From: Branchiostoma floridae
Lineage: Eukaryota; Chordata; Leptocardii; Amphioxiformes; Branchiostomatidae
Length of the DNA: 64,000 bases
Direction of reading: 5' to 3'
NCBI RefSeq assembly: GCF_000003815.2
Contig: NC_049985.1
Location: 1,515,410 to 1,579,409 of the forward strand
The notes below the pieces were generated by a model. That model did no database searches and was not told where the DNA came from. It worked only from the letters and a program-made list of their open reading frames with translations. Below are positions 1 to 64,000 of the stretch, one piece after another. Within the stretch, counting starts at the first letter, position 1. Every line of letters starts with the position of its first letter. The position numbers and the translations under genes were made by a program.

Positions 1-342
1 GAGATACATCACCAATAGGAGTGCGTTTTGCTAGGGTTTAAAACAAATACAATGTAGTGGATCATCGTAATTCTTAAGACTGCACGGCAGTAATATGTGA
101 ACTGTAAAATTTGTACTATCGTTCGCACGTTTTTGTATTCTGTTAAGGTGATTTGTTATTTTCACAGGTCACTAGTGAATAAAAAACATATAAAAAAGGA
201 AATACAAAACGACGAATTAGACGGAAAAAAACACTTCATATTACAAACTAAAACTAAACTGTAATGATGAAATATTTTAGGCCCAAAATAACACCGCCGG
301 TGTTAACATCACCTTCTAGTAACACTTTCTTGTTTTTTTCAG

Positions 343-3300
343 GCCAACCTGTTGAACCCCGGTCCCGTCGTCTTTCTAATGTTGAGAGGATGTGCAGCCG
401 AAGACACATGTTCCACTAACCAAGCAACAGCAGGTATGTTGTTCTTGAATAGATATTAGAAAATCAAACTGTGCAGCTGCGTAGTGTCTCCCAGTACTGA
501 ATCACACTCCTAGTAGAGGTTAGGCCTATGCTTGGTTTGGACGTCTTTTTGGTGTTTTTATGTGTTGTCTATTTTGTCAGGGAAACCTGACAAAATAGCT
601 CGATAAACATGCATAAAAAGTCGGCAAAAGACCCTCTTCTTTGAGAATTATACTACATTGTATTTTGTAGAGTAGCATAATTGTTGTATACATTGCCATC
701 TTGTATTACATAAAGTCAAATATTTCTTATTGATGCTCTTTTTAACGGATATTCAATGAAAGAAAGACCGCAATCTTTTGCAAAGAAAATTGAAAACTGT
801 TAGAAGTTTTAGGTTTTTAGTTTAAAGTGGATAAGCACACAAACATTTCCGGTACGTTTATGTAGGTTAGACATCCCGGTAAATAATATTTAAAGACTTT
901 TCAATCTCTACAACCTGATTAAAAACGGAGCTCGATATTTACTTCCGGCGTTTCGAGTGATCCTTAGAAGTTAGTAAATTTGACATGTTCAACCTTTTTT
1001 CAGTTATATGTACTTGTTTTGAATTATTCTGTCAGTTCATTCTAGTGACAGTGAAGAAGAGTTATGGATGTCATTCGAAACGTACTGAAGTAAATCTCCG
1101 GGTTTTTTTTCAATATCCAGTTCTAGCGATTGAATTGTCTATAAATATCGTTTGTGTACATTTCATTCCTACATACAGTTCCATTTTCGCGGTTGCTGTC
1201 CGTATGGCCCTTGTCAGAGTATTAGCGGTGACTCTTGCTGTGTTTGATACTTGCATGTGCAAACCAGGGTATCATTCACCATCGATCACCCTCGGAAAAT
1301 TCACACCCTAACGTTTATGCTTTATTCTACAGTCCAGTCGCAGTGCTGTAACGACACCCTGTGCAACAATGCCAGCTTCGTGCCGACCACGGTACCTCCC
1401 ACCACCACGGAGACCACTCTAGTGACAACCCCACCCCAACCTACCTTCCTGCCGACCGAACCAGGACCTACCGTAGACACTACGCTCGAACCGACAGGTA
1501 CAGATGACGTTGGTACTACATTCTTAGCCATGACAGAGCTGTTTACCATAGAAGCGACCGAACCTACTGACGCCACCGATATTGGTACAACACTTCTATC
1601 CATGACTGAATATGACACAACAATAGACCTACAAACCGATGTAGCCACCCCACAAGAAACCCTTATGATGACAGAGCTGTTTACCACAGAAGCGACCGAA
1701 CCTACAGACTCCACCGACATTGGCACAACACTCCTATCCATGACTGAATATGACACCACAATAGATGAACAAACCGATGGAACTACCCAATACGAAACCC
1801 TAGCGATGACCGAGTTCTCTACTATCATGATAGAATCAACCGAAACCACATCGAACACAGAAGAGTACACAGTCGAAGCGACCGAAACGACGCTCGTCAC
1901 AGAGGAACTGGACTTAATGACTACAGACACCGCAGAGCTAGGTCCCACTTTCTTAACCATAACTGAATATGACACCACCATAGAACAGCAAACCGACGGA
2001 GCAACGTCTCTCGAAACAGAAGTGATGACCGAACTATCTACCATGGAAACGTCCGACACTACGCTAGGCACAGAGGAAACAGAACTGACCACAGTTGACG
2101 GCACAGAAACGATGATTGTCACGGAGCTAGAGGGAACAGACCCGATGGCTACAGACACCACAGACCTCGGTACTACAATCTTAGCGATGACACAATTCGA
2201 TGCCACCACAGATGAACCAACCACCGAAACCATTCCAACCGAAACTATGGTGATGACAGGGACAGGAGCTACCACAGAGGCGACCGATATTGGTACCACA
2301 CTCTTATCCGTGACAGAAGAGGACACAACCATAGACCAACAAACTGATGTAACCACCCCATTCGAAACACTAGTGATGACTGAGCTCTCTACCATTGAAA
2401 CGACCGAAACCACGCTCTACACAGAAGACTCCGGATTCACGACAGAAGAAACCACGCTCTACACAGAAGACCCAATATTCACGACAGAAGAAGCCACGCC
2501 CAACACAGAAGACTCAGAATTCACGACAGAAGAAACCACGCTCTACACTGAAGACTCGACATTCACTACAGAAAAAACCACGCCCAACACTGAAGACTCC
2601 GGATTCACTACAGACGAAACCACGCTCTACACAGAAGACTCCGGATTCACGTCGGAAGAAACCACGCTCTATACAGAAGACCCAGCATTCACGACAGAGG
2701 AAACCACGTTAAACACGGAAGACTCAGGATTCACGACAGACGAAGCCACGCCCAACACTGAAGACCCAGCACTCGCAACAGAAGGAACAGGACTAACAAC
2801 AACAGGTATTACCGATATCAGTACGCCTGTCTTAAGCATGACACAGTATGACACCACCATTTCAGACGAACAAACAGAACTAGTCACCCTGGTAACAACC
2901 CCACCCCGATCTCCCCTGCCCGAAACCTCACCGACGACCGAATCAGCAACCAACCCAGAATCGTCAGAGATGACGACAGAAGAGTTTTCTGATCTGACGA
3001 CAACCCCGCCTGAAATAACTACAGATATCACTGATACAGCTGGTACTACACTCTTATCTATGACACAATATGACACCACCCCAAACCAGCAAAGTGAGGA
3101 CACCACCTCAGCGGAAGGACCGGAGTTGACAACGATAGAGTTCCGGTCCACGGAACTATCAAAGACGTCATCTTTAGGTATCCCTGGCTTTGGTGTCACT
3201 GTTTATTGTGTAGTAGTATATATAACACCACAAAGGCTAAGTATCCACCCTACCCTTCAGAGGTATAGTTGATAAACCCCACCACCACCATCTACCTCAG

Positions 3301-5216
3301 TAGTCACCCAACCCTCAACTTGTTTTGACCAGCAATCACCCTTACACCGATAACCATAATCCAACTCAAACTACCACCACATCCACTTTTGACACCAGCT
3401 TTTGTTTGACGTTGGCAGTGGCCTAAAGCTATCTGTTCAAACTTCTTTCCATACAGATATGACGACTACACTCGGGACAGGGGTCACCACAGAAGGACCG
3501 ACCCAGGCTACACTCGGGACAGGGGTCACCACAGAAGGACCGACCCAGGCTACACTCGGGACAGGGGTCACCACAGAAGGGCCGACCCAGGCTACAGAAG
3601 GGACAGGGGTCACCACAGAAGGACCGACCCAGGCTACACTCGGGACAGGGGTCACCACAGAAGGACCGACCCAGGCTACAGAAGGGACAGGGTTCACCAC
3701 AGAAGGACCGACCCAGGCGACAGGAGGGTCAGGGGTCACCACAGAAGGACAGACCCAGGCTACAGGAGGGTCAGGGGTCACCACAGAAGGACCGACCCAG
3801 GCTACAGGAGGGTCAGGGGTCACCACAGANNNNNNNNNNNNNNNNNNNNNNNNNNNNNNNNNNNNNNNNNNNNNNNNNNNNNNNNNNNNNNNNNNNNNNN
3901 NNNNNNNNNNNNNNNNNNNNNNNNNNNNNTACAGGAGGGTCAGGGGTCACCACAGAAGGACCGATCCAGGCTACAGGAGGGTCAGGGGTCACCACAGAAG
4001 GACAGACGCAGGCTACAGGAGGGTCAGGGGTCACCACAGAAGGACAGACCCAGGCGACAGGAGGGTCAGGGGTCACCACAGAAGGACAGACCCAGGCTAC
4101 AGGAGGGTCAGGGGTCACCACAGAAGGACCGACCCAGGCTACAGGAGGGTCAGGGGTCACCACAGAAGGACCGACCCAGGCTACAGGAGGGTCAGGGGTC
4201 ACCACAGAAGGACAGACCCAGGCGACAGGAGGGTCAGGGGTCACCACAGAAGGACAGACCCAGGCTACAGGAGGGTCAGGGGTCACCACAGAAGGACAGA
4301 CTCAGGCTACAGGAGGGTCAGGGGTCACCACAGAAGGACAGACCCAGGCTACAGGAGGGTCAGGGGTCACCACAGAAGGACAGACTCAGGCTACAGGAGG
4401 GTCAGGGGTCACGACAGAAGGGTTGGGGCAAGGTTCCGAGGGATCTGAACAAACGTCTTCGTCCACCGCAGAAGCTAGTACAGGTACCACAGACTGTTCC
4501 GTTGCTGATCAATGCGAGAATATTAGAGCAATTTGCATCTATACTTAGCGAAGTATACAGTAGACCCCAAAAATGCATCAGCACCAGAAACATTATCATT
4601 CCCTTTATCTCAGCATTGCAGCTAGCCGCGGCGACTTCTTCATGGCTTCTCTTGCTTGCATGCTCTGATACGACTGCAAGCTACAGAAGCCTTGCATATT
4701 ACAACAGTCGCCGCGGCTACATTGCATGCAGTCAAGCACACAACTGACGGTACCCTTTGCCCTAATAAACTATCAACCTAAAGTGAACTTCCCCTCCTAT
4801 TATTGTTAAACCACTCTTTGCCAAAACTACCATTGATGGCGTGCTTCTGCCCACTTTTGACAATGAAAATAACACACTTTTATTTTTCAAACTCTACAGC
4901 AACAACAGATCCGGCTGCCACTGCATCATCACAACCACCTGCAGTCAACGGTACAACAGCAGCGGTCGCTGTCAATACAACAGCCAGTATCAACCAGCCA
5001 GAAGCAGGTGCGAACATCGGCCTCATCGTCGGCTGTACCGTGCCCGCCGTGCTGGGTCTTGCCGGGCTTGTATCTCTCGTCTACTTCCTCCTGAAGCGCA
5101 AGAAGATGGGGAAGGGCAAGATCCATCCCGGCGACTCGTACGGCGTCGATATCCCAGAAGCCGCACCGGAGAGCTACAAAGCTTTTGACCCGTCCTTCCG
5201 CAATTTCAGCGAGTGA
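343..5216 (+). CDS. LU-domain membrane mucin, 5' partial, four exons visible
   Basis: Exons are inferred at 343-433, 1333-3177, 3457-4483 (containing an assembly gap) and 4900-5216, all with AG/GT borders and matching phase 1 junctions. The first exon and the start of the second give a Cys-rich end (RGCA...C, then CCNDTLCNN), which is the C-terminal signature of Ly6/uPAR domains. The rest of exon 2 is about 600 residues of Thr/Ser/Glu/Pro-rich sequence, so heavy O-glycosylation is expected. Exon 3 is a 14-residue tandem repeat. Exon 4 has a Thr-rich stalk with NGT/NTT glycosylation sites, a membrane helix ([20 protein letters not shown]...), a KRKK stop-transfer and a tail of about 40 residues ending FRNFSE. 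Signal peptide and LU start lie before the window. A surface or mucosal barrier protein is inferred; the ligand is unknown. The 3177 and 3457 borders are less certain than the others, because 3273-3400 also looks mucin-like. Confidence 0.75.
434..1332 (+). other. intron of the LU-mucin gene
   Basis: This AT-rich stretch lies between a CAG|GTATGT donor and a CTACAG acceptor. A short open frame at 985-1311 has no recognisable composition, and I see no gene or repeat in it. Confidence 0.65.
2395..2800 (+). repeat. 14-residue (42-bp) acidic Thr-rich repeat inside mucin exon 2
   Basis: About nine units follow the pattern ETTLYTED-x-x-FTTE with alternates EATPNTED. The period is 42 bp and the frame is kept throughout. 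Units vary at the LY/PN and SG/PI/PA positions, so this array is older and more diverged than the one in exon 3. Confidence 0.85.
3466..4425 (+). repeat. 42-bp minisatellite coding for the mucin repeat [14 protein letters not shown]
   Basis: Eight complete units are visible before the gap and eleven after it. The left part uses [14 protein letters not shown] and EGTG variants, the right part GGSGVTTEG(P/Q)TQAT. Units are nearly identical at the DNA level, which points to recent homogenisation and probable copy-number polymorphism. Long open frames on the opposite strand here are a by-product of the repeat. Confidence 0.95.
3830..3929. other. assembly gap (100 N) inside the minisatellite
   Basis: Exactly 100 N, so it is probably a placeholder of unknown true length. 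The reading frame before and after differs by one base if 100 is taken literally. Repeat periodicity predicts a true length of 15 + 42k bases, which would restore the frame. Confidence 0.97.
4614..4726. repeat. imperfect inverted repeat in the last mucin intron
   Basis: The arms contain AGCCGCGGCGACT (4624-4636) and AGTCGCCGCGGCT (4706-4718), with further pairing inside (GGCTTC/GAAGCC). It is a hairpin of about 110 bp, possibly a small MITE remnant. Confidence 0.6.
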
Positions 5217-6204
5217 AACTGCTTCTTGCTCGGTTGAGAAAAAAATGCATCATAGTTGATTGATCAAACTACCAGAAGTGAGCCTGAACATAAACTGCTA
5301 ACGATATGTATGAAATGGCAAAGACATAAAACTGTATAAATTATACATGTATTGTATTGTATTGTATTGTATAAATGGTGCTGGCACCCTTAGTGTATTC
5401 TACACTGTAGTTAGATTTGACTGAATTATCTTTTCAATCAATAAGTCAGTCAGTTTGTTGTTTTAGACTGAGCATTTCAATGTTTACAGCTGTATAAGAA
5501 TGTCGTTTTGGCGTATTGTGAGTAGCTATGCAAAGGATGAATGTGAACCTTATTCCATTTCTGACAAGTCCACTGAGATACTTTTGAATCAATGTACAGA
5601 TGGTATAAGCTGTGTAAATATGCACTTAATATCTATTTGTAACACATTCACATTCATTGAAATAAGTTTGATGATTAACACTTTTTTCTGTCCAACTACG
5701 ACACAGCACGATATAAGTTTTCTTCATGAAAGATTAGTATTATATTTGGGGGAGACTGCTGGCGTTTTCAATAAAAACGGGTGCATGTTATGCAGTATTC
5801 AATAAAGATTGTATGTTAGAATTTCACCACATGACGCCTTGTGACGATTAATGACACGTAGCAACCAAAAAAAAAAAAGCAAGCATCATCTTTAATTGAG
5901 AAAGTACTGACAGTTTCGACCTCCTAGGACGTCTCACAAAGTACAATACAAGTACCTACTCCTTTTCAGCTAAGTGAAAAAAAGTATGAAATGAAAGGAA
6001 CTTGCGACCATGCCATTAACACATCGTTAACTTTGTTGCATTAAATCACTCTTACAGGTCTGTGAGAAGTGAAAATGAATAACAATACGCTCGTACAAGT
6101 ACAATAACGAATAATTATGATAAATTTTGGTCGGATAGTGCGGGAACTATATCGAAAAGAAGAGTCATTTGGTATATCAAATTGTCCCTTACCACAGTAA
6201 ATCG
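5217..6204 (+). other. mucin 3' UTR and intergenic DNA
   Basis: The mucin stop is followed by AT-rich sequence with two AATAAA motifs (5770-5775 and 5801-5806). The second is the likelier polyadenylation signal. From about 5820 to the SDR A stop I see only unannotated AT-rich DNA with a short A-tract near 5869. Confidence 0.5.
5801..5806 (+). terminator. polyadenylation signal of the LU-mucin gene
   Basis: Canonical AATAAA about 585 bp after the stop codon; a second AATAAA lies 31 bp upstream. Confidence 0.5.
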
Positions 6205-9200
6205 TTAACTTTCCGGTACCAAATCAATCTTAGACGTAAGGTAGTCCGTCAGCTTTGGCATCAGGGCCCCGAATTTGGTGAAGGGCCACATGATGAAGGG
6301 ATAGTAGACCTCCCGGGCTCGTGTGGCGCCTCCTCGCACAATGGACATGGCGGTCTGGTCTACCGGCGTCACTATGTCCAGCAGCTCTGGGGTACTCTGG
6401 AACAAACATGAATGGATAGATGGATCGATGAATAAGCAAGTGAGTGGATGAATAAATGATCTGAGCAGAGCCTTTGAAGGGACAACATGGCCATCAACTA
6501 GTTTTCACAACACTCCTTTAGAGCATAGAAGTAGCCAAATGGGAGGTAACGTTATGGTTGGTCTCGGGGTTTACCGGTCATTCTAAGTCCATGGTTGCAA
6601 ATGGTTTATAGCTTAAAACTAAACCACCACTACGCAAAAGTTAGGTGTGACAGGTTGTTCAATGCAATATAAATAGCTGCTGCCGCGCCGCATGCCTGCG
6701 AAGCTGGTGTGTTACGCCGAAGAGCAGTTATATACCGGCTATACTGATACAGATACAGTAATCTGGAAAAAATATAGCGTGCTAACTCGTCAGGCAAATT
6801 GTTCACCTACTTTCATCTTACCTGTAAGTTTTGAACGACTTTCGGAGTCCCTATGTACCCCAGCACGGCGAGAGTGACGGACACGTCCTGCCCCGCCTTC
6901 ATCAGTTCCACACGGAGCGAGCTGAAGAACCCGTCCAGACCGAACTTGGCGGAGCTGTAGAAGCTCAGGTTGGGCCACGGTATTTTACCTACAGATAGAA
7001 CACATGGAATGAGTAGAACATTTAGAATAAATGGAGCACAAGGAATGAATAGAACATGTACCATAGAATGAATAGAACACATAGAATGAATAGAACACAA
7101 AGAATGAATAAAACACTTGGAATAAATAGATTTCATAGGATGCATAGAACGCATGGAATTAATAGAAACCATGTTCGTGGAATAGAAAGTATATAATGTT
7201 ATATAGAATAGAAAAATAAGTATCAGGAAAAACTTCTTTAAACACAGTGTTTCTCTGCTTGATTTTTTATTGACTGTCTATTTCGACATGCAAACACTAT
7301 ACTGACTGGTTCTGCTCCGCATCCCAGCTAGGTGTCGCTACCTTCATATCTATGTCAGATTTACTACGTATTTTCAAAAAGTTTGTTAACGCTATTCACT
7401 AGGCCTGACTAGGGTTAATAATGTTCACTCTCAGTAGAAATTAAGTTAATTTTTAGCAAAAGGCAGATGTGTACGTGCTCGTCAAATGTTTGCCACGTGC
7501 ATCTAAGGCAAGCGATAGATGAACAGAAACTAATTATATTTACCGAAACCAGAGTTCACCACCACGATATGTCCTTTACTCTCCTTCAGCAGAGGCAGGG
7601 CCAGGGAGGCCAGCCGGACGTAACTGACCAGGTTGATGTTCAAATAGTCTTCAAAGAAGTCCATATCCGGGTCCTGGTCCCAAGACTTGCCCTCGTGAAA
7701 TTTGTCTTCTAGAGATTTATAATTGGACCCAACGTGGTTCAGAACCAAGTAGTCCAGCCTCCCTGGAAAACATGTAGAACATTATTGTTGATGTTAATTC
7801 AATATTAGGTAGTATATCTTGCTTTTAGATACAAGTTTGAACATGTTTTGTTGCGACATAGCCCAATTTAGCAAAAATGTGTAGTAAAAAGGTCCAAGGA
7901 CCCTTACAATAATGTTAACTTTGAACATGGTAACAAAGTATGTATCCAACGTGTGAATTTTACCAGATTTATCACCCGATTTGTGATATTATGGTCTGGT
8001 AGATACAAGACAAATACACCCTAACACAATGCGCCAAACGTCCGAAACTTAATCTCCTTACCAAATTTCTCCTTAGCTGTTTGAATGGTTCTCTCACAGT
8101 CCTCCGCCTTCCCCATGTCCCCGGCCACGTAGTGCGCCTCCTGGGCTCCCAGAGACACAGCTTTCGCTACAACCTCAGGGGAAAAGATACATCGACTTAA
8201 GCTCACCAAGACAATTGTCCAAGGATTCGTACGTGTCTTCTACCAAATTTATTGTATTCCCATACTTTAATTGTCTTACATGTCGGTAACCACCAAACTT
8301 TTCAATCTCTAGCGCCAGTAATGATTCACCAGGCTACTGAATCTATAAAGATAGCTAAATCTCTGAAAAGATGGTCTCTCACTTCTTTTAGCCTGTTCTC
8401 CCTCCTGGCTGTGATGAGAATCTTTGCTCCCAGCCGGGCGTACTGGTACGCCATCTCTTCGCCGATGCCGGTACTGCAGCCCGTGATGACAACTGTTGCA
8501 CCGCGGACAGATTCTGTGGGACAATGCCAACCTTGTCATACGCCAAGCATTATTTCATATATACGGTAAACGCCGAAAAAGGAGCAACTACTCAAGCCCG
8601 AAATCAAGAAAGCTCGGAGTAGAGATTCCCTGCTATGTTTTTTTTAAAGACAAACTCGCGTGAGAATGTTTTGTTTCTTGTTGCTAGTTTCATGACTTTT
8701 AGGTACAAAGTTAAATCGATTAAACTTATTGGTGCCATTCGTATATGCACTGTAACTGTCAGAAGACGTAAAATCCAAATGAATACTTTTCAGTACAGTA
8801 TTTAGACAATCAAGGCTTGTACAAAAAACTGTCAATAGGAATGTGCGTAAACCATACTAGAGAAAGTAAACTTACACAACTAATATTTACACGTACCGAC
8901 GCCATCGTAGAGCCAGTAATACAGTATATCCTGACGACTACAGTACTAACTACCACCCAAAATATTAAGCAATATCTCACTTGTTCGAAATACTTCAATA
9001 CTTTGTCAAAGGCAGAAACACGAAGCATTGCTCGCAACACTATGGTCTTACATGAGGACACGCCCACATTACGTATACGAAGGTAAACAAAGGGTTACTC
9101 GGTCCGGGCAACTAAGACGGAACAAGAAGAGGTCTCTGTCATTTTTGCAAGGCACAATCACAATTTACGCAAGATTTGTTGTTGTACCCTTCTAAAGAGG

Positions 9201-9479
9201 CTATCACAGAATCAACCGTTGACAAGAATCTTTACGGCTATAATTTCCTACACTAAATAGAGGAGCGCTGTACGACACATCTACGACTGTCTCAAATATG
9301 CCCTTAATAAGGCTCTGTACTTAACCTGTCCACTGGTATATATGCTTGTGTAGGCCTCTAGCTATAGAGGGGAATCGCAAAACCGACTTACTGGGATCGA
9401 AGCCATCGTAGTTCCAGTAGATTCCGACGGCAACGGCACAGAGTAACACCAACAAACTGGCCCTCAGTAGAGCCGACAT
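6205..9479 (-). CDS. HSD11B1L: SDR gene A: 11-beta-hydroxysteroid dehydrogenase 1-like, six exons
   Basis: Exons read on the minus strand are 9479-9392, 8513-8383, 8173-8062, 7762-7544, 6988-6822 and 6396-6205. Together they give 302 aa with no stop and every junction GT/AG. Residues 1-20 form a hydrophobic signal anchor followed by IYWNYDGFDP, as in ER-anchored HSD11B1 proteins. The Rossmann motif TGCSTGIG is at 40-47. The catalytic tetrad is complete: N154 (INLVSY), S181, Y194 and K198 (YSSAK), with the same N-S and S-Y spacings as human HSD11B1. MAYQYARLGA, ALPLLK and FGLDGFFSS also match that subfamily. The expected role is NADP(H)-dependent interconversion of a keto and a hydroxy group on a steroid or similar lipid at the ER; the real substrate is unknown. 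Tandem neighbour of gene B. Confidence 0.85.
6990..7180. repeat. degenerate tandem repeat in SDR A intron 5
   Basis: Diverged units of roughly 16-20 bp built on TAGAACACATAGAATGAA, about nine copies. It lies immediately upstream of exon 5 on the coding strand. Confidence 0.7.
8890..8925 (-). pseudogene. possible relic of an SDR first exon in SDR A intron 1
   Basis: On the minus strand this reads YYWLYDGVG in one frame, close to the YWNYDGFDP end of SDR exon 1, with 18 of about 21 bases around GCCATCGTAG matching (plus-strand spelling). Upstream the frame is broken, so it could not supply a signal anchor. Confidence 0.35.
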
Positions 9480-10275
9480 CGTGTGTATGTGTGTGTGTGT
9501 GTTTATACGGAGAATGAAGCAGTTGGGGGCAAAGGTGACTGGGGGCAAGCACCTGCTACATTTTTATTGACTCTCGCTTGACCCGTAAAGCCGGCGGGCG
9601 GCGTCATTTTACGTCAGACCCTGATGGCATGATCCCGTGTTAAATTCACGGTCGTGTTGTTTTTGGTTTAATTGCCGGTGAATTTCCACTGCCAAAAATG
9701 CGTTGTAACATGTGGTGTTATGTCTGGATAAATCATTTACCTTCCACACACAATGGATCAATATCAAGAAATGGTCTTGAACAACATATATATTCTTACA
9801 TTCCATTCTTTCGTATACAACATTCACATTTAAACATAGTAGAAATACATAGTTTTATAACTCAGCCCCATAAAGAATCCGCACCTCAATGATTACCTAC
9901 ATGTCCGCTAACCGATATCAGCTTCCATTATATCAGGCTATTTAAATGACAAAAAAAAGAGAAACATTTTAACATTTTACTAAGTTACCCTCAGCTCCTT
10001 TGTGACTTATCTTACATGGCGGAGCACATTCTCGATAATCTTGAATGTGTTTTTTTCTGTTAGCTGCCAAGGTAAATCATTAACTTTCAGGTAACTGAAT
10101 CATTAATTAAATCATTAACTTCTAGGTAACAAAATCATTAACTTCCTTGTAACCAAATCATCGACTTACAGGTAACCAGATCATTGACTTACAAGTAACT
10201 TAATCGTTAACTTACAAGTAACTAAATTGTTAACTTACCAGTAACTAGATCTTTGACTTACAAGTAAATAAACCA
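9480..10275. other. intergenic DNA between SDR A and SDR B
   Basis: Holds the SDR A upstream region, with a short GTGTGT tract just before the start codon, then AT-rich DNA. From about 10060 it becomes the minisatellite that flanks the SDR B stop codon. I see no other gene. Confidence 0.6.
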
Positions 10276-10290
10276 TTAACTTTCCGGTAG
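10065..10290. repeat. 21-25 bp minisatellite running into the SDR B stop codon
   Basis: About nine diverged units of the form AAATCATTAACTTnCAGGTAAC. The unit closest to the gene is the terminal codons plus stop of SDR B itself (plus-strand TTAACTTTCCGGTA). The same repeat family follows SDR D at 35512-35800 and is present as a single unit after SDR A. Confidence 0.8.
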
Positions 10291-13200
10291 CATGTTAACC
10301 CTGACACCTATGTAGTCCACAAACTGCGGCACCAGCCCGGTGAGCTTGGCCATAATCCATGTGTAGAAGGGATAGTACACCTCCCGGGCGCGGGTCGCCC
10401 CTCCCCGGATAACCGCCTGGGCAGTCTCGCCGATCGGAGCGGCACCTTCCAGGGCTTTCTCACCGTCTGGCACATTCTGGAACAAAACAAAACAAGCAAG
10501 GTAACGCACCAGGGGGAGGGGAAAAATCGACCTTGACCTTCGCGCGAGTCTTCCAAACCTAGCCTGAGTACCATCAGGGAAGTACAGTAGAAGCCGCTTA
10601 ATGTCACACCCCATTTGCCAGTGCATTTCGTGCAATTATCCAGGTGGTGCAACAAAGCGAAGTTATTAAGCTGGAACGTACCACCATGGGATTTTGGGAT
10701 TTCGGGCAATTAACAGAAGTGTGTGATTATCCGTTGTGCAATTAACTGACTTCTACTGTAGTGTTAAAGTTAGCTTTAAAAAATTGTTTGCTTTAGTAGG
10801 TTATTAGCTCCTAAGGCTTACTTGCAACTTTTCCGATATTGTCGGTGTCGCGATGAAGCCCAGCACGGCGAGAGTGACGGACACGTCCTGCCTTGCCTTC
10901 ATCAGTTCCACACGGAGCGAGCTGAAGAACCCGTCCAGGCCGAACTTGGCGGAGCTGTAGAAGCTCAGGTTTGGCCAGTACATTTTACCTGCGAACAAGA
11001 CAGGAACACATCAAATTGTGATTTATCAAAATCCCTTACGTCTCAAGTTTTCATTTGATTTTCGTCCTCTTTCTTTCCAACGAATAAACGCTTTCCTTCC
11101 TCTTCCCCTTTCTCCATTTTCCTTCCTTCCTTCTTTCTTTCTTTTTTTCTTTCTTCGCTTTCTGTCTTTCTTTCCTTCCTGTCTGTCTTTCTTTCTTTTT
11201 TATTCATTTCTATCTCTATTTGACTTATCATCATCGAACAGCCTTTCGTTTGTTTTTCTTCCATTTATTTCTTACTTTCTTAATTTCTTTCTCTACGCTC
11301 TCCATAACTTCCTTTCTATTTTCTGTCCTCTCTTTTCCTTTCTCTCTCAATTCGCTCATTATCGTAATAGCAGCATGCACAATAAATAATGACAATACTA
11401 CGTCTGGTGTATCATTTGCAGCAAAGTACATGTAGGTACCCAATGTTTTGAATGAAATGAACAAAATGATGTTACCGAAACCAGAGGACACCACCACGAG
11501 ATGTCCGCTGCTCGCCTTCAGCAGAGGCAGGGCCAGGGAGGCCAGCCGGACGTAACTGACCAGGTTGATGTTAAGGAAATCCTCGAAGAAGTCCACATCC
11601 GGGTCCTGGTCCCAAGATTCTCCCTTGAAGAATTTGTCATGAAGAGGTCCGAAATTGGATCCAAGATGGTTCAGCACCAAATAGTCCAGTCGACCTGAAC
11701 GAAAGGTACAAATCAAGTATCAGCATACAGGAATGCATTTGAATGGAACGAGTTGCCTTCTACAGTACTGTAAGAATGGACACGTCTGGCTTATCCTTCA
11801 AGAAGCTACTGAAAAATCACTGCTGATCTTTGGCCGCCTGACCTCATTAGCTTTGATTCACGATATACGATTTTGATTGACGACCTGTTGTATGTATATT
11901 GTTATTTTCGGTTACATTGTTATATTATTTAGTTTTTCTTACTTCTTTGTTTATGTTATTCGCTTTATGTTATATACAGAGCACGCCTGTAAAGTAGTGT
12001 AAGCGCGCCTACCCTATAAAACGAAAACAGAAATAAACAAGAGTTCGGCGACCTCATACCTCCATGAAATATTTAGTGCTTTTGTAAATTTTATGCAAAT
12101 GACTTAGCCATTTACAAAATTTATGCATGGTGATGTTCATCATTGACTAACGTACACATGTCACAAGTATAAAATTCCCATCATTAGTCATTAAGGGGAT
12201 TTGCTATTTTTGTATATATTATGCAAATCAGTTACTCATTAGCATATTTGGTATCTGCTTATGTTTCACCTATCATAACTTACATGTGTTACATTTACTG
12301 AAATTCAGTTATTGAAAACAATGAAATTGTACAATTTCCTCATTAATTATGCAAATTAGGTCCTCATTTGCATAAAATATATATCATTATGAACATATTT
12401 GTCTAAGCTACCTGCATGCCAAAAATGATGGCAATCCGTCATTCCTTTCTATAGTTATCCTCTTTGGAGTGTCTTGACAAAAATGCCCCTGCAGTTCCAA
12501 AATTAAATGTAAGGGGGCTGAAACTTGCCCCACTTTGTCATGACGTTGAAAGCTATCTACCACCCAAATATCAAGACCATATCATGTCCAGTAAAAGAGA
12601 TACATTGAAAAAAACTGCTATGATAGAATATTCTCATTAATTATGCAAATGTATTCTAATTTTGCATGATTCGTATTTCATCTTATACAACATTGTCTGA
12701 GGTACCTACATACCAAAAATCATGAAAATCCGTTGTTCCCTTCTTGAGTTATCCACTTCAAAAGTTTTTGACAAAAATGCCCCTGCTATCCCAAACCTAG
12801 TCGCTAGGGGGCCCAAACTTATGTCACTTATTCCTGAGCAAAAGAGCTACCTAACACCCCAAAATCAGGACCATATGTTGTTCAGAACACGAGATAGCAA
12901 AACCGGAAGTTGCGCTGCAGTACCAAGGAAAGCCGCTAGGGGGGGCCAACATCTAATCACTTCCAGCTTTCATCACAACCCACCAACACACCAAGTATGA
13001 AACCAATCCACCCAGCCGTTCTTGAGTTATCTTGTTCACAGACAGACAGACAGACAGACAAACGCAGGGTAAAAAATAAATAGACATATTTCTACCTAAA
13101 GTAGATTTGAGTATATTATCTGACAAATAAATATGCATTCATTAGTGCGATTTTACTTTTAGATTATTGCAATAAAAAGAATGCAAAGCGCAAAGAAATA

Positions 13201-15061
13201 TTAAGATTTGGAGCACATCTTATTCCCTTACCGAATTTCTCCTCGGCTGTTTGAATGGTTCTCTCATAGTCTTACAAGATTCATCACCTAATTTGTGATT
13301 TTTTTTCAGTAATCCATGGTTTCTAGTAGATACTAGGCAAATGCAGCCGAAGACAATGTGCCAAACTTCTGAAACTTATTCCCTTACCGAATTTCTCCTT
13401 GGCTGTTTGAATGGTTCTCTCACAGTCCTCCGCCTTCCCCATGTCCCCGGCCACGTAGTGCGCCTCCTGGGCTCCCAGAGACACAGATTTCGCCACGACC
13501 TGGGAGAAAAGAGAGAAACACGGACTTTTAATCTCCTAGGTCGCCAAAACAATTTTCTCCTGTCTTATATCTGTCTTCTACCAACGTTATTGAAATAACA
13601 ACATACTAGTCAACAACCTGGGAGGTTGTGTGTCGGAACATTAGATGATAATTTTCCTAATATTACAAAAACCGGTGCCTTCTCTCGTCCTTCAGCCTGC
13701 TCTCCTTTAACCAAAACCAGGCCTATTTTCTCTATTTCTGTATAGACAAACTGAATTTGATCAAAACAGAGGAAAATATGTTCTCTCACCTCCTTCAGTC
13801 TGTCCTCCCTCCTGGCTGTGATGAGGATCTTTGCTCCCAGCCGGGCGTACTGGTACGCCATCTCTTCGCCGATACCGGTACTGCAGCCCGTGATGACGAC
13901 TGTGGCCCCCCGCAAAGATTCTGCTCGTTCAATTCAGATGTTAAAATTTTCCTTAAGCAGAGACGGTCACTGCTACACGTTTGATAATTAAGGGTTAATG
14001 ACCCGCCCCGATGTGTATATGGTGTCATAACGCCTGGTCCTTTGCTATAACCACAGAATAAAACCACCGAGTGAGCGAAGCAAACTTGCAAACTCCTGAA
14101 TGACGCATAGATCCCTTGGTACTATACGTGTGAATTCCTTTGTCGAATTTCTGAAAATTCACTTTTGTTCTTTGGTGCATACATTTGTAGGGAGATTACA
14201 GATTGCTGTCACACGACTAAGGATTAGCTGCCATAAACTTCATATTGAAACTGGAAGGCATACTCGCACCCCTCTGGAACAATGACTATGCAAATACTGT
14301 AATTTAGATAGAATAGAGGACGGACGCCATGTTGTAGTAGAGTGTAGATTGTATACCGTAGAGAGAAATGAACTGTATAAGGTTATACAAAACCAATTTC
14401 CTTATTTCATACACCTAAGTTCTGTAAAAAAATTCATATTTCTAATGCAAGTAGGCAACTAGACAAACCATCGATCATAAAACATATCAGCTCTTCTATC
14501 TCCACTATAACAGAAAAGCGAGGAGAAGTTGAATTTATCCAGCAATAGTCTCATTTTATATCTGTGAACTGTATCTTTTCAAGATGTCTTGTTGTGACCT
14601 GTACTTAGCCCGGTGTGGCAAAAATGTGCAATAAAGGTCTTCATTTATTTGAAACCAAAATATCCACAGAAAATATCAGAAACATTGCAGTCTTTGGCTG
14701 TTTAGAACAACAAAACTTATTATCAATGTTAACAGAATGAGCCATTCCCGCTTGCAATCTGTACTTATTCCCTCTGCTCTGGCATATGTTTCGCTTCTTT
14801 TGATTGGCCATATACCTTACTTTCTTGTCTGCATCATCGACACCGGTGCCGGTGTCGATTCATTCTGACCAATCAGAGGAGCGATACACATCGGCCTGGC
14901 CGAAATCTTTGTGTTACGGTGTCATAACCAACGTGGAACGGGGCCTTCTGATTGGTCCGTGGCGCCTGGCTATATGATAATTACTAGTAATTGTTATTGT
15001 TGCGTGGCCGATATGGCTTTCCAGGTTAGATAAATACGATTGATTGATTGATTGATTGGTC

Positions 15062-15092
<31 letters not shown>

Positions 15093-15713
15093 CGGTTGAT
15101 TGGTCGATCGATCGATTGATGATTGATTGATTGATCGGTCGATTGATTGATTGATTGATCGATTGATTGATCGATTGATTGATTGATTGGTCGATTGATT
15201 GATCGATTGATTGATTGATCGATTGATTGATTGATCGATTGATTGATTGATTGATCGATTGATTGATCGATTGATTGATCGATTGATTGATCGATTGATT
15301 GATTGATGGGGAAAAGATCGAGAGGCCGCGGCTCGCCGGCTGACTGACTGGCTTGCTTTCTCAGTCTCTGTATACCTTTTTCGTCGAACCGTAGCGAGCT
15401 ATTCTAATTTACCGTAGCGTAGCTACTATTTCTTTCGGATTTTTAAGGAATCATAAGGATTTTACGTCCTTCAATTTACCAGCTGTAGCATCCGACAAAA
15501 TGTTACTTAACCCCGGGCCACATACATAACACATTATGCAACTACATGTATGAAGATAAAGGGCTGGGGCCACACTGCGTCTGTTCAATGTTACACCTAC
15601 AGTATGGCAGATAGTCAATCTTTACCTGGATCGTAGGCATCGTAGTTCCAGTAGATCCCAAGGACTACAGCACAGATTAACGCCAACAAGCTGAACCACG
15701 AGAAACGCGACAT
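10276..15713 (-). CDS. HSD11B1L: SDR gene B: 11-beta-hydroxysteroid dehydrogenase 1-like, six exons
   Basis: Exons on the minus strand are 15713-15626, 13920-13790, 13499-13388, 11694-11476, 10988-10822 and 10476-10276, giving 305 aa with GT/AG borders and the same phases as gene A. It has a signal anchor (MSRFSWFSLLALICAVVLGIY), TGCSTGIG at 40-47, tetrad N154, S181, Y194 and K198, and a C-terminal exon beginning NVPDGEKALEG and ending NMLPES. The 5' flank, exon 1 and parts of several introns are almost the same as gene D, but on the opposite strand. Introns are large and filled with repeats: a LINE relic, a GATT microsatellite and an AT-rich interspersed element. Predicted to be an active ER-anchored oxidoreductase; substrate not inferable. 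Confidence 0.85.
12050..13075 (-). mobile_element. AT-rich interspersed repeat with GACA end, in SDR B intron 3
   Basis: Alternating blocks of ATGCAAAT/TTTGCATAATTA sequence and GACAAAAATGCCCCTGC text, ending in TTCTTGAGTTATCTTGTT plus (CAGA)n near 13040. The same text occurs at 27.65-28.55 kb in the other orientation and partly at 17.9-18.05 kb, so it is a dispersed family. There is no coding capacity, and the class is unknown. Confidence 0.6.
13218..13272 (-). pseudogene. partial second copy of SDR exon 3 in SDR B intron 3
   Basis: About 50 bp reproduce the 3' end of exon 3 (AGAGAACCATTCAAACAGCC...AAATTCG) with an intact GTAAGG donor. There is no 5' half or acceptor. The flanking 13140-13220 matches intron 3 of gene D (inverted), whereas the true exon is followed by sequence like intron 3 of gene A. 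Confidence 0.7.
14160..14660 (+). mobile_element. LINE (non-LTR retrotransposon) 3' relic in SDR B intron 1
   Basis: With small frame breaks it reads LRISCHKLHIETGRHTRTPLEQ, then IEDGRHVVVECRLYTVERNELY. This matches the RT C-terminal pattern R-H-L-IE-G-R...C..C..EDE.HF...C..Y...R found in many LINEs. It ends in GTGTGGCAAAAATGTGCAATAAAGGTCTT, a LINE-like 3' tail. It is 5'-truncated and dead. Confidence 0.65.
15038..15307. repeat. (GATT)n microsatellite in SDR B intron 1
   Basis: About 270 bp of GATT units with GATC/GGTC variants. Confidence 0.97.
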
Positions 15714-16025
15714 TGTCTGTACTTACACAGCAACAGAAATTACCCTGACTGGTTAACGCATTTGCGTTACAACCCAGTGCCTCCGGCATTGAACTGTGAC
15801 CCCATGGCCCCACTCAGGCGATCACTCATACGCCCATGGTAGTCTGAACTGGGTCAACCTTTAGAGGGGATCTTTGAACAGGGGTGCATATTTAAGTACC
15901 AAATATTCATACGAATTTCACAGAATTTTAGAGTCACTACTTAGAAACATACATATTTTACGGGATTCATTAGGGTTGTAATATTCCTTAGTACTGGATC
16001 CTATGAGTGCCATAACATTTGTATG

Positions 16026-16226
16026 TAACGCTAGTTCACCTTTACCCGCGGGGGTAACCTATACCCGTTGTATTTGAGAGCATGGTATTTAGGGATTATA
16101 TTAAGTCAACTGTGATTTAAAAGTGCGGTTTGACACCACCGTCCGTCAACTCGATATCCCTAAATATCCATTTATTTAAAAAAAACGGATATAGGTGACC
16201 TCGTGGATAAAGGTGATCTTCCGTTA
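16026..16226. mobile_element. MITE copy 1, TIR TAACGCTAGTTCACCTTTA
   Basis: The ends are inverted (TAACGCTAGTTCACCTTTACCCG and GGATAAAGGTGATCTTCCGTTA). The second copy, 84 bp away, has the same ends and a related interior, including TTTCAAATGTCAACATTTT-type text. Confidence 0.75.
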
Positions 16227-16309
16227 TAGGCTCTCTCGCAGATTTCCCTGCGCACGTGCGGGCCACAGGAATCCTGGATGATATGCAAAAGAGGAAGGCC
16301 CCTAAGATG

Positions 16310-16520
16310 TAACGCTAGTTCACCTTTTTTCCGTTGGGTAACCTAGATTCATTGTTTAAAAAAAGCTGGGTATCTAGAGATTTCAGGTCAACAACGTGGG
16401 TTTCAAATGTCAACATTTTCAAGATATTGCAATGAGAAACTACCTTCCATTGACGCCCCCCCCCCATTTGTATATACAACGGATATAGGTTACCCTACGG
16501 ATAAAGGTGAACTAACGTTA
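16310..16520. mobile_element. MITE copy 2, same family
   Basis: Starts TAACGCTAGTTCACC and ends GGTGAACTAACGTTA. It is non-coding and about 211 bp long. Confidence 0.75.
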
Positions 16521-17117
16521 ATTAGTCTCGTCTCGACCATGATCGCGATTTGCGTAACCATGTCCAGAACTTTATGGTGCCTGCAATCAAATTTTGGCCA
16601 TTTCCAAAATAAAAAAGAACTTTTCAACCATGCTGTAAGTAGTACCAAGGAGGTTAAACGTACAAAACAGCTGCAAAATGAGCAAATAAATACAATACAT
16701 ACAAAATGTAACGCTGCCACACGGTTCACCTACCATACATCCTCAGGGTTGCTACTTCCATCCTTAGGACTGGAAGGATCGCAAAGCATTCAGGTAAGTT
16801 CTTGTTAAGAATTGTCTCAAGAAGTCCAGCCGGAAGATTAGTGGGTATACGCCACCAATGGATTTTCTTGCATTTTACCTGCAATGAAATACGTAGCACA
16901 TGTTAAACGCTGTGCATAGGCTAAACTTAGTCTATATAACGTCGTGGGCTGAACCAAACTTGAATCTGAAGCACTCACGATCAGGTTCAAGTCTCGTACA
17001 TCGGGTGCTGGGAACGAGAGTGACCACGGATGACCGTGCTTGGTGCTCCACTGTGCGGCCCCTGCCTGGTATGTGTCCTGTGCTAAGCCCAAGGCCTACA
17101 GTGCTGCTCTAAGTACC

Positions 17118-20100
17118 ATGTCTCGTCTAGCGTGGGTCAGTCTGGCGGTAGTGTTGGCTGCTGTGGGGACTGGGGTCTACTGGAGCTATGATGGCTTCGA
17201 TCCAGGTAAAAGTTAAACTACTACTGTAACAGTCTATATCTAGTCCAGGGCGTTATATTTTTTGGAGCAATAAAAAGTACAACGACGAAGTTCATACGGT
17301 CAAGTACAAAATCGAAATACATACAAAGTAAACCCTAACATTCTTATTGCTAAAGAATATAGGCTAAAATAAGTACGTAATCGACTAATGGTTTGTTGTT
17401 AGAAAAAAAAACGTTTGCAGCACAAAGGTCAAAGCTAAGGTTCTTGACAACGAGTGCCGGCTAAGCCATCTTAAGAATGCTGGAGATGTTAATTATATAA
17501 GACAACGGAACGACTAAGACCGCAAAAGTATTAAATCATTTAACCGCACATTTACGAATAACCACACCAATCACGCGTCAACATTCAGCAACTGTACACA
17601 TCCAGAAAGGCGACGTACTATTCTTTAGATGGGCAATATGGCACTTCTACTGAGTCAATCTATCACTGTCAAAATATATCCTTGATCTGGTTAAATATAG
17701 TTGGCAATGCTGCATGGCATGTAACACTATCTTAATCCCCTGCCTCATATGCACGGGACCTTCTCAGGATTTTGCTTCTGACCACTCCACACTAAAGCTC
17801 GACGCTGGGTTGGTAGTAGCGTAGCTATAGAACCCAGCCAATGCTAGCTCCGATTCGCCCCTCTGATCACAGCCAAGCAGGATATTGAGTTTCCCTTCAT
17901 ATGCTTCAAAATGTATAGTCAATATTTTAATCATTGGCGACCTGCTAACACGCCAAATATGGGGTCGTTCTTGAGTTATCTTGTTGACCAACAGACAGAC
18001 AGACAGACAGACACACTGACAAACGCTACTATACCTTCTGGTGAAGGTAGTGACTAAAGAAAATCATCTGAAGAGAAACTAACTCATGCCTTCCAGAGTC
18101 TCTGCGGGGGGCAACTGTCGTCATCACGGGCTGCAGTACCGGCATCGGCGAAGAGATGGCGTACCAGTACGCCCGGCTGGGAGCAAAGATACTCATCACA
18201 GCCAGAAGGGAGAACAGGCTGAAGGAGGTGGGGATGTTTTGTAATAAAATCAGTGATAAAAAATGAATATTCTTCTCATATGAAAGACCTGAATAGCCCC
18301 GTAGCAGCCACTTGTCTAATTGCGTAGTACTACTATTCTTAATCTTGTAGTCTTGTGAGATATGTACAGTGTCATTGATGTAAGACGGTTCGACTCAACT
18401 GTATGCTTCCCCAGGTTGTAGCGAAGGCTATGTCTCTGGGAGCCCAGGAGGCGCGCTACGTGGCCGGGGACATGGGGAAGGCGGAGGACTGTGAGAGAAC
18501 CATTCAAACAGCCAAGGAGAAATTCGGTTTGGTTTTACTTATCAAAATATCCGTTACTGATACATTATACGCTCAGTATTATTGGAATCTTCTTACATTG
18601 CTCACTGCCGATGGAATACTGCTTGCCGAATTACTTACATTTGCTACATTGCTTATCTTATTATTTACTCATAACTCCATTTTTTATTTATTTATTCATT
18701 CATTCATTCATTCTTGTCCATCTATTTATCTATTTATTTTATTACAATTTATTATTGATTTTATTTCAGAACGCCTTGACTATCTAGTCATCAACCACGA
18801 AGGGTCAAGTTTCAAAAACGTTGTGGACTACTACGGAAAGAAGTTTTGGGACGAAGACCCTGATATGGACTACCTGGTGGACTTCCTAAACATCAGTCTG
18901 ATCAGTTACGTCCGTCTGGCCTCGCTGGCCATGCCTCTGCTGAAGGATAATAAAGGACATATCGTGGTGCTGTCGGGTTTTCATGGTAAGCATCCGGTCG
19001 CACACGTTGTGGGCTTTTCGTACGATTGCAAACGTACGGCATTTTTGCGACAGTTGCAAGGTCATTTTTGCGACAGTTGCAAGGTATGTTGACAATTCAA
19101 GTATTCTAAGGCCGTCTTAGACCATTATCGGTGGCTAGCTCTGTCACAGTCTGCTTTAATATTTTGCGACACAAACAATCATACTACGACCTACGACCTG
19201 GCGACAATTGCTGTACGATGGGTCGTAGGTGTGTCTCCTGTGACGAAAAAAAAACGTTGTCGTAGAACCTTGGTGTGGGTCGGATCTGTCATTGTCTTGC
19301 CGAAAATCTTACCACAAAAAAAACACTCTTGGACTCGCCTTTAAGCAAGGCAGTCTTGTACTTTTACAGTCAATGAGACGAGCTGACGTCATGATTATTT
19401 CAGGTCAAAGTACCTCGTAGATCAAGATTAACTGTTGCTGACAACACAACACTGTCAACAGTTGTTATTCTCATGGTCACCTTTGCTCTAACCTGGGGGC
19501 CAGGCAGGATCGGGTAGCTAGCTATTTTTTTTCTACGGGGATCAAAGGCCCGCCGATCTCATATTAGCGGTCGGACTGCCTTTGGTCCTTGTAGAATAAA
19601 CTCGCTAGCTACCCGATCCTGTCTAGCTCCCAAGGTATTGCTCCTCCTTCGGACTTAAACTCCCCAGAGCGCTAATATGAGATCGGCGAGCTCGAGCTGA
19701 CTGTCTTAGGTCCCCGTAGAGTAAACTCGCTAGCCACCCGATCCTGTCTGGCCCCCAGGGTACCTTTGCTCGTTCTCCCTCACCTCTGTACATGTGTTTC
19801 TAGGAAAGACTCCATTTCCTACCTGTACCTGGGGCTCCACTGCCAAGTTTGGCCTGGACGGGTTCTTCAGCTCGCTCCGTGTGGAACTGGTGAAGGCGGG
19901 GCAGGACGTGTCTGTCACTCTCGCCGTGCTGGGCTTGATCAGGACACCCGCGGTGGAAGACTTGTTGCAGGTATATAGACAGTTCGTGTTATGCTAGGGC
20001 ATGGCGCTAGCCAGCCTCTAGGGTGTAATTCAGTTGGCCGGAGTACACCCTTTAAACAGTCTGGAATCAAGGCTAGTTTTCCGTCAATTAACGGAACGTC

Positions 20101-20525
20101 GCTGCGTGTGACGGAAAAAAATTAAAATCAATCCGACAACCTTGACGGACAAAAATCGTGGGTAAAGATTAAAAAAAACTGAATTTGAATTAACCAACAC
20201 CAACATCTCATAGAAAGAAATTTCGAGCTGGCTATAGCCCCGTTCTAGAGTCATGATATTCCCTAACCGGGGCCCGGTTACAAACAACAGTATACATAGA
20301 GTACATACAATCGTCACACATTTCTTGCAGAATACAGAGACGGGACGAGAGGCACTGAAGGCGGCGGCGCCCGTGGACGAGACAGCCCGGGCCATCCTCC
20401 GCGGCGGGGCGGTCAGAGCCCGCGAGGTCTACTTCCCGCCGTCCGTGTGTTGGATTATGATTAAACTCCGACCCATGGTTCCTACCTTCGTCGATAACCA
20501 TGGGTCAGCATGCTTCTTTCCGTGA
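17118..20525 (+). CDS. SDR gene C: 11-beta-HSD1-like pseudoenzyme, six exons
   Basis: Exons 17118-17205, 18097-18227, 18415-18526, 18770-18985, 19804-19970 and 20331-20525 give an uninterrupted 302-aa protein with the family's phases. The signal anchor (MSRLAWVSLAVVLAAVGTGVYW) and cofactor motif TGCSTGIG are kept. The catalytic tetrad is not: Asn is Ser153 (codon 18895-18897), Ser is Gly180 (18976-18978) and Tyr is Gly193 (19833-19835); only Lys197 remains. The donor of exon 3 is GTTTGG and that of exon 2 is GTGGGG, both weak. Intron 3 is 243 nt and stop-free in frame. It is predicted to bind nucleotide but not to catalyse. A young decaying gene is the alternative, although the open frame argues against long neutrality. 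Confidence 0.75.
17700..18055 (+). mobile_element. interspersed repeat with (CAGA)n tail in SDR C intron 1
   Basis: Shares TTCTTGAGTTATCTTGTT plus a (CAGA)n run and the phrase ACCTTCTGGTGAAGGTAGTG with the repeats in SDR B intron 3 and at 27.65 kb. The left border is uncertain. Confidence 0.5.
19489..19761. mobile_element. fold-back MITE with 10-bp flanking duplication, SDR C intron 4
   Basis: The terminal arms are CTGGGGGCCAGGCAGGATCG on the left and CGATCCTGTCTGGCCCCCAG-like on the right, about 30 bp each. A second inverted pair around CCGATCTCATATTAGC/GCTAATATGAGATCGG lies inside. The direct repeat ACCTTTGCTC flanks both sides (19479-19488 and 19762-19771), consistent with a target-site duplication of Mutator-like length. 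Confidence 0.7.
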
Positions 20526-22017
20526 GGGGTGCGAGCTATCTGGACAGAACGTTACCTACCGCTCTCATTCAACGTTACGCGTGGTCGGTAAGCTATTCGT
20601 GAATGGCGTTTTGTCGATGTTAAAAATTCTAATGATTAAACTCGTCGTTAAGCATTAGCCTAAAATTTACAATGGAATGCCAATGGTAGCAAATTGTCAT
20701 TTGTCATTCGTAGCAGTCGTTGTGCAATAGTGTTTTAACTTTTGTTCTTCCCGTTTCCGTAGCTAATTTTACAGGTGCTATACGAGTATGTGAACAGTGT
20801 TTGCTAGCACAACGCTCCGTACGGCTGTCACCGTTGTGCTCAGATTTGTCTCACTATTTGTTACTCCCTCTGTCTCCGAGACAGAAAGCAGGACCAGAGA
20901 CACTGATAGTGTGCTGAGACTGCTTTATTTCATATTCAAGTAACTGTGGTCCAACTAATATGATAATGTCATTAATGACATGACACTCTTTCCAGTAGGT
21001 TATAGTATTTGAATAGTTGACAATCATAGTTCGTACGTCTAAGAATGAACTTTGTTTAGAAAGACTATTAGTCCACAACCATCACACCAATTACATTTCT
21101 TGGTTCTCGGGTAACTGATTCATGTTTGTTATTGTTGTTATTCTGTTATTGTTGTTATTGTTGTTATTGGGCGGGCCGACGTCTAAGAATGAACTTTGTT
21201 TAGAAAGACTATTCGGCTACAACCATCACACCAATTACATTTCTTGGTTCTCGGGTAACTGATTCATGTTTGCTGATATGAAAAATATAAAGACCACGTG
21301 TACTATTTACAATGTGAATAAAACCATTATATTTTACACCAACCAATTTACGAAATTACTTATCTTCCTGCTTGACGTTTTATGAAATGTATCAAACAGT
21401 CAACTGCTATGTTACACGTTGAGTTCCTTTTCACCAATTTGCATTGGAAGCTTCTATACTGTACAATGTAGGCATGGAGTCTATCATAGACTGCCCGCTT
21501 TGTGTGTGATATATCATATACCCCGGCTAAAGAAAACAGAAATAGTTAAATAAGAAATTTAATGAATTACTACTGTTCAAGGTACGGCTATTTCACAAAG
21601 GCCGAAGAGCCTTCGGGACGCAGTTCGAAAAACAGTGCAAATTTCCCCAGTTTGTTACATTGTTGATTCTGAAACTACACGTTGGTACTCCTCTTCAACA
21701 TGCTAATCATTTATAAATCAATCTTACATCACTGGTGTGATGACTCAATTTCTTGGAACTAAAAAACTTCATATACATGTCAAACAATCACAAATAAATA
21801 TTTCTTACATCAATACATCCTGTTAAATCTAAATTTCGTAAAGTGAACAAATATGTCCAAAAAAGCAGCTAAGTCACATTTACTTACCCCTTTTTAACAT
21901 TCTCACATGTCTAGTCCCGCGTCTTCCCCCTATTTACATTGCCAAAGCAAGATTCAAGTATCAAAACACCTCAGTAGATACATGTGCACCGGCTATTGTA
22001 AACGCACTTGCAAAATG
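20526..22017 (-). other. LRRIG1 3' UTR and intergenic DNA
   Basis: SDR C and LRRIG1 converge here. The LRRIG1 poly(A) site is near 20.9 kb, so most of this stretch is its 3' UTR. It includes a direct duplication of about 90 bp (21036-21127 and 21180-21270, starting GTCTAAGAATGAACTTTG) separated by a GTTATT repeat. Confidence 0.6.
20924..20929 (-). terminator. polyadenylation signal of LRRIG1
   Basis: AATAAA on the minus strand inside a block (GAGACAGAAA...CACTGATAGTGTG...CTTTATTT on the plus strand) that recurs downstream of every LRRIG gene in the window. Confidence 0.7.
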
Positions 22018-24912
22018 CTATGGTTCACCGTCATGCTCATAGATCATACAACAAGCAGCAGCTGCTGTTTTCTCATCACCTGCCTCATAGATATCATGAG
22101 AAGCCTGAGACTCTGGTTTCCCATTGTCGTTCTTGTAAATAGAGTGAGGTGCAGATAATTCTGCTTTCTGGTCATCATTTCCGTAAATGATTTGAGAAGC
22201 CGGAGACTCTGTTTGCTCATTGTCAGTCTTGTAGATGGATTGAGATGCAGCAGACTGTGCTTTATCATCGTCATGGCCATAAATAACCTGAGCAGAAGCA
22301 TACAGCACTGTATCGTCTTTATTGGTATTCTCATAGGTGACATGAGAAGTATCATGTACTGTTTCCTTCACATGGGTGTTCTCATGGCTGGCATGAGAAG
22401 TACCAGCTGCTGCTTTCTCAGGACCGTCAGGACCAATGTAATGAGAGACAGCAGATTCTGCTTCTTTTTTAGGCATAGAAATGGGCTTCACATCCTCATA
22501 ACCAGACTCAACCTTCGCATACACTATGTTTACTAGTTCATGGACTGTCATTAGATTTTTGGCCGACAGTGCCTCTGGTGCACATGCCGATTCTTTGTTT
22601 GAACCTACAGCACCCCTAGCAGTGCTAGCGATGGTTTGGAGAGTTTCGGGGTCATCATACACATTCTCAGACATGTCGGCCTGTTTGCCTGTGGGGGGAT
22701 TGATTGTTGGTGCTGATATTACAGGGGACTTTTTCTTCCTTTGCGTCCACCAAAATGCAAAGGCAAGGCTAGAAATCATTATGACTCCGCCGAAGGTGCC
22801 AAGACCAATAGCAAGATGCAGAAGCAATGTTGGATTGACTTCTGAAAGTGGAGGTAAAGTTGACACCAAAGATAAAACATTGAGGGAATTAAATGTGGCA
22901 GTTTTGACATCAACAAACACTGTGCCAGACACCGAGCCGATAGTATTTGTTGCAATGCAAATGTACTGACCAGCATCTGCTGCAATAACATTAATTATGG
23001 TGATGGTACCATTCACTCCCACAGTCACTCTCCCACGTGACTCAGCACTTGCAATCAGTCCAGATGGGAGGGTGACAGTGACATTTGGAGGAGGTATTCC
23101 TGAAGCTTCACAGGCCAAATACAGGGTGCCTTCCTGTGTATTTTCGCTTATTTCAAACCGCACAATCGTTGGCCTTTTGAACATCATAACGTCAGACTGT
23201 ACAGCGCCAGTGGATACGCCTGACGTAACTTTTGTTTGGGTTTCTACCTCAACAAACAGTTTGTTGGAAATCGTTGGCTTTTGGAACATCTTGCCGTCAG
23301 ACTGTGCGACAGATGTCGAAGCCATGACGTCAGAGATCTCCACAAGGTCAGTGGATACTACTGGCATGACCGATGTTGGGGTTTCTACCTCAACAAACAG
23401 TGTCTCAGATGCAGAGCCACCTGGATTTGTTGCAGTACAGATGTACTGACCAGCATCTGCTGCAGTAACATCTCTTATAGTGATGGTACCATTCACCTCC
23501 ACAGTCACTCTCCCACTTGATTCAACAGTTGCAATCAGCTTAGATGGGAGGGTGACTGTGACTTCTGGCTTAGGTGTACTTGAAGCTTCACCAACCAAAC
23601 GGAGAGTTCCCCCCTGCACCAGTCTGTCGCCTTTGCTGTTTTGAAAACTTACAATCTTTGGTTTTTCACAGATTAGCTGGTCAAGGTTTACATACTCAAG
23701 TTGTTTCCCATGGAGGCCGCTTGGTGTTTGACAAACAATTTGGTTTTTGAATAGCTGCGCTTTCTTGACATTTGCCATTGCACAATCACAGTACCAGGGG
23801 TTTCCCTTCAGTGTCAACCGTATGAGCTTGGGCAAATGTGAGAATGTACCAGGATTAATGGCAGTTAGGCGGTTTCTCTCCAGATCTATATTTTGGAGCC
23901 TGGGTAGGTTTGAAAATACCCCAGGTTGAATGCGACTTATTTTATTAGCGTGCAGCCCCAAGTCATGGAGTTCAGGCAAATCTGAGATTGTGCCAGGTTT
24001 AATGTCAGATATTGTGTTATATTCTACATGCAGCGCGTTGAGCTTTGGTAGATTGGTGAATGTGCCTGGGTCAATCTTAGTTATCCGGTTTTGGGATAGC
24101 TTCAACATCCTAAGCTCTGGTAGATTTGTAAATGCACCTTGGTCAATGTTTGTTATCTGGTTGATGGATAGGTCCAACCACTCAAGCTTTGGTAGATTGG
24201 TGAATGTGCCTGGGTCAATCTTAGTTATCCGGTTTCGGGATAGGGGCAACATCCTAAGCTTTGGTAGATTTGTGAATGTACCTTGGTCAATGTTTGTTAT
24301 CTGGTTGCTGGATAGGCCCAACCACTCAAGCTTTGGTAGATTTGAGAATGTACCTGGGTTAATGTTTGTTATCTGGTTGATGGATAGGGCCAACCGGTCA
24401 AGCTTTGGTAGATTTGTGAATGTACCTGGGAGGATTTTAGTTAGTCTGTTGTTCTTCAGTTGCAAATGACAGAGCTCTGGTAGATTCGAAAATGTACGGG
24501 GGTCAATGTTAGTTATTTGGTTTTGATACAGCCACAATTTTCTAAGCTGAAATAGACCTGAAAATGTACGAGGCTGGAGGTAAGTTATCTTGTTAATTTG
24601 TAGGTACAATGTGTGAAGCTCCGTCAGATTAGAGAATGTCTGCTCATTTACTGTGGAAATCTGATTGTGGTGAAATTCTAACTCTCTCAACTTTGTGTAC
24701 TTTGAGACGTCAAACTGACCTAAGCTTGTGATGTAATTTGATCGCAGCTTAAGCTTAGTGATGGTTGCAGGTAGGTACTGAGGAACACTCGTGAGACTCT
24801 GGAACTCACATTCACAGTCAGACGGACAGCTGCTGCTGCAGGCTGCGGTCGGCCCGGCTTCCTTCAACACGATGAGCAGGAGAACCAGGAGAGCCTTCCG
24901 CTTGTTTGCCAT
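22018..24912 (-). CDS. LRRIG1: LRR-Ig transmembrane receptor, 964 aa
   Basis: A single coding exon, preceded by an acceptor-like TATAG just before GAAATG, so a non-coding 5' exon is likely. Signal peptide 1-24; LRRNT about 25-38 (CSSSCPSDCEC); roughly 13 LRRs of 24 residues at 49-372, several nearly identical (PGTFTNLPKLxxLxLSxNxIT); LRRCT 371-416 (NPWYCDC). Ig1 spans about 418-510 and Ig2 581-668 (C601-C652). The membrane helix is 698-722, then a basic stop and a 240-residue tail with 12 tyrosines. In Ig1 the first disulphide Cys is Gly441 while C492 remains. The tail has an ITIM-like IVYAKV (796-801) and YxN motifs at Y860, Y910 and Y925. An immune or adhesion receptor signalling through phosphotyrosine is inferred; the ligand is unknown. 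Confidence 0.88.
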   Translation of the reverse strand: MANKRKALLVLLLIVLKEAGPTAACSSSCPSDCECEFQSLTSVPQYLPATITKLKLRSNYITSLGQFDVSKYTKLRELEFHHNQISTVNEQTFSNLTELHTLYLQINKITYLQPRTFSGLFQLRKLWLYQNQITNIDPRTFSNLPELCHLQLKNNRLTKILPGTFTNLPKLDRLALSINQITNINPGTFSNLPKLEWLGLSSNQITNIDQGTFTNLPKLRMLPLSRNRITKIDPGTFTNLPKLEWLDLSINQITNIDQGAFTNLPELRMLKLSQNRITKIDPGTFTNLPKLNALHVEYNTISDIKPGTISDLPELHDLGLHANKISRIQPGVFSNLPRLQNIDLERNRLTAINPGTFSHLPKLIRLTLKGNPWYCDCAMANVKKAQLFKNQIVCQTPSGLHGKQLEYVNLDQLICEKPKIVSFQNSKGDRLVQGGTLRLVGEASSTPKPEVTVTLPSKLIATVESSGRVTVEVNGTITIRDVTAADAGQYICTATNPGGSASETLFVEVETPTSVMPVVSTDLVEISDVMASTSVAQSDGKMFQKPTISNKLFVEVETQTKVTSGVSTGAVQSDVMMFKRPTIVRFEISENTQEGTLYLACEASGIPPPNVTVTLPSGLIASAESRGRVTVGVNGTITIINVIAADAGQYICIATNTIGSVSGTVFVDVKTATFNSLNVLSLVSTLPPLSEVNPTLLLHLAIGLGTFGGVIMISSLAFAFWWTQRKKKSPVISAPTINPPTGKQADMSENVYDDPETLQTIASTARGAVGSNKESACAPEALSAKNLMTVHELVNIVYAKVESGYEDVKPISMPKKEAESAVSHYIGPDGPEKAAAGTSHASHENTHVKETVHDTSHVTYENTNKDDTVLYASAQVIYGHDDDKAQSAASQSIYKTDNEQTESPASQIIYGNDDQKAELSAPHSIYKNDNGKPESQASHDIYEAGDEKTAAAACCMIYEHDGEP

Positions 24913-25376
24913 TTCCTATATATCAACATGGGTTACACAGTAATACATCTGGGGATAAGTTTATCCTTACAACGGTGGGCAAATTGGAGCAACTCCATAA
25001 CTTACACAGTTTAAAAGATTGTATGATCAGGACTAATGGACTCTGATTGCATATGATAATGGTCTGAAATGTAATCCGTCATGTCTTTTTCTGTTCACAT
25101 TGGTATGCAAATTCCCATTACTTATTTAATTCATTCATGATTTGGAGTTATATTAGGATTAACGTTGTACAATTGATTTGCCTTATTTTGTCATACATGT
25201 AGTTAAATTGCGTTATTATTTGTCGATTCTTGCTGTGTTACCATTTATTTGATTTTATATTGTCATCGATTATTGCTATGTATGTACGGGGTTTCCCCCC
25301 AGGGATCTTTGAAAAACGCCAGCCAGGCGACATGTATACCCTGGATAAATAGAATAAACAAACAAACAAACATGTA

Positions 25377-25722
25377 CAGGGCTCGAAATACCACCTGCAT
25401 ATGCTGGTTAGTGCAGGTAAAATTGGAGCTGTGTAGGTATTTCTGATGTCCACCTGCACCTAATCTGCACTGGTCCATGTACTGGGTTTTATACATAAAT
25501 GTCCTATGATTTGGTGTATGTGGATTGTTATTACACTTAGCTGCATTGACTATTATCACCTATAAAGTATAGAAGAAAAATAGCGATGGTTCCTGAACAA
25601 TTTTAGTATGATCCATACTTCATAAATTCAGAGTGGTGCAGGCAAAATTTGCCTGGTGCAGGTAATTTTCAATGTTACCTGCACCAGTGCAGGTATACAG
25701 AAAAAAAGCATTTCGAGCCCTG
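25377..25722. mobile_element. hAT-like MITE with TIR CAGGGCTCGAAAT
   Basis: Perfect 13-bp terminal inverted repeats (CAGGGCTCGAAAT/ATTTCGAGCCCTG) with internal inverted CACCTGCA/TGCAGGTA blocks. It is 346 bp long and non-coding. The target duplication is not clear. Confidence 0.8.
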
Positions 25723-25764
25723 ATGTATGTTCATGGGTATACTTCGTACATGAATACCCATGGG

Positions 25765-26186
25765 TAGGGCTGGGTACCGGTACAGAAACTCAAGGTCCGG
25801 TTAAGGTCCAGAGGATCAGGTCCAGGTCCGGACTTGAACCTGGACCTGATTCAGTATGTGAAAACTTGTGAATGGACAAATTTCAAAACAATGGTCCATT
25901 TCACTAGGAAGAAATCTGTTTGCAAATCTATTCGACTCCAACTGGCGTTTTAAACCCTACAAGGCTAACTGCGTCTGAGAAAGAAACGACTATAGACTCA
26001 ACGCTACATCGCTCTTGTTATTTTCTTCGACCGGTAAGCCCCAAAACGTGTGAATCATATAATCTATTCATTTTCCAATAGGTCCAACATCCGGTCCACC
26101 AATTTTTTTCAAGTCCGGTTTTTCCGGACCAGTCCAATAAGAAAAACCGGTTTTGCACCGGTACATCGTACCGGTACCCAGCCCTA
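25765..26186. mobile_element. hAT-like MITE with TIR TAGGGCTGGGTACCGGTAC
   Basis: The terminal inverted repeats match over about 18 bp, and the flanks carry the 8-bp direct repeat CCCATGGG (25757-25764 and 26187-26194), the hAT target-duplication length. The interior has subterminal GGTCC(A/G) repeats and no coding capacity. Confidence 0.85.
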
Positions 26187-26321
26187 CCCATGGGTTTCTC
26201 CTGTCGATTGGACAGATAAGGAGGCAGACAGGCTTTTTGCCTGTTTGCCTGACCTGCACATGACTTTTTATGGTGAAGGAGGGGTGTGCAATTCTTTCTC
26301 CACCCTCTCGTCTACTGGAGC

Positions 26322-26501
26322 ACTAAGTCTCACAGGGGCAAATGTATGCAACGTGAGAGGCGGCTCCAGCAGATGCAGCTTTGTTGTTCGGAGTATCCGT
26401 CTCCTAGGAGGACTAAGTCTCACAGGGGCAAATGTATGCAACGTGTGAGGCGGCTCCAGCAGATGCAGCTTTGTTGTTCGGAGTATCCGTCTCCTAGGAG
26501 G
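26322..26501. repeat. two-copy 90-bp tandem duplication
   Basis: The unit starting ACTAAGTCTCACAGGGGC occurs at 26322 and again at 26412 with almost no difference. It forms the 3' part of the SINE next to it. Confidence 0.9.
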
Positions 26502-26780
26502 ACTTCCGACCAGGGATGTAAGGGGTTCCTCCTACCCCCGACTCGTGTGCCATGGCGGGTGCCGCTCATGCCCGAACATGCCCGAAGGCCTGTCTCGGCC
26601 ACATAGCCCCACCAAGCCACACAAGGCCACTAGATACTCATTTACACCTGAGTTAAGTGAGGAAAGTCGTGTAAAGTGCCTTTCCCAAGGGCACAAGATC
26701 GGTGACATGGCAGTTGGATTCGAACCCGCAACCTCTCGGTCTCGAGCCGCACATGCTGCCACTGCGCCACGCGGCCCCAC
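26502..26780 (-). mobile_element. tRNA-derived SINE
   Basis: On the minus strand it starts GGGGCCGCGTGGCGCAGTGG, with a pol III A box (26759-26769) and B box GGTTCGAATCC (26716-26726). A core TCTTGTGCCCTTGGGAAAGG resembles conserved central domains of animal SINEs. The clover leaf is not complete enough for a functional tRNA. The 3' part probably continues through the 90-bp duplication. Confidence 0.75.
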
Positions 26781-27644
26781 TCATGGGTATATATGGGTAT
26801 AAGCATATATATGTATACCCATTGATATGTTCTGGGGATCTGGGGATACATAGGTTTATAGTGCACGTGCATCATGGAGGTTTTTTTAACTTTTCAATTC
26901 TCAAACATTACTCATTAATGTTTTCTTACTGGCGAAATTGGCGTTTTAACCTTCCATTTTTCTCTCATGATCAATTAAGGATTAACTGTAGTTGTACTGA
27001 ATATTGGTAGCTGGGTATAAATAGAGTTCTGAATATGGTGTTTTGCACCATATGGATGACGTCATCAAGATTCATTGCCCGTACTTAATTTTTTCAGAGA
27101 TAAGATAAAGGTACATCATACACATGAGAAACAGTTTCACAGCAGGGGTATTATCAAAGTGCTGCGTTTTCTCTTAGAAAAAATATCAGTGGCAATTAAT
27201 GAAACTTGATGACATCGTCCATATGGTCCCAAAATCATATAATTTCATACCCAATACTTAGCACAACTATAGTTTTTCCTTAATTCATTAATGAGAAAAC
27301 AATCCAGTGCAACTGCTGTTCTTTCTTAATACATTAAGGAGAAAACAATGCAAATTCAGTCAGAAGTCCATGAGGACTTGGTGGAGTCATTACGGAGAGC
27401 ACTGAGAGGCCATCTCTACTACAGCAACATACAGAAATCAACAATCCATTTCAACGTGGGCTAAGAGAGGTTTAAAAGTCAGACTAATCCCTCATTTCAA
27501 AACCTTTCTCAAGGATCATGAACATCCTTACGTAGATTTAGTTGTCACGTCCACAACAAACAAGGAAAACCAAACTTCCACGAACCCATACCTTCGCCAA
27601 ATAATTTTTTTACCTTTACAACTGGTGTATTGATTGTGTGTGTT

Positions 27645-28555
27645 TTTTTTTTCATTACCTTCGCCGAGAAGGTTATACTTTGGGTAGCGTGTGTATGTAT
27701 GTCTCTATGTCTGTAGAAGACCATCATAACTCAAGAACGCCTGGATGGATTGTATTGATATTTGGTATGTGGGTAGGTCTTGATGAGACTTGAAAACGAT
27801 TAGATTTTGGGCCCCCTAGCAGCCTGTTACGGTACTGCATCGGAACTTCCTGGATTGATATTTTGAGTTCTGAACATGCTGCTGCAATGATTTTTGAGTG
27901 GTGGACAGCTCTTGATGCCGAGAGTAAGTGGTGTAGGTTTGGGCCCCCTAGCGGCTTGGTTTGGAACTGCAGGCAGGTTTAGTGTCAGACTTTAAAAGGG
28001 AATAACTCAGGAAGGGGTTAACGGATTGTTCTGATTTTTGGTATGTAGATAGCTTAAGCGATGCTTCATATAATGACATACAAATTATACAAATTTGTAT
28101 CTAATTTGCATAATTAATTAGGAAATTTTGTAAACGCGCTCAGTTCCATTATAGGGCCATTGCAACATGTGACATTTGATTGAATATTGATTTATATAGG
28201 TTATGCAAAATAATGACCTAATTTGCATAATTAATGAGAAAATGCTTTAATTTCATTGTGGTAAATTATGGGAACTTCTTACTTGTAGCATTTGGAAGTT
28301 ACATACAGGTTAACATCGTTGACATTTATTATGCAAATGAGATACTCATTTGCATAAATTATCAGAAAATGCGATAACAGCCTTCTTTCTTAACATAGAT
28401 TGTGTACGTCTGTTGTCTCGTTGAGGAGATGATTAACTGATATAATTTATGCAAATGAGAACTCTATTTGCATAATTAATGACAGACATAATTAATACAG
28501 CAGTTGTAAAGGTTAGGCTCATTTGGCGAAGGTATGGGGTCGTGGAACTCTAGTT
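27645..28555. mobile_element. 0.9-kb interspersed repeat bounded by ACCTTCGCC / GGCGAAGGT
   Basis: Begins ATTACCTTCGCCGAGAAGG and ends TTTGGCGAAGGTATGGGG, so the ends are inverted. The inside repeats GGGCCCCCTAGC and ATTTGCATAATTA text shared with SDR B intron 3. Non-autonomous; no open frame. Confidence 0.65.
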
Positions 28556-29426
28556 AATTATGCAAACTATTACAATAAGACATAGTTCGAGGGCGTAAAG
28601 ATAGAAAACATCGCCACCAATGCATGCATTTCTCAGAATGCAGTAGAGCTGCCATCCTACATAATGCACACCTGTTGTACATGTGTACAGGAGACTTTTT
28701 CCTACGCAGTGCCACACCCTAATATCACATGCAAAGCACATATAGAATTACTCTGGCCATGAATAACAGAAAATAATCAGTCGCTGATGTTCGGCTTGCT
28801 CAAAGCAGGCCCCAGCATATTGTCTTGTTTGTTTGTTGATTCATAATTTACAAGCACCAGACCCGTGCTTCCGTAATTTTCACCCCGTGTGTTTTCTTCG
28901 TGACAGCCAGCACTCATCATAGAATACAAACTTCTCACTTGGTCATACATGTACCTACATTAGTTCGCATTTGCCTTTAAATCAGGGTATGTAGTAATTT
29001 GCTATATGCTTATTTATTCATTTATGCATCTAATATTCTTAGGTTGAGAGAGAATATGTTTACGTGGAGAGGGAATATGCTTACGTGGTATCAAAACGAT
29101 GAAAGGACCCGACACCGACAATCCATGCGCTTGTCTTATTTCTCGAAGACCGTTTTCCCAATTGAAGCAAGCCTACACAGAAGGGCTTTGCAAATGACCT
29201 TCCTGACGAAAGTACGCTCCATATCCCATACATCCCGGTATCGTAGGGAAAGAAACAGAATTTATTCCACAAACAGTAATAGAAAGTAGTCAGTCGCTGC
29301 TGTACTGCTTCGGCAAAGCCATTTTGACATATAATTTGAGTGCAGTGCAACATTAACATTGCCCTTGTCTGTGTTAGAGCAAATACAAAAAGCACAACAA
29401 GCGGATAACTTAAATAACAGACTGAC

Positions 29427-29507
29427 CTGACTTAAGTAATCTACCTTCCGAAGGTTCGTGACAGTTCAGCACAGATCGTCGGACACAAACTTCTATCCTG
29501 GTATCAT
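29427..29507 (-). promoter_or_regulatory. putative non-coding leader exon upstream of LRRIG1
   Basis: On the minus strand TGTATTACAG| precedes an 81-nt segment containing GTGTCCGACGATCTGTGCTG and ending CAG|GTCAGTCTG. The same segment with both splice sites recurs upstream of LRRIG3 and LRRIG4. CRE/NRF1-like text (CAGACGTCACATGGAGCATG, GCGCAGT) lies at about 29745-29772. Confidence 0.45.
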
Positions 29508-31159
29508 CTGTAATACAAAGGAAACTAAATTCAACTTAAAGGTAGACATTTCTTTCTTTCTTAAACAAGCTTTCTTCCTTAAGCATTCTGAGCTTTTTCC
29601 CCGTAGGTTTTAATCTAGCATGCCATTAAAAACAAGATCAGGTCCCTTCTGTACCTGGTACACACTTATGAAGCAGAGACCGTCCCCACAATGTGCGAGT
29701 GGAAAACACGTCTGGACCTCTTCATTAGCGTCTGGGTTTAGAACAGACGTCACATGGAGCATGCGCAGTGTGTATACTTGTGTATGCCTACGTGGTAATC
29801 ATATAATGAAAGGCGCCGCCTTTCCATGCATTTTGATAAATGCCATATGTGATTGTGATATTATTATATCCCAGGAAAATTGAAGCACAACTATACAGGG
29901 CTACCTCCTCACAAAAATACGCCCAATAACGCCCGGTCTCGTTGATTAAGTACCTTTGCTTCGTCCAACAATAGAGATAAGAAATAACTAGTCGCCGGTC
30001 TAAATGCCGGCTTGTTCAAAGCCACTAGTTCCCAACAGTTACACATTGTCTTGTTTGCTAATTCTTAATCTTAACGCGTCATTGCTAACCATTGAAAGAG
30101 CAGCTCCCCCGCTGCACCAGGTTCACACTAATGTAGCAGAAAGAGGTACAGTCCCCACAATGTGCGAGTGGAAAAACACGTAGTAAAAGTTTTGATTTGT
30201 TTGGGCCAGCAATAACAGAAACTAATCAGTCGCTGCTCAAATGTTTATAACTGATGTCGGTCTGCTCAAAGCCAGCCCGGCATTTTTTCTGTTGCAGTAC
30301 CCCTTCACGCAGCACGAAACCAAAAACCAACCTACCTTCCGAAGTCTTTTCTCCGTAGATTTTCCTCCCGATGAAACAGAATGTATCGTTAGTTGCCCTC
30401 TTCTTGTGTTTTTCAGACTAAGAAGACAAACGGAGTTGCACTATGGTGCGTCTCTTACGTGGGCGAACGGAAGTGCGCATGCGCCTGGGCATATTCATTA
30501 GCGCCTGGGTTCCGAGCAGACGTCACCAGGAGCATGCGCAGTATGTGGACTGCCTGGGAGACAAATTGCTTCAAAAGATTGACGTCAACAATATTCGACT
30601 AGCGAATTGTCAGCATGCGTAAATCAAGCAGAAAGAACTTTTTCTTAAAGAGTACATCTGTTATTGTTGCCTCGACGGGGATGGGAGGACTGGATCCCAA
30701 TAAGTGGGTATTTATGTACAATAAAGGTCTTAATTAATTAATTAATTAGTTAATAACGAAAAGTTCGACACGTTGATCTGCTTTCCTGAGGAGGGCGGGA
30801 GGAATTATACATTCTGTCTAAGAAGAGGCAACACAGGCATTGCGTATACTTATTGATACCTATATGCTGTGCAGAAGGTAATTGACCAAGAGAATTTCTC
30901 TGTGTTCTCTCCATGTCAAATTCCATTTGCATGGTCTTTGTCCTTGTCAGCAGAAGTTACATATGGCCTTCTTCCGTCAAGATTGACCATGGTGAAATCC
31001 TAATTGATATCAGTCCTACAGTGTCTGCTGTCGCTAAGTAGTCATATACGAGAAATGAGCTGGCCAGTTCTTATAACGAAAGGCTAGTTGGGCAGCCCTG
31101 GTTGTGCGGACTGAATGGACAAATCAATAGATAAATACCTTCGCGGAGAAGGTTCGCCA

Positions 31160-31396
31160 CGTCCCCGAGACAGAAATGAGGACCAGAAATACTGATAGTG
31201 TGTCAAGATTGCTTTATTTCCATAGTAGGTGAATATTCTTTCATCACTTCTCTGCAACTGACATCCTTTGAATTTTAAGAAAGCAAAGTAAATACTAGAG
31301 TGTAAAAGATATCAAAGTAGACAAATATAAAAAGAAACTCGAACACAATTAATCAGATTTGTTTCACAAACGCTAGGGTTGTATGCAGAAACATGA
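31160..31396 (-). pseudogene. orphan LRRIG 3' end
   Basis: Contains the shared LRRIG poly(A) block with AATAAA (31213-31218, minus). It then follows the 3' UTR copy at 37500-37735 nearly base for base until about 31396, where similarity stops. No LRRIG coding sequence follows; SDR D lies next instead. Confidence 0.75.
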
Positions 31397-31407
31397 ACAT
31401 GCGCTCA

Positions 31408-31740
31408 AAAACGTAAAATCCCGACAGGACAAGAACAGTTTCATTCTATATGATACACATGTAGAAAGTCTCTGTTTGATCCATACAAACCTCTCTTAAG
31501 AACGCAAATCTTCGGCATTGGCACAACTGTGTCAATTTTTTTGACGCACCTGTAGTATGGCACATTTGTATCTGAATACACTTCCCTTAGTAACGTAAAA
31601 TCTCGACAGGACAAGAACTGTGCTAATCTTTATTGTAGAAAGTCTATGTTCAATCCGTATAAACTTGCCTTGATAGCGGGGAAAGCTTCGACATTGGCAC
31701 AGACTGTCACTTTTTTTTACACACATGTAGTATGGCACTG
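31408..31740. repeat. two-copy direct repeat of about 190 bp
   Basis: CGTAAAATC-CGACAGGACAAGAAC...GGCATTGGCACA...TGTAGTATGGCAC occurs at about 31408-31565 and 31597-31738 with scattered changes. Function unknown. Confidence 0.75.
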
Positions 31741-32344
31741 GTCTATCCGTTTATTCCGTATAAACCTCCCTCATACCGAAAAGCCTCTACATTGTAGTAT
31801 GATATGTAAAAACAACCTCAAGAGTACAGTAATCCATTAGATGTGTTAAAGTGACTGCCATATCACCGACTTAGGTGATAGTGCAACAACACTACACTAT
31901 TGGTATGGTTGACCCGGAAGCAGTTGATCCTTGTCCTATCCATAACCCGGTATATCGGAAAACCCCATGCAGTGCGTAACTCGTCTCGAATACAATCATA
32001 GCGAAACGCACCGCTAAAACGCTGAAAATTGGTCAACTTTCAGGCGTAATTACATGACTTCTAACTGCGGTCCAGCTTTCAAAAATAGTTCCTCGTGATT
32101 TATTAACCCCTTCCAAGAACGGGGAACCATTTTAAGGCTGATATATTATAAACGCATCGCGGCTTTACTATACCGTTTTTTACTGGACATACCGTAAGAA
32201 CTCATCCGGGCTTAGTACAGTGTATGAGTGATCGCCTGAATGGGGCTATGCTATGGGGTCACAGTTCAATGCCGGAGGCACTGGGTTGTAACGCAAATGC
32301 GTTAACCAGTCAGGGTAATTTCTGTTGCTGTGTAAGTACAGACA
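31741..32344 (+). other. upstream region of SDR D
   Basis: The last 130 bp match the SDR B upstream region in inverted orientation almost exactly. The rest holds no recognisable gene. Confidence 0.6.
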
Positions 32345-35300
32345 ATGTCGCGTTTCTCGTGGTTCAGCTTGTTGGCGTTAATCTGTGCTGTAGTCCTTGG
32401 GATCTACTGGAACTACGATGGCTTCGATCCAGGTAAATTTTGTGTGTCTGCCATAGGTGTAGTATTGACGGGACGCAGTGTGGCCACCGCACTTAATAGC
32501 TGCACAATGTGTTATGTATGCGGCCCGGGGTTAAGTAACATTCAGTCGGATGCTACAGCTGGTAACTATATCTGTTCACAGAGAGCAGAACGCATGTGTG
32601 GCAACAGGAACTAGTATGACACAGGTAAAAGAAAACAAAACCTGTTGGATTTTGTTTATATGCAACTCGAAACAGTAGTCGAGACAAGGACTGTTTTCTT
32701 TACCTTATCTCTATGAGAAGACTTGTTGGAGGACGTAAAATCCGATTCGCGATAGGAATACTTTGTGAATAGCATTTCACGGATAAATTCAGGAGAGTTA
32801 ACAACACAAATTTAAGCACCTAGTAAGCTTTAACAAATAATTTACCCACGACGTTTAAGGTTGAAATAGAGCGGACCGGTTACGGTCGATTAGAATAACT
32901 CGGCACAGAATACACAAAGAGTAAGGTCAGTCAGCCGGCGAATCGGCCTCTCTTTCTCATAAAACAATTAACAATAACAACTAATTAACAAACGAGTAGC
33001 AATGACCGTCTCTGCTTAAGGATAATTTAAACATCTGAAATTCAACTTACAGAGTCTCTGCGGGGGGCAACTGTCGTCATCACTGGCTGCAGTACCGGTA
33101 TCGGCGAAGAGATGGCGTACCAGTACGCCCGGCTGGGAGCAAAGATCCTCATCACAGCCAGGAGGGAGAACAGGCTGAAGGAGGTGGGGAGGATTCATAA
33201 TGAAATTAGTGACAAAAAATTATGATTCCGTCTTCTCAAGAGGGTTTTTCCCCAGAACGATCGTAGAGTGGAATTTGTTATCACCAAGCACAATGGGGGC
33301 ATCTTCTCTGGATTGTTTTGTAGATATACGTGCAAAGGTTAGGTTATACCATTCTAAGGGTGATTATACCGGCTAGATACAGATACAGACATTAAATACC
33401 TGTATAGCTCCGAAGCATTCACTTGGCTAATTACGTAGTCTTATTCTTGATGCAATACTGTATGCTTCCTTCAGGTGGTAGCGAAGGCTGTGTCTCTGGG
33501 AGCCCAGGAGGCGCACTACGTGGCCGGGGACATGGGGAAGGCGGAGGACTGTGAGAGAACCATTCAAACAGCCAAGGAGAAATTCGGTAGGGGAATAAGA
33601 TGTGCTTCAAATCTTAAGACTATTTCTTTGCGCTTTGTATTCTTTTCTTTCCAATAATCTAAAAGTAAAACCCGACTATTGGGTGCACATTGCATCATTT
33701 GTAAGATAATATACTCAAATACACTTTATCCGGGATCATATCTATTTAATATCTATTTCTATTGTTTATTACTTATCTATTATTTGTTTTCGTTTTATTG
33801 GCGTGCTCCGTACAGAATAATATAAACGGAATAATATGAATAAAGAAGTAAGAAAAACTAAGCAATGAACAAAATGTGGCAGGCCGGGTGAAGAGGTCAG
33901 AGATCAGCAGTCATGTTTTAGTGGGTTCTTAAAAGATACGCCAGGGGTGTCTACGCTAACAGTACTGTAGAAGGCAACTCGTTCCATACAAATATACCCA
34001 TGTACGCCGACATTTGAACTGTACATTTCGTTAAGGTCGGCTGGACTATCTGGTGCTGAACCATCTTGGGTCAAACTTCGGGTCTTTTCAAGACAAATTC
34101 TTCAATGGGAAGTCTTGGGACCAGGACCCGGATGTGGACTTCTTCGAGGACTTCTTAAACATCAACCTGATCAGTTACGTGCGGCTGGCCTCCCTGGCCC
34201 TGCCTCTGCTGAAGGCGAGCAGCGGACATCTCGTGGTGGTGTCCTCTGGTTTCGGTAAAATCATTCTGTTCGTTTGTTGTGCATGATGATAAGATAGTGA
34301 TAGAGAGAGAAAGAAAGAAAGAGACAGAAAGGGAGAGCGAAAGACGAAGCCAGAGAAAGAGTAAGAAAGAAAAGAAAAAAAGAAAGAAAAATATCTGAGA
34401 TGATAAATCAAGTCATTGGGTTGACAGAAAGAGATGAAAAAGAAAAAAGAGAAGAGAAAGTGAGAGAATGAAATGAAGGAGTAAGAGAGAAATGAAAGAA
34501 AAATTAAAAAAAGAATGAAAGAAAAAGAGCAAGGAAAGAAGGAAAGAAAAAGAAGAAAAAAGGAAAGAAGGGAAGAAAAAGAGAGAAAAAGAAAAAAAGA
34601 GAAAGGAAAGAAATGAAGAAAGTAAGAATAAAAGAAATGGAAAGAAAGAAGAAAGAAAGAAAACAGAATGGAGGAAAGAGAGGAGAAGGGAAAGAAAGAA
34701 GATGTTTGATGATTTTTACTTGATTGTGTACGTTTCTATGTTGTTTGCAGGTAAGATGTACTTTCCAAACGTGAGCTTCTACTGCTCTGCCAAGTTCGGC
34801 CTGGACGGGTTCTTCAGCTCGCTCCGTGTGGAACTGATGAAGGCAGGGCAGGACGTGTCCGTCACTCTCGCCGTGCTGGGGTTCATCGCGACACCGAAAA
34901 TGGCGGAAAAGTTGCAGGTAAGCCAATGGTTAGGAGCCTTCACAGCCTTCCGTTGTTCTTTTTACCTCCATACAAATTGAGGTATTGTTGCGTCTGTCTC
35001 TGTTTGTATGTGTGTTCGTCTTTCCGGCTATTTGTAGTCAGCATAACGTTTGACCTTTAGATGGATTGTGACAATATTTCAGTATGTGGATATGGGTTTG
35101 GAATAGCCTGGGTACCATCCGGAAAGTAGTTCGCTCCGGCGTTTATTATACACTACTGTCGCTTCTCTGCTGTTCTGTCGGGTAGCAGAAGCGAACATTG
35201 GAGTGAACTACTACCCGGATGGTACTCAGGCTAGGTTTGAAAGACGCTCAAGGTCGATTTCGGGCCCCCCTGTTGCGTGACCTTAGCTTGCTTGTTTGGT

Positions 35301-35511
35301 TTTATTCCAGGATGTACCAGACGGTGAGAAAGCACTGGAAGGTGCCGCTCCCATCGGCGAGACTGCCCAGGCCGTTATACGGGGAGGGGCGACCCGCGCC
35401 CGGGAGGTCTACTATCCCTTCTACACCTGGGTTATGGCTAAACTCCCCGGGCTTGTGCCGCAATTCGTGGACTACATAGGTGTCAGGGTTAATATGCTAC
35501 CGGAAAGTTAA
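32345..35511 (+). CDS. HSD11B1L: SDR gene D: 11-beta-hydroxysteroid dehydrogenase 1-like, six exons
   Basis: Exons 32345-32432, 33053-33183, 33475-33586, 34036-34254, 34751-34917 and 35311-35511 give 305 aa in one frame. The first 28 residues are nearly identical to SDR B. The cofactor motif TGCSTGIG is kept, and the tetrad N154, S181, Y194 and K198 is complete (FYCSAK at the Tyr/Lys motif). The exon 4 acceptor is TTAAG where gene B has TTCAG, a weaker site. Intron 4 is a long purine-rich (GA/GAAA) tract, as in gene B. The gene lies alone among LRR-Ig genes, opposite to gene B, and breaks an LRRIG unit whose 3' end is stranded at 31.2 kb. Predicted active ER-anchored oxidoreductase; substrate unknown. 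Confidence 0.85.
34285..34705. repeat. purine-rich (GAAA/GAGA) tract in SDR D intron 4
   Basis: About 420 bp of nearly pure purine on the plus strand. The equivalent intron of SDR B (11040-11350) is pyrimidine-rich on the plus strand, i.e. purine-rich in the sense direction. Confidence 0.9.
35104..35233. mobile_element. 130-bp MITE in SDR D intron 5
   Basis: The ends TAGCCTGGGTACCATCCGG and CCGGATGGTACTCAGGCTA are inverted with one mismatch. The flanks GGTTTGGA and GGTTTGAA resemble an 8-bp target duplication. SDR B intron 5 keeps one end only (CCTAGCCTGAGTACCATC near 10557). Confidence 0.7.
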
Positions 35512-35800
35512 TGATTTAGTAACTTGTAAGTTAACGATTTTGTTACTTGTAAGTCAATGATTCTGTTACAAAGGTCTACTATCCCTTCTACACCTGGGTT
35601 ATGGCCAAACTCACCGTGTTAGTGCCGCGGGTCGTGGACTACATTGGTGTCAGGGTTAACATGCTACCGGAAAGTTAATTATTTAGTTACTGTTATGTTA
35701 ACGATTTAGTTACTGGTAAGTTAATGGTTTGGTTACCAGGAAGTTAATGATTTAGTTACCTAGCAGTTAATAAATCAGTTACATATAAGTTAATGATTTG
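35512..35800 (+). repeat. minisatellite and duplicated terminal exon after SDR D
   Basis: The stop codon is followed by 20-24 bp units (AAGTTAATGATTTAGTTAC type). Between them, at 35572-35678, sits a 107-bp second copy of the last 35 codons of exon 6, reading VYYPFYTWVMAKLTVLVPRVVDYIG and ending MLPES with its own stop. It has no acceptor. Confidence 0.85.
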
Positions 35801-36282
35801 CCTTGGGACTATAAGAGAAAGAATGAAGCACGTTCAAAGTTATCGACAATGCAATACATTGTAAGACAAGTCACAAACGAGTTCAGAGTAACTTAGTAAA
35901 TGTTAAAATGTTTCTTTTGGTAATCATTGAGGTGTAGATACTTTATGGGGCTGAGGTATACAACTATGCATTTCTACATATCGCTAGGTGTTTAGAATTT
36001 GAATGTTGTATACTAATGAATGAAATGTTAGGAGATACATAAATATATGTGTGTTCGTGAGAATAGGTACTGTATTACTAATGTATCATTATACTACTGT
36101 ACAAGAAAACAGCACTTCATTCCTACATTAGCCATATAACATACGTCCTTTGTCACTGAAAGTCTCATCCACCGGTCCCACCAACTGCATTACTTAACTA
36201 CTAATTGCATACACAGTCTCAAGAACTAAGAGAGGTAAGTACATAAAACTAGTGTCTAATCAACTACATGATACTATGGATA
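35801..36282. other. intergenic AT-rich DNA
   Basis: Between the SDR D 3' repeats and the LINE fragment I see no gene. Part of it matches the region beyond SDR B (GTTACTAAGT...TCATTGAGGTG near 9885-9990, inverted). Confidence 0.55.
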
Positions 36283-37183
36283 CTATTGTCGGGTTTGACT
36301 TCTTCTTTGAAGGCAGTGGTTAATGAACTGTCCCACGTTCTGTATGATGGTGGGATTTTGTGCTTTTAATAGAAATGTAGTCTTTTGGTGATCATTTAGG
36401 TGGTAAAAGCTTGACGAAATTGTGGCAACTGTTTGAAATAATGTTTTTCTTTCGGTTTCATAGTGGGTACACTGACTGATAAAATGTGTTTCATTTTCCA
36501 TTAGCTTACCGTTATCTAGGGACAGTTGATGAAAAAACGTTTGAACGTACATATCGGTAAGTCTTCTCTTTAACAAAGTACATATGTTCTTATTGTCTAA
36601 TGTAGGGTAGTTAATGTTCCATAAGAAAGAATAGCCTGTGTTATCTATTATTTCTTTAACAGGATGCAACCATTTTTTCTTGTAACTATTTCCCATAAGG
36701 TATTCCTGACAGAGTAGTGCGTCCACCTGTAGGGGGGGGGGGGTGGAACTGTCCAGTTGTTTTAGTCTTTAGCCAGTATCTTATTACACGTACGGATATA
36801 TCAATATCTGTTGGGAACATCCCAAGCTCTGCTCTGCATGCTTGATTACATGAATACCTGTGCACACCAAGGATGTTTTTACAAAAGCGATTCTGGGTTG
36901 TTTCAACGGGACATTTGTCATTAGAGGAACCTTTGCCCCAGATCTCACATGCATACAACAGTGTAGACTTGCTACTAGTATCATAGATTTTAAGTAGAGC
37001 CTTTGGGGATAACGAGTTGCGAATGAGGGGTTTAATGCTTAAGGCGGCTTTGCGTGCCTTTAAAGACAATTGCTTTTTGGCTAATGAATAACTTCCTGAC
37101 GAGGACAAAATCAGGCCTAGGTAAGTGTATGGTTTAGTGACTTGGATACTCTCTACGCCAAGGGAAAATTTGATGTTCTTCAC
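36283..37183 (-). mobile_element. LINE reverse-transcriptase 3' fragment with frameshift
   Basis: The first frame (37183-36686) reads YLGLILSSSGS...KARKAALSIKPLIRN...LLYACEIWG, the end of a non-LTR reverse transcriptase. The next frame (36726-36283) continues the element with ETHFISQCTHYETERKTLF. The two overlap at a run of 12 G on the plus strand (about 36733-36744), so one indel there joins them. It is 5'-truncated, so it is not an active element. Confidence 0.8.
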
Positions 37184-37547
37184 GTCAGCTTAGAACTTGA
37201 ATGCTTTTGGTCCGAGACAGAAAGCAGGACCAGGAACACGGATAGTGTGTCACGATTGTTTTATTTCAATAGTAAAATGAATGTTCTTTAATCACTGCTC
37301 TGCAACTGACATCCTTTGAATCTGAAGATAGCAAAGTAAATGCTAGAGTGTAAAAGATGTTAAAGGAGACAAATGTAAAAAGAAACTCGAACACCATACA
37401 TCAGATTTGCGTGGCAAACGCTAGGGTTGTAGGGATGCAGAAACATGAACATCAGGTTCCTGGAATAATACGTCAACTTAGAACTTGAATACTTTTTGTC
37501 TGAGACAGCAAGCAGGACCAGATACACAGATAGTGTTTCAAGATTGC

Positions 37548-37553
37548 TTTATT
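37548..37553 (-). terminator. polyadenylation signal of LRRIG2
   Basis: AATAAA inside the shared LRRIG 3' block; a second block with the same signal lies 290 bp further downstream (37260-37265). Confidence 0.6.
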
Positions 37554-37895
37554 TCCATAGTAGTTGAATGTTCTTTCATCACTTCTCTACAACTGACATC
37601 CTTTGAATTTTAAGAAAGCAAAGTAAATACTAGAGTGTAAAAGATATTAAAGTAGACAAATATAAAAAGAAACTCGAACACAATTAATCAGATTTGTTTC
37701 ACAAACGCTAGGGTTGTATGCAGAAACATGAACATCAGGGTCCTGATAGTGATATGAATACGTAATAAAAAATATTTTTATTCTTAAATCAATACATCAT
37801 GTTGCCTCTAAATGCCGTAAAGTGAACTTATAGGTGCAATAAAGGTATACTCCTCCCTTACATCCTCACATCTCGAGGCCCTCGCTCGACCTCCT

Positions 37896-37898
37896 ATG

Positions 37899-37961
<63 letters not shown>
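37896..37961. repeat. (TA)n microsatellite
   Basis: About 66 bp of alternating TA in the LRRIG2 3' region. Confidence 0.95.
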
Positions 37962-37964
<3 letters not shown>

Positions 37965-38974
37965 TACATAGGCAGGTGTGTACATATATATAATGCATAG
38001 GCAGGTGTGTACATATATATAATACATAGACAGGTGTGTGTATATATATACACAATTAAGATCTACTTTATTCATTAATAACATTGAAAAGGTAACCTTA
38101 TCACTACATATTATTTTTTTTGGTTTTTATTGACATCAATTTTTCTTCTATAGGAAATGTTAAGTCATCCAAGATATCATTCCGACCTAGATATCGTCAC
38201 TAAAACACTACATATGGCCATAAAACCCCTCAAGTTTTTTCTACTTTAAGTTTTTTGAACAATTCTACTTTATTCATTAATAACATTGAAAAGGTAACCT
38301 TATCACGAACATTAAGGTTTTTTTTTTGCTTTTTGGTTTTGATTGACATCAATATTTCTTCTGTAGGAAATGTTAAGTCATCTAAGATATCATTCCGACG
38401 TAGATATCGTCAGAACGCTACAGATGGTCATAAAGCCCCTCTAGTCTTTTTCTACTTTAAGTTTTTTTCTACAATTCTCAAATCTTTTTCAACTCTTCAA
38501 GTTACGACTATTTCACTGCAAAGGCATGGGTGTCTTCATGAACTAGTTCGAGAAACAGCTACTTCATTTGTTAAAGGTTTTTCCAGCATGTCACATTAAC
38601 AGTTGCCTTTATGGCCTAAGCTTGCTGCGCTACTCTGTAACCCGCTAATCAGTTTCAAATCACCCTTACATGCTCTGCTGGCTCTTGGAACTTAAATGTT
38701 ACTTTTAAAAGAAGTTCATAAATATGTTGAATAAGGATCTTGAAAAATATGTCAGCATGTTGATCAGATTTGCACAGAAAGCACAGGATTGGCGACGTTA
38801 GATACAGGGATATAAAGAACAAGATCCTAAACAGATACATCAGAAACGAAGATTTCATCTATTTGAAACCAACTTCCAAAAAGTAAAGGAATAGATATAA
38901 AAATTGTCCCACATAGATTAATGAAACTATACATATATACAAATCACAAAACAACTGTCTTTGTACAAAACGTT

Positions 38975-38996
38975 ATGGGGTCAGTTTTGACCCCAT
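38975..38996 (-). repeat. 9-bp hairpin in the LRRIG2 3' UTR
   Basis: ATGGGGTCA and TGACCCCAT around a GTTT loop. An identical hairpin occurs in the LRRIG3 3' UTR at 46086-46107. Confidence 0.7.
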
Positions 38997-39478
38997 ACGA
39001 TAATCTACGTCGCAGAAAAGGTACGGTGGTTTGAGGGTTAAAAAAGTTAATAAATATGGATCTTGACAAATATGTTGATCAGATTTGAACAGAAAACACA
39101 AGGTTGGCGACGTTAGATACAGGGATATCAAAAACAAGATCCTAAACAGAGCCATCAGAAACTAGATACAGATAAACCATCTTTACCTCAACATTTCGAA
39201 TATTAAATCTCTTTGAAACTAACTTCCGAAAAGTAAAGGAAAAGATGTAAAAATTCCTCCTTTACCTTCATACGTTTAGAAATGTAACGTAAGGTAACAA
39301 AGCAAATTTTAATTACCCAGACATTTCAAAGGTCAAAGTCAAACATTACTCTGAGGAATGTACATCTCGTAATCATACTTCAATGATAACTTCTACGTAC
39401 TGTTACACGTAGTTGGAGTTTTAGATCTTCGAATTCAAGATACATTCATGACTTCTTCGGGTAGTACAGTACTTGTCT

Positions 39479-39566
39479 ACACACACACACACACACATAC
39501 ACACACATACACAATCACACACAATCACAATCACACACACACACATACACACACACACAAACACAC
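39479..39566. repeat. CA microsatellite just after the LRRIG2 stop codon
   Basis: Interrupted (CA)n, 35 bp beyond the stop. Equivalent tracts follow LRRIG3, 4 and 5. Confidence 0.9.
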
Positions 39567-39600
39567 CTTCTGACACACATACACGTACATACATGCACAT

Positions 39601-42159
39601 TTAGTCTTCATCATTATTCTCATAGATCAAACAAGAAGCAGTACTACCAGTAGTTGCTGTTTTCTCATCACCAGCCTCATAGATATCACGAGAAGCCCGA
39701 GACTCTGGTTTCTCATCATCATTCTTGTAAATAGAGTCAGATGCAAATGATTCTGCTTTCTGGTTGTCATTTCCGTAAATGATTTGAGAAGCCGGAGACT
39801 CTGGTTTCTCACTCTCATTGTTGTAAATAGCGTGAGGTGAAGAGGATTCTGCTTTCTGGACATCATTTCCGTGAATGCTAACCGGAGACTCTGTTTTGTC
39901 TCTATCAGTCTTGTAGATGGGTTGAGATGCAGCAGACTGTGCTTTATCATCTTCATGGCCATAAATAACCTGAGCAGAGGCATAAAGTACTGCTTCATCC
40001 TCATCGACATTCTCATTAGTGACATGAGAGGCATCATGTACTGTTTCCTGCACGTGGGTGTTCTCATAGCTAGCATGAGAAGTAGCAGCTTCTGCTTCTT
40101 TTTTAGGCATAGAAACGGGCTTTATATCCTCACTACCAGACCCATCTTTCCCATACACGATATTTACTAGCTCATGGACTTTCATTGGCTTCTGGGCCGA
40201 CACAGATTCTTCCTTTGAAACTACATCACTTCTAAGAGAACCAGCAATGGCTAGGAGAGATTCGGGGTCCTCATATGCGTTCTCAGGCATGCCGGCCTGT
40301 TCGTTTGCACTTGCAGCACTGTTGGTTATCTCTGGGTTTAAAGATCTACCCTGACCTCTTGTTCTATAGGTGGAATTGTTCACCATGTCGTCTGTAACGA
40401 GGGAATCATTATTCAGAGCTATCGGGGCCTTTTTCTTTCCCCGGGGACCCTTCAACCGCAATTTAAGGCCAAGACCAAAAACCAGCAATACTGCACCAGC
40501 TGTACCAAAACCAACCGCAAATTCCAGAGGAAAAATTGTTGACTTGCCTTCTGAATTGCCTGAGGGAGATGATGCTGGTACTAGAGGCGAAGCACTGAAA
40601 GGGGGCGAAACAGACGCAGCACCAATAAACACTGTACGAGACGCAGAGCCGACAGTATTTGTTGCAATGCAGATGTACAGACCAGCATCTGCTGCAGTAA
40701 CATTAGTTACGGTGATGGTACCATTCACTCCCACAGTCACTCTCACACCTGACTCAGCGCTTGCAATCAGTCCAGATGGGAGAGTGACAATGATATTTGG
40801 AGCAGGTTTTCCTGAAGCTTCACAGACCAAATACAGAGTCTCTCCTTGTGCTAGTGTATCATTGCTTACCTTAAACCTCACAATCGTTGGGGTTTTCAAC
40901 ATAGTGCCCTCTGACTGTACAGCGCTGGTGGATACAACTGGCATGACTGATGTTGGGGTGCGTACCTCAACAAACAGTGTCTCAGATGAACAGCCACCAG
41001 GATTTATTGCCGTACAGATATACTGACCAGCATCTGATGCAGTGACATCTCTTATAGTGATAGTACCATTCACCTCCACAGTCACTCTCCCTTCTGACTC
41101 AACAGTAACATTCTGTTCAGATGGGAGGGTGACTGTAATGTCTGGTGTAGGGATACCTGAAGCTTCACAGACCAAATAGAGAGTTCCCCCTCGCACCAGT
41201 GTACCACTCTTATTGTTGACAAACCTCACAATCTTTGGTTCTTTACAGATAAGATCTTCTGAGTTGATATCATCAAGACTTTTCATACGGAGGTTACTAG
41301 GTTCTTGACAAACAATTTTGTTATATTCCCGAAATGCCATCGAAGGTGTGAATTTCCTATTGTACAAATAAAGGGCTGTCATTCTACAGTCACAGTGCCA
41401 GGGGTTTTCCGGTAGTGCAATGTACATCTCACGCTTGGGTAAATTTGAGATTATATCAGGGTGAATGCTAGTCAGAAGATTTTGATGCAGGTCCAGGCGG
41501 ATGAGCTTGGGTAGGTTTGCAAATGCCCCAGGTTGAATGCAACGTATTTGATTAGAATGCAGCCCCAAACGAGTGAGTTGAGGTAAATCTGCGAATGTGC
41601 CACACTTAATGTCAGTTATTTTGTTTGTGTGTATCTGCAGATTGTCGAGCTTTGGTAGATTTGTGAATGTACCGGGGAGAATTTTAGTTAGTTTGTTGCA
41701 GCACAAATGCACATACCACAGCTCCGGTAGATTCGAGAATGTACCAGGTTCAATGCTAGTTATCTGGTTTTCCACTAACTGGAGCTCTCTAAGCTTAGAT
41801 AGACCTGAAAATGTTTGAGGCTGAATGTTAGTTAAATTGTTAAAAGTCAGGTGTAACTTTTGGAGCTCAGTCAGACTTGAGAATGTCTGCTCATTAACTA
41901 TTAAAATCTGATTGCGGTGAAAATCTAACTATCTCAACTTTGTGTACTTTGAGAAGTCAGACCTACTTAAGCTTGTGATGAGATTAGATCGCAGCTTAAG
42001 CTTAGTGATGGTTGCCGGCAGGTCCTGAGGAACACTGCTGAGACCCTTCCTCTCACAGTCACAGTCAGACCGACATCTGCTGCTGCAGGCTGCGGTCGGC
42101 CCGGCTTCCCTCAACACGATAAGCAGGAGAACCAGGAGAGTCTTCCGCTTGTTCGCCAT
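39601..42159 (-). pseudogene. LRRIG2: LRR-Ig receptor with one in-frame stop (codon 77)
   Basis: The frame 42159-39601 has 852 codons plus the stop and is intact except for TAG at 41929-41931, where LRRIG1 has GAG (KLREL). It has a signal peptide (MANKRKTLLVLLLIVLREAG), LRRNT, LRRs, LRRCT (NPWHCDC), two Ig domains with both Cys pairs present, a membrane helix (FAVGFGTAGAVLLVFGLGL) and a tail with repeated IYxND-type tyrosines. The missing residue is the only lesion, so it may be a recent null allele, a sequencing error or a readthrough candidate. A frame starting at the in-frame GTG at 41775 would lack the signal peptide. Upstream of the start the sequence ends in TATAG, like the acceptor in LRRIG1. 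Confidence 0.8.
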
Positions 42160-44906
42160 TTTCTATACATGAAATGTGTTGCACCGTGATACATCTGGAA
42201 ATATGATTCTCCTTGTACGCTGAATTAATTGAAGCCACGTTCCCTATGAAACATATCTGAATACTCATGAATATTGTCCTGCACATCTATTTACAGTGTA
42301 CCATAATTTTTTTTATTTAGTACAATTGTCACACATGACCTTCAATTAAAATCAACACATGACCTTCAATTAAAATCAAACCTCCATGAAAACTTGGTGG
42401 GGACATTTTGTTAAAATAAGAGGAGCCATATCTACTAAAAATGTAGTGACTAAGATAGGATAAGTCCGACGAATCCCTCCTCTCAAGACCTTTCAGCATC
42501 CTAAATATTATGAAAAATCCTTAGCTATCATGTAAACAACAAGCAAGAAAACAACAAAATAACAAATCGACAACCCAACATAGTTGGAGGACGTCGAACA
42601 ATGTTGGTTTCACGAAATTACTTCCATCAACGCATACATTTATCAGATGCTGTAAAGCTTTTATCTTACATAAAGCGCACATGTCGTGTACTGTTTTCTT
42701 CTTTCATCCATAGTGCCACACCCTTACATGAAAAGGAGATAGAGAATTACTTCGGCCAGCAATAAGAGAAACTAATAATCAGTCGCTGCTCTCATGCTAG
42801 TGACTGATGTCGGCTTGCACAAAGCCTACTGGTCCGACATGTTTTATTGTCTGTTGATTCACAATTACAGCAAGCGCCAAAACACAAAAAAACAGACCAA
42901 CCTGTCCTCAGTTATTTTTCTAAGTCATTTCACAACATAAGAATAACAAAAATACTAACAACAAAAACGGGCTAGGGCGCATACAACAATGGCTATTGTT
43001 AACATTACTAATGTCGGCCTGTTCAAAGCGCCGGTACCCAACACATTTCTTTGTTTATTCTTAAGCATGCTTCTTCCCGTAATCTTAACTCGCCATTGCT
43101 TATCGATATCATTCAAAGAGCAGCTCCTCCTCTGCACCCAGTTCACTAATGCAGCAGACTGAGGTACAGTCCCCACAATGTGCGAGTGGAAAAGCACGTA
43201 GTAAAAGTAAGTGTTTACTTGTTTTGGCCAGCAAGAACAGAAACTAATCAGTCTCTGCTCTAATACTAATAACTGATGTCGGGCTGCTCAAAGCCAGTCC
43301 TGCATATTTCAGTTTATTCAGTTTCAGTTTATTTATTTTACCAGGAATACATCTCAGGTCAGCGTAGACCTGTTTTTCAGGCAATCCTGGGCACATGTGC
43401 ATACATAAAAACAACGCAATATCAATAGATAACAACATACTGTAAAAATAGCATTACTAAGCCATTAGGTGTAATTGGCGCCTAAATGTCCTGAAGTTCA
43501 TCATGCATGGATTTATATTTCCTGATGCCGCACCATTACAAACATAAACAGCACGGAAATAAAGGTGAAACTAACGCACCTTTTCTCCGTGGACTTTCCT
43601 CCGGATGAATCAGAATTTATCGTTAGCTGGCCGCCGCAAAGTTTGCCTCTCCCTGTGTTGGTCAGACTAATGTAGAGTTGTACTATGGAGGGCGAGCGGT
43701 AGTGCGCATGCGTCTGGGCATATTTCATTAGCGTCTGGGTTCCGAGCAGACGTCATCAGGAGCATGCGCAGTATGTGGTCTGCCAGATAGACACAAATGT
43801 TGTGGTTGTTGTTGTTTGTTTTCCAAAATATTGACGTCAACTTTATACCATAAAACACGCCTGAATCTGTTTATTAGCGTCTGGGTCTACATCAGACGAC
43901 ACATGCGCAGTTTATATATTGATATGTGCTTACGTGGTAAAGAGCTGTTAAAAGGGCCCGACGCTGCCTATCCAGACGTATTATGTAAGAAATGTTTTTC
44001 ATTCCTAGTAAAAGCATACCTATAAGGTGGAACTATAGATACATGTCTGGGATTCTCCACAAAACATGGGCTAGACATCTCAGACACCCCGACCTCGTAG
44101 AGACATGGAAGAGCATACCTGATCTACATGTGTAACTTAGTCATTGGGTTTGCTGGTACAAGATAGAGAGAAAAGGTTTGATTTGATTTCATTCGACTAG
44201 AAATAACAGAAAGTAATCTGTGGATTCTCTCATGTTAATAACTGATGTCGGCCTGCTCAAAGCGACATGTTTCTGTTAATTGTCTGTACATGTAACAAGC
44301 AGCACGAAAATAAAAGGAATCACCGACCTACCTTCGGCATGTTTATTTTCTTTATTGATGCCCGTAGGCTGTGCAGAAGATAACTGACAAACAGAATGTC
44401 TCTGTGTCTTCGAAGAATAGTTGGTAGAATACAGGATATAGGAGAATAATTTTTACACAACCAGCAGGTACTTACATTGCTTACGTTTCGATGTCTCTCT
44501 TTGAGAAGCTCTGACGAAGGTGTCTGAGAGACATCGAAACGTAAGCAATGCAAGTACCTACTGGTTGTGCAAAAAGAATTCTCCTATGTCGTCTCTGTGT
44601 CTTGTTCTCTCCATGTCAAATTTCATGTGTATTCTCTTTGTCACTTGTTGAAAGGCTTGTATATGGCCTTCTTCGAACAATATTGACCATTATAAAATAC
44701 TAATCGATATAAGCCCTACAGCGTCTGCTGTGGCTAAACAGTCCTATACGAGAAATGAGCTAGCCAGATCTTATAACCACAGACTAGTTGGACAGCCCTG
44801 GCTGTGCGTGCCGAACTGACGAATCAATCAATAAATAGCCCCGGGAAGAAGGTTCGCCTCGTCTCCGAGACAGAAATGAGGACCAGAAACACAGATAGTG
44901 TGTCAC
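42160..44906. other. LRRIG2 upstream region with decayed leader cassettes
   Basis: Contains repeated cassette text (AACAGAAACTAATCAGTC, GTCGGCCTGCTCAAAGC), CRE/NRF1-like boxes at about 43748-43770 (GACGTCAT...GCATGCGCA) and 43895-43910, and a large inverted repeat (44436-44586). Leader exons are too diverged to delimit. No coding gene is seen. Confidence 0.5.
44436..44586. repeat. large inverted repeat with hammerhead-like core
   Basis: Arms of about 60 bp around CACAACCAGCAGGTACTTAC and TTGCTTACGTTTCGATGTC pair with the right arm with few mismatches. Just before the right arm lies CTCTGACGAAGGTGTCTGAG, followed by AGACATCGAAAC. This resembles the CUGANGA-stem-GAAA core of hammerhead ribozymes found in some retroelements. 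Confidence 0.65.
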
Positions 44907-44912
44907 GATTGC

Positions 44913-44918
44913 TTTATT
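44913..44918 (-). terminator. polyadenylation signal of LRRIG3
   Basis: AATAAA in the shared LRRIG 3' block, about 1.8 kb after the LRRIG3 stop. Confidence 0.65.
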
Positions 44919-45215
44919 TCGAGAGTATCTCAGTGAATGTTCTTTAATCACTGCTATGCAACTGACATCCTTTGAATTTGAAGATAGCAAAGTAAATACT
45001 AGAGTGTGCAACATATTAAAGTAGACAAATATAAATAGAAAGTCGAACACAATTAATCAGATTTGCTTGGCAAACGCTAGCGTTGTAGATGCAGAAACAT
45101 GAACATCAGGTTCCTGATATGAATACGTAGTTACAAATATTTTTTCTTGAATCAATACATCATGGTTTCTCTAAATGCCGTTAAGTGAACTAATAGGTGC
45201 AATAAAGGTAGCTTT

Positions 45216-45283
45216 ATGGGAGTATTTATGAACAATTGTTGTTGGATGTTACTAAGTTAGTAATTGTTCATAAATACTCCCAT
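45216..45283. repeat. perfect inverted repeat, about 22-bp arms
   Basis: Left arm ATGGGAGTATTTATGAACAA and right arm TTGTTCATAAATACTCCCAT. Paralogous 3' regions at 53.77 and 62.09 kb contain only the right-arm sequence. Confidence 0.9.
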
Positions 45284-45289
45284 ACGCCT

Positions 45290-45364
45290 CCTTTACATCC
45301 TCACATCTCTAGGCCCTCGCTCAACCGCTCAGGCTCAGGGCCTAGAGATGTGAGGATGTAAAGG
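45290..45364. repeat. perfect inverted repeat, 28-bp arms
   Basis: Arms 45290-45317 and 45337-45364 (CCTTTACATCCTCACATCTC... against its exact complement) with a 19-nt loop. The LRRIG2 copy at about 37853-37895 has a single arm. Confidence 0.95.
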
Positions 45365-46546
45365 ATATATATGTATATATATATATATATTCATACACGA
45401 TTAAGATCTACTTTATTCATTAATAACATTGAAAAGGTACCCTTATCACGAAATGATTTTTTTTTGCTTTTTGGTTTTGATTGACATCAATTTTTCTCTT
45501 GTAGGAAATGTTAAGTCATCCGACCTATATATCGTCAAAACACTACAGATGGTCATTAAGTCCCTCTACTTTCGCTTTTTTTACTTTAAATTTTTTCTAC
45601 AATTCTCAAATATTTTTCTACTTTTCAAGTTACGACTATTTCACTGCAAAGGCATGGGTGTCTTCATGAACTAGTTCGAGAAACAGCTACTTCATTTGTT
45701 AAAGGTTTTTCCAGCATGTTACATTGACAGTTGCCTATATGGCTCAAGATTGCTGCGCTACTCTGTAACCCCCTAATCAGTTTCAAATCACCCTTACATG
45801 CTCTGCCGGCTCTTGGAACTTGAATGTTACTTTTACAGAAAGTTCATAAATATGTTGAATAAGGATCTTGAAAAATATGTCAGCATGTTGATCAGATTTG
45901 CACAGAAATCACAAGATTGGAGACGTTACATACAGGGATATAAAGAACAAGATCCTAAACAGATACATCAGAAACGAAGATTTCATCTATTTGAAACCAA
46001 CTTCCAGAAAGTAAAGGAATAGATATAAAAATTGTCCCACATAGATTAATGAAATCACAAAACAACTGTCTTTGTACAAAACGTTATGGGGTCAGTTTTG
46101 ACCCCATACTATAATCTACGTCGAAAAAAAGGTACGGTGGTTTGAGGGTTAAAAAAGTTCATAAGTATGGATCTTGACAAATATGTTGATCAGATTTGAA
46201 CAGAAAACCCATGATTGGCGACGTCAGATACAGGGATATCAAAAACAAGATCCTAAACAGAGCCATTAGAAACTAGATACAGATGAACCATCTTTACCTC
46301 AATATTTCGAATCTTAAATCTCTTTGAAACAAAGTCAAACATTACTCTGAGGAATGTACATCTCGTAATCATACTTCAACGATAATTTCTACGTACTGTC
46401 ACATGTAGTTGGGGTTTTAGATCTTCAAATTCAAGATACATTCTTCATGATTACTTCAGGTAGTACAGTAAAGTCTACACACACACACGCACACACACAT
46501 ACAAACACTAACACACACACACACACACGCACACACACATACAAAC

Positions 46547-46579
<33 letters not shown>

Positions 46580-46688
46580 AACACACACACACAAACACAC
46601 ACACACACACACACACACAAATACACTTACACACACACGCACAAACACACCTTCTGACACACATACACGTACATACATGCACCGTGAT
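45365..46688 (-). other. LRRIG3 3' UTR
   Basis: AT-rich sequence paralogous to 38.05-39.6 kb. It contains the hairpin at 46086-46107 and the CA tract at 46472-46650 next to the stop codon. No gene is seen. Confidence 0.6.
46472..46650. repeat. CA microsatellite after the LRRIG3 stop codon
   Basis: About 180 bp of (CA)n with CG and AA interruptions. Long Cys/Val-rich frames across it are artefacts. Confidence 0.95.
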
Positions 46689-49439
46689 TTAGTCGTTATC
46701 ATTATTCTCATAGATCAAACAAGAAGCAGTAGCTGCTGTTTTCTCATCACCTGCCTCATAGATATTATGAGAAGCCTGAGACTCTGGTTTCTCATTATCA
46801 TTCTTGTAAATAGAGTCAGATGCAGAAGATCCTGCTTTCTGACCGTCATTCCCGTGAATGATTTCAGAACCAGGAGACTCTGGTTTCTCATTGTCAGTCT
46901 TGTAGATGGATTGAGATGCAGCAGACTGTGCTTTATCGTCTTCATGGCCATAAATAACCTGAGAAGAAGCATATAGCACCGCCTCGTCCTTAACGGTATT
47001 CTCGGTGACAAGAGAAGTTTCATGGTCTGTTTTCTTCACATGGATGTTCTCATGGCTGGAATCAGAAGTAGCAGCTGCTGCTTTCTCATGGTCGTCAGGA
47101 CCTATGTAATGAGATGTAGAAGCTACTGCTTCTTTTTTAGGTATAGAAATGAGCTTCTCATCATCCAAGTCAGACATACCCTTCCCATACACGATGTTTA
47201 CTAGTTCATGAACTGTCATTGACTTTGAGACAGTTTTTAGTGCACATGCTGATTCTTCTTTTAAACTTACCGGACCTCTAAGAGGGCAAGCCTGGTCTTC
47301 ACCATACACTATGTTTACTAGTTCATGGACTGTCACTGGCTTTTGGGCCGACGCTGCTTTTGATGCAGATTCTACTGATTCCTCTTTTGAATCTATAACA
47401 CCTTTAGGAGGCCCAGCGATGGCTACGAGAGATTCGGGGTCCTCATATACGTTCTCAGGTATGTCGGCCTCTTCTGTACCTGCAGTACTGCTGGTTATCT
47501 CTGACCTGCGCATGCCCTGACCTCCTGAGCTATTGAGCGACGTGCTGACCATGTCGTCTGTGGGGGGATCAATTTTTGGTGCTGATGGTGCTTGGGCTTT
47601 TTTCTTCCTTTGCGACCGCCAAAGTGCAAATGCAAGAGCAACAGAAATCATTATGACTCCGCCGACAGTGGCAAGACCGATAGCAGGGGGCAGAGGAAAT
47701 TTTGTTGGATCGCCTTCTGAATGGCTAAGTGGAGGTGAAGTTAAATCATGATCATATGTGGCGGTTTGGACATCAACAAACATTGTGGCCGATGTTGAGC
47801 CGACAGGATTTGTTGCAATACAGATGTACTGACCAGCATCTGCTGCAGTAATATTAGTTATGGTGATGGTACCATTCACTCCCACAGTCACTCTTCCACC
47901 TGACTCAGCACTTCCAATCAGTCCAGATGGGAGAGTGACTAGGATGTTTGGAGGGGGCATTCCTGAAGCTTCGCAGACCAAATACAGAGCCTCCCCTTGT
48001 GTCAGTGTACTATTGCTTAACTTAAACCTCACAATCGTTGGCTTTTTGGACATCATGCCGCCAGACTGTGCAGCGCCAGTGGATACGCCCGACATGACTG
48101 ATGTTATAGTTTCTGTCTCAACAGACAGTCTGTCAGATGTCGTTAGCCTTTTGAACATCACACCGTCAGTGTGTGCGACATATGTTACAGCTATGACATC
48201 AGAGGTCTCCGCAAGGTCAGTGGATACGACAGACATGGCCGATGTTGGGATTTCTACCACCACAAATAGGTTAACATATGCAAAGCCAACTAGATTTCTC
48301 GCAGTACAGATGTACTTACCAGAATCAGCTGCAGTAACATTAGTTACGATGAAAGTACCGTTCACTCCCACAGTCACTCTCCCTCCTGACTCAACAGTAG
48401 CATTCAGTCCAGATGGGAGGGTGACTGTGATGTCTGGTGTAGGGATACCTGAAGCTGCACAGACCAAATGAAGAGTTTCTCCCGGCACCAGTCTGTTGCC
48501 ATTGATGTTTTCAAAACTCACAATCTTTGGTTTTTTACAGATTAGATTGTTTGGATCAATTTCGTCTAGTTTTCTCCCGTGGAGGTTGCTAGGTTTTTGA
48601 CAAGTTATTTTGTTATTGAATTTAAAGGTTTTCTTGACATCTACCATCCTACAATCGCAATTCCATGGGTTTTCATCCAGGCGTAACGTTTTAAGATTAG
48701 TTAGATTTGAGAGTGCCCCAGGTTGAATGTCACGTAATTGATTACTTGATAGCTCCAAAACATGAAGTCTGGGCAAATCTGAAAATGTGCCAGTCTTGAA
48801 ATCAGTTATTTGGTTGTTGTGCAGCGACAAATGCTTGAGACGTCGTTTATTTGTGAATGTACCTGGAAGGACTGTAGTTAGGTTGTTGGAGGTTAGGAAC
48901 AAACCAGTAAGCCCCGTTAGATTCCGGAATGTACCGAGCGGAATTTCAGTTATTTTGTTGTTACCTAGGTTCAGAGATCTTAGCCTTGATAAACATGAAA
49001 ATATACCAGGTAAACATGAAAATGTACCAGGGTCAATGTTGGTTATCTTGTTGCCGTTCAGGTACAGCTCTTGGAGCCCAAATACAAGTGAAAATGCACC
49101 AGACTCAATGTAAGTTATTTTGTTATTTGATAGGTGCAACTTTTGGAGATGGTCCGAACTGAACGCCTTCTTGGGGACTTTCGAAATATTATTATTATTA
49201 ACATTTAACTCCTTCAACTTTGAGTACATTGAGAATCCATGTCTTCTTAAGTTTGTGATAGAATTGTGGGACAGCTTAAGGCTGGTGATGGTTCTAGGCA
49301 GGCTCAGAGGAACACGGGAGTAGCCCCTACCGACGCAATTGCAGACTGATGGACAGCTGCTGCCGCAGAGTCGGGTCTGTCCAGCTTCCCGCAAAATGAT
49401 GATCAGAAGGACCAGGAGTGTCGCCAGCTTGTTCGCCAT
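46689..49439 (-). CDS. LRRIG3: LRR-Ig transmembrane receptor, 916 aa
   Basis: Single coding exon; signal peptide 1-22 (MANKLATLLVLLIIILREAG); LRRNT 24-36 (CGSSCPSVCNC); nine to ten LRRs 48-255, one of them with a short insertion repeating FSCL (140-149); LRRCT 257-301 (NPWNCDC). Ig1 has C327-C378 and Ig2 C489-C540. A Thr/Ser-rich spacer of about 70 residues separates the Ig domains. The membrane helix is about 585-608, followed by RSQRKKK. The tail repeats TVHELVNIVYG twice (702-712 and 741-751) and ends in an array of IY-x-x-D segments every 15-17 residues (Y829 onward). CTTAG directly precedes the GAAATG start, so a spliced 5' UTR is likely. Surface recognition with tyrosine signalling is inferred. 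Confidence 0.88.
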   Translation of the reverse strand: MANKLATLLVLLIIILREAGQTRLCGSSCPSVCNCVGRGYSRVPLSLPRTITSLKLSHNSITNLRRHGFSMYSKLKELNVNNNNISKVPKKAFSSDHLQKLHLSNNKITYIESGAFSLVFGLQELYLNGNKITNIDPGTFSCLPGIFSCLSRLRSLNLGNNKITEIPLGTFRNLTGLTGLFLTSNNLTTVLPGTFTNKRRLKHLSLHNNQITDFKTGTFSDLPRLHVLELSSNQLRDIQPGALSNLTNLKTLRLDENPWNCDCRMVDVKKTFKFNNKITCQKPSNLHGRKLDEIDPNNLICKKPKIVSFENINGNRLVPGETLHLVCAASGIPTPDITVTLPSGLNATVESGGRVTVGVNGTFIVTNVTAADSGKYICTARNLVGFAYVNLFVVVEIPTSAMSVVSTDLAETSDVIAVTYVAHTDGVMFKRLTTSDRLSVETETITSVMSGVSTGAAQSGGMMSKKPTIVRFKLSNSTLTQGEALYLVCEASGMPPPNILVTLPSGLIGSAESGGRVTVGVNGTITITNITAADAGQYICIATNPVGSTSATMFVDVQTATYDHDLTSPPLSHSEGDPTKFPLPPAIGLATVGGVIMISVALAFALWRSQRKKKAQAPSAPKIDPPTDDMVSTSLNSSGGQGMRRSEITSSTAGTEEADIPENVYEDPESLVAIAGPPKGVIDSKEESVESASKAASAQKPVTVHELVNIVYGEDQACPLRGPVSLKEESACALKTVSKSMTVHELVNIVYGKGMSDLDDEKLISIPKKEAVASTSHYIGPDDHEKAAAATSDSSHENIHVKKTDHETSLVTENTVKDEAVLYASSQVIYGHEDDKAQSAASQSIYKTDNEKPESPGSEIIHGNDGQKAGSSASDSIYKNDNEKPESQASHNIYEAGDEKTAATASCLIYENNDND

Positions 49440-50645
49440 TTCCTAAGTATCAACATGAGTTACATCGTAATACAAATATCATATAGTTATCTTGCAACTA
49501 ACGGTGAACAAATTGCCAGCTTTTTTGCCCTTCAAGCTACACTGCAATACAATGGGAACAAGAGTTCGGAGACCTCGTACCTCCGTGAGTTTTTTGTAAA
49601 TTGTTTCATCTCCCCTCTTTGTTCATAGAAATCAGCATTATCAGCATAATCCATGTTAATTGATGGTCAGTGCTACCAAAATTGCATATACAGTGAAAGC
49701 CAGTTAATTGCACATCGGATTAACGCACATTCCTGTTAACTGAACGGAATCCCAAAATCCCAAACTGGCGCGGTCCAGCTAGATAGCTTCGCATTATTGC
49801 GCCAGCCGGATAATCACGAGATTTACTGGCAAATAGGCCGTGCAAGTATTGTATGTGTGAAAGTCCAAAAATTAGGAATAAATCCATTATATTGAAGCCA
49901 GAAGGCCGACATTCGCAGCAAATCAACATCCGCCATACACCTACCCACCACATCTAAATCAACACCACAGCAAGTCCAGATACAAAAATATGACACAAAA
50001 CGTATTGCTGCAGTACCAAGGTCAACCAACAGGTGGCGCAAAAACCACCTGCACCATCACCATCCCCACACCTACCCACCCACCGAAAACTATTGCAAAC
50101 ATTCCATCGCTTCTTGAGATGTACACCACATAACCTCCGTAGTGAATAAAAAAATATGTCAACAATACCGCTATCTTCAAGGAAGTAACAACGTAACATC
50201 GTTGGAGAACATAGAACTGTTGGGTGGGGAACTGAAGAAAACATTGCCACCAATGCATACATATTTCAGAATCCAGTAGAGCTTTCATCCCACATAAGCC
50301 ACACCTGTTGTGTACAGGAGACTATTTCTTTTACAGTGCCGCACCCTTACTCTCCTTAGGTTGGACACAGCAAAAAAATGTCAAAATAGAAAGCCCGATA
50401 AAAACGACTAAAAAAACGTTGAAAAAACAGCCGGAGCCTAACCTCTGCTTGGAGAGTACCGCACCCTTACATCATGCAATAGGTTTACTTTACTTCACAA
50501 TTACTATGGCCAGCAATAACAGAAAATAATCAGTCGCTGATCTGAGCTTAGTTATTGATGCCGGCCTGCTCAAAACCGGGCCGACATATTTTCTTCTTTT
50601 TTTCTTCTCGGTTCCTACAAAGACCAAAATAAACATCAGACCAAC

Positions 50646-50733
50646 CTGTCTTCGGCAATTTTCCTTCGGTAGATTCTTTGTGACACTTCAGCACAGATCA
50701 TTGGACACGAACTCCCCTAAGTCCTGGTCGTAC
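50646..50733 (-). promoter_or_regulatory. putative non-coding leader exon, cassette 1 of LRRIG3
   Basis: 88 nt between TATTACAG and |GTTGGTCTG on the minus strand, with GTGTCCAATGATCTGTGCTG inside. No start codon leads into a long frame. Confidence 0.5.
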
Positions 50734-51466
50734 CTGTAATACAACGAAAACAAATTTAACTTCACGCAGACAAACCTTATGCAAGCTTTCCACTATGGAT
50801 TTTGATGTTAACAATGCATTGCTATCAAATTATCAAAAAATAAGAGCAGCTTCCATCTCTATTCCTGGTGCACACTAATATAGCAGACAGAGAATCAGCC
50901 CCCAGAATGTGCGAACACGCCTGGACCTGTTTATTAGCGTCTGGGTCTAGACCAGACGACACATGCGCAGTGTGTAGATTGATATGCGTTTACGAGGTAA
51001 TCAACTGTTAAAAGAGCCCGACGCTGCCTACCCAGACGTATTATGCAAGAAATAATTTTCATTCTTGTAAAAGCATACTATAGATACATGTATAACATTC
51101 TTCTCAAACGTGAGCTAGACATCTCAGACACCCCTTATTTTAAAACCATCCAACTCAATTTTTAATTATTGTAATTATTGCCACCGGTGCATAACGTTAC
51201 ATTTATCATAAGCTGTAAAGCTCGTACACAGATAAAGTAGACCTGTCATGTGCTATTATTCCTTTCTTTCCCCACAGTACCACGCCCTTACATCAAAAGC
51301 AGACATAGAATTACTTCGGCCAGCAATAACAGAAAGTAATCAGCCGCTGTTCTATAGATCTAGTGCTGATAACTGATATCGGCTTGCACAAAGCCAGCCC
51401 GGCATATTTTTGTGTCTATTGATCCATAATTACATCTAGCGCCCAAACAAAATATAACAGACCAAC

Positions 51467-51555
51467 CTGTTTTCAGCAATCTTCCTTCAGTAAGGTTCTT
51501 CGTGACAGTTCAGTACAGATCATCGGACACAAACTCTCCTATATCCTGGTTTAAC
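51467..51555 (-). promoter_or_regulatory. putative non-coding leader exon, cassette 2 of LRRIG3
   Basis: 89 nt with the same acceptor (TATTACAG) and donor (ACAG|GTTGGTCTG). The related box GACGTCACATGCGCATGCGC (51792-51811) lies about 240 bp upstream. It contains the 12-bp palindrome TGCGCATGCGCA at 51801-51812, an NRF1-type site. Confidence 0.5.
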
Positions 51556-51940
51556 CTGTAATACAACGAAGTCAAATTCAACTTTTAGGCAGACCAACCT
51601 TTACAATCTTTCTGTTGGGGATTGAATCTTAACAATCCAATGCTATCAAACTATAAAGCAAAACAAGTCTTAGAGCAGTTTCATTCTCTGTACCCGATCC
51701 ACACTAATGTAGGAGGCAGAGATACGGTCCCACGATGTGTGAGTGGAAAGAACACGCCTGGATCTGTTTATTAGCGTCTGTGTCTAGACCAGACGTCACA
51801 TGCGCATGCGCAGTTTATAGATTGTTATGTGTTTACGTGGTAATCAACTGTTAAAAGGACCCGACGCTGCCTCTCTTGAATTTTCTTGTCTATTGATCCA
51901 TAATTACAGCAAGCTCCGAAACAAAGTATAACAGACCAAC

Positions 51941-52020
51941 CTGTTTTCAGTAGTCTTCCTCCCGTGTGTCTCTTTGTGACAGTTCAGCACTGATCATCGG
52001 ACGCAAACTCCTGGGCGTAC
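51941..52020 (-). promoter_or_regulatory. putative non-coding leader exon, cassette 3 of LRRIG3
   Basis: 80 nt with GATTACAG acceptor and AACAG|GTTGGTCTG donor. Confidence 0.5.
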
Positions 52021-52390
52021 CTGTAATCGAACAACGAAGTCAAATTCAACTCATAGCCAGACCAACCTTTTGTGATCATTCTCTTGTGGATTTTAATCTG
52101 AAAAATGCAATGATAGATTATCAAAAACAGGAGCAGTTCCCTTCTCTGTCCCTGATCCACACTAATATAGCAGACAGAGATACGGTCCCCACGATGTGCG
52201 TGTGGAAAAAACACGCCTGGATCTGTTTATTAGCGTCTGGGTCTACATCGGACGACACATAGATTGATACATGGTGCTTACGTTGGAAACAACTGCTAAA
52301 AGGGCCCGACGCTGCCTATCTTGAATTTTCTTGTCTAGTGATAATTACAGCAAGCTCCCAAACAAAATAAAACCAACCAATTAAAGCAAC

Positions 52391-52470
52391 CTGTCTTTAG
52401 TAGTCGTCCTTCCGAAAGTTTTTTCGTGACAGTTTAGCACTGATCATCAGACACAAACTCGTGCTCGTAG
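52391..52470 (-). promoter_or_regulatory. putative non-coding leader exon, cassette 4 of LRRIG3
   Basis: 80 nt with GTTACAG acceptor; the donor is GACAG|GTTGCTTTA, diverged from the usual GTTGGTCTG. Confidence 0.4.
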
Positions 52471-53482
52471 CTGTAACACAACGAAGTCAAATTCAACTTA
52501 TAGGCAGACCAACCTTTTGCAAACTTTCTCCGGTGGATTTAATCTTAAGTTGAATTATAAAAGTTAATTATCAAGTTAAATTATAGAATTAACAACATCA
52601 GTTCCCTTCTCTGTACCTGTTTCACATAAAGCAGACAGAAGCACGATCTCCACAATGTGCGAGCGGAAAAACACGCCTGGATCTGTTTATTAGCGTTTAG
52701 TAGCGCAGTTTATGGATTGATATGTGTTTACGTGGTAAACAACTGTTAAAAGGACCCGACGCTGGCTATCCAGACGTATTATGTAAGAAGTGTTTTGGAT
52801 TCCTAGTAAAAGCATACCTGAACAGTGACGCTATGGATACCTGTATGGCATTCTTCAAAAAACATGGGCTAGACATCTCAGACACTCCGAACTCGTAGAG
52901 ACATAGAAGACCATACCTGATCTACATGTATGCCTTAGTCATTGGGTTTGCTGGTACAAGATAGAGAGAAATGGTTTGATTTGATTCGCTTCAAATAGAA
53001 ATAACAGAAAGTAATCTGTGGATTCTCTTATGTTGATAACTGATGTCGGCCTGCTCAAAGAGACATGCTTCTGTTAATTGTCTGTACATGTAACAAGCAG
53101 CACGAAAATAAAAGAAACCACCGACCTACCTTCGGTATGTTTATTTTCTTTATTGATGTCAGTAGGCTGTGTAGAAGATAACAGACCAAGAGAATGTGTC
53201 TTGTTCTCTCCATGTCAAATGCCATGTGTATTCTCTTTGTCTCCCTCTGCAAGGCTTGTATATGGCCTTCTTCGGACAATATTGACCATGGTAAAGTTCT
53301 AATTGATATAAGCCCTACAGCGTGGCTAATCAGTCCTATACGAGAAATAAGCTGGCCATGGCATTTCTTATACCTACAGACTGCTGAATGGACAAAGCAA
53401 TAAATTATTACCCCTGAGAAGGTTCACCTCGTCTCCGAGACAGAAATGAGGACCAGAAACACTGATAGTGTGTCAAGATTGC

Positions 53483-53488
53483 TTTATT
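53483..53488 (-). terminator. polyadenylation signal of LRRIG4
   Basis: AATAAA in the shared LRRIG 3' block, 1.07 kb after the LRRIG4 stop. Confidence 0.65.
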
Positions 53489-54450
53489 TCCATAGTAGGT
53501 GAATGTTCTTTAATTACTGCTCTGCAACTGACATCCTTGGAATTTTAAGATAGCAAAGTAAATGCTAAAGTGTTCAAGATATTAAAGTCGACAAATATTA
53601 AAAAACTCGAACACAACTCATAAGAATTGCTTGTCAAGCGCTAGCGTTATAGATGCAGACACATGAACATCAGGTTCCTGATATGAATACGAAGTTACAA
53701 ATATGTTTTTCTCAAATAAATACATCATGTTGCCTTCAAATGCCGTAAAGTGAACCAATAGGTGCAATAAAGGTAGCTTGGTAATTGTTCATAATATACC
53801 CCTCCTTTACATCCTTTATATCCTTTACATCCTTTATATTTACACAATTAAGATCTACTTTACTCATTAATAACATTTAAAAGGTAACCTTTTCACGAAC
53901 ATAATTTTTTTTTGCTTTTTGGTTTTCAATGACATCAATTTTTTGTTAGGAAATGTTAAGTCATCCAAGATATCATTCCGACCTAGATATCGTCAGAACA
54001 CTACAGATGGTCATAAAGCCCCTCTAGCTTTTTTCTACTTTAAGTTTTTTTCTACAATTCTCAAATCTTTTTCAACTCTTGACGTTACGACTATTTCACT
54101 GCACACTATGGTCCAAGATTGCTACGCTACTCTGTAACCCGCTAATAAGTTTCAAATCACCCTTACACGCTCTGCTGACTCTTGGAACTTGAATGTTACT
54201 TTTACAAAAAGTTCATAAACATGTCAAATAAGGATCTGCAAAAATATGTTTGCATGTTGGTCAGAGTTACAGACAAACCATCTTCACCTCAATATTCCGA
54301 AGATTTCATCTATTTGAAACTGACTTCCTGAAATAAAGGAATAGATAGAAAATTCCTCATTTACCTTTGTACCGTTACATGTAGTTGAGGTTTTAGATTT
54401 TCGACTTCAAGATACATTCTTTATGATTTCTTCGGGTAGTACAGTACTCG

Positions 54451-54496
<46 letters not shown>

Positions 54497-54555
54497 CGCA
54501 CACACGCACAAACACACCTTCTGACACACATACACGTACATACATACATGCACAT
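53489..54555 (-). other. LRRIG4 3' UTR
   Basis: Paralogous to the other LRRIG 3' UTRs but shorter and without the 9-bp hairpin. It ends in a CA tract (54454-54518) next to the stop codon. Confidence 0.6.
54454..54518. repeat. CA microsatellite after the LRRIG4 stop codon
   Basis: About 65 bp of (CA)n with CG interruptions. Confidence 0.92.
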
Positions 54556-57297
54556 TTATTCTTCATCATGATTCTCATAGATCAAACAAGAAGCAGCAGC
54601 TGCTGTTTTCTCATTATCTGCCTCATAGATATCATGAGAATCCTGAGACTCTGGTTTCTCACTGTCTTTCTTGTAAATAGAGTTAGATGCAGAAGATTCT
54701 GCTTTCTGGTCATCATTTCCTTGGACGATATGAGAAGCCTGAGACTCTGGTTTCTCATTGTCAGTCTTGTAGATGGATTGAGATGCAGCACACTGTGCTT
54801 TATCATCTTCATGACCATAAATAACCTCAGCAGAAGCATACAGCACTGCTTCGTCTTTAACGGTATTCTCGGTAACATGAGAGTTACCATGGTCTGTTTC
54901 CTTCACATGTCTGTTCTCATGACTGGAATCAGAATTAGCAGCTGCTGCTTTTTCATGGCCATCAGGACCAATGTTATTAGAACTAGCAGCTTCTGCTTCT
55001 TTTTTAGGCATAGAAATGAGCTTCTCATCCTCCAAGTCAGACATACCCTTCCCATACACGATGTTTTCTAGTTCATGTCTAACTGTCATTGACTTTGAGG
55101 CCAACACAGCTTTTGGTGCACATACTGATTGTTCTTTCGAACCTACAGGACCTCTAAGAGGACCAGCCTGGTCTCCACCATACACGATGTTTACTAGTTC
55201 ATGGACTGTCACTGACTTTTGGACAGACGCTGCTTTTGATGCACATACTTCTGACTCTTCTTTTGAACCAACTAAGGGCGGACCAGCAATGGCTATGAGA
55301 GATTCGGGGTCCTCATATTCGTTCTCAGGCATATCGACCTGTTCTATACCTGTAGTACTGCTGGTTATCTCTGACCTGCCCTGACTTCCTGAGCTATTGA
55401 GCGACGTGCTGATCATGTCGTCTGTGGGGGGATCAATTTTTGGTGCTGATGGTGCTTGGGCTTTTTTCTTCCTCTGTGCCCGCCAAAGAGCAAGGGAAAG
55501 AGCAACAGAAATCATTATGACTCCGCCAACAGTGGCAAGACCGATAGCAGGGGGCAGAGGAAATTTTGTTGGATCGCCTTCTGAATGGCCAAGTGGAGGT
55601 GAGGTTGAATCATATGTGGCGGTTTGGACATCAACAAACACTGTGGCTGACGCCGAGCCCTCAGGGTTTGTTGCAATGCAGACATACAGACCAGCATCTG
55701 CTGCAGTAACGTTAGTTATGGTGATGGTACCATTCACTCCCACAGTCACTCTTCCACATGACTCGGCACTTGCAATCAGTCCAGATGGGAGAGTGACTAG
55801 GATGTTTGGAGGGGGTCTTCCTGAAGCTTCGCAGACCAAATACAGAGCCTCCCCTTGTGCCAGTGTACTATTGCTTAACTTAAACCTCACAATCGTTGGC
55901 GTTTTGGACACCATGCCGCCAGACTGTACAGCGCTAGTGGATACGCCCGACATGACTGATGTTATAGTTTCTGTCTCAACAAACAGTCTGTCAGATGTCG
56001 TTATCCTTTTGAACATCACACCGTCAGTGTGCGAGGCAGATGTTACAGCTATGACATCTGAGGTCTCCACAAGGTCAGTGGATACAACTGACATGGCCGA
56101 TGTTGGGATTTCTACCGCCACAAATAGGTTGACATATGCAAAGCCAACTAGATTTCTCGCAGTACAGATGTACTTACCAGCATCAGCTGCAGTAACATTA
56201 GTTACTATGAAAGTACCGTTCACTCCCACGGTCACTCTCCCTCCTGACTCAACAGTCGCATTCAGTCCAGGTGGGAGGGTGACTGTGATGTCTGGTTTAG
56301 GGATACCTGAAGCTGCACAGACCAAATGGAGAGTTTCTCCCGGCACCAGTCTGTTGCCCTTGATGTTTTCAAAACTCACAATCTTTGGTTTTTTACAGAT
56401 TAGATTGTTTGGATCAATTTCGTCTAGTTTTCTCCCGTGGAGGTTGCTAGGTTCTTGACAAGTTATTTTGTTATTGAATTTAAAGGTTTTCTTGACATCT
56501 ACCATCCTACAATCGCAATTCCATGGGTTTTCATCCAGGCGTAACGTTTTAAGATTAGTTAGATTTGAGAGTGCCCCAGGTTGAATGTCACGTAATTGAT
56601 TACTTGATAGATCCAAAAGATGAAGTCTGGGTAAATCTGAAAATGTGCCAATCTTGAAATCAGTTATTTGGTTGTTGCGCAGCGACAAACCCTTGAGACG
56701 TCGTTTATTTGTGAATGTACCTGGAAGGACTGTAGTTAGGTTGTTGGAGTATAGGCTCAAACCAGAAAGCAGCGTTAGATTCTGGAATGTACCGAGCTGA
56801 ATTTTAGTTATTTTGTTGTTACCTAGGTTCAGAGATCTTAGATTTGATAAACATGAAAATATACCAGGTAAACATGAAAATGTATCAGGGTCAATGTTGG
56901 TTATCTTGTTGCCGTTCAGGTACAGGTCTTGGAGCCGACCTAGACGCGAAAATGCACCAGGCTGAATGCAAGTTATTTTGTTATTTGATAGGAGCAACTT
57001 TTGGAGCTGGTTCGAAGTGACCGCCCCCTTGTGGACTTTTGAAATCTTATTATGATTAAGACTTAGCTCCTTCAACTTTGAGTACAATGAGAATCCATTT
57101 CTTCTTAAGTTTGTGATAGAATTGTGGGACAGCTTAAGGCTGGTGATGGTTCTAGGCAGGTTCAGAGGAACACGGCGGTAGCCCCTACCGACGCAATTGC
57201 AGACTGATGGACAGCTGCTGCCGCAGAGTTGGGTCTGTCCAGCTTCCCGCAAAATGATGATCAGAAGAACCAGGAGTGTCGCCAGCTTGTTCGCCAT
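54556..57297 (-). CDS. LRRIG4: LRR-Ig transmembrane receptor, 913 aa
   Basis: Closest paralogue of LRRIG3, with the same plan: signal peptide 1-22, LRRNT with CGSSCPSVCNC, LRRs to about 255, LRRCT, Ig1 (C327-C378), Ig2 (C489-C540, plus an extra Cys at 514), membrane helix about 583-606, then AQRKKK and the tyrosine-rich tail. By eye, about 22 of 80 residues between 61 and 140 differ from LRRIG3, but only about 6 of 160 between 240 and 400, so change is concentrated in the LRRs. The tail has NEYEDP, HELVNIVYG, HELENIVYG and a C-terminal array of IY segments ending YENHDEE. CTTAG precedes the start as in LRRIG3. Confidence 0.88.
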   Translation of the reverse strand: MANKLATLLVLLIIILREAGQTQLCGSSCPSVCNCVGRGYRRVPLNLPRTITSLKLSHNSITNLRRNGFSLYSKLKELSLNHNKISKVHKGAVTSNQLQKLLLSNNKITCIQPGAFSRLGRLQDLYLNGNKITNIDPDTFSCLPGIFSCLSNLRSLNLGNNKITKIQLGTFQNLTLLSGLSLYSNNLTTVLPGTFTNKRRLKGLSLRNNQITDFKIGTFSDLPRLHLLDLSSNQLRDIQPGALSNLTNLKTLRLDENPWNCDCRMVDVKKTFKFNNKITCQEPSNLHGRKLDEIDPNNLICKKPKIVSFENIKGNRLVPGETLHLVCAASGIPKPDITVTLPPGLNATVESGGRVTVGVNGTFIVTNVTAADAGKYICTARNLVGFAYVNLFVAVEIPTSAMSVVSTDLVETSDVIAVTSASHTDGVMFKRITTSDRLFVETETITSVMSGVSTSAVQSGGMVSKTPTIVRFKLSNSTLAQGEALYLVCEASGRPPPNILVTLPSGLIASAESCGRVTVGVNGTITITNVTAADAGLYVCIATNPEGSASATVFVDVQTATYDSTSPPLGHSEGDPTKFPLPPAIGLATVGGVIMISVALSLALWRAQRKKKAQAPSAPKIDPPTDDMISTSLNSSGSQGRSEITSSTTGIEQVDMPENEYEDPESLIAIAGPPLVGSKEESEVCASKAASVQKSVTVHELVNIVYGGDQAGPLRGPVGSKEQSVCAPKAVLASKSMTVRHELENIVYGKGMSDLEDEKLISMPKKEAEAASSNNIGPDGHEKAAAANSDSSHENRHVKETDHGNSHVTENTVKDEAVLYASAEVIYGHEDDKAQCAASQSIYKTDNEKPESQASHIVQGNDDQKAESSASNSIYKKDSEKPESQDSHDIYEADNEKTAAAASCLIYENHDEE

Positions 57298-58509
57298 TTC
57301 CTAAGTATCAACATGAGTTACATCGTAATACATCTTGGAATATTATATAGTTATCTTGCAACTAATGGTTAACAAATTGCCAGCTTTTTTGCCATTCAAG
57401 CTACACTGCAATACAATGGGAACAAGAGTTCGGAGACCTCGTACCTCCGTGAGTTTTTTGTAAATTGTTTCATCTCCCCTCTTTGTTCATAGAAATCAGC
57501 ATTATCAGCATAATCCATGTTAATTGATGGTCAGTGCTACCAAAATTGCATATACAGTGAAAGCCAGTTAATTGCACATCGGATTAACGCACATTCCTGT
57601 TAACTGAACGGAATCCCAAAATCCCAAACTGGCGCGGTCCAGCTAGATAGCTTCGCATTATTGCACCAGCCGGATAATCACGAGATTTACTGGCAAATAG
57701 GCCGTGCAAGTATTGTATGTGTGAAAGTCCAAAAATTAGGAATAAATCCATTATATTGAAGCCAGAAGGCCGACATTCGCAGCAAATCTTCATCCGCCAT
57801 ACACCTACCCACCACATCTAAATCAACACCACAGCAAGTCCAGATACAAAAATATGACACAAAACGTATTGCTGCAGTACCAAGGTCAACCAACAGGTGG
57901 CGCAAAATCCACCTGCACCATCACCATCCCCACACCTACCCACCCACCGAAAACTATTGCAAACATTCCATCGCTTCTTGAGATGTACACCACATAACCT
58001 CCGTAGTGAATAAAAAAATATGTCAACAATACCGCTATCTTCAAGGAAGTAACAACGTAACATCGTTGGAGAACATAGAACTGTTGGGTGGGGAACTGAA
58101 GAAAACATTGCCACCAATGCATACATATTTCAGAATCCAGTAGAGCTTTCATCCCGAATAAGCCACACCTGTTGTGTACAGGAGACTATTTCTTTTACAG
58201 TGCCGCACCCTTACTCTCCTTAGGTTGGACACAGCAAAAAAATGTCAAAATAGAAAGCCCGATAAAAACGACTAAAAAAACGTTGAAAAAACAGCCGGAG
58301 CCTAACCTCTGCTTGGAGAGTACCGCACCCTTACATCATGCAATAGGTTTACTTTACTTCACAATTACTATGGCCAGCAATAACAGAAAATAATCAGTCG
58401 CTGATCTGAGCTTAGTTATTGATGCCGGCCTGCTCAAAACCGGGCCGACATATTTTCTTCTTTTTTTCTTCTCGGTTCCTACAAAGACCAAAATAAACAT
58501 CAGACCAAC

Positions 58510-58597
58510 CTGTCTTCGGCAATTTTCCTTCGGTAGATTCTTTGTGACACTTCAGCACAGATCATTGGACACGAACTCCCCTAAGTCCTGGTCGTAC
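58510..58597 (-). promoter_or_regulatory. putative non-coding leader exon, cassette 1 of LRRIG4
   Basis: Same 88-nt segment and splice signals as 50646-50733. Confidence 0.5.
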
Positions 58598-59330
58598 CTG
58601 TAATACAACGAAAACAAATTTAACTTCACGCAGACAAACCTTATGCAAGCTTTCCACTATGGATTTTGATGTTAACAATGCATTGCTATCAAATTATCAA
58701 AAAATAAGAGCAGCTTCCATCTCTATTCCTGGTGCACACTAATATAGCAGACAGAGAATCAGCCCCCAGAATGTGCGAACACGCCTGGACCTGTTTATTA
58801 GCGTCTGGGTCTAGACCAGACGACACATGCGTAGTGTGTAGATTGATATGCGTTTACGAGGTAATCAACTGTTAAAAGAGCCCGACGCTGCCTACCCAGA
58901 CGTATTATGCAAGAAATAATTTTCATTCTTGTAAAAGCATACTATAGATACATGTATAACATTCTTCTCAAACGTGAGCTAGACATCTCAGACACCCCTT
59001 ATTTTAAAACCATCCAACTCAATTTTTAATTATTGTAATTATTGCCACCGGTGCATAACGTTACATTTATCATAAGCTGTAAAGCTCGTACACAGATAAA
59101 GTACACCTATCATGTGCTATTATTCCTTTCTTTCCCCACAGTACCACGCCCTTACATCAAAAGCAGACATAGAATTACTTCGGCCAGCAATAACAGAAAG
59201 TAATCAGCCGCTGTTCTATAGATCTAGTGCTGATAACTGATATCGGCTTGCACAAAGCCAGCCCGGCATATTTTTGTGTCTATTGATCCATAATTACATC
59301 TAGCGCCCAAACAAAATATAACAGACCAAC

Positions 59331-59419
59331 CTGTTTTCAGCAATCTTCCTTCAGTAAGGTTCTTCGTGACAGTTCAGCACAGATCATCAGACACAAACTC
59401 TCCTATATCCTGGTTTAAC
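59331..59419 (-). promoter_or_regulatory. putative non-coding leader exon, cassette 2 of LRRIG4
   Basis: Counterpart of 51467-51555. The TGCGCATGCGCA palindrome is at 59665-59676. Confidence 0.5.
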
Positions 59420-59804
59420 CTGTAATACAACGAAGTCAAATTCAACTTTTAGGCAGACCAACCTTTACAATCTTTCTGTTGGGGATTGAATCTTAACAAT
59501 CCAATGCTATCAAACTATAAAGCAAAACAAGTCTTAGAGCAGTTTCATTCTCTGTACCCGATCCACACTAATGTAGGAGGCAGAGATACGGTCCCACGAT
59601 GTGTGAGTGGAAAGAACACGCCTGGATCTGTTTATTAGCGTCTGTGTCTAGACCAGACGTCACATGCGCATGCGCAGTTTATAGATTGTTATGTGTTTAC
59701 GTGGTAATCAACTGTTAAAAGGACCCGACGCTGCCTCTCTTGAATTTTCTTGTCTATTGATCCATAATTACAGCAAGCTCCGAAACAAAGTATAACAGAC
59801 CAAC

Positions 59805-59884
59805 CTGTTTTCAGTAGTCTTCCTCCTGTGTGTCTCTTTGTGACAGTTCAGCACTGATCATCGGACGCAAACTCCTGGGCGTAC
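59805..59884 (-). promoter_or_regulatory. putative non-coding leader exon, cassette 3 of LRRIG4
   Basis: Counterpart of 51941-52020, with the same acceptor and donor. Confidence 0.5.
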
Positions 59885-60258
59885 CTGTAATCGAACAACG
59901 AAGTCAAATCTAACTTATAGGCAGACCTTTTGTGATCTTTCTCCTGTGGATTTTAAACTGAAAAATGCAATGATAGATTATCAAAATCAAGTGCAGTTCC
60001 CTTCTCTGTACCTGATTCACACTAATATAGCAGACAGAGGTACGGTCCCCACGATGTGCGAGTTGAAAAAACACGCCTGGATCTGTTTATTAGCGTCTGG
60101 GTCTACATCGGACGACACATGCGCAGTTTATAGATTGAAATGTGCTTACGTGGTAAACAACTGTTAAAAGGGCCCCACGCTGCCTCTCTTGAATTTTCTT
60201 GTCTATTGATCCATAATTACATCAAGCCCCCCCCCCCCCCCAAAAAAAACAGACCAAC

Positions 60259-60337
60259 CGGTCTTCAGGAGTCTTCCTTCCGCACGTTTTTCGTGACAGC
60301 TCAGCAATGATCATCAGACACAAACTCCTGGGCGTAC
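60259..60337 (-). promoter_or_regulatory. putative non-coding leader exon, extra cassette of LRRIG4
   Basis: 79 nt with GTTACAG acceptor and GACCG|GTTGGTCTG donor. There is no counterpart upstream of LRRIG3. Confidence 0.45.
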
Positions 60338-60704
60338 CTGTAACACGACGAAGTCAAATTCAACTCATAGCCAGACCAACCTTTCGTGATCATTCTCTTG
60401 TGGATTTTAATCTGAAAAATGCAATGATAGATTATCAAAAACAAGAGCAGTTCCCTTCTCTGTCCCTGATCCACACTAATATAGCAGACAGAGATACGGT
60501 CCCCACGATGTGCGTGTGGAAAAAACACGCCTGGATCTGTTTATTAGCGTCTGGGTCTACATCGGACGACACATAGATTGATACATGGTGCTTACGTTGG
60601 AAACAACTGCTAAAAGGGCCCGACGCTGCCTATCTTGAATTTTCTTGTCTAGTGATAATTACAGCAAGCTCCCAAACAAAATAAAACCAACCAATTAAAG
60701 CAAC

Positions 60705-60784
60705 CTGTCTTTAGTAGTCGTCCTTCCGAAAGTTTTTTCGTGACAGTTTAGCACTGATCATCAGACACAAACTCGTGCTCGTAG
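60705..60784 (-). promoter_or_regulatory. putative non-coding leader exon, last cassette of LRRIG4
   Basis: Counterpart of 52391-52470. Confidence 0.4.
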
Positions 60785-61796
60785 CTGTAACACAACGAAG
60801 TCAAATTCAACTTATAGGCAGACCAACCTTTTGCAAGCTTTCTCCGGTGGATTTAATCTTAAGTTGAATTATAAAAGTTAATTATCAAGTTAAATTATAG
60901 AATTAACAACATCAGTTCCCTTCTCTGTACCTGTTTCACATAAAGCAGACAGAAGCACGATCTCCACAATGTGCGAGCGGAAAAACACGCCTGGATCTGT
61001 TTATTAGCGTTTAGTAGCGCAGTTTATGGATTGATATGTGTTTACGTGGTAAACAACTGTTAAAAGGACCCGACGCTGGCTATCCAGACGTATTATGTAA
61101 GAAGTGTTTTGCATTCCTAGTAAAAGCATACCTGAACAGTGACGCTATGGATACCTGTATGGCATTCTTCAAAAAACATGGGCTAGACATCTCAGACACT
61201 CCGAACTCGTAGAGACATAGAAGACCATACCTGATCTACATGTATGCCTTAGTCATTGGGTTTGCTGGTACAAGATAGAGAGAAATGGTTTGATTTGATT
61301 CGCTTCAAATAGAAATAACAGAAAGTAATCTGTGGATTCTCTTATGTTGATAACTGATGTCGGCCTGCTCAAAGAGACATGCTTCTGTTAATTGTCTGTA
61401 CATGTAACAAGCAGCACGAAAATAAAAGAAACCACCGACCTACCTTCGGTATGTTTATTTTCTTTATTGATGTCCGTAGGCTGTGTAGAAGATAACAGAC
61501 CAAGAGAATGTGTCTTGTTCTCTCCATGTCAAATGCCATGTGTATTCTCTTTGTCTCCCTCTGCAAGGCTTGTATATGGCCTTCTTCGGACAATATTGAC
61601 CATGGTAAAGTTCTAATTGATATAAGCCCTACAGCGTGGCTAATCAGTCCTATACGAGAAATAAGCTGGCCATGGCATTTCTTATACCTACAGACTGCTG
61701 AATGGACAAAGCAATAAATTATTACCCCTGAGAAGGTTCACCTCGTCTCCGAGACAGAAATGAGGACCAGAAACACTGATAGTGTGTCAAGATTGC

Positions 61797-61802
61797 TTTA
61801 TT
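61797..61802 (-). terminator. polyadenylation signal of LRRIG5
   Basis: AATAAA in the shared LRRIG 3' block, 1.08 kb after the LRRIG5 stop. Confidence 0.65.
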
Positions 61803-62765
61803 TCCATAGTAGGTGAATGTTCTTTAATTACTGCTCTGCAACTGACATCCTTGGAATTTTAAGATAGCAAAGTAAATGCTAAAGTGTTCAAGATATTAAA
61901 GTCGACAAATATTAAAAAACTCGAACACAACTCATAAGATTTGCTTGTCAAGCGCTAGCGTTATAGATGCAGACACATGAACATCAGGTTCCTGATATGA
62001 ATACGAAGTTACAAATATGTTTTTCTCAAATAAGTACATCATGTTGCCTTCAAATGCCGTAAAGTGAACCAATAGGTGCAATAAAGGTAGCTTGGTAATT
62101 GTTCATAATATACCCCTCCTTTACATCCTTTATATCCTTTACATCCTTTATATTTACACAATTAAGATCTACTTTACTCATTAATAACATTTAAAAGGTA
62201 ACCTTTTCACGAACATAATTTTTTTTTTGCTTTTTGGTTTTCAATGACATAAATTTTTTGTTAGGAAATGTTAAGTCATCCAAGATATCATTCCGACCTA
62301 GATATCGTCAGAACACTACAGATGGTCATAAAGCCCCTCTAGCTTTTTTCTACTTTAAGTTTTTTTCTACAATTCTCAAATCTTTTTCAACTCTTGACGT
62401 TACGACTATTTCACTGCACACTATAATCCAAGATTGCTACGCTACTCTGTAACCCGCTAATAAGTTTCAAATCACCCTTACACGCTCTGCTGACTCTTGG
62501 AACTTGAATGTTACTTTTACAAAAAGTTCATAAACATGTCAAATAAGGATCTGCAAAAATATGTTTGCATGTTGGTCAGAGTTACAGACAAACCATCTTC
62601 ACCTCAATATTCCGAAGATTTCATCTATTTGAAACTGACTTCCTGAAATAAAGGAATAGATAGAAAATTCCTCATTTACCTTTGTACCGTTACATGTAGT
62701 TGAGGTTTTAGATTTTCGACTTCAAGATACATTCTTTATGATTTCTTCGGGTAGTACAGTACTCG

Positions 62766-62805
<40 letters not shown>

Positions 62806-62876
62806 CGCACACGCACACGCACACACACACAAACAAACGCACCTTCTGACTCACATACATGTACATACATGCACGT
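61803..62876 (-). other. LRRIG5 3' UTR
   Basis: Almost identical to 53489-54555. It ends in a CA tract (62769-62842) next to the stop codon. Confidence 0.65.
62769..62842. repeat. CA microsatellite after the LRRIG5 stop codon
   Basis: About 74 bp of (CA)n with CG interruptions. Confidence 0.92.
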
Positions 62877-64000
62877 TCATTCTTCATCATTATTCTCATA
62901 GATCAAACAAGAAGCAGTAGCTGCTGTTTTCTCATTATCTGCCTCATAGATATCATGAGAATCCTGAGACTCTGGTTTCTCACTGTCTTTCTTGTAAATA
63001 GAGTTAGATGCAGAAGATTCTGCTTTCTGGTCATCATTTCCTTGGACGATATGAGAAGCCTGAGACTCTGGTTTCTCATTGTCAGTCTTGTAGATGGATT
63101 GAGATGCAGCACACTGTGCTTTATCATCTTCATGACCATAAATAACCTCAGCAGAAGCATACAGCACTGCTTCGTCTTTAACGGTATTCTCGGTAACATG
63201 AGAGTTACCATGGTCTGTTTCCTTCACATGTCTGTTCTCATGGCTGGGATCAGAATTAGCAGCTGCTGCTTTTTCATGGCCATCAGGACCAATGTTATTA
63301 GAACTAGCAGCTTCTGCTTCTTTTTTAGGCATAGAAATAATGAGCTTCTCATCCTCCAAGTCAGACATACCCTTCCCATACTCGATGTTTTCTAGTTCAT
63401 GTCTAACTGTCATTGACTTTGAGGCCAACACAGCTTTTGGTGCGCATTGTTCTTTTGAACCTACAGGACCTCTAAGAGGACCAGCCTGGTCTTCACCATA
63501 CATGACGTTTACTAGTTCATGGACTGTTACTGGCTTTGGGGCCGACGCTGCACATACCACTGATTCTTCTTTTGGATCTACAGCACCTTTAAGAGGGCTA
63601 GTGAGGATGGCTACGAGAGATTCGGGGTCCTCATACACCTTTTCAGGCGCATCGACCTGATCTCCTGAGGTATTGAGCGACTTGTTAGCCACGTCGTCTG
63701 TACGGGTATCAATTGTTGGTGCTGATGGTGCGTGGGCTTTTTTCTGTCTTTTTTTCTTCCAAAAAGCAAGAAAAAGGGCAAGAGAAATCATTATGACTCC
63801 GCCAGTAGTGGCAAGACCGATAGCTCGGGGCAGAGGAAATTTTGTTGGATCGCCTTCTGAATGGCCAAGTGGGGGTGAAGTTGAATTATATGTGGCGGTT
63901 TGGACATCAACAAACACTTTGGCCGACGCCGAGCCCTCAGGGTTTGTTGCAATGCAGATGTACTGGCCAGCATCTGCTGCAGTAACATTAGTTACGGTGA
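62877..64000 (-). CDS. LRRIG5: LRR-Ig receptor, C-terminal part only
   Basis: The open frame continues off the window edge on its 5' side. Visible are the end of Ig2 (AADAGQYICIATNPEGSASA), the stalk, a membrane helix (AIGLATTGGVIMISLALFLAFW), KKKRQKKA and the tail. The last 200 residues are nearly the same as LRRIG4, with one-residue changes such as an extra Ile in LIISMP. The juxtamembrane region has diverged (RTDDVANKSLNTSGDQVDAPE). The tail has the same C-terminal tyrosine array ending YENNDEE. Confidence 0.85.
   Translation of the reverse strand, partial: TVTNVTAADAGQYICIATNPEGSASAKVFVDVQTATYNSTSPPLGHSEGDPTKFPLPRAIGLATTGGVIMISLALFLAFWKKKRQKKAHAPSAPTIDTRTDDVANKSLNTSGDQVDAPEKVYEDPESLVAILTSPLKGAVDPKEESVVCAASAPKPVTVHELVNVMYGEDQAGPLRGPVGSKEQCAPKAVLASKSMTVRHELENIEYGKGMSDLEDEKLIISMPKKEAEAASSNNIGPDGHEKAAAANSDPSHENRHVKETDHGNSHVTENTVKDEAVLYASAEVIYGHEDDKAQCAASQSIYKTDNEKPESQASHIVQGNDDQKAESSASNSIYKKDSEKPESQDSHDIYEADNEKTAATASCLIYENNDEE

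Follow-up and report, generated by a model that had tools for sequence, protein, structure and literature searches.

SDRs are recognised by the motif YxxxK, and the known dead members of the family that persist are mostly single genes. HSDL1, which belongs to another SDR subfamily than the genes described here, carries a single Tyr-to-Phe change. This 'inactive' hydroxysteroid dehydrogenase-like protein 1 is a conserved SDR reported to be inactive (Meier et al. 2009), which makes it comparable to the genes described here, although those are multigene and have Tyr replaced by Gly, Ser or Glu together with loss of Ser. SDR paralogues are also reported to control each other by hetero-oligomerisation, as DHRS3 and RDH10 do, and the Y188A mutant of DHRS3, which has no catalytic activity, can bind RDH10 and activate it (PMC7022914); natural DHRS3, however, keeps its Tyr, and the gene at issue here, gene C, has no known interaction. 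Eugenol synthase is described as having the SDR fold, NADP(H) and Lys and as still catalysing without the catalytic Tyr (PMC1991597), but it is a plant SDR of the PIP family and thus of another SDR family than gene C. It was the sole clearly pertinent case among the matches listed for pseudo- or Tyr-less SDRs in open PMC full text, and no paper on the clade described below was found there by title or abstract start. MAT2B, considered as a precedent for a dead SDR, was rejected because the triad is reported to be kept (PMC3793261).

Gene C of Branchiostoma floridae resembles HSD11B1 in its N-terminal hydrophobic anchor, its cofactor motif and its Lys, and differs from it in lacking three tetrad residues (Asn, Ser and Tyr); enzymatic function is not expected. 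It lies in a 64,000-nucleotide stretch of contig C7 (the window, meaning that whole stretch) in an assembly of 513.4 Mb and 431 contigs.

Gene C and its paralogues in the window

Rebuilding gene C and its three paralogues, A, B and D, from the window sequence gave models of six exons each, with identical phases:

6205..9479, minus strand: paralogue A, six exons, Asn, Ser, Tyr and Lys kept
10276..15713, minus strand: paralogue B, six exons, Asn, Ser, Tyr and Lys kept
17118..17205, plus strand: exon 1 of C, start codon and N-terminal hydrophobic anchor
18097..18227, plus strand: exon 2 of C, cofactor-binding half with TGCSTGIG, a low-dS block
18415..18526, plus strand: exon 3 of C, remainder of the cofactor half
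18770..18985, plus strand: exon 4 of C, Asn to Ser (codon 18895-18897) and Ser to Gly (codon 18976-18978)
19804..19970, plus strand: exon 5 of C, Tyr to Gly (codon 19833-19835), Lys197 kept (19845-19847)
20331..20525, plus strand: exon 6 of C and stop, with an extra codon ahead of the conserved Trp that is common to g1, g3 and g4 (genes outside the window, listed below)
32345..35511, plus strand: paralogue D, six exons, Asn, Ser, Tyr and Lys kept; close to the Tyr-less genes in exons 2-3 and in the first part of intron 2

Gene C thus spans 17118-20525 on the plus strand, with GT/AG at all introns and a stop-free frame of 302 codons. In a MAFFT alignment of the four proteins the tetrad of A, B and D is N154, S181, Y194 and K198, and the corresponding positions of C are Ser153, Gly180, Gly193 and Lys197. 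Both this assignment and the retention of the TGCSTGIG site within a full-length frame had been proposed in an earlier, sequence-only reading of the locus, and the rebuilt model reproduces them. Gene C therefore lacks the Asn-Ser-Tyr-Lys tetrad with YxxxK that defines a classical catalytic SDR. Its hydrophobic anchor scores lower than those of A, B and D (best 17-residue Kyte-Doolittle mean 2.14 versus 2.44-2.48).

The loss of Tyr in C is the same under every alignment made, and the change from Asn to Ser is unambiguous. The loss of Ser depends on the alignment for the pair C and A, since gapped DNA alignments can match Ser to Ser; however, the sequence MSGIHGK of gene g2 pairs with LSGFHGK of C without gaps, which supports the change from Ser to Gly and led us to drop the idea that Ser is retained through a 3-nt deletion combined with a 3-nt insertion. 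We also considered whether the C-terminal tail of C is frameshifted relative to B and D, a possibility we dropped because the extra codon and the DN ahead of the variable tail are both also found in g1, g3 and g4.

C is an SDR by its match to Pfam PF00106 (adh_short), which scores 112.4 bits against a curated cut-off of 26.6 (E 2.5e-32), and its TGCSTGIG, in exon 2, fits the cofactor motif TGxxxGxG. Of the 348 PDB sequences matching C, the best 23, with E from 9e-46 to 1e-39, are all HSD11B1, and the next family follows at 3e-17; C and human HSD11B1 share 97 of 249 aligned residues. By these closest solved relatives, in a comparison that did not include HSD11B1L, C appears to belong to the HSD11B1 family by descent. 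Outside the low-dS blocks, C keeps 34 of the 44 positions shared by A, B, D and the human protein, and the 10 changes comprise the three catalytic residues and seven further ones, most of them mild; counted likewise against the other three proteins, A differs at 4 of 38 positions, B at 1 of 35 and D at 1 of 35. We attach no probability to the 10 of 44, because C was chosen for its catalytic residues.

Several other features of the neighbourhood were recorded. A 77-nt stretch occurs twice in intron 4 of C (19574-19650 and 19699-19775; 81% alike), short extra copies of the exon-3 tail and exon-2 tail lie within introns of B (13232-13271 and 13688-13708), and a weak exon-6-like fragment lies directly downstream of D (35571-35648, E 0.54). 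Four long open frames at 22018-24915, 39601-41928, 46689-49442 and 54556-57300 (minus strand) look receptor-like, with leucine-rich-repeat and immunoglobulin domains as judged by eye. No further paralogue was found on either side of the window, over 40 kb upstream and 20 kb downstream.

A clade of HSD11B1-like genes without the catalytic Tyr

A search of the genome with C gave 128 exon matches, and one with g3 gave 129 at almost identical places. From these we modelled 25 HSD11B1-like genes, the four in the window and 21 further ones, several of them partial since only pieces were fetched. Matches on C1 (2), C2 (1) and C3 at 30.08 Mb (1), and weak ones on C6 at 22.30 and 23.74 Mb, fall outside the models. 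Exon 5 is missing from the models of g9 and g16, and exon 4 from those of g11, g12 and g20. Exons of the 21 further genes were accepted only with AG, with GT or GC, and free of stops, which biases these models towards intact-looking genes. The loci referred to below are these:

C7:3.62-3.65 Mb: g1 to g4, Tyr-less
C7:21796928-21808831 (C7:21.8 Mb): g5, Tyr to Gly with a Tyr one residue upstream, and g6, Tyr to Met
C11:19502344-19507116: g7, Tyr-less
C18:3631291-3633620: g8, Tyr to His and Lys to Asn, with Ser and Asn kept, a separate type of active-site loss
C6:4889599-4920721: g10 to g12, whose exon 5 and exon 6 peptides are identical across the three genes, which points to a very recent or homogenised amplification
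C3:14668241-14669037: g14, a relative that keeps Tyr and has Gly in place of the catalytic Ser

Among the 23 genes with exon 5, Tyr is kept in 14 and absent in nine, namely C and g1 to g8. Ser is absent in seven of the nine Tyr-less genes versus one of 11 Tyr-keeping genes (20 genes with both exons; Fisher p 0.005, although the genes are not independent). Lys is lost solely in g8 among the 23, and Asn solely in C among the 22 genes with exon 4. The loss of catalytic residues is thus not peculiar to C: the Tyr and Ser losses are common to five other genes, and only the Asn loss is private among the genes with exon 4.

These five genes, g1, g2, g3, g4 and g7, form a clade with C that has a bootstrap of 97 in a tree of exons 4-6 and of 95 after removal of the active-site columns, so that C is placed in it both by motif and by a grouping independent of the motif. 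Branching within the clade is weakly supported. Genes g5 and g6 attach next to the clade with a bootstrap of 81 in the first tree, a placement that is not stable without the active-site columns, and because of this we count one loss for the six genes and set g5, g6 and g8 aside. In all six clade members the motif reads W-[G/S/E]-x-x-x-K, Ser is replaced by Gly or Ala, and Lys is kept; a Trp precedes the lost Tyr in each of them, at a position where the Tyr-keepers compared have Phe or Tyr. The models of five of the six contain neither a stop nor a missing splice site. In g7, the fastest branch of the clade, the start codon is absent at the expected place and AT stands for GT at the intron-3 donor, which indicates that part of the clade is decaying.

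Identity between the six genes and the Tyr-keepers A, B, D and g10 is distributed unevenly. It is 96% in exon 2 and 96% in exon 3, 94% in the SYVRLASLALPLLK helix and 83% in the Lys helix and following strand, and it falls to 61% in the first part of exon 4, 58% in exon 1, 47% in exon 6, 46% in the Ser segment after the first helix, 36% at the end of exon 5 and 30% just before Lys. This contrast between conserved and changed segments favours a folding, NADP(H)-binding and dimerising protein that would lack Tyr-based catalysis.

Homogenisation of the cofactor half and selection after the loss

The high identity of exons 2 and 3 counts for less than it seems to, because these exons have been homogenised between genes. 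Between C and D, dS is 0.13 in exon 2 and 0.04 in exon 3, versus 0.68 in exon 4 and 1.58 in exon 6. In the low-dS blocks, which were defined after the identities had been seen, synonymous differences are rarer for every pair that includes C (Fisher p <= 5e-6); among the other pairs the contrast is weaker in A-B (p 0.037) and A-D (p 0.01), and B-D shows none (p 0.2). Informative sites in exons 1, 4 and 6 group AC|BD over AB|CD by 39 to 5, versus 3 to 1 in exons 2 and 3, and across clusters dS is 0.04-0.62 for exons 2 and 3 together versus 0.13-1.87 for exon 4.

We considered that the cofactor half of C had been recopied recently from D and would be uninformative about C, but intron and exon matches to paralogues outside the window weaken this idea. 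Stretches of 26-53 nt in intron 2 of C match g1, g3 and g4 at 72-85%, and intron 2 of D begins with sequence that resembles C (78% over 45 nt) as well as g4 (91% over 23 nt). Within the 243 nt of exons 2-3, D has 4 differences from g2, 7 from C and 11 from its sister B. The direction suggested as more likely is that a conversion tract passed from a Tyr-less gene to D, with D as recipient, although the stretches are short and tree support for D with g2 is 28.

Selection was assessed with branch-class codon models (our own GY94-type code, F3x4) on exons 4-6 and variants; g5 was left out of these, as its exon 6 was not modelled. Within the clade omega is 0.28 with g7 and, over two topologies and two exon sets, 0.33-0.36 without it; a value of 1 is rejected for the clade (p 1e-28 to 3e-15). 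Omega is 0.22-0.25 on the other branches (A, B, D, g6, g8 and g10), of which g6 and g8 are also Tyr-less. Relative to these, the clade is mildly relaxed when g7 is excluded (p 0.011-0.027) but not when it is included (p 0.16-0.20). Gene conversion and saturation could bias these multi-gene fits. For the C branch alone they give omega 0.31-0.41, with omega = 1 rejected at p 4e-5 to 0.0055.

Fits to the four window genes give omega for C of 0.25 outside the low-dS blocks (omega = 1 rejected, p 1.5e-6; profile interval covering the grid 0.16-0.40), 0.32 over the whole gene (p 5e-7), 0.33 in exon 4 (p 0.011), 0.12 in the low-dS blocks (p 0.003) and 0.07 in exon 6 (p 5e-4, with saturated branch lengths). 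These fits are not decisive, because the C branch may span periods on both sides of the loss, and because an open frame survives a short period of neutrality: in neutral simulations the chance of this was 0.54 after 0.1 substitutions per codon and 0.08 after 0.4. A dN/dS near 1, which the sequence-only reading had named, along with inactivating changes in other individuals, as fatal to its proposal, was seen in no fit, with C at 0.31-0.41 in the multi-gene set and 0.07-0.33 in the four-gene set and omega = 1 rejected in each. Gene C thus shows none of the marks of a pseudogene (stops, frameshifts or dN/dS near 1), with a weak splice donor, described below, as a caveat. Taken together, the codon fits, and chiefly the omega of the clade, suggest that the Tyr-less proteins are probably in use and that plain decay of C and of g1-g4 is unlikely. 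The proposal that C is a pseudoenzyme rather than a decaying copy accordingly gains from purifying selection and from the Tyr and Ser losses common to five other genes, but the open frame on which it had leaned is by itself compatible with a recent neutral period. The roles it put forward for C (dimer partner, NADP(H) sensor or chaperone) are candidates.

Readings of the clade

The reading we lean towards, with modest confidence, is that selection maintains the clade for membrane-anchored proteins with an NADP(H) fold that lack classical SDR catalysis and perhaps act through dimerisation or cofactor binding. Tyr (to Gly, Ser or Glu, behind the invariant Trp) and Ser (to Gly or Ala) would have been lost, most simply once, in the ancestor of the clade, and the duplicated HSD11B1-like genes keep Lys, the cofactor-binding half and two helices. 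In classical SDRs these two helices build the dimer interface. We infer that the clade proteins would be unable to perform the usual Tyr-mediated proton transfer and would be pseudoenzymes with respect to classical SDR chemistry; C may have lost all catalysis, with Lys and the cofactor half remaining. The least certain step is that the proteins were kept as membrane-anchored NADP(H)-fold partners, dimerising with themselves or with Tyr-keeping paralogues, whose stability or activity such a partner would tune; the kept helices fit self-dimers and heterodimers equally. Counting against a selected clade are the weak donor of C, the lesions of g7, the Asn loss private to C and the mild relaxation.

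Three features in and next to intron 3 bear on the product of C:

18490: cryptic in-frame GT in exon 3, present in all four window genes
18527..18532, plus strand: intron-3 donor of C, GTTTGG (TCG|GTTTGG), the weakest of 20 donors in A, B, C and D
18527..18769, plus strand: intron 3 of C, 243 nt with no in-frame stop, so that retention would add 81 residues in frame

The rank of the donor is the same under a leave-one-out matrix and under consensus weights. The open intron need not be a designed feature, as chance suffices to explain it (628 of 20000 Markov simulations were open, and 1 of 20 introns is stop-free). With the cryptic GT and the open intron, the product of C could differ from the model. 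That the true transcript departs from it, by retention of intron 3, use of the donor at 18490 or other exons that restore Tyr and Ser, nevertheless seems to us very improbable: neither residue is restored by any of the alternatives, searches of the introns of C with its own exons or protein found no second exon 4 or 5, and the Tyr-less exon type recurs at separate loci in g1-g4. The weak donor can also be taken, together with the lost residues, as an early lesion in an ordinary duplicate that is decaying and has yet to acquire a stop. The private loss of Asn, the lesions of the sister g7 and the survival of open frames under short neutrality fit such decay, which we hold to be improbable all the same, given that the Tyr and Ser losses are common to g1-g4, that omega since the loss lies well under 1 both for the clade and for the C branch, and that C keeps most conserved positions with largely mild changes at the non-catalytic remainder.

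Retention of Lys in all six members along with the cofactor half is also what would be expected if the clade were still enzymatic and performed another chemistry through Lys. Eugenol synthase is reported to need Lys and to catalyse without the SDR Tyr (PMC1991597), and the clade may accordingly retain some chemistry. The active site, however, offers no invariant new acid or base, the Tyr position being Gly, Ser or Glu and the Ser position Gly or Ala, and we regard Lys-based chemistry as unlikely. A possible but rather unlikely extension of the selected-clade reading is a lineage-expanded regulatory SDR arm, in which Tyr-less, Ser-less and Lys-keeping proteins would heterodimerise with Tyr-keepers and gene conversion would maintain a shared cofactor half in the two groups, one tract having probably passed from a Tyr-less gene to the active D.

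The finding thus widens from one odd gene to what appears to be a selected Tyr-less HSD11B1-like clade. In studies of steroids in invertebrate chordates, YxxxK should be checked before such genes are named 11beta-HSD. With six genes and measurable purifying selection after the loss, the clade would be a clean system for the retention of SDRs without classical catalysis, for which cofactor sensing, control of partner SDRs or Lys-based chemistry are possible reasons.
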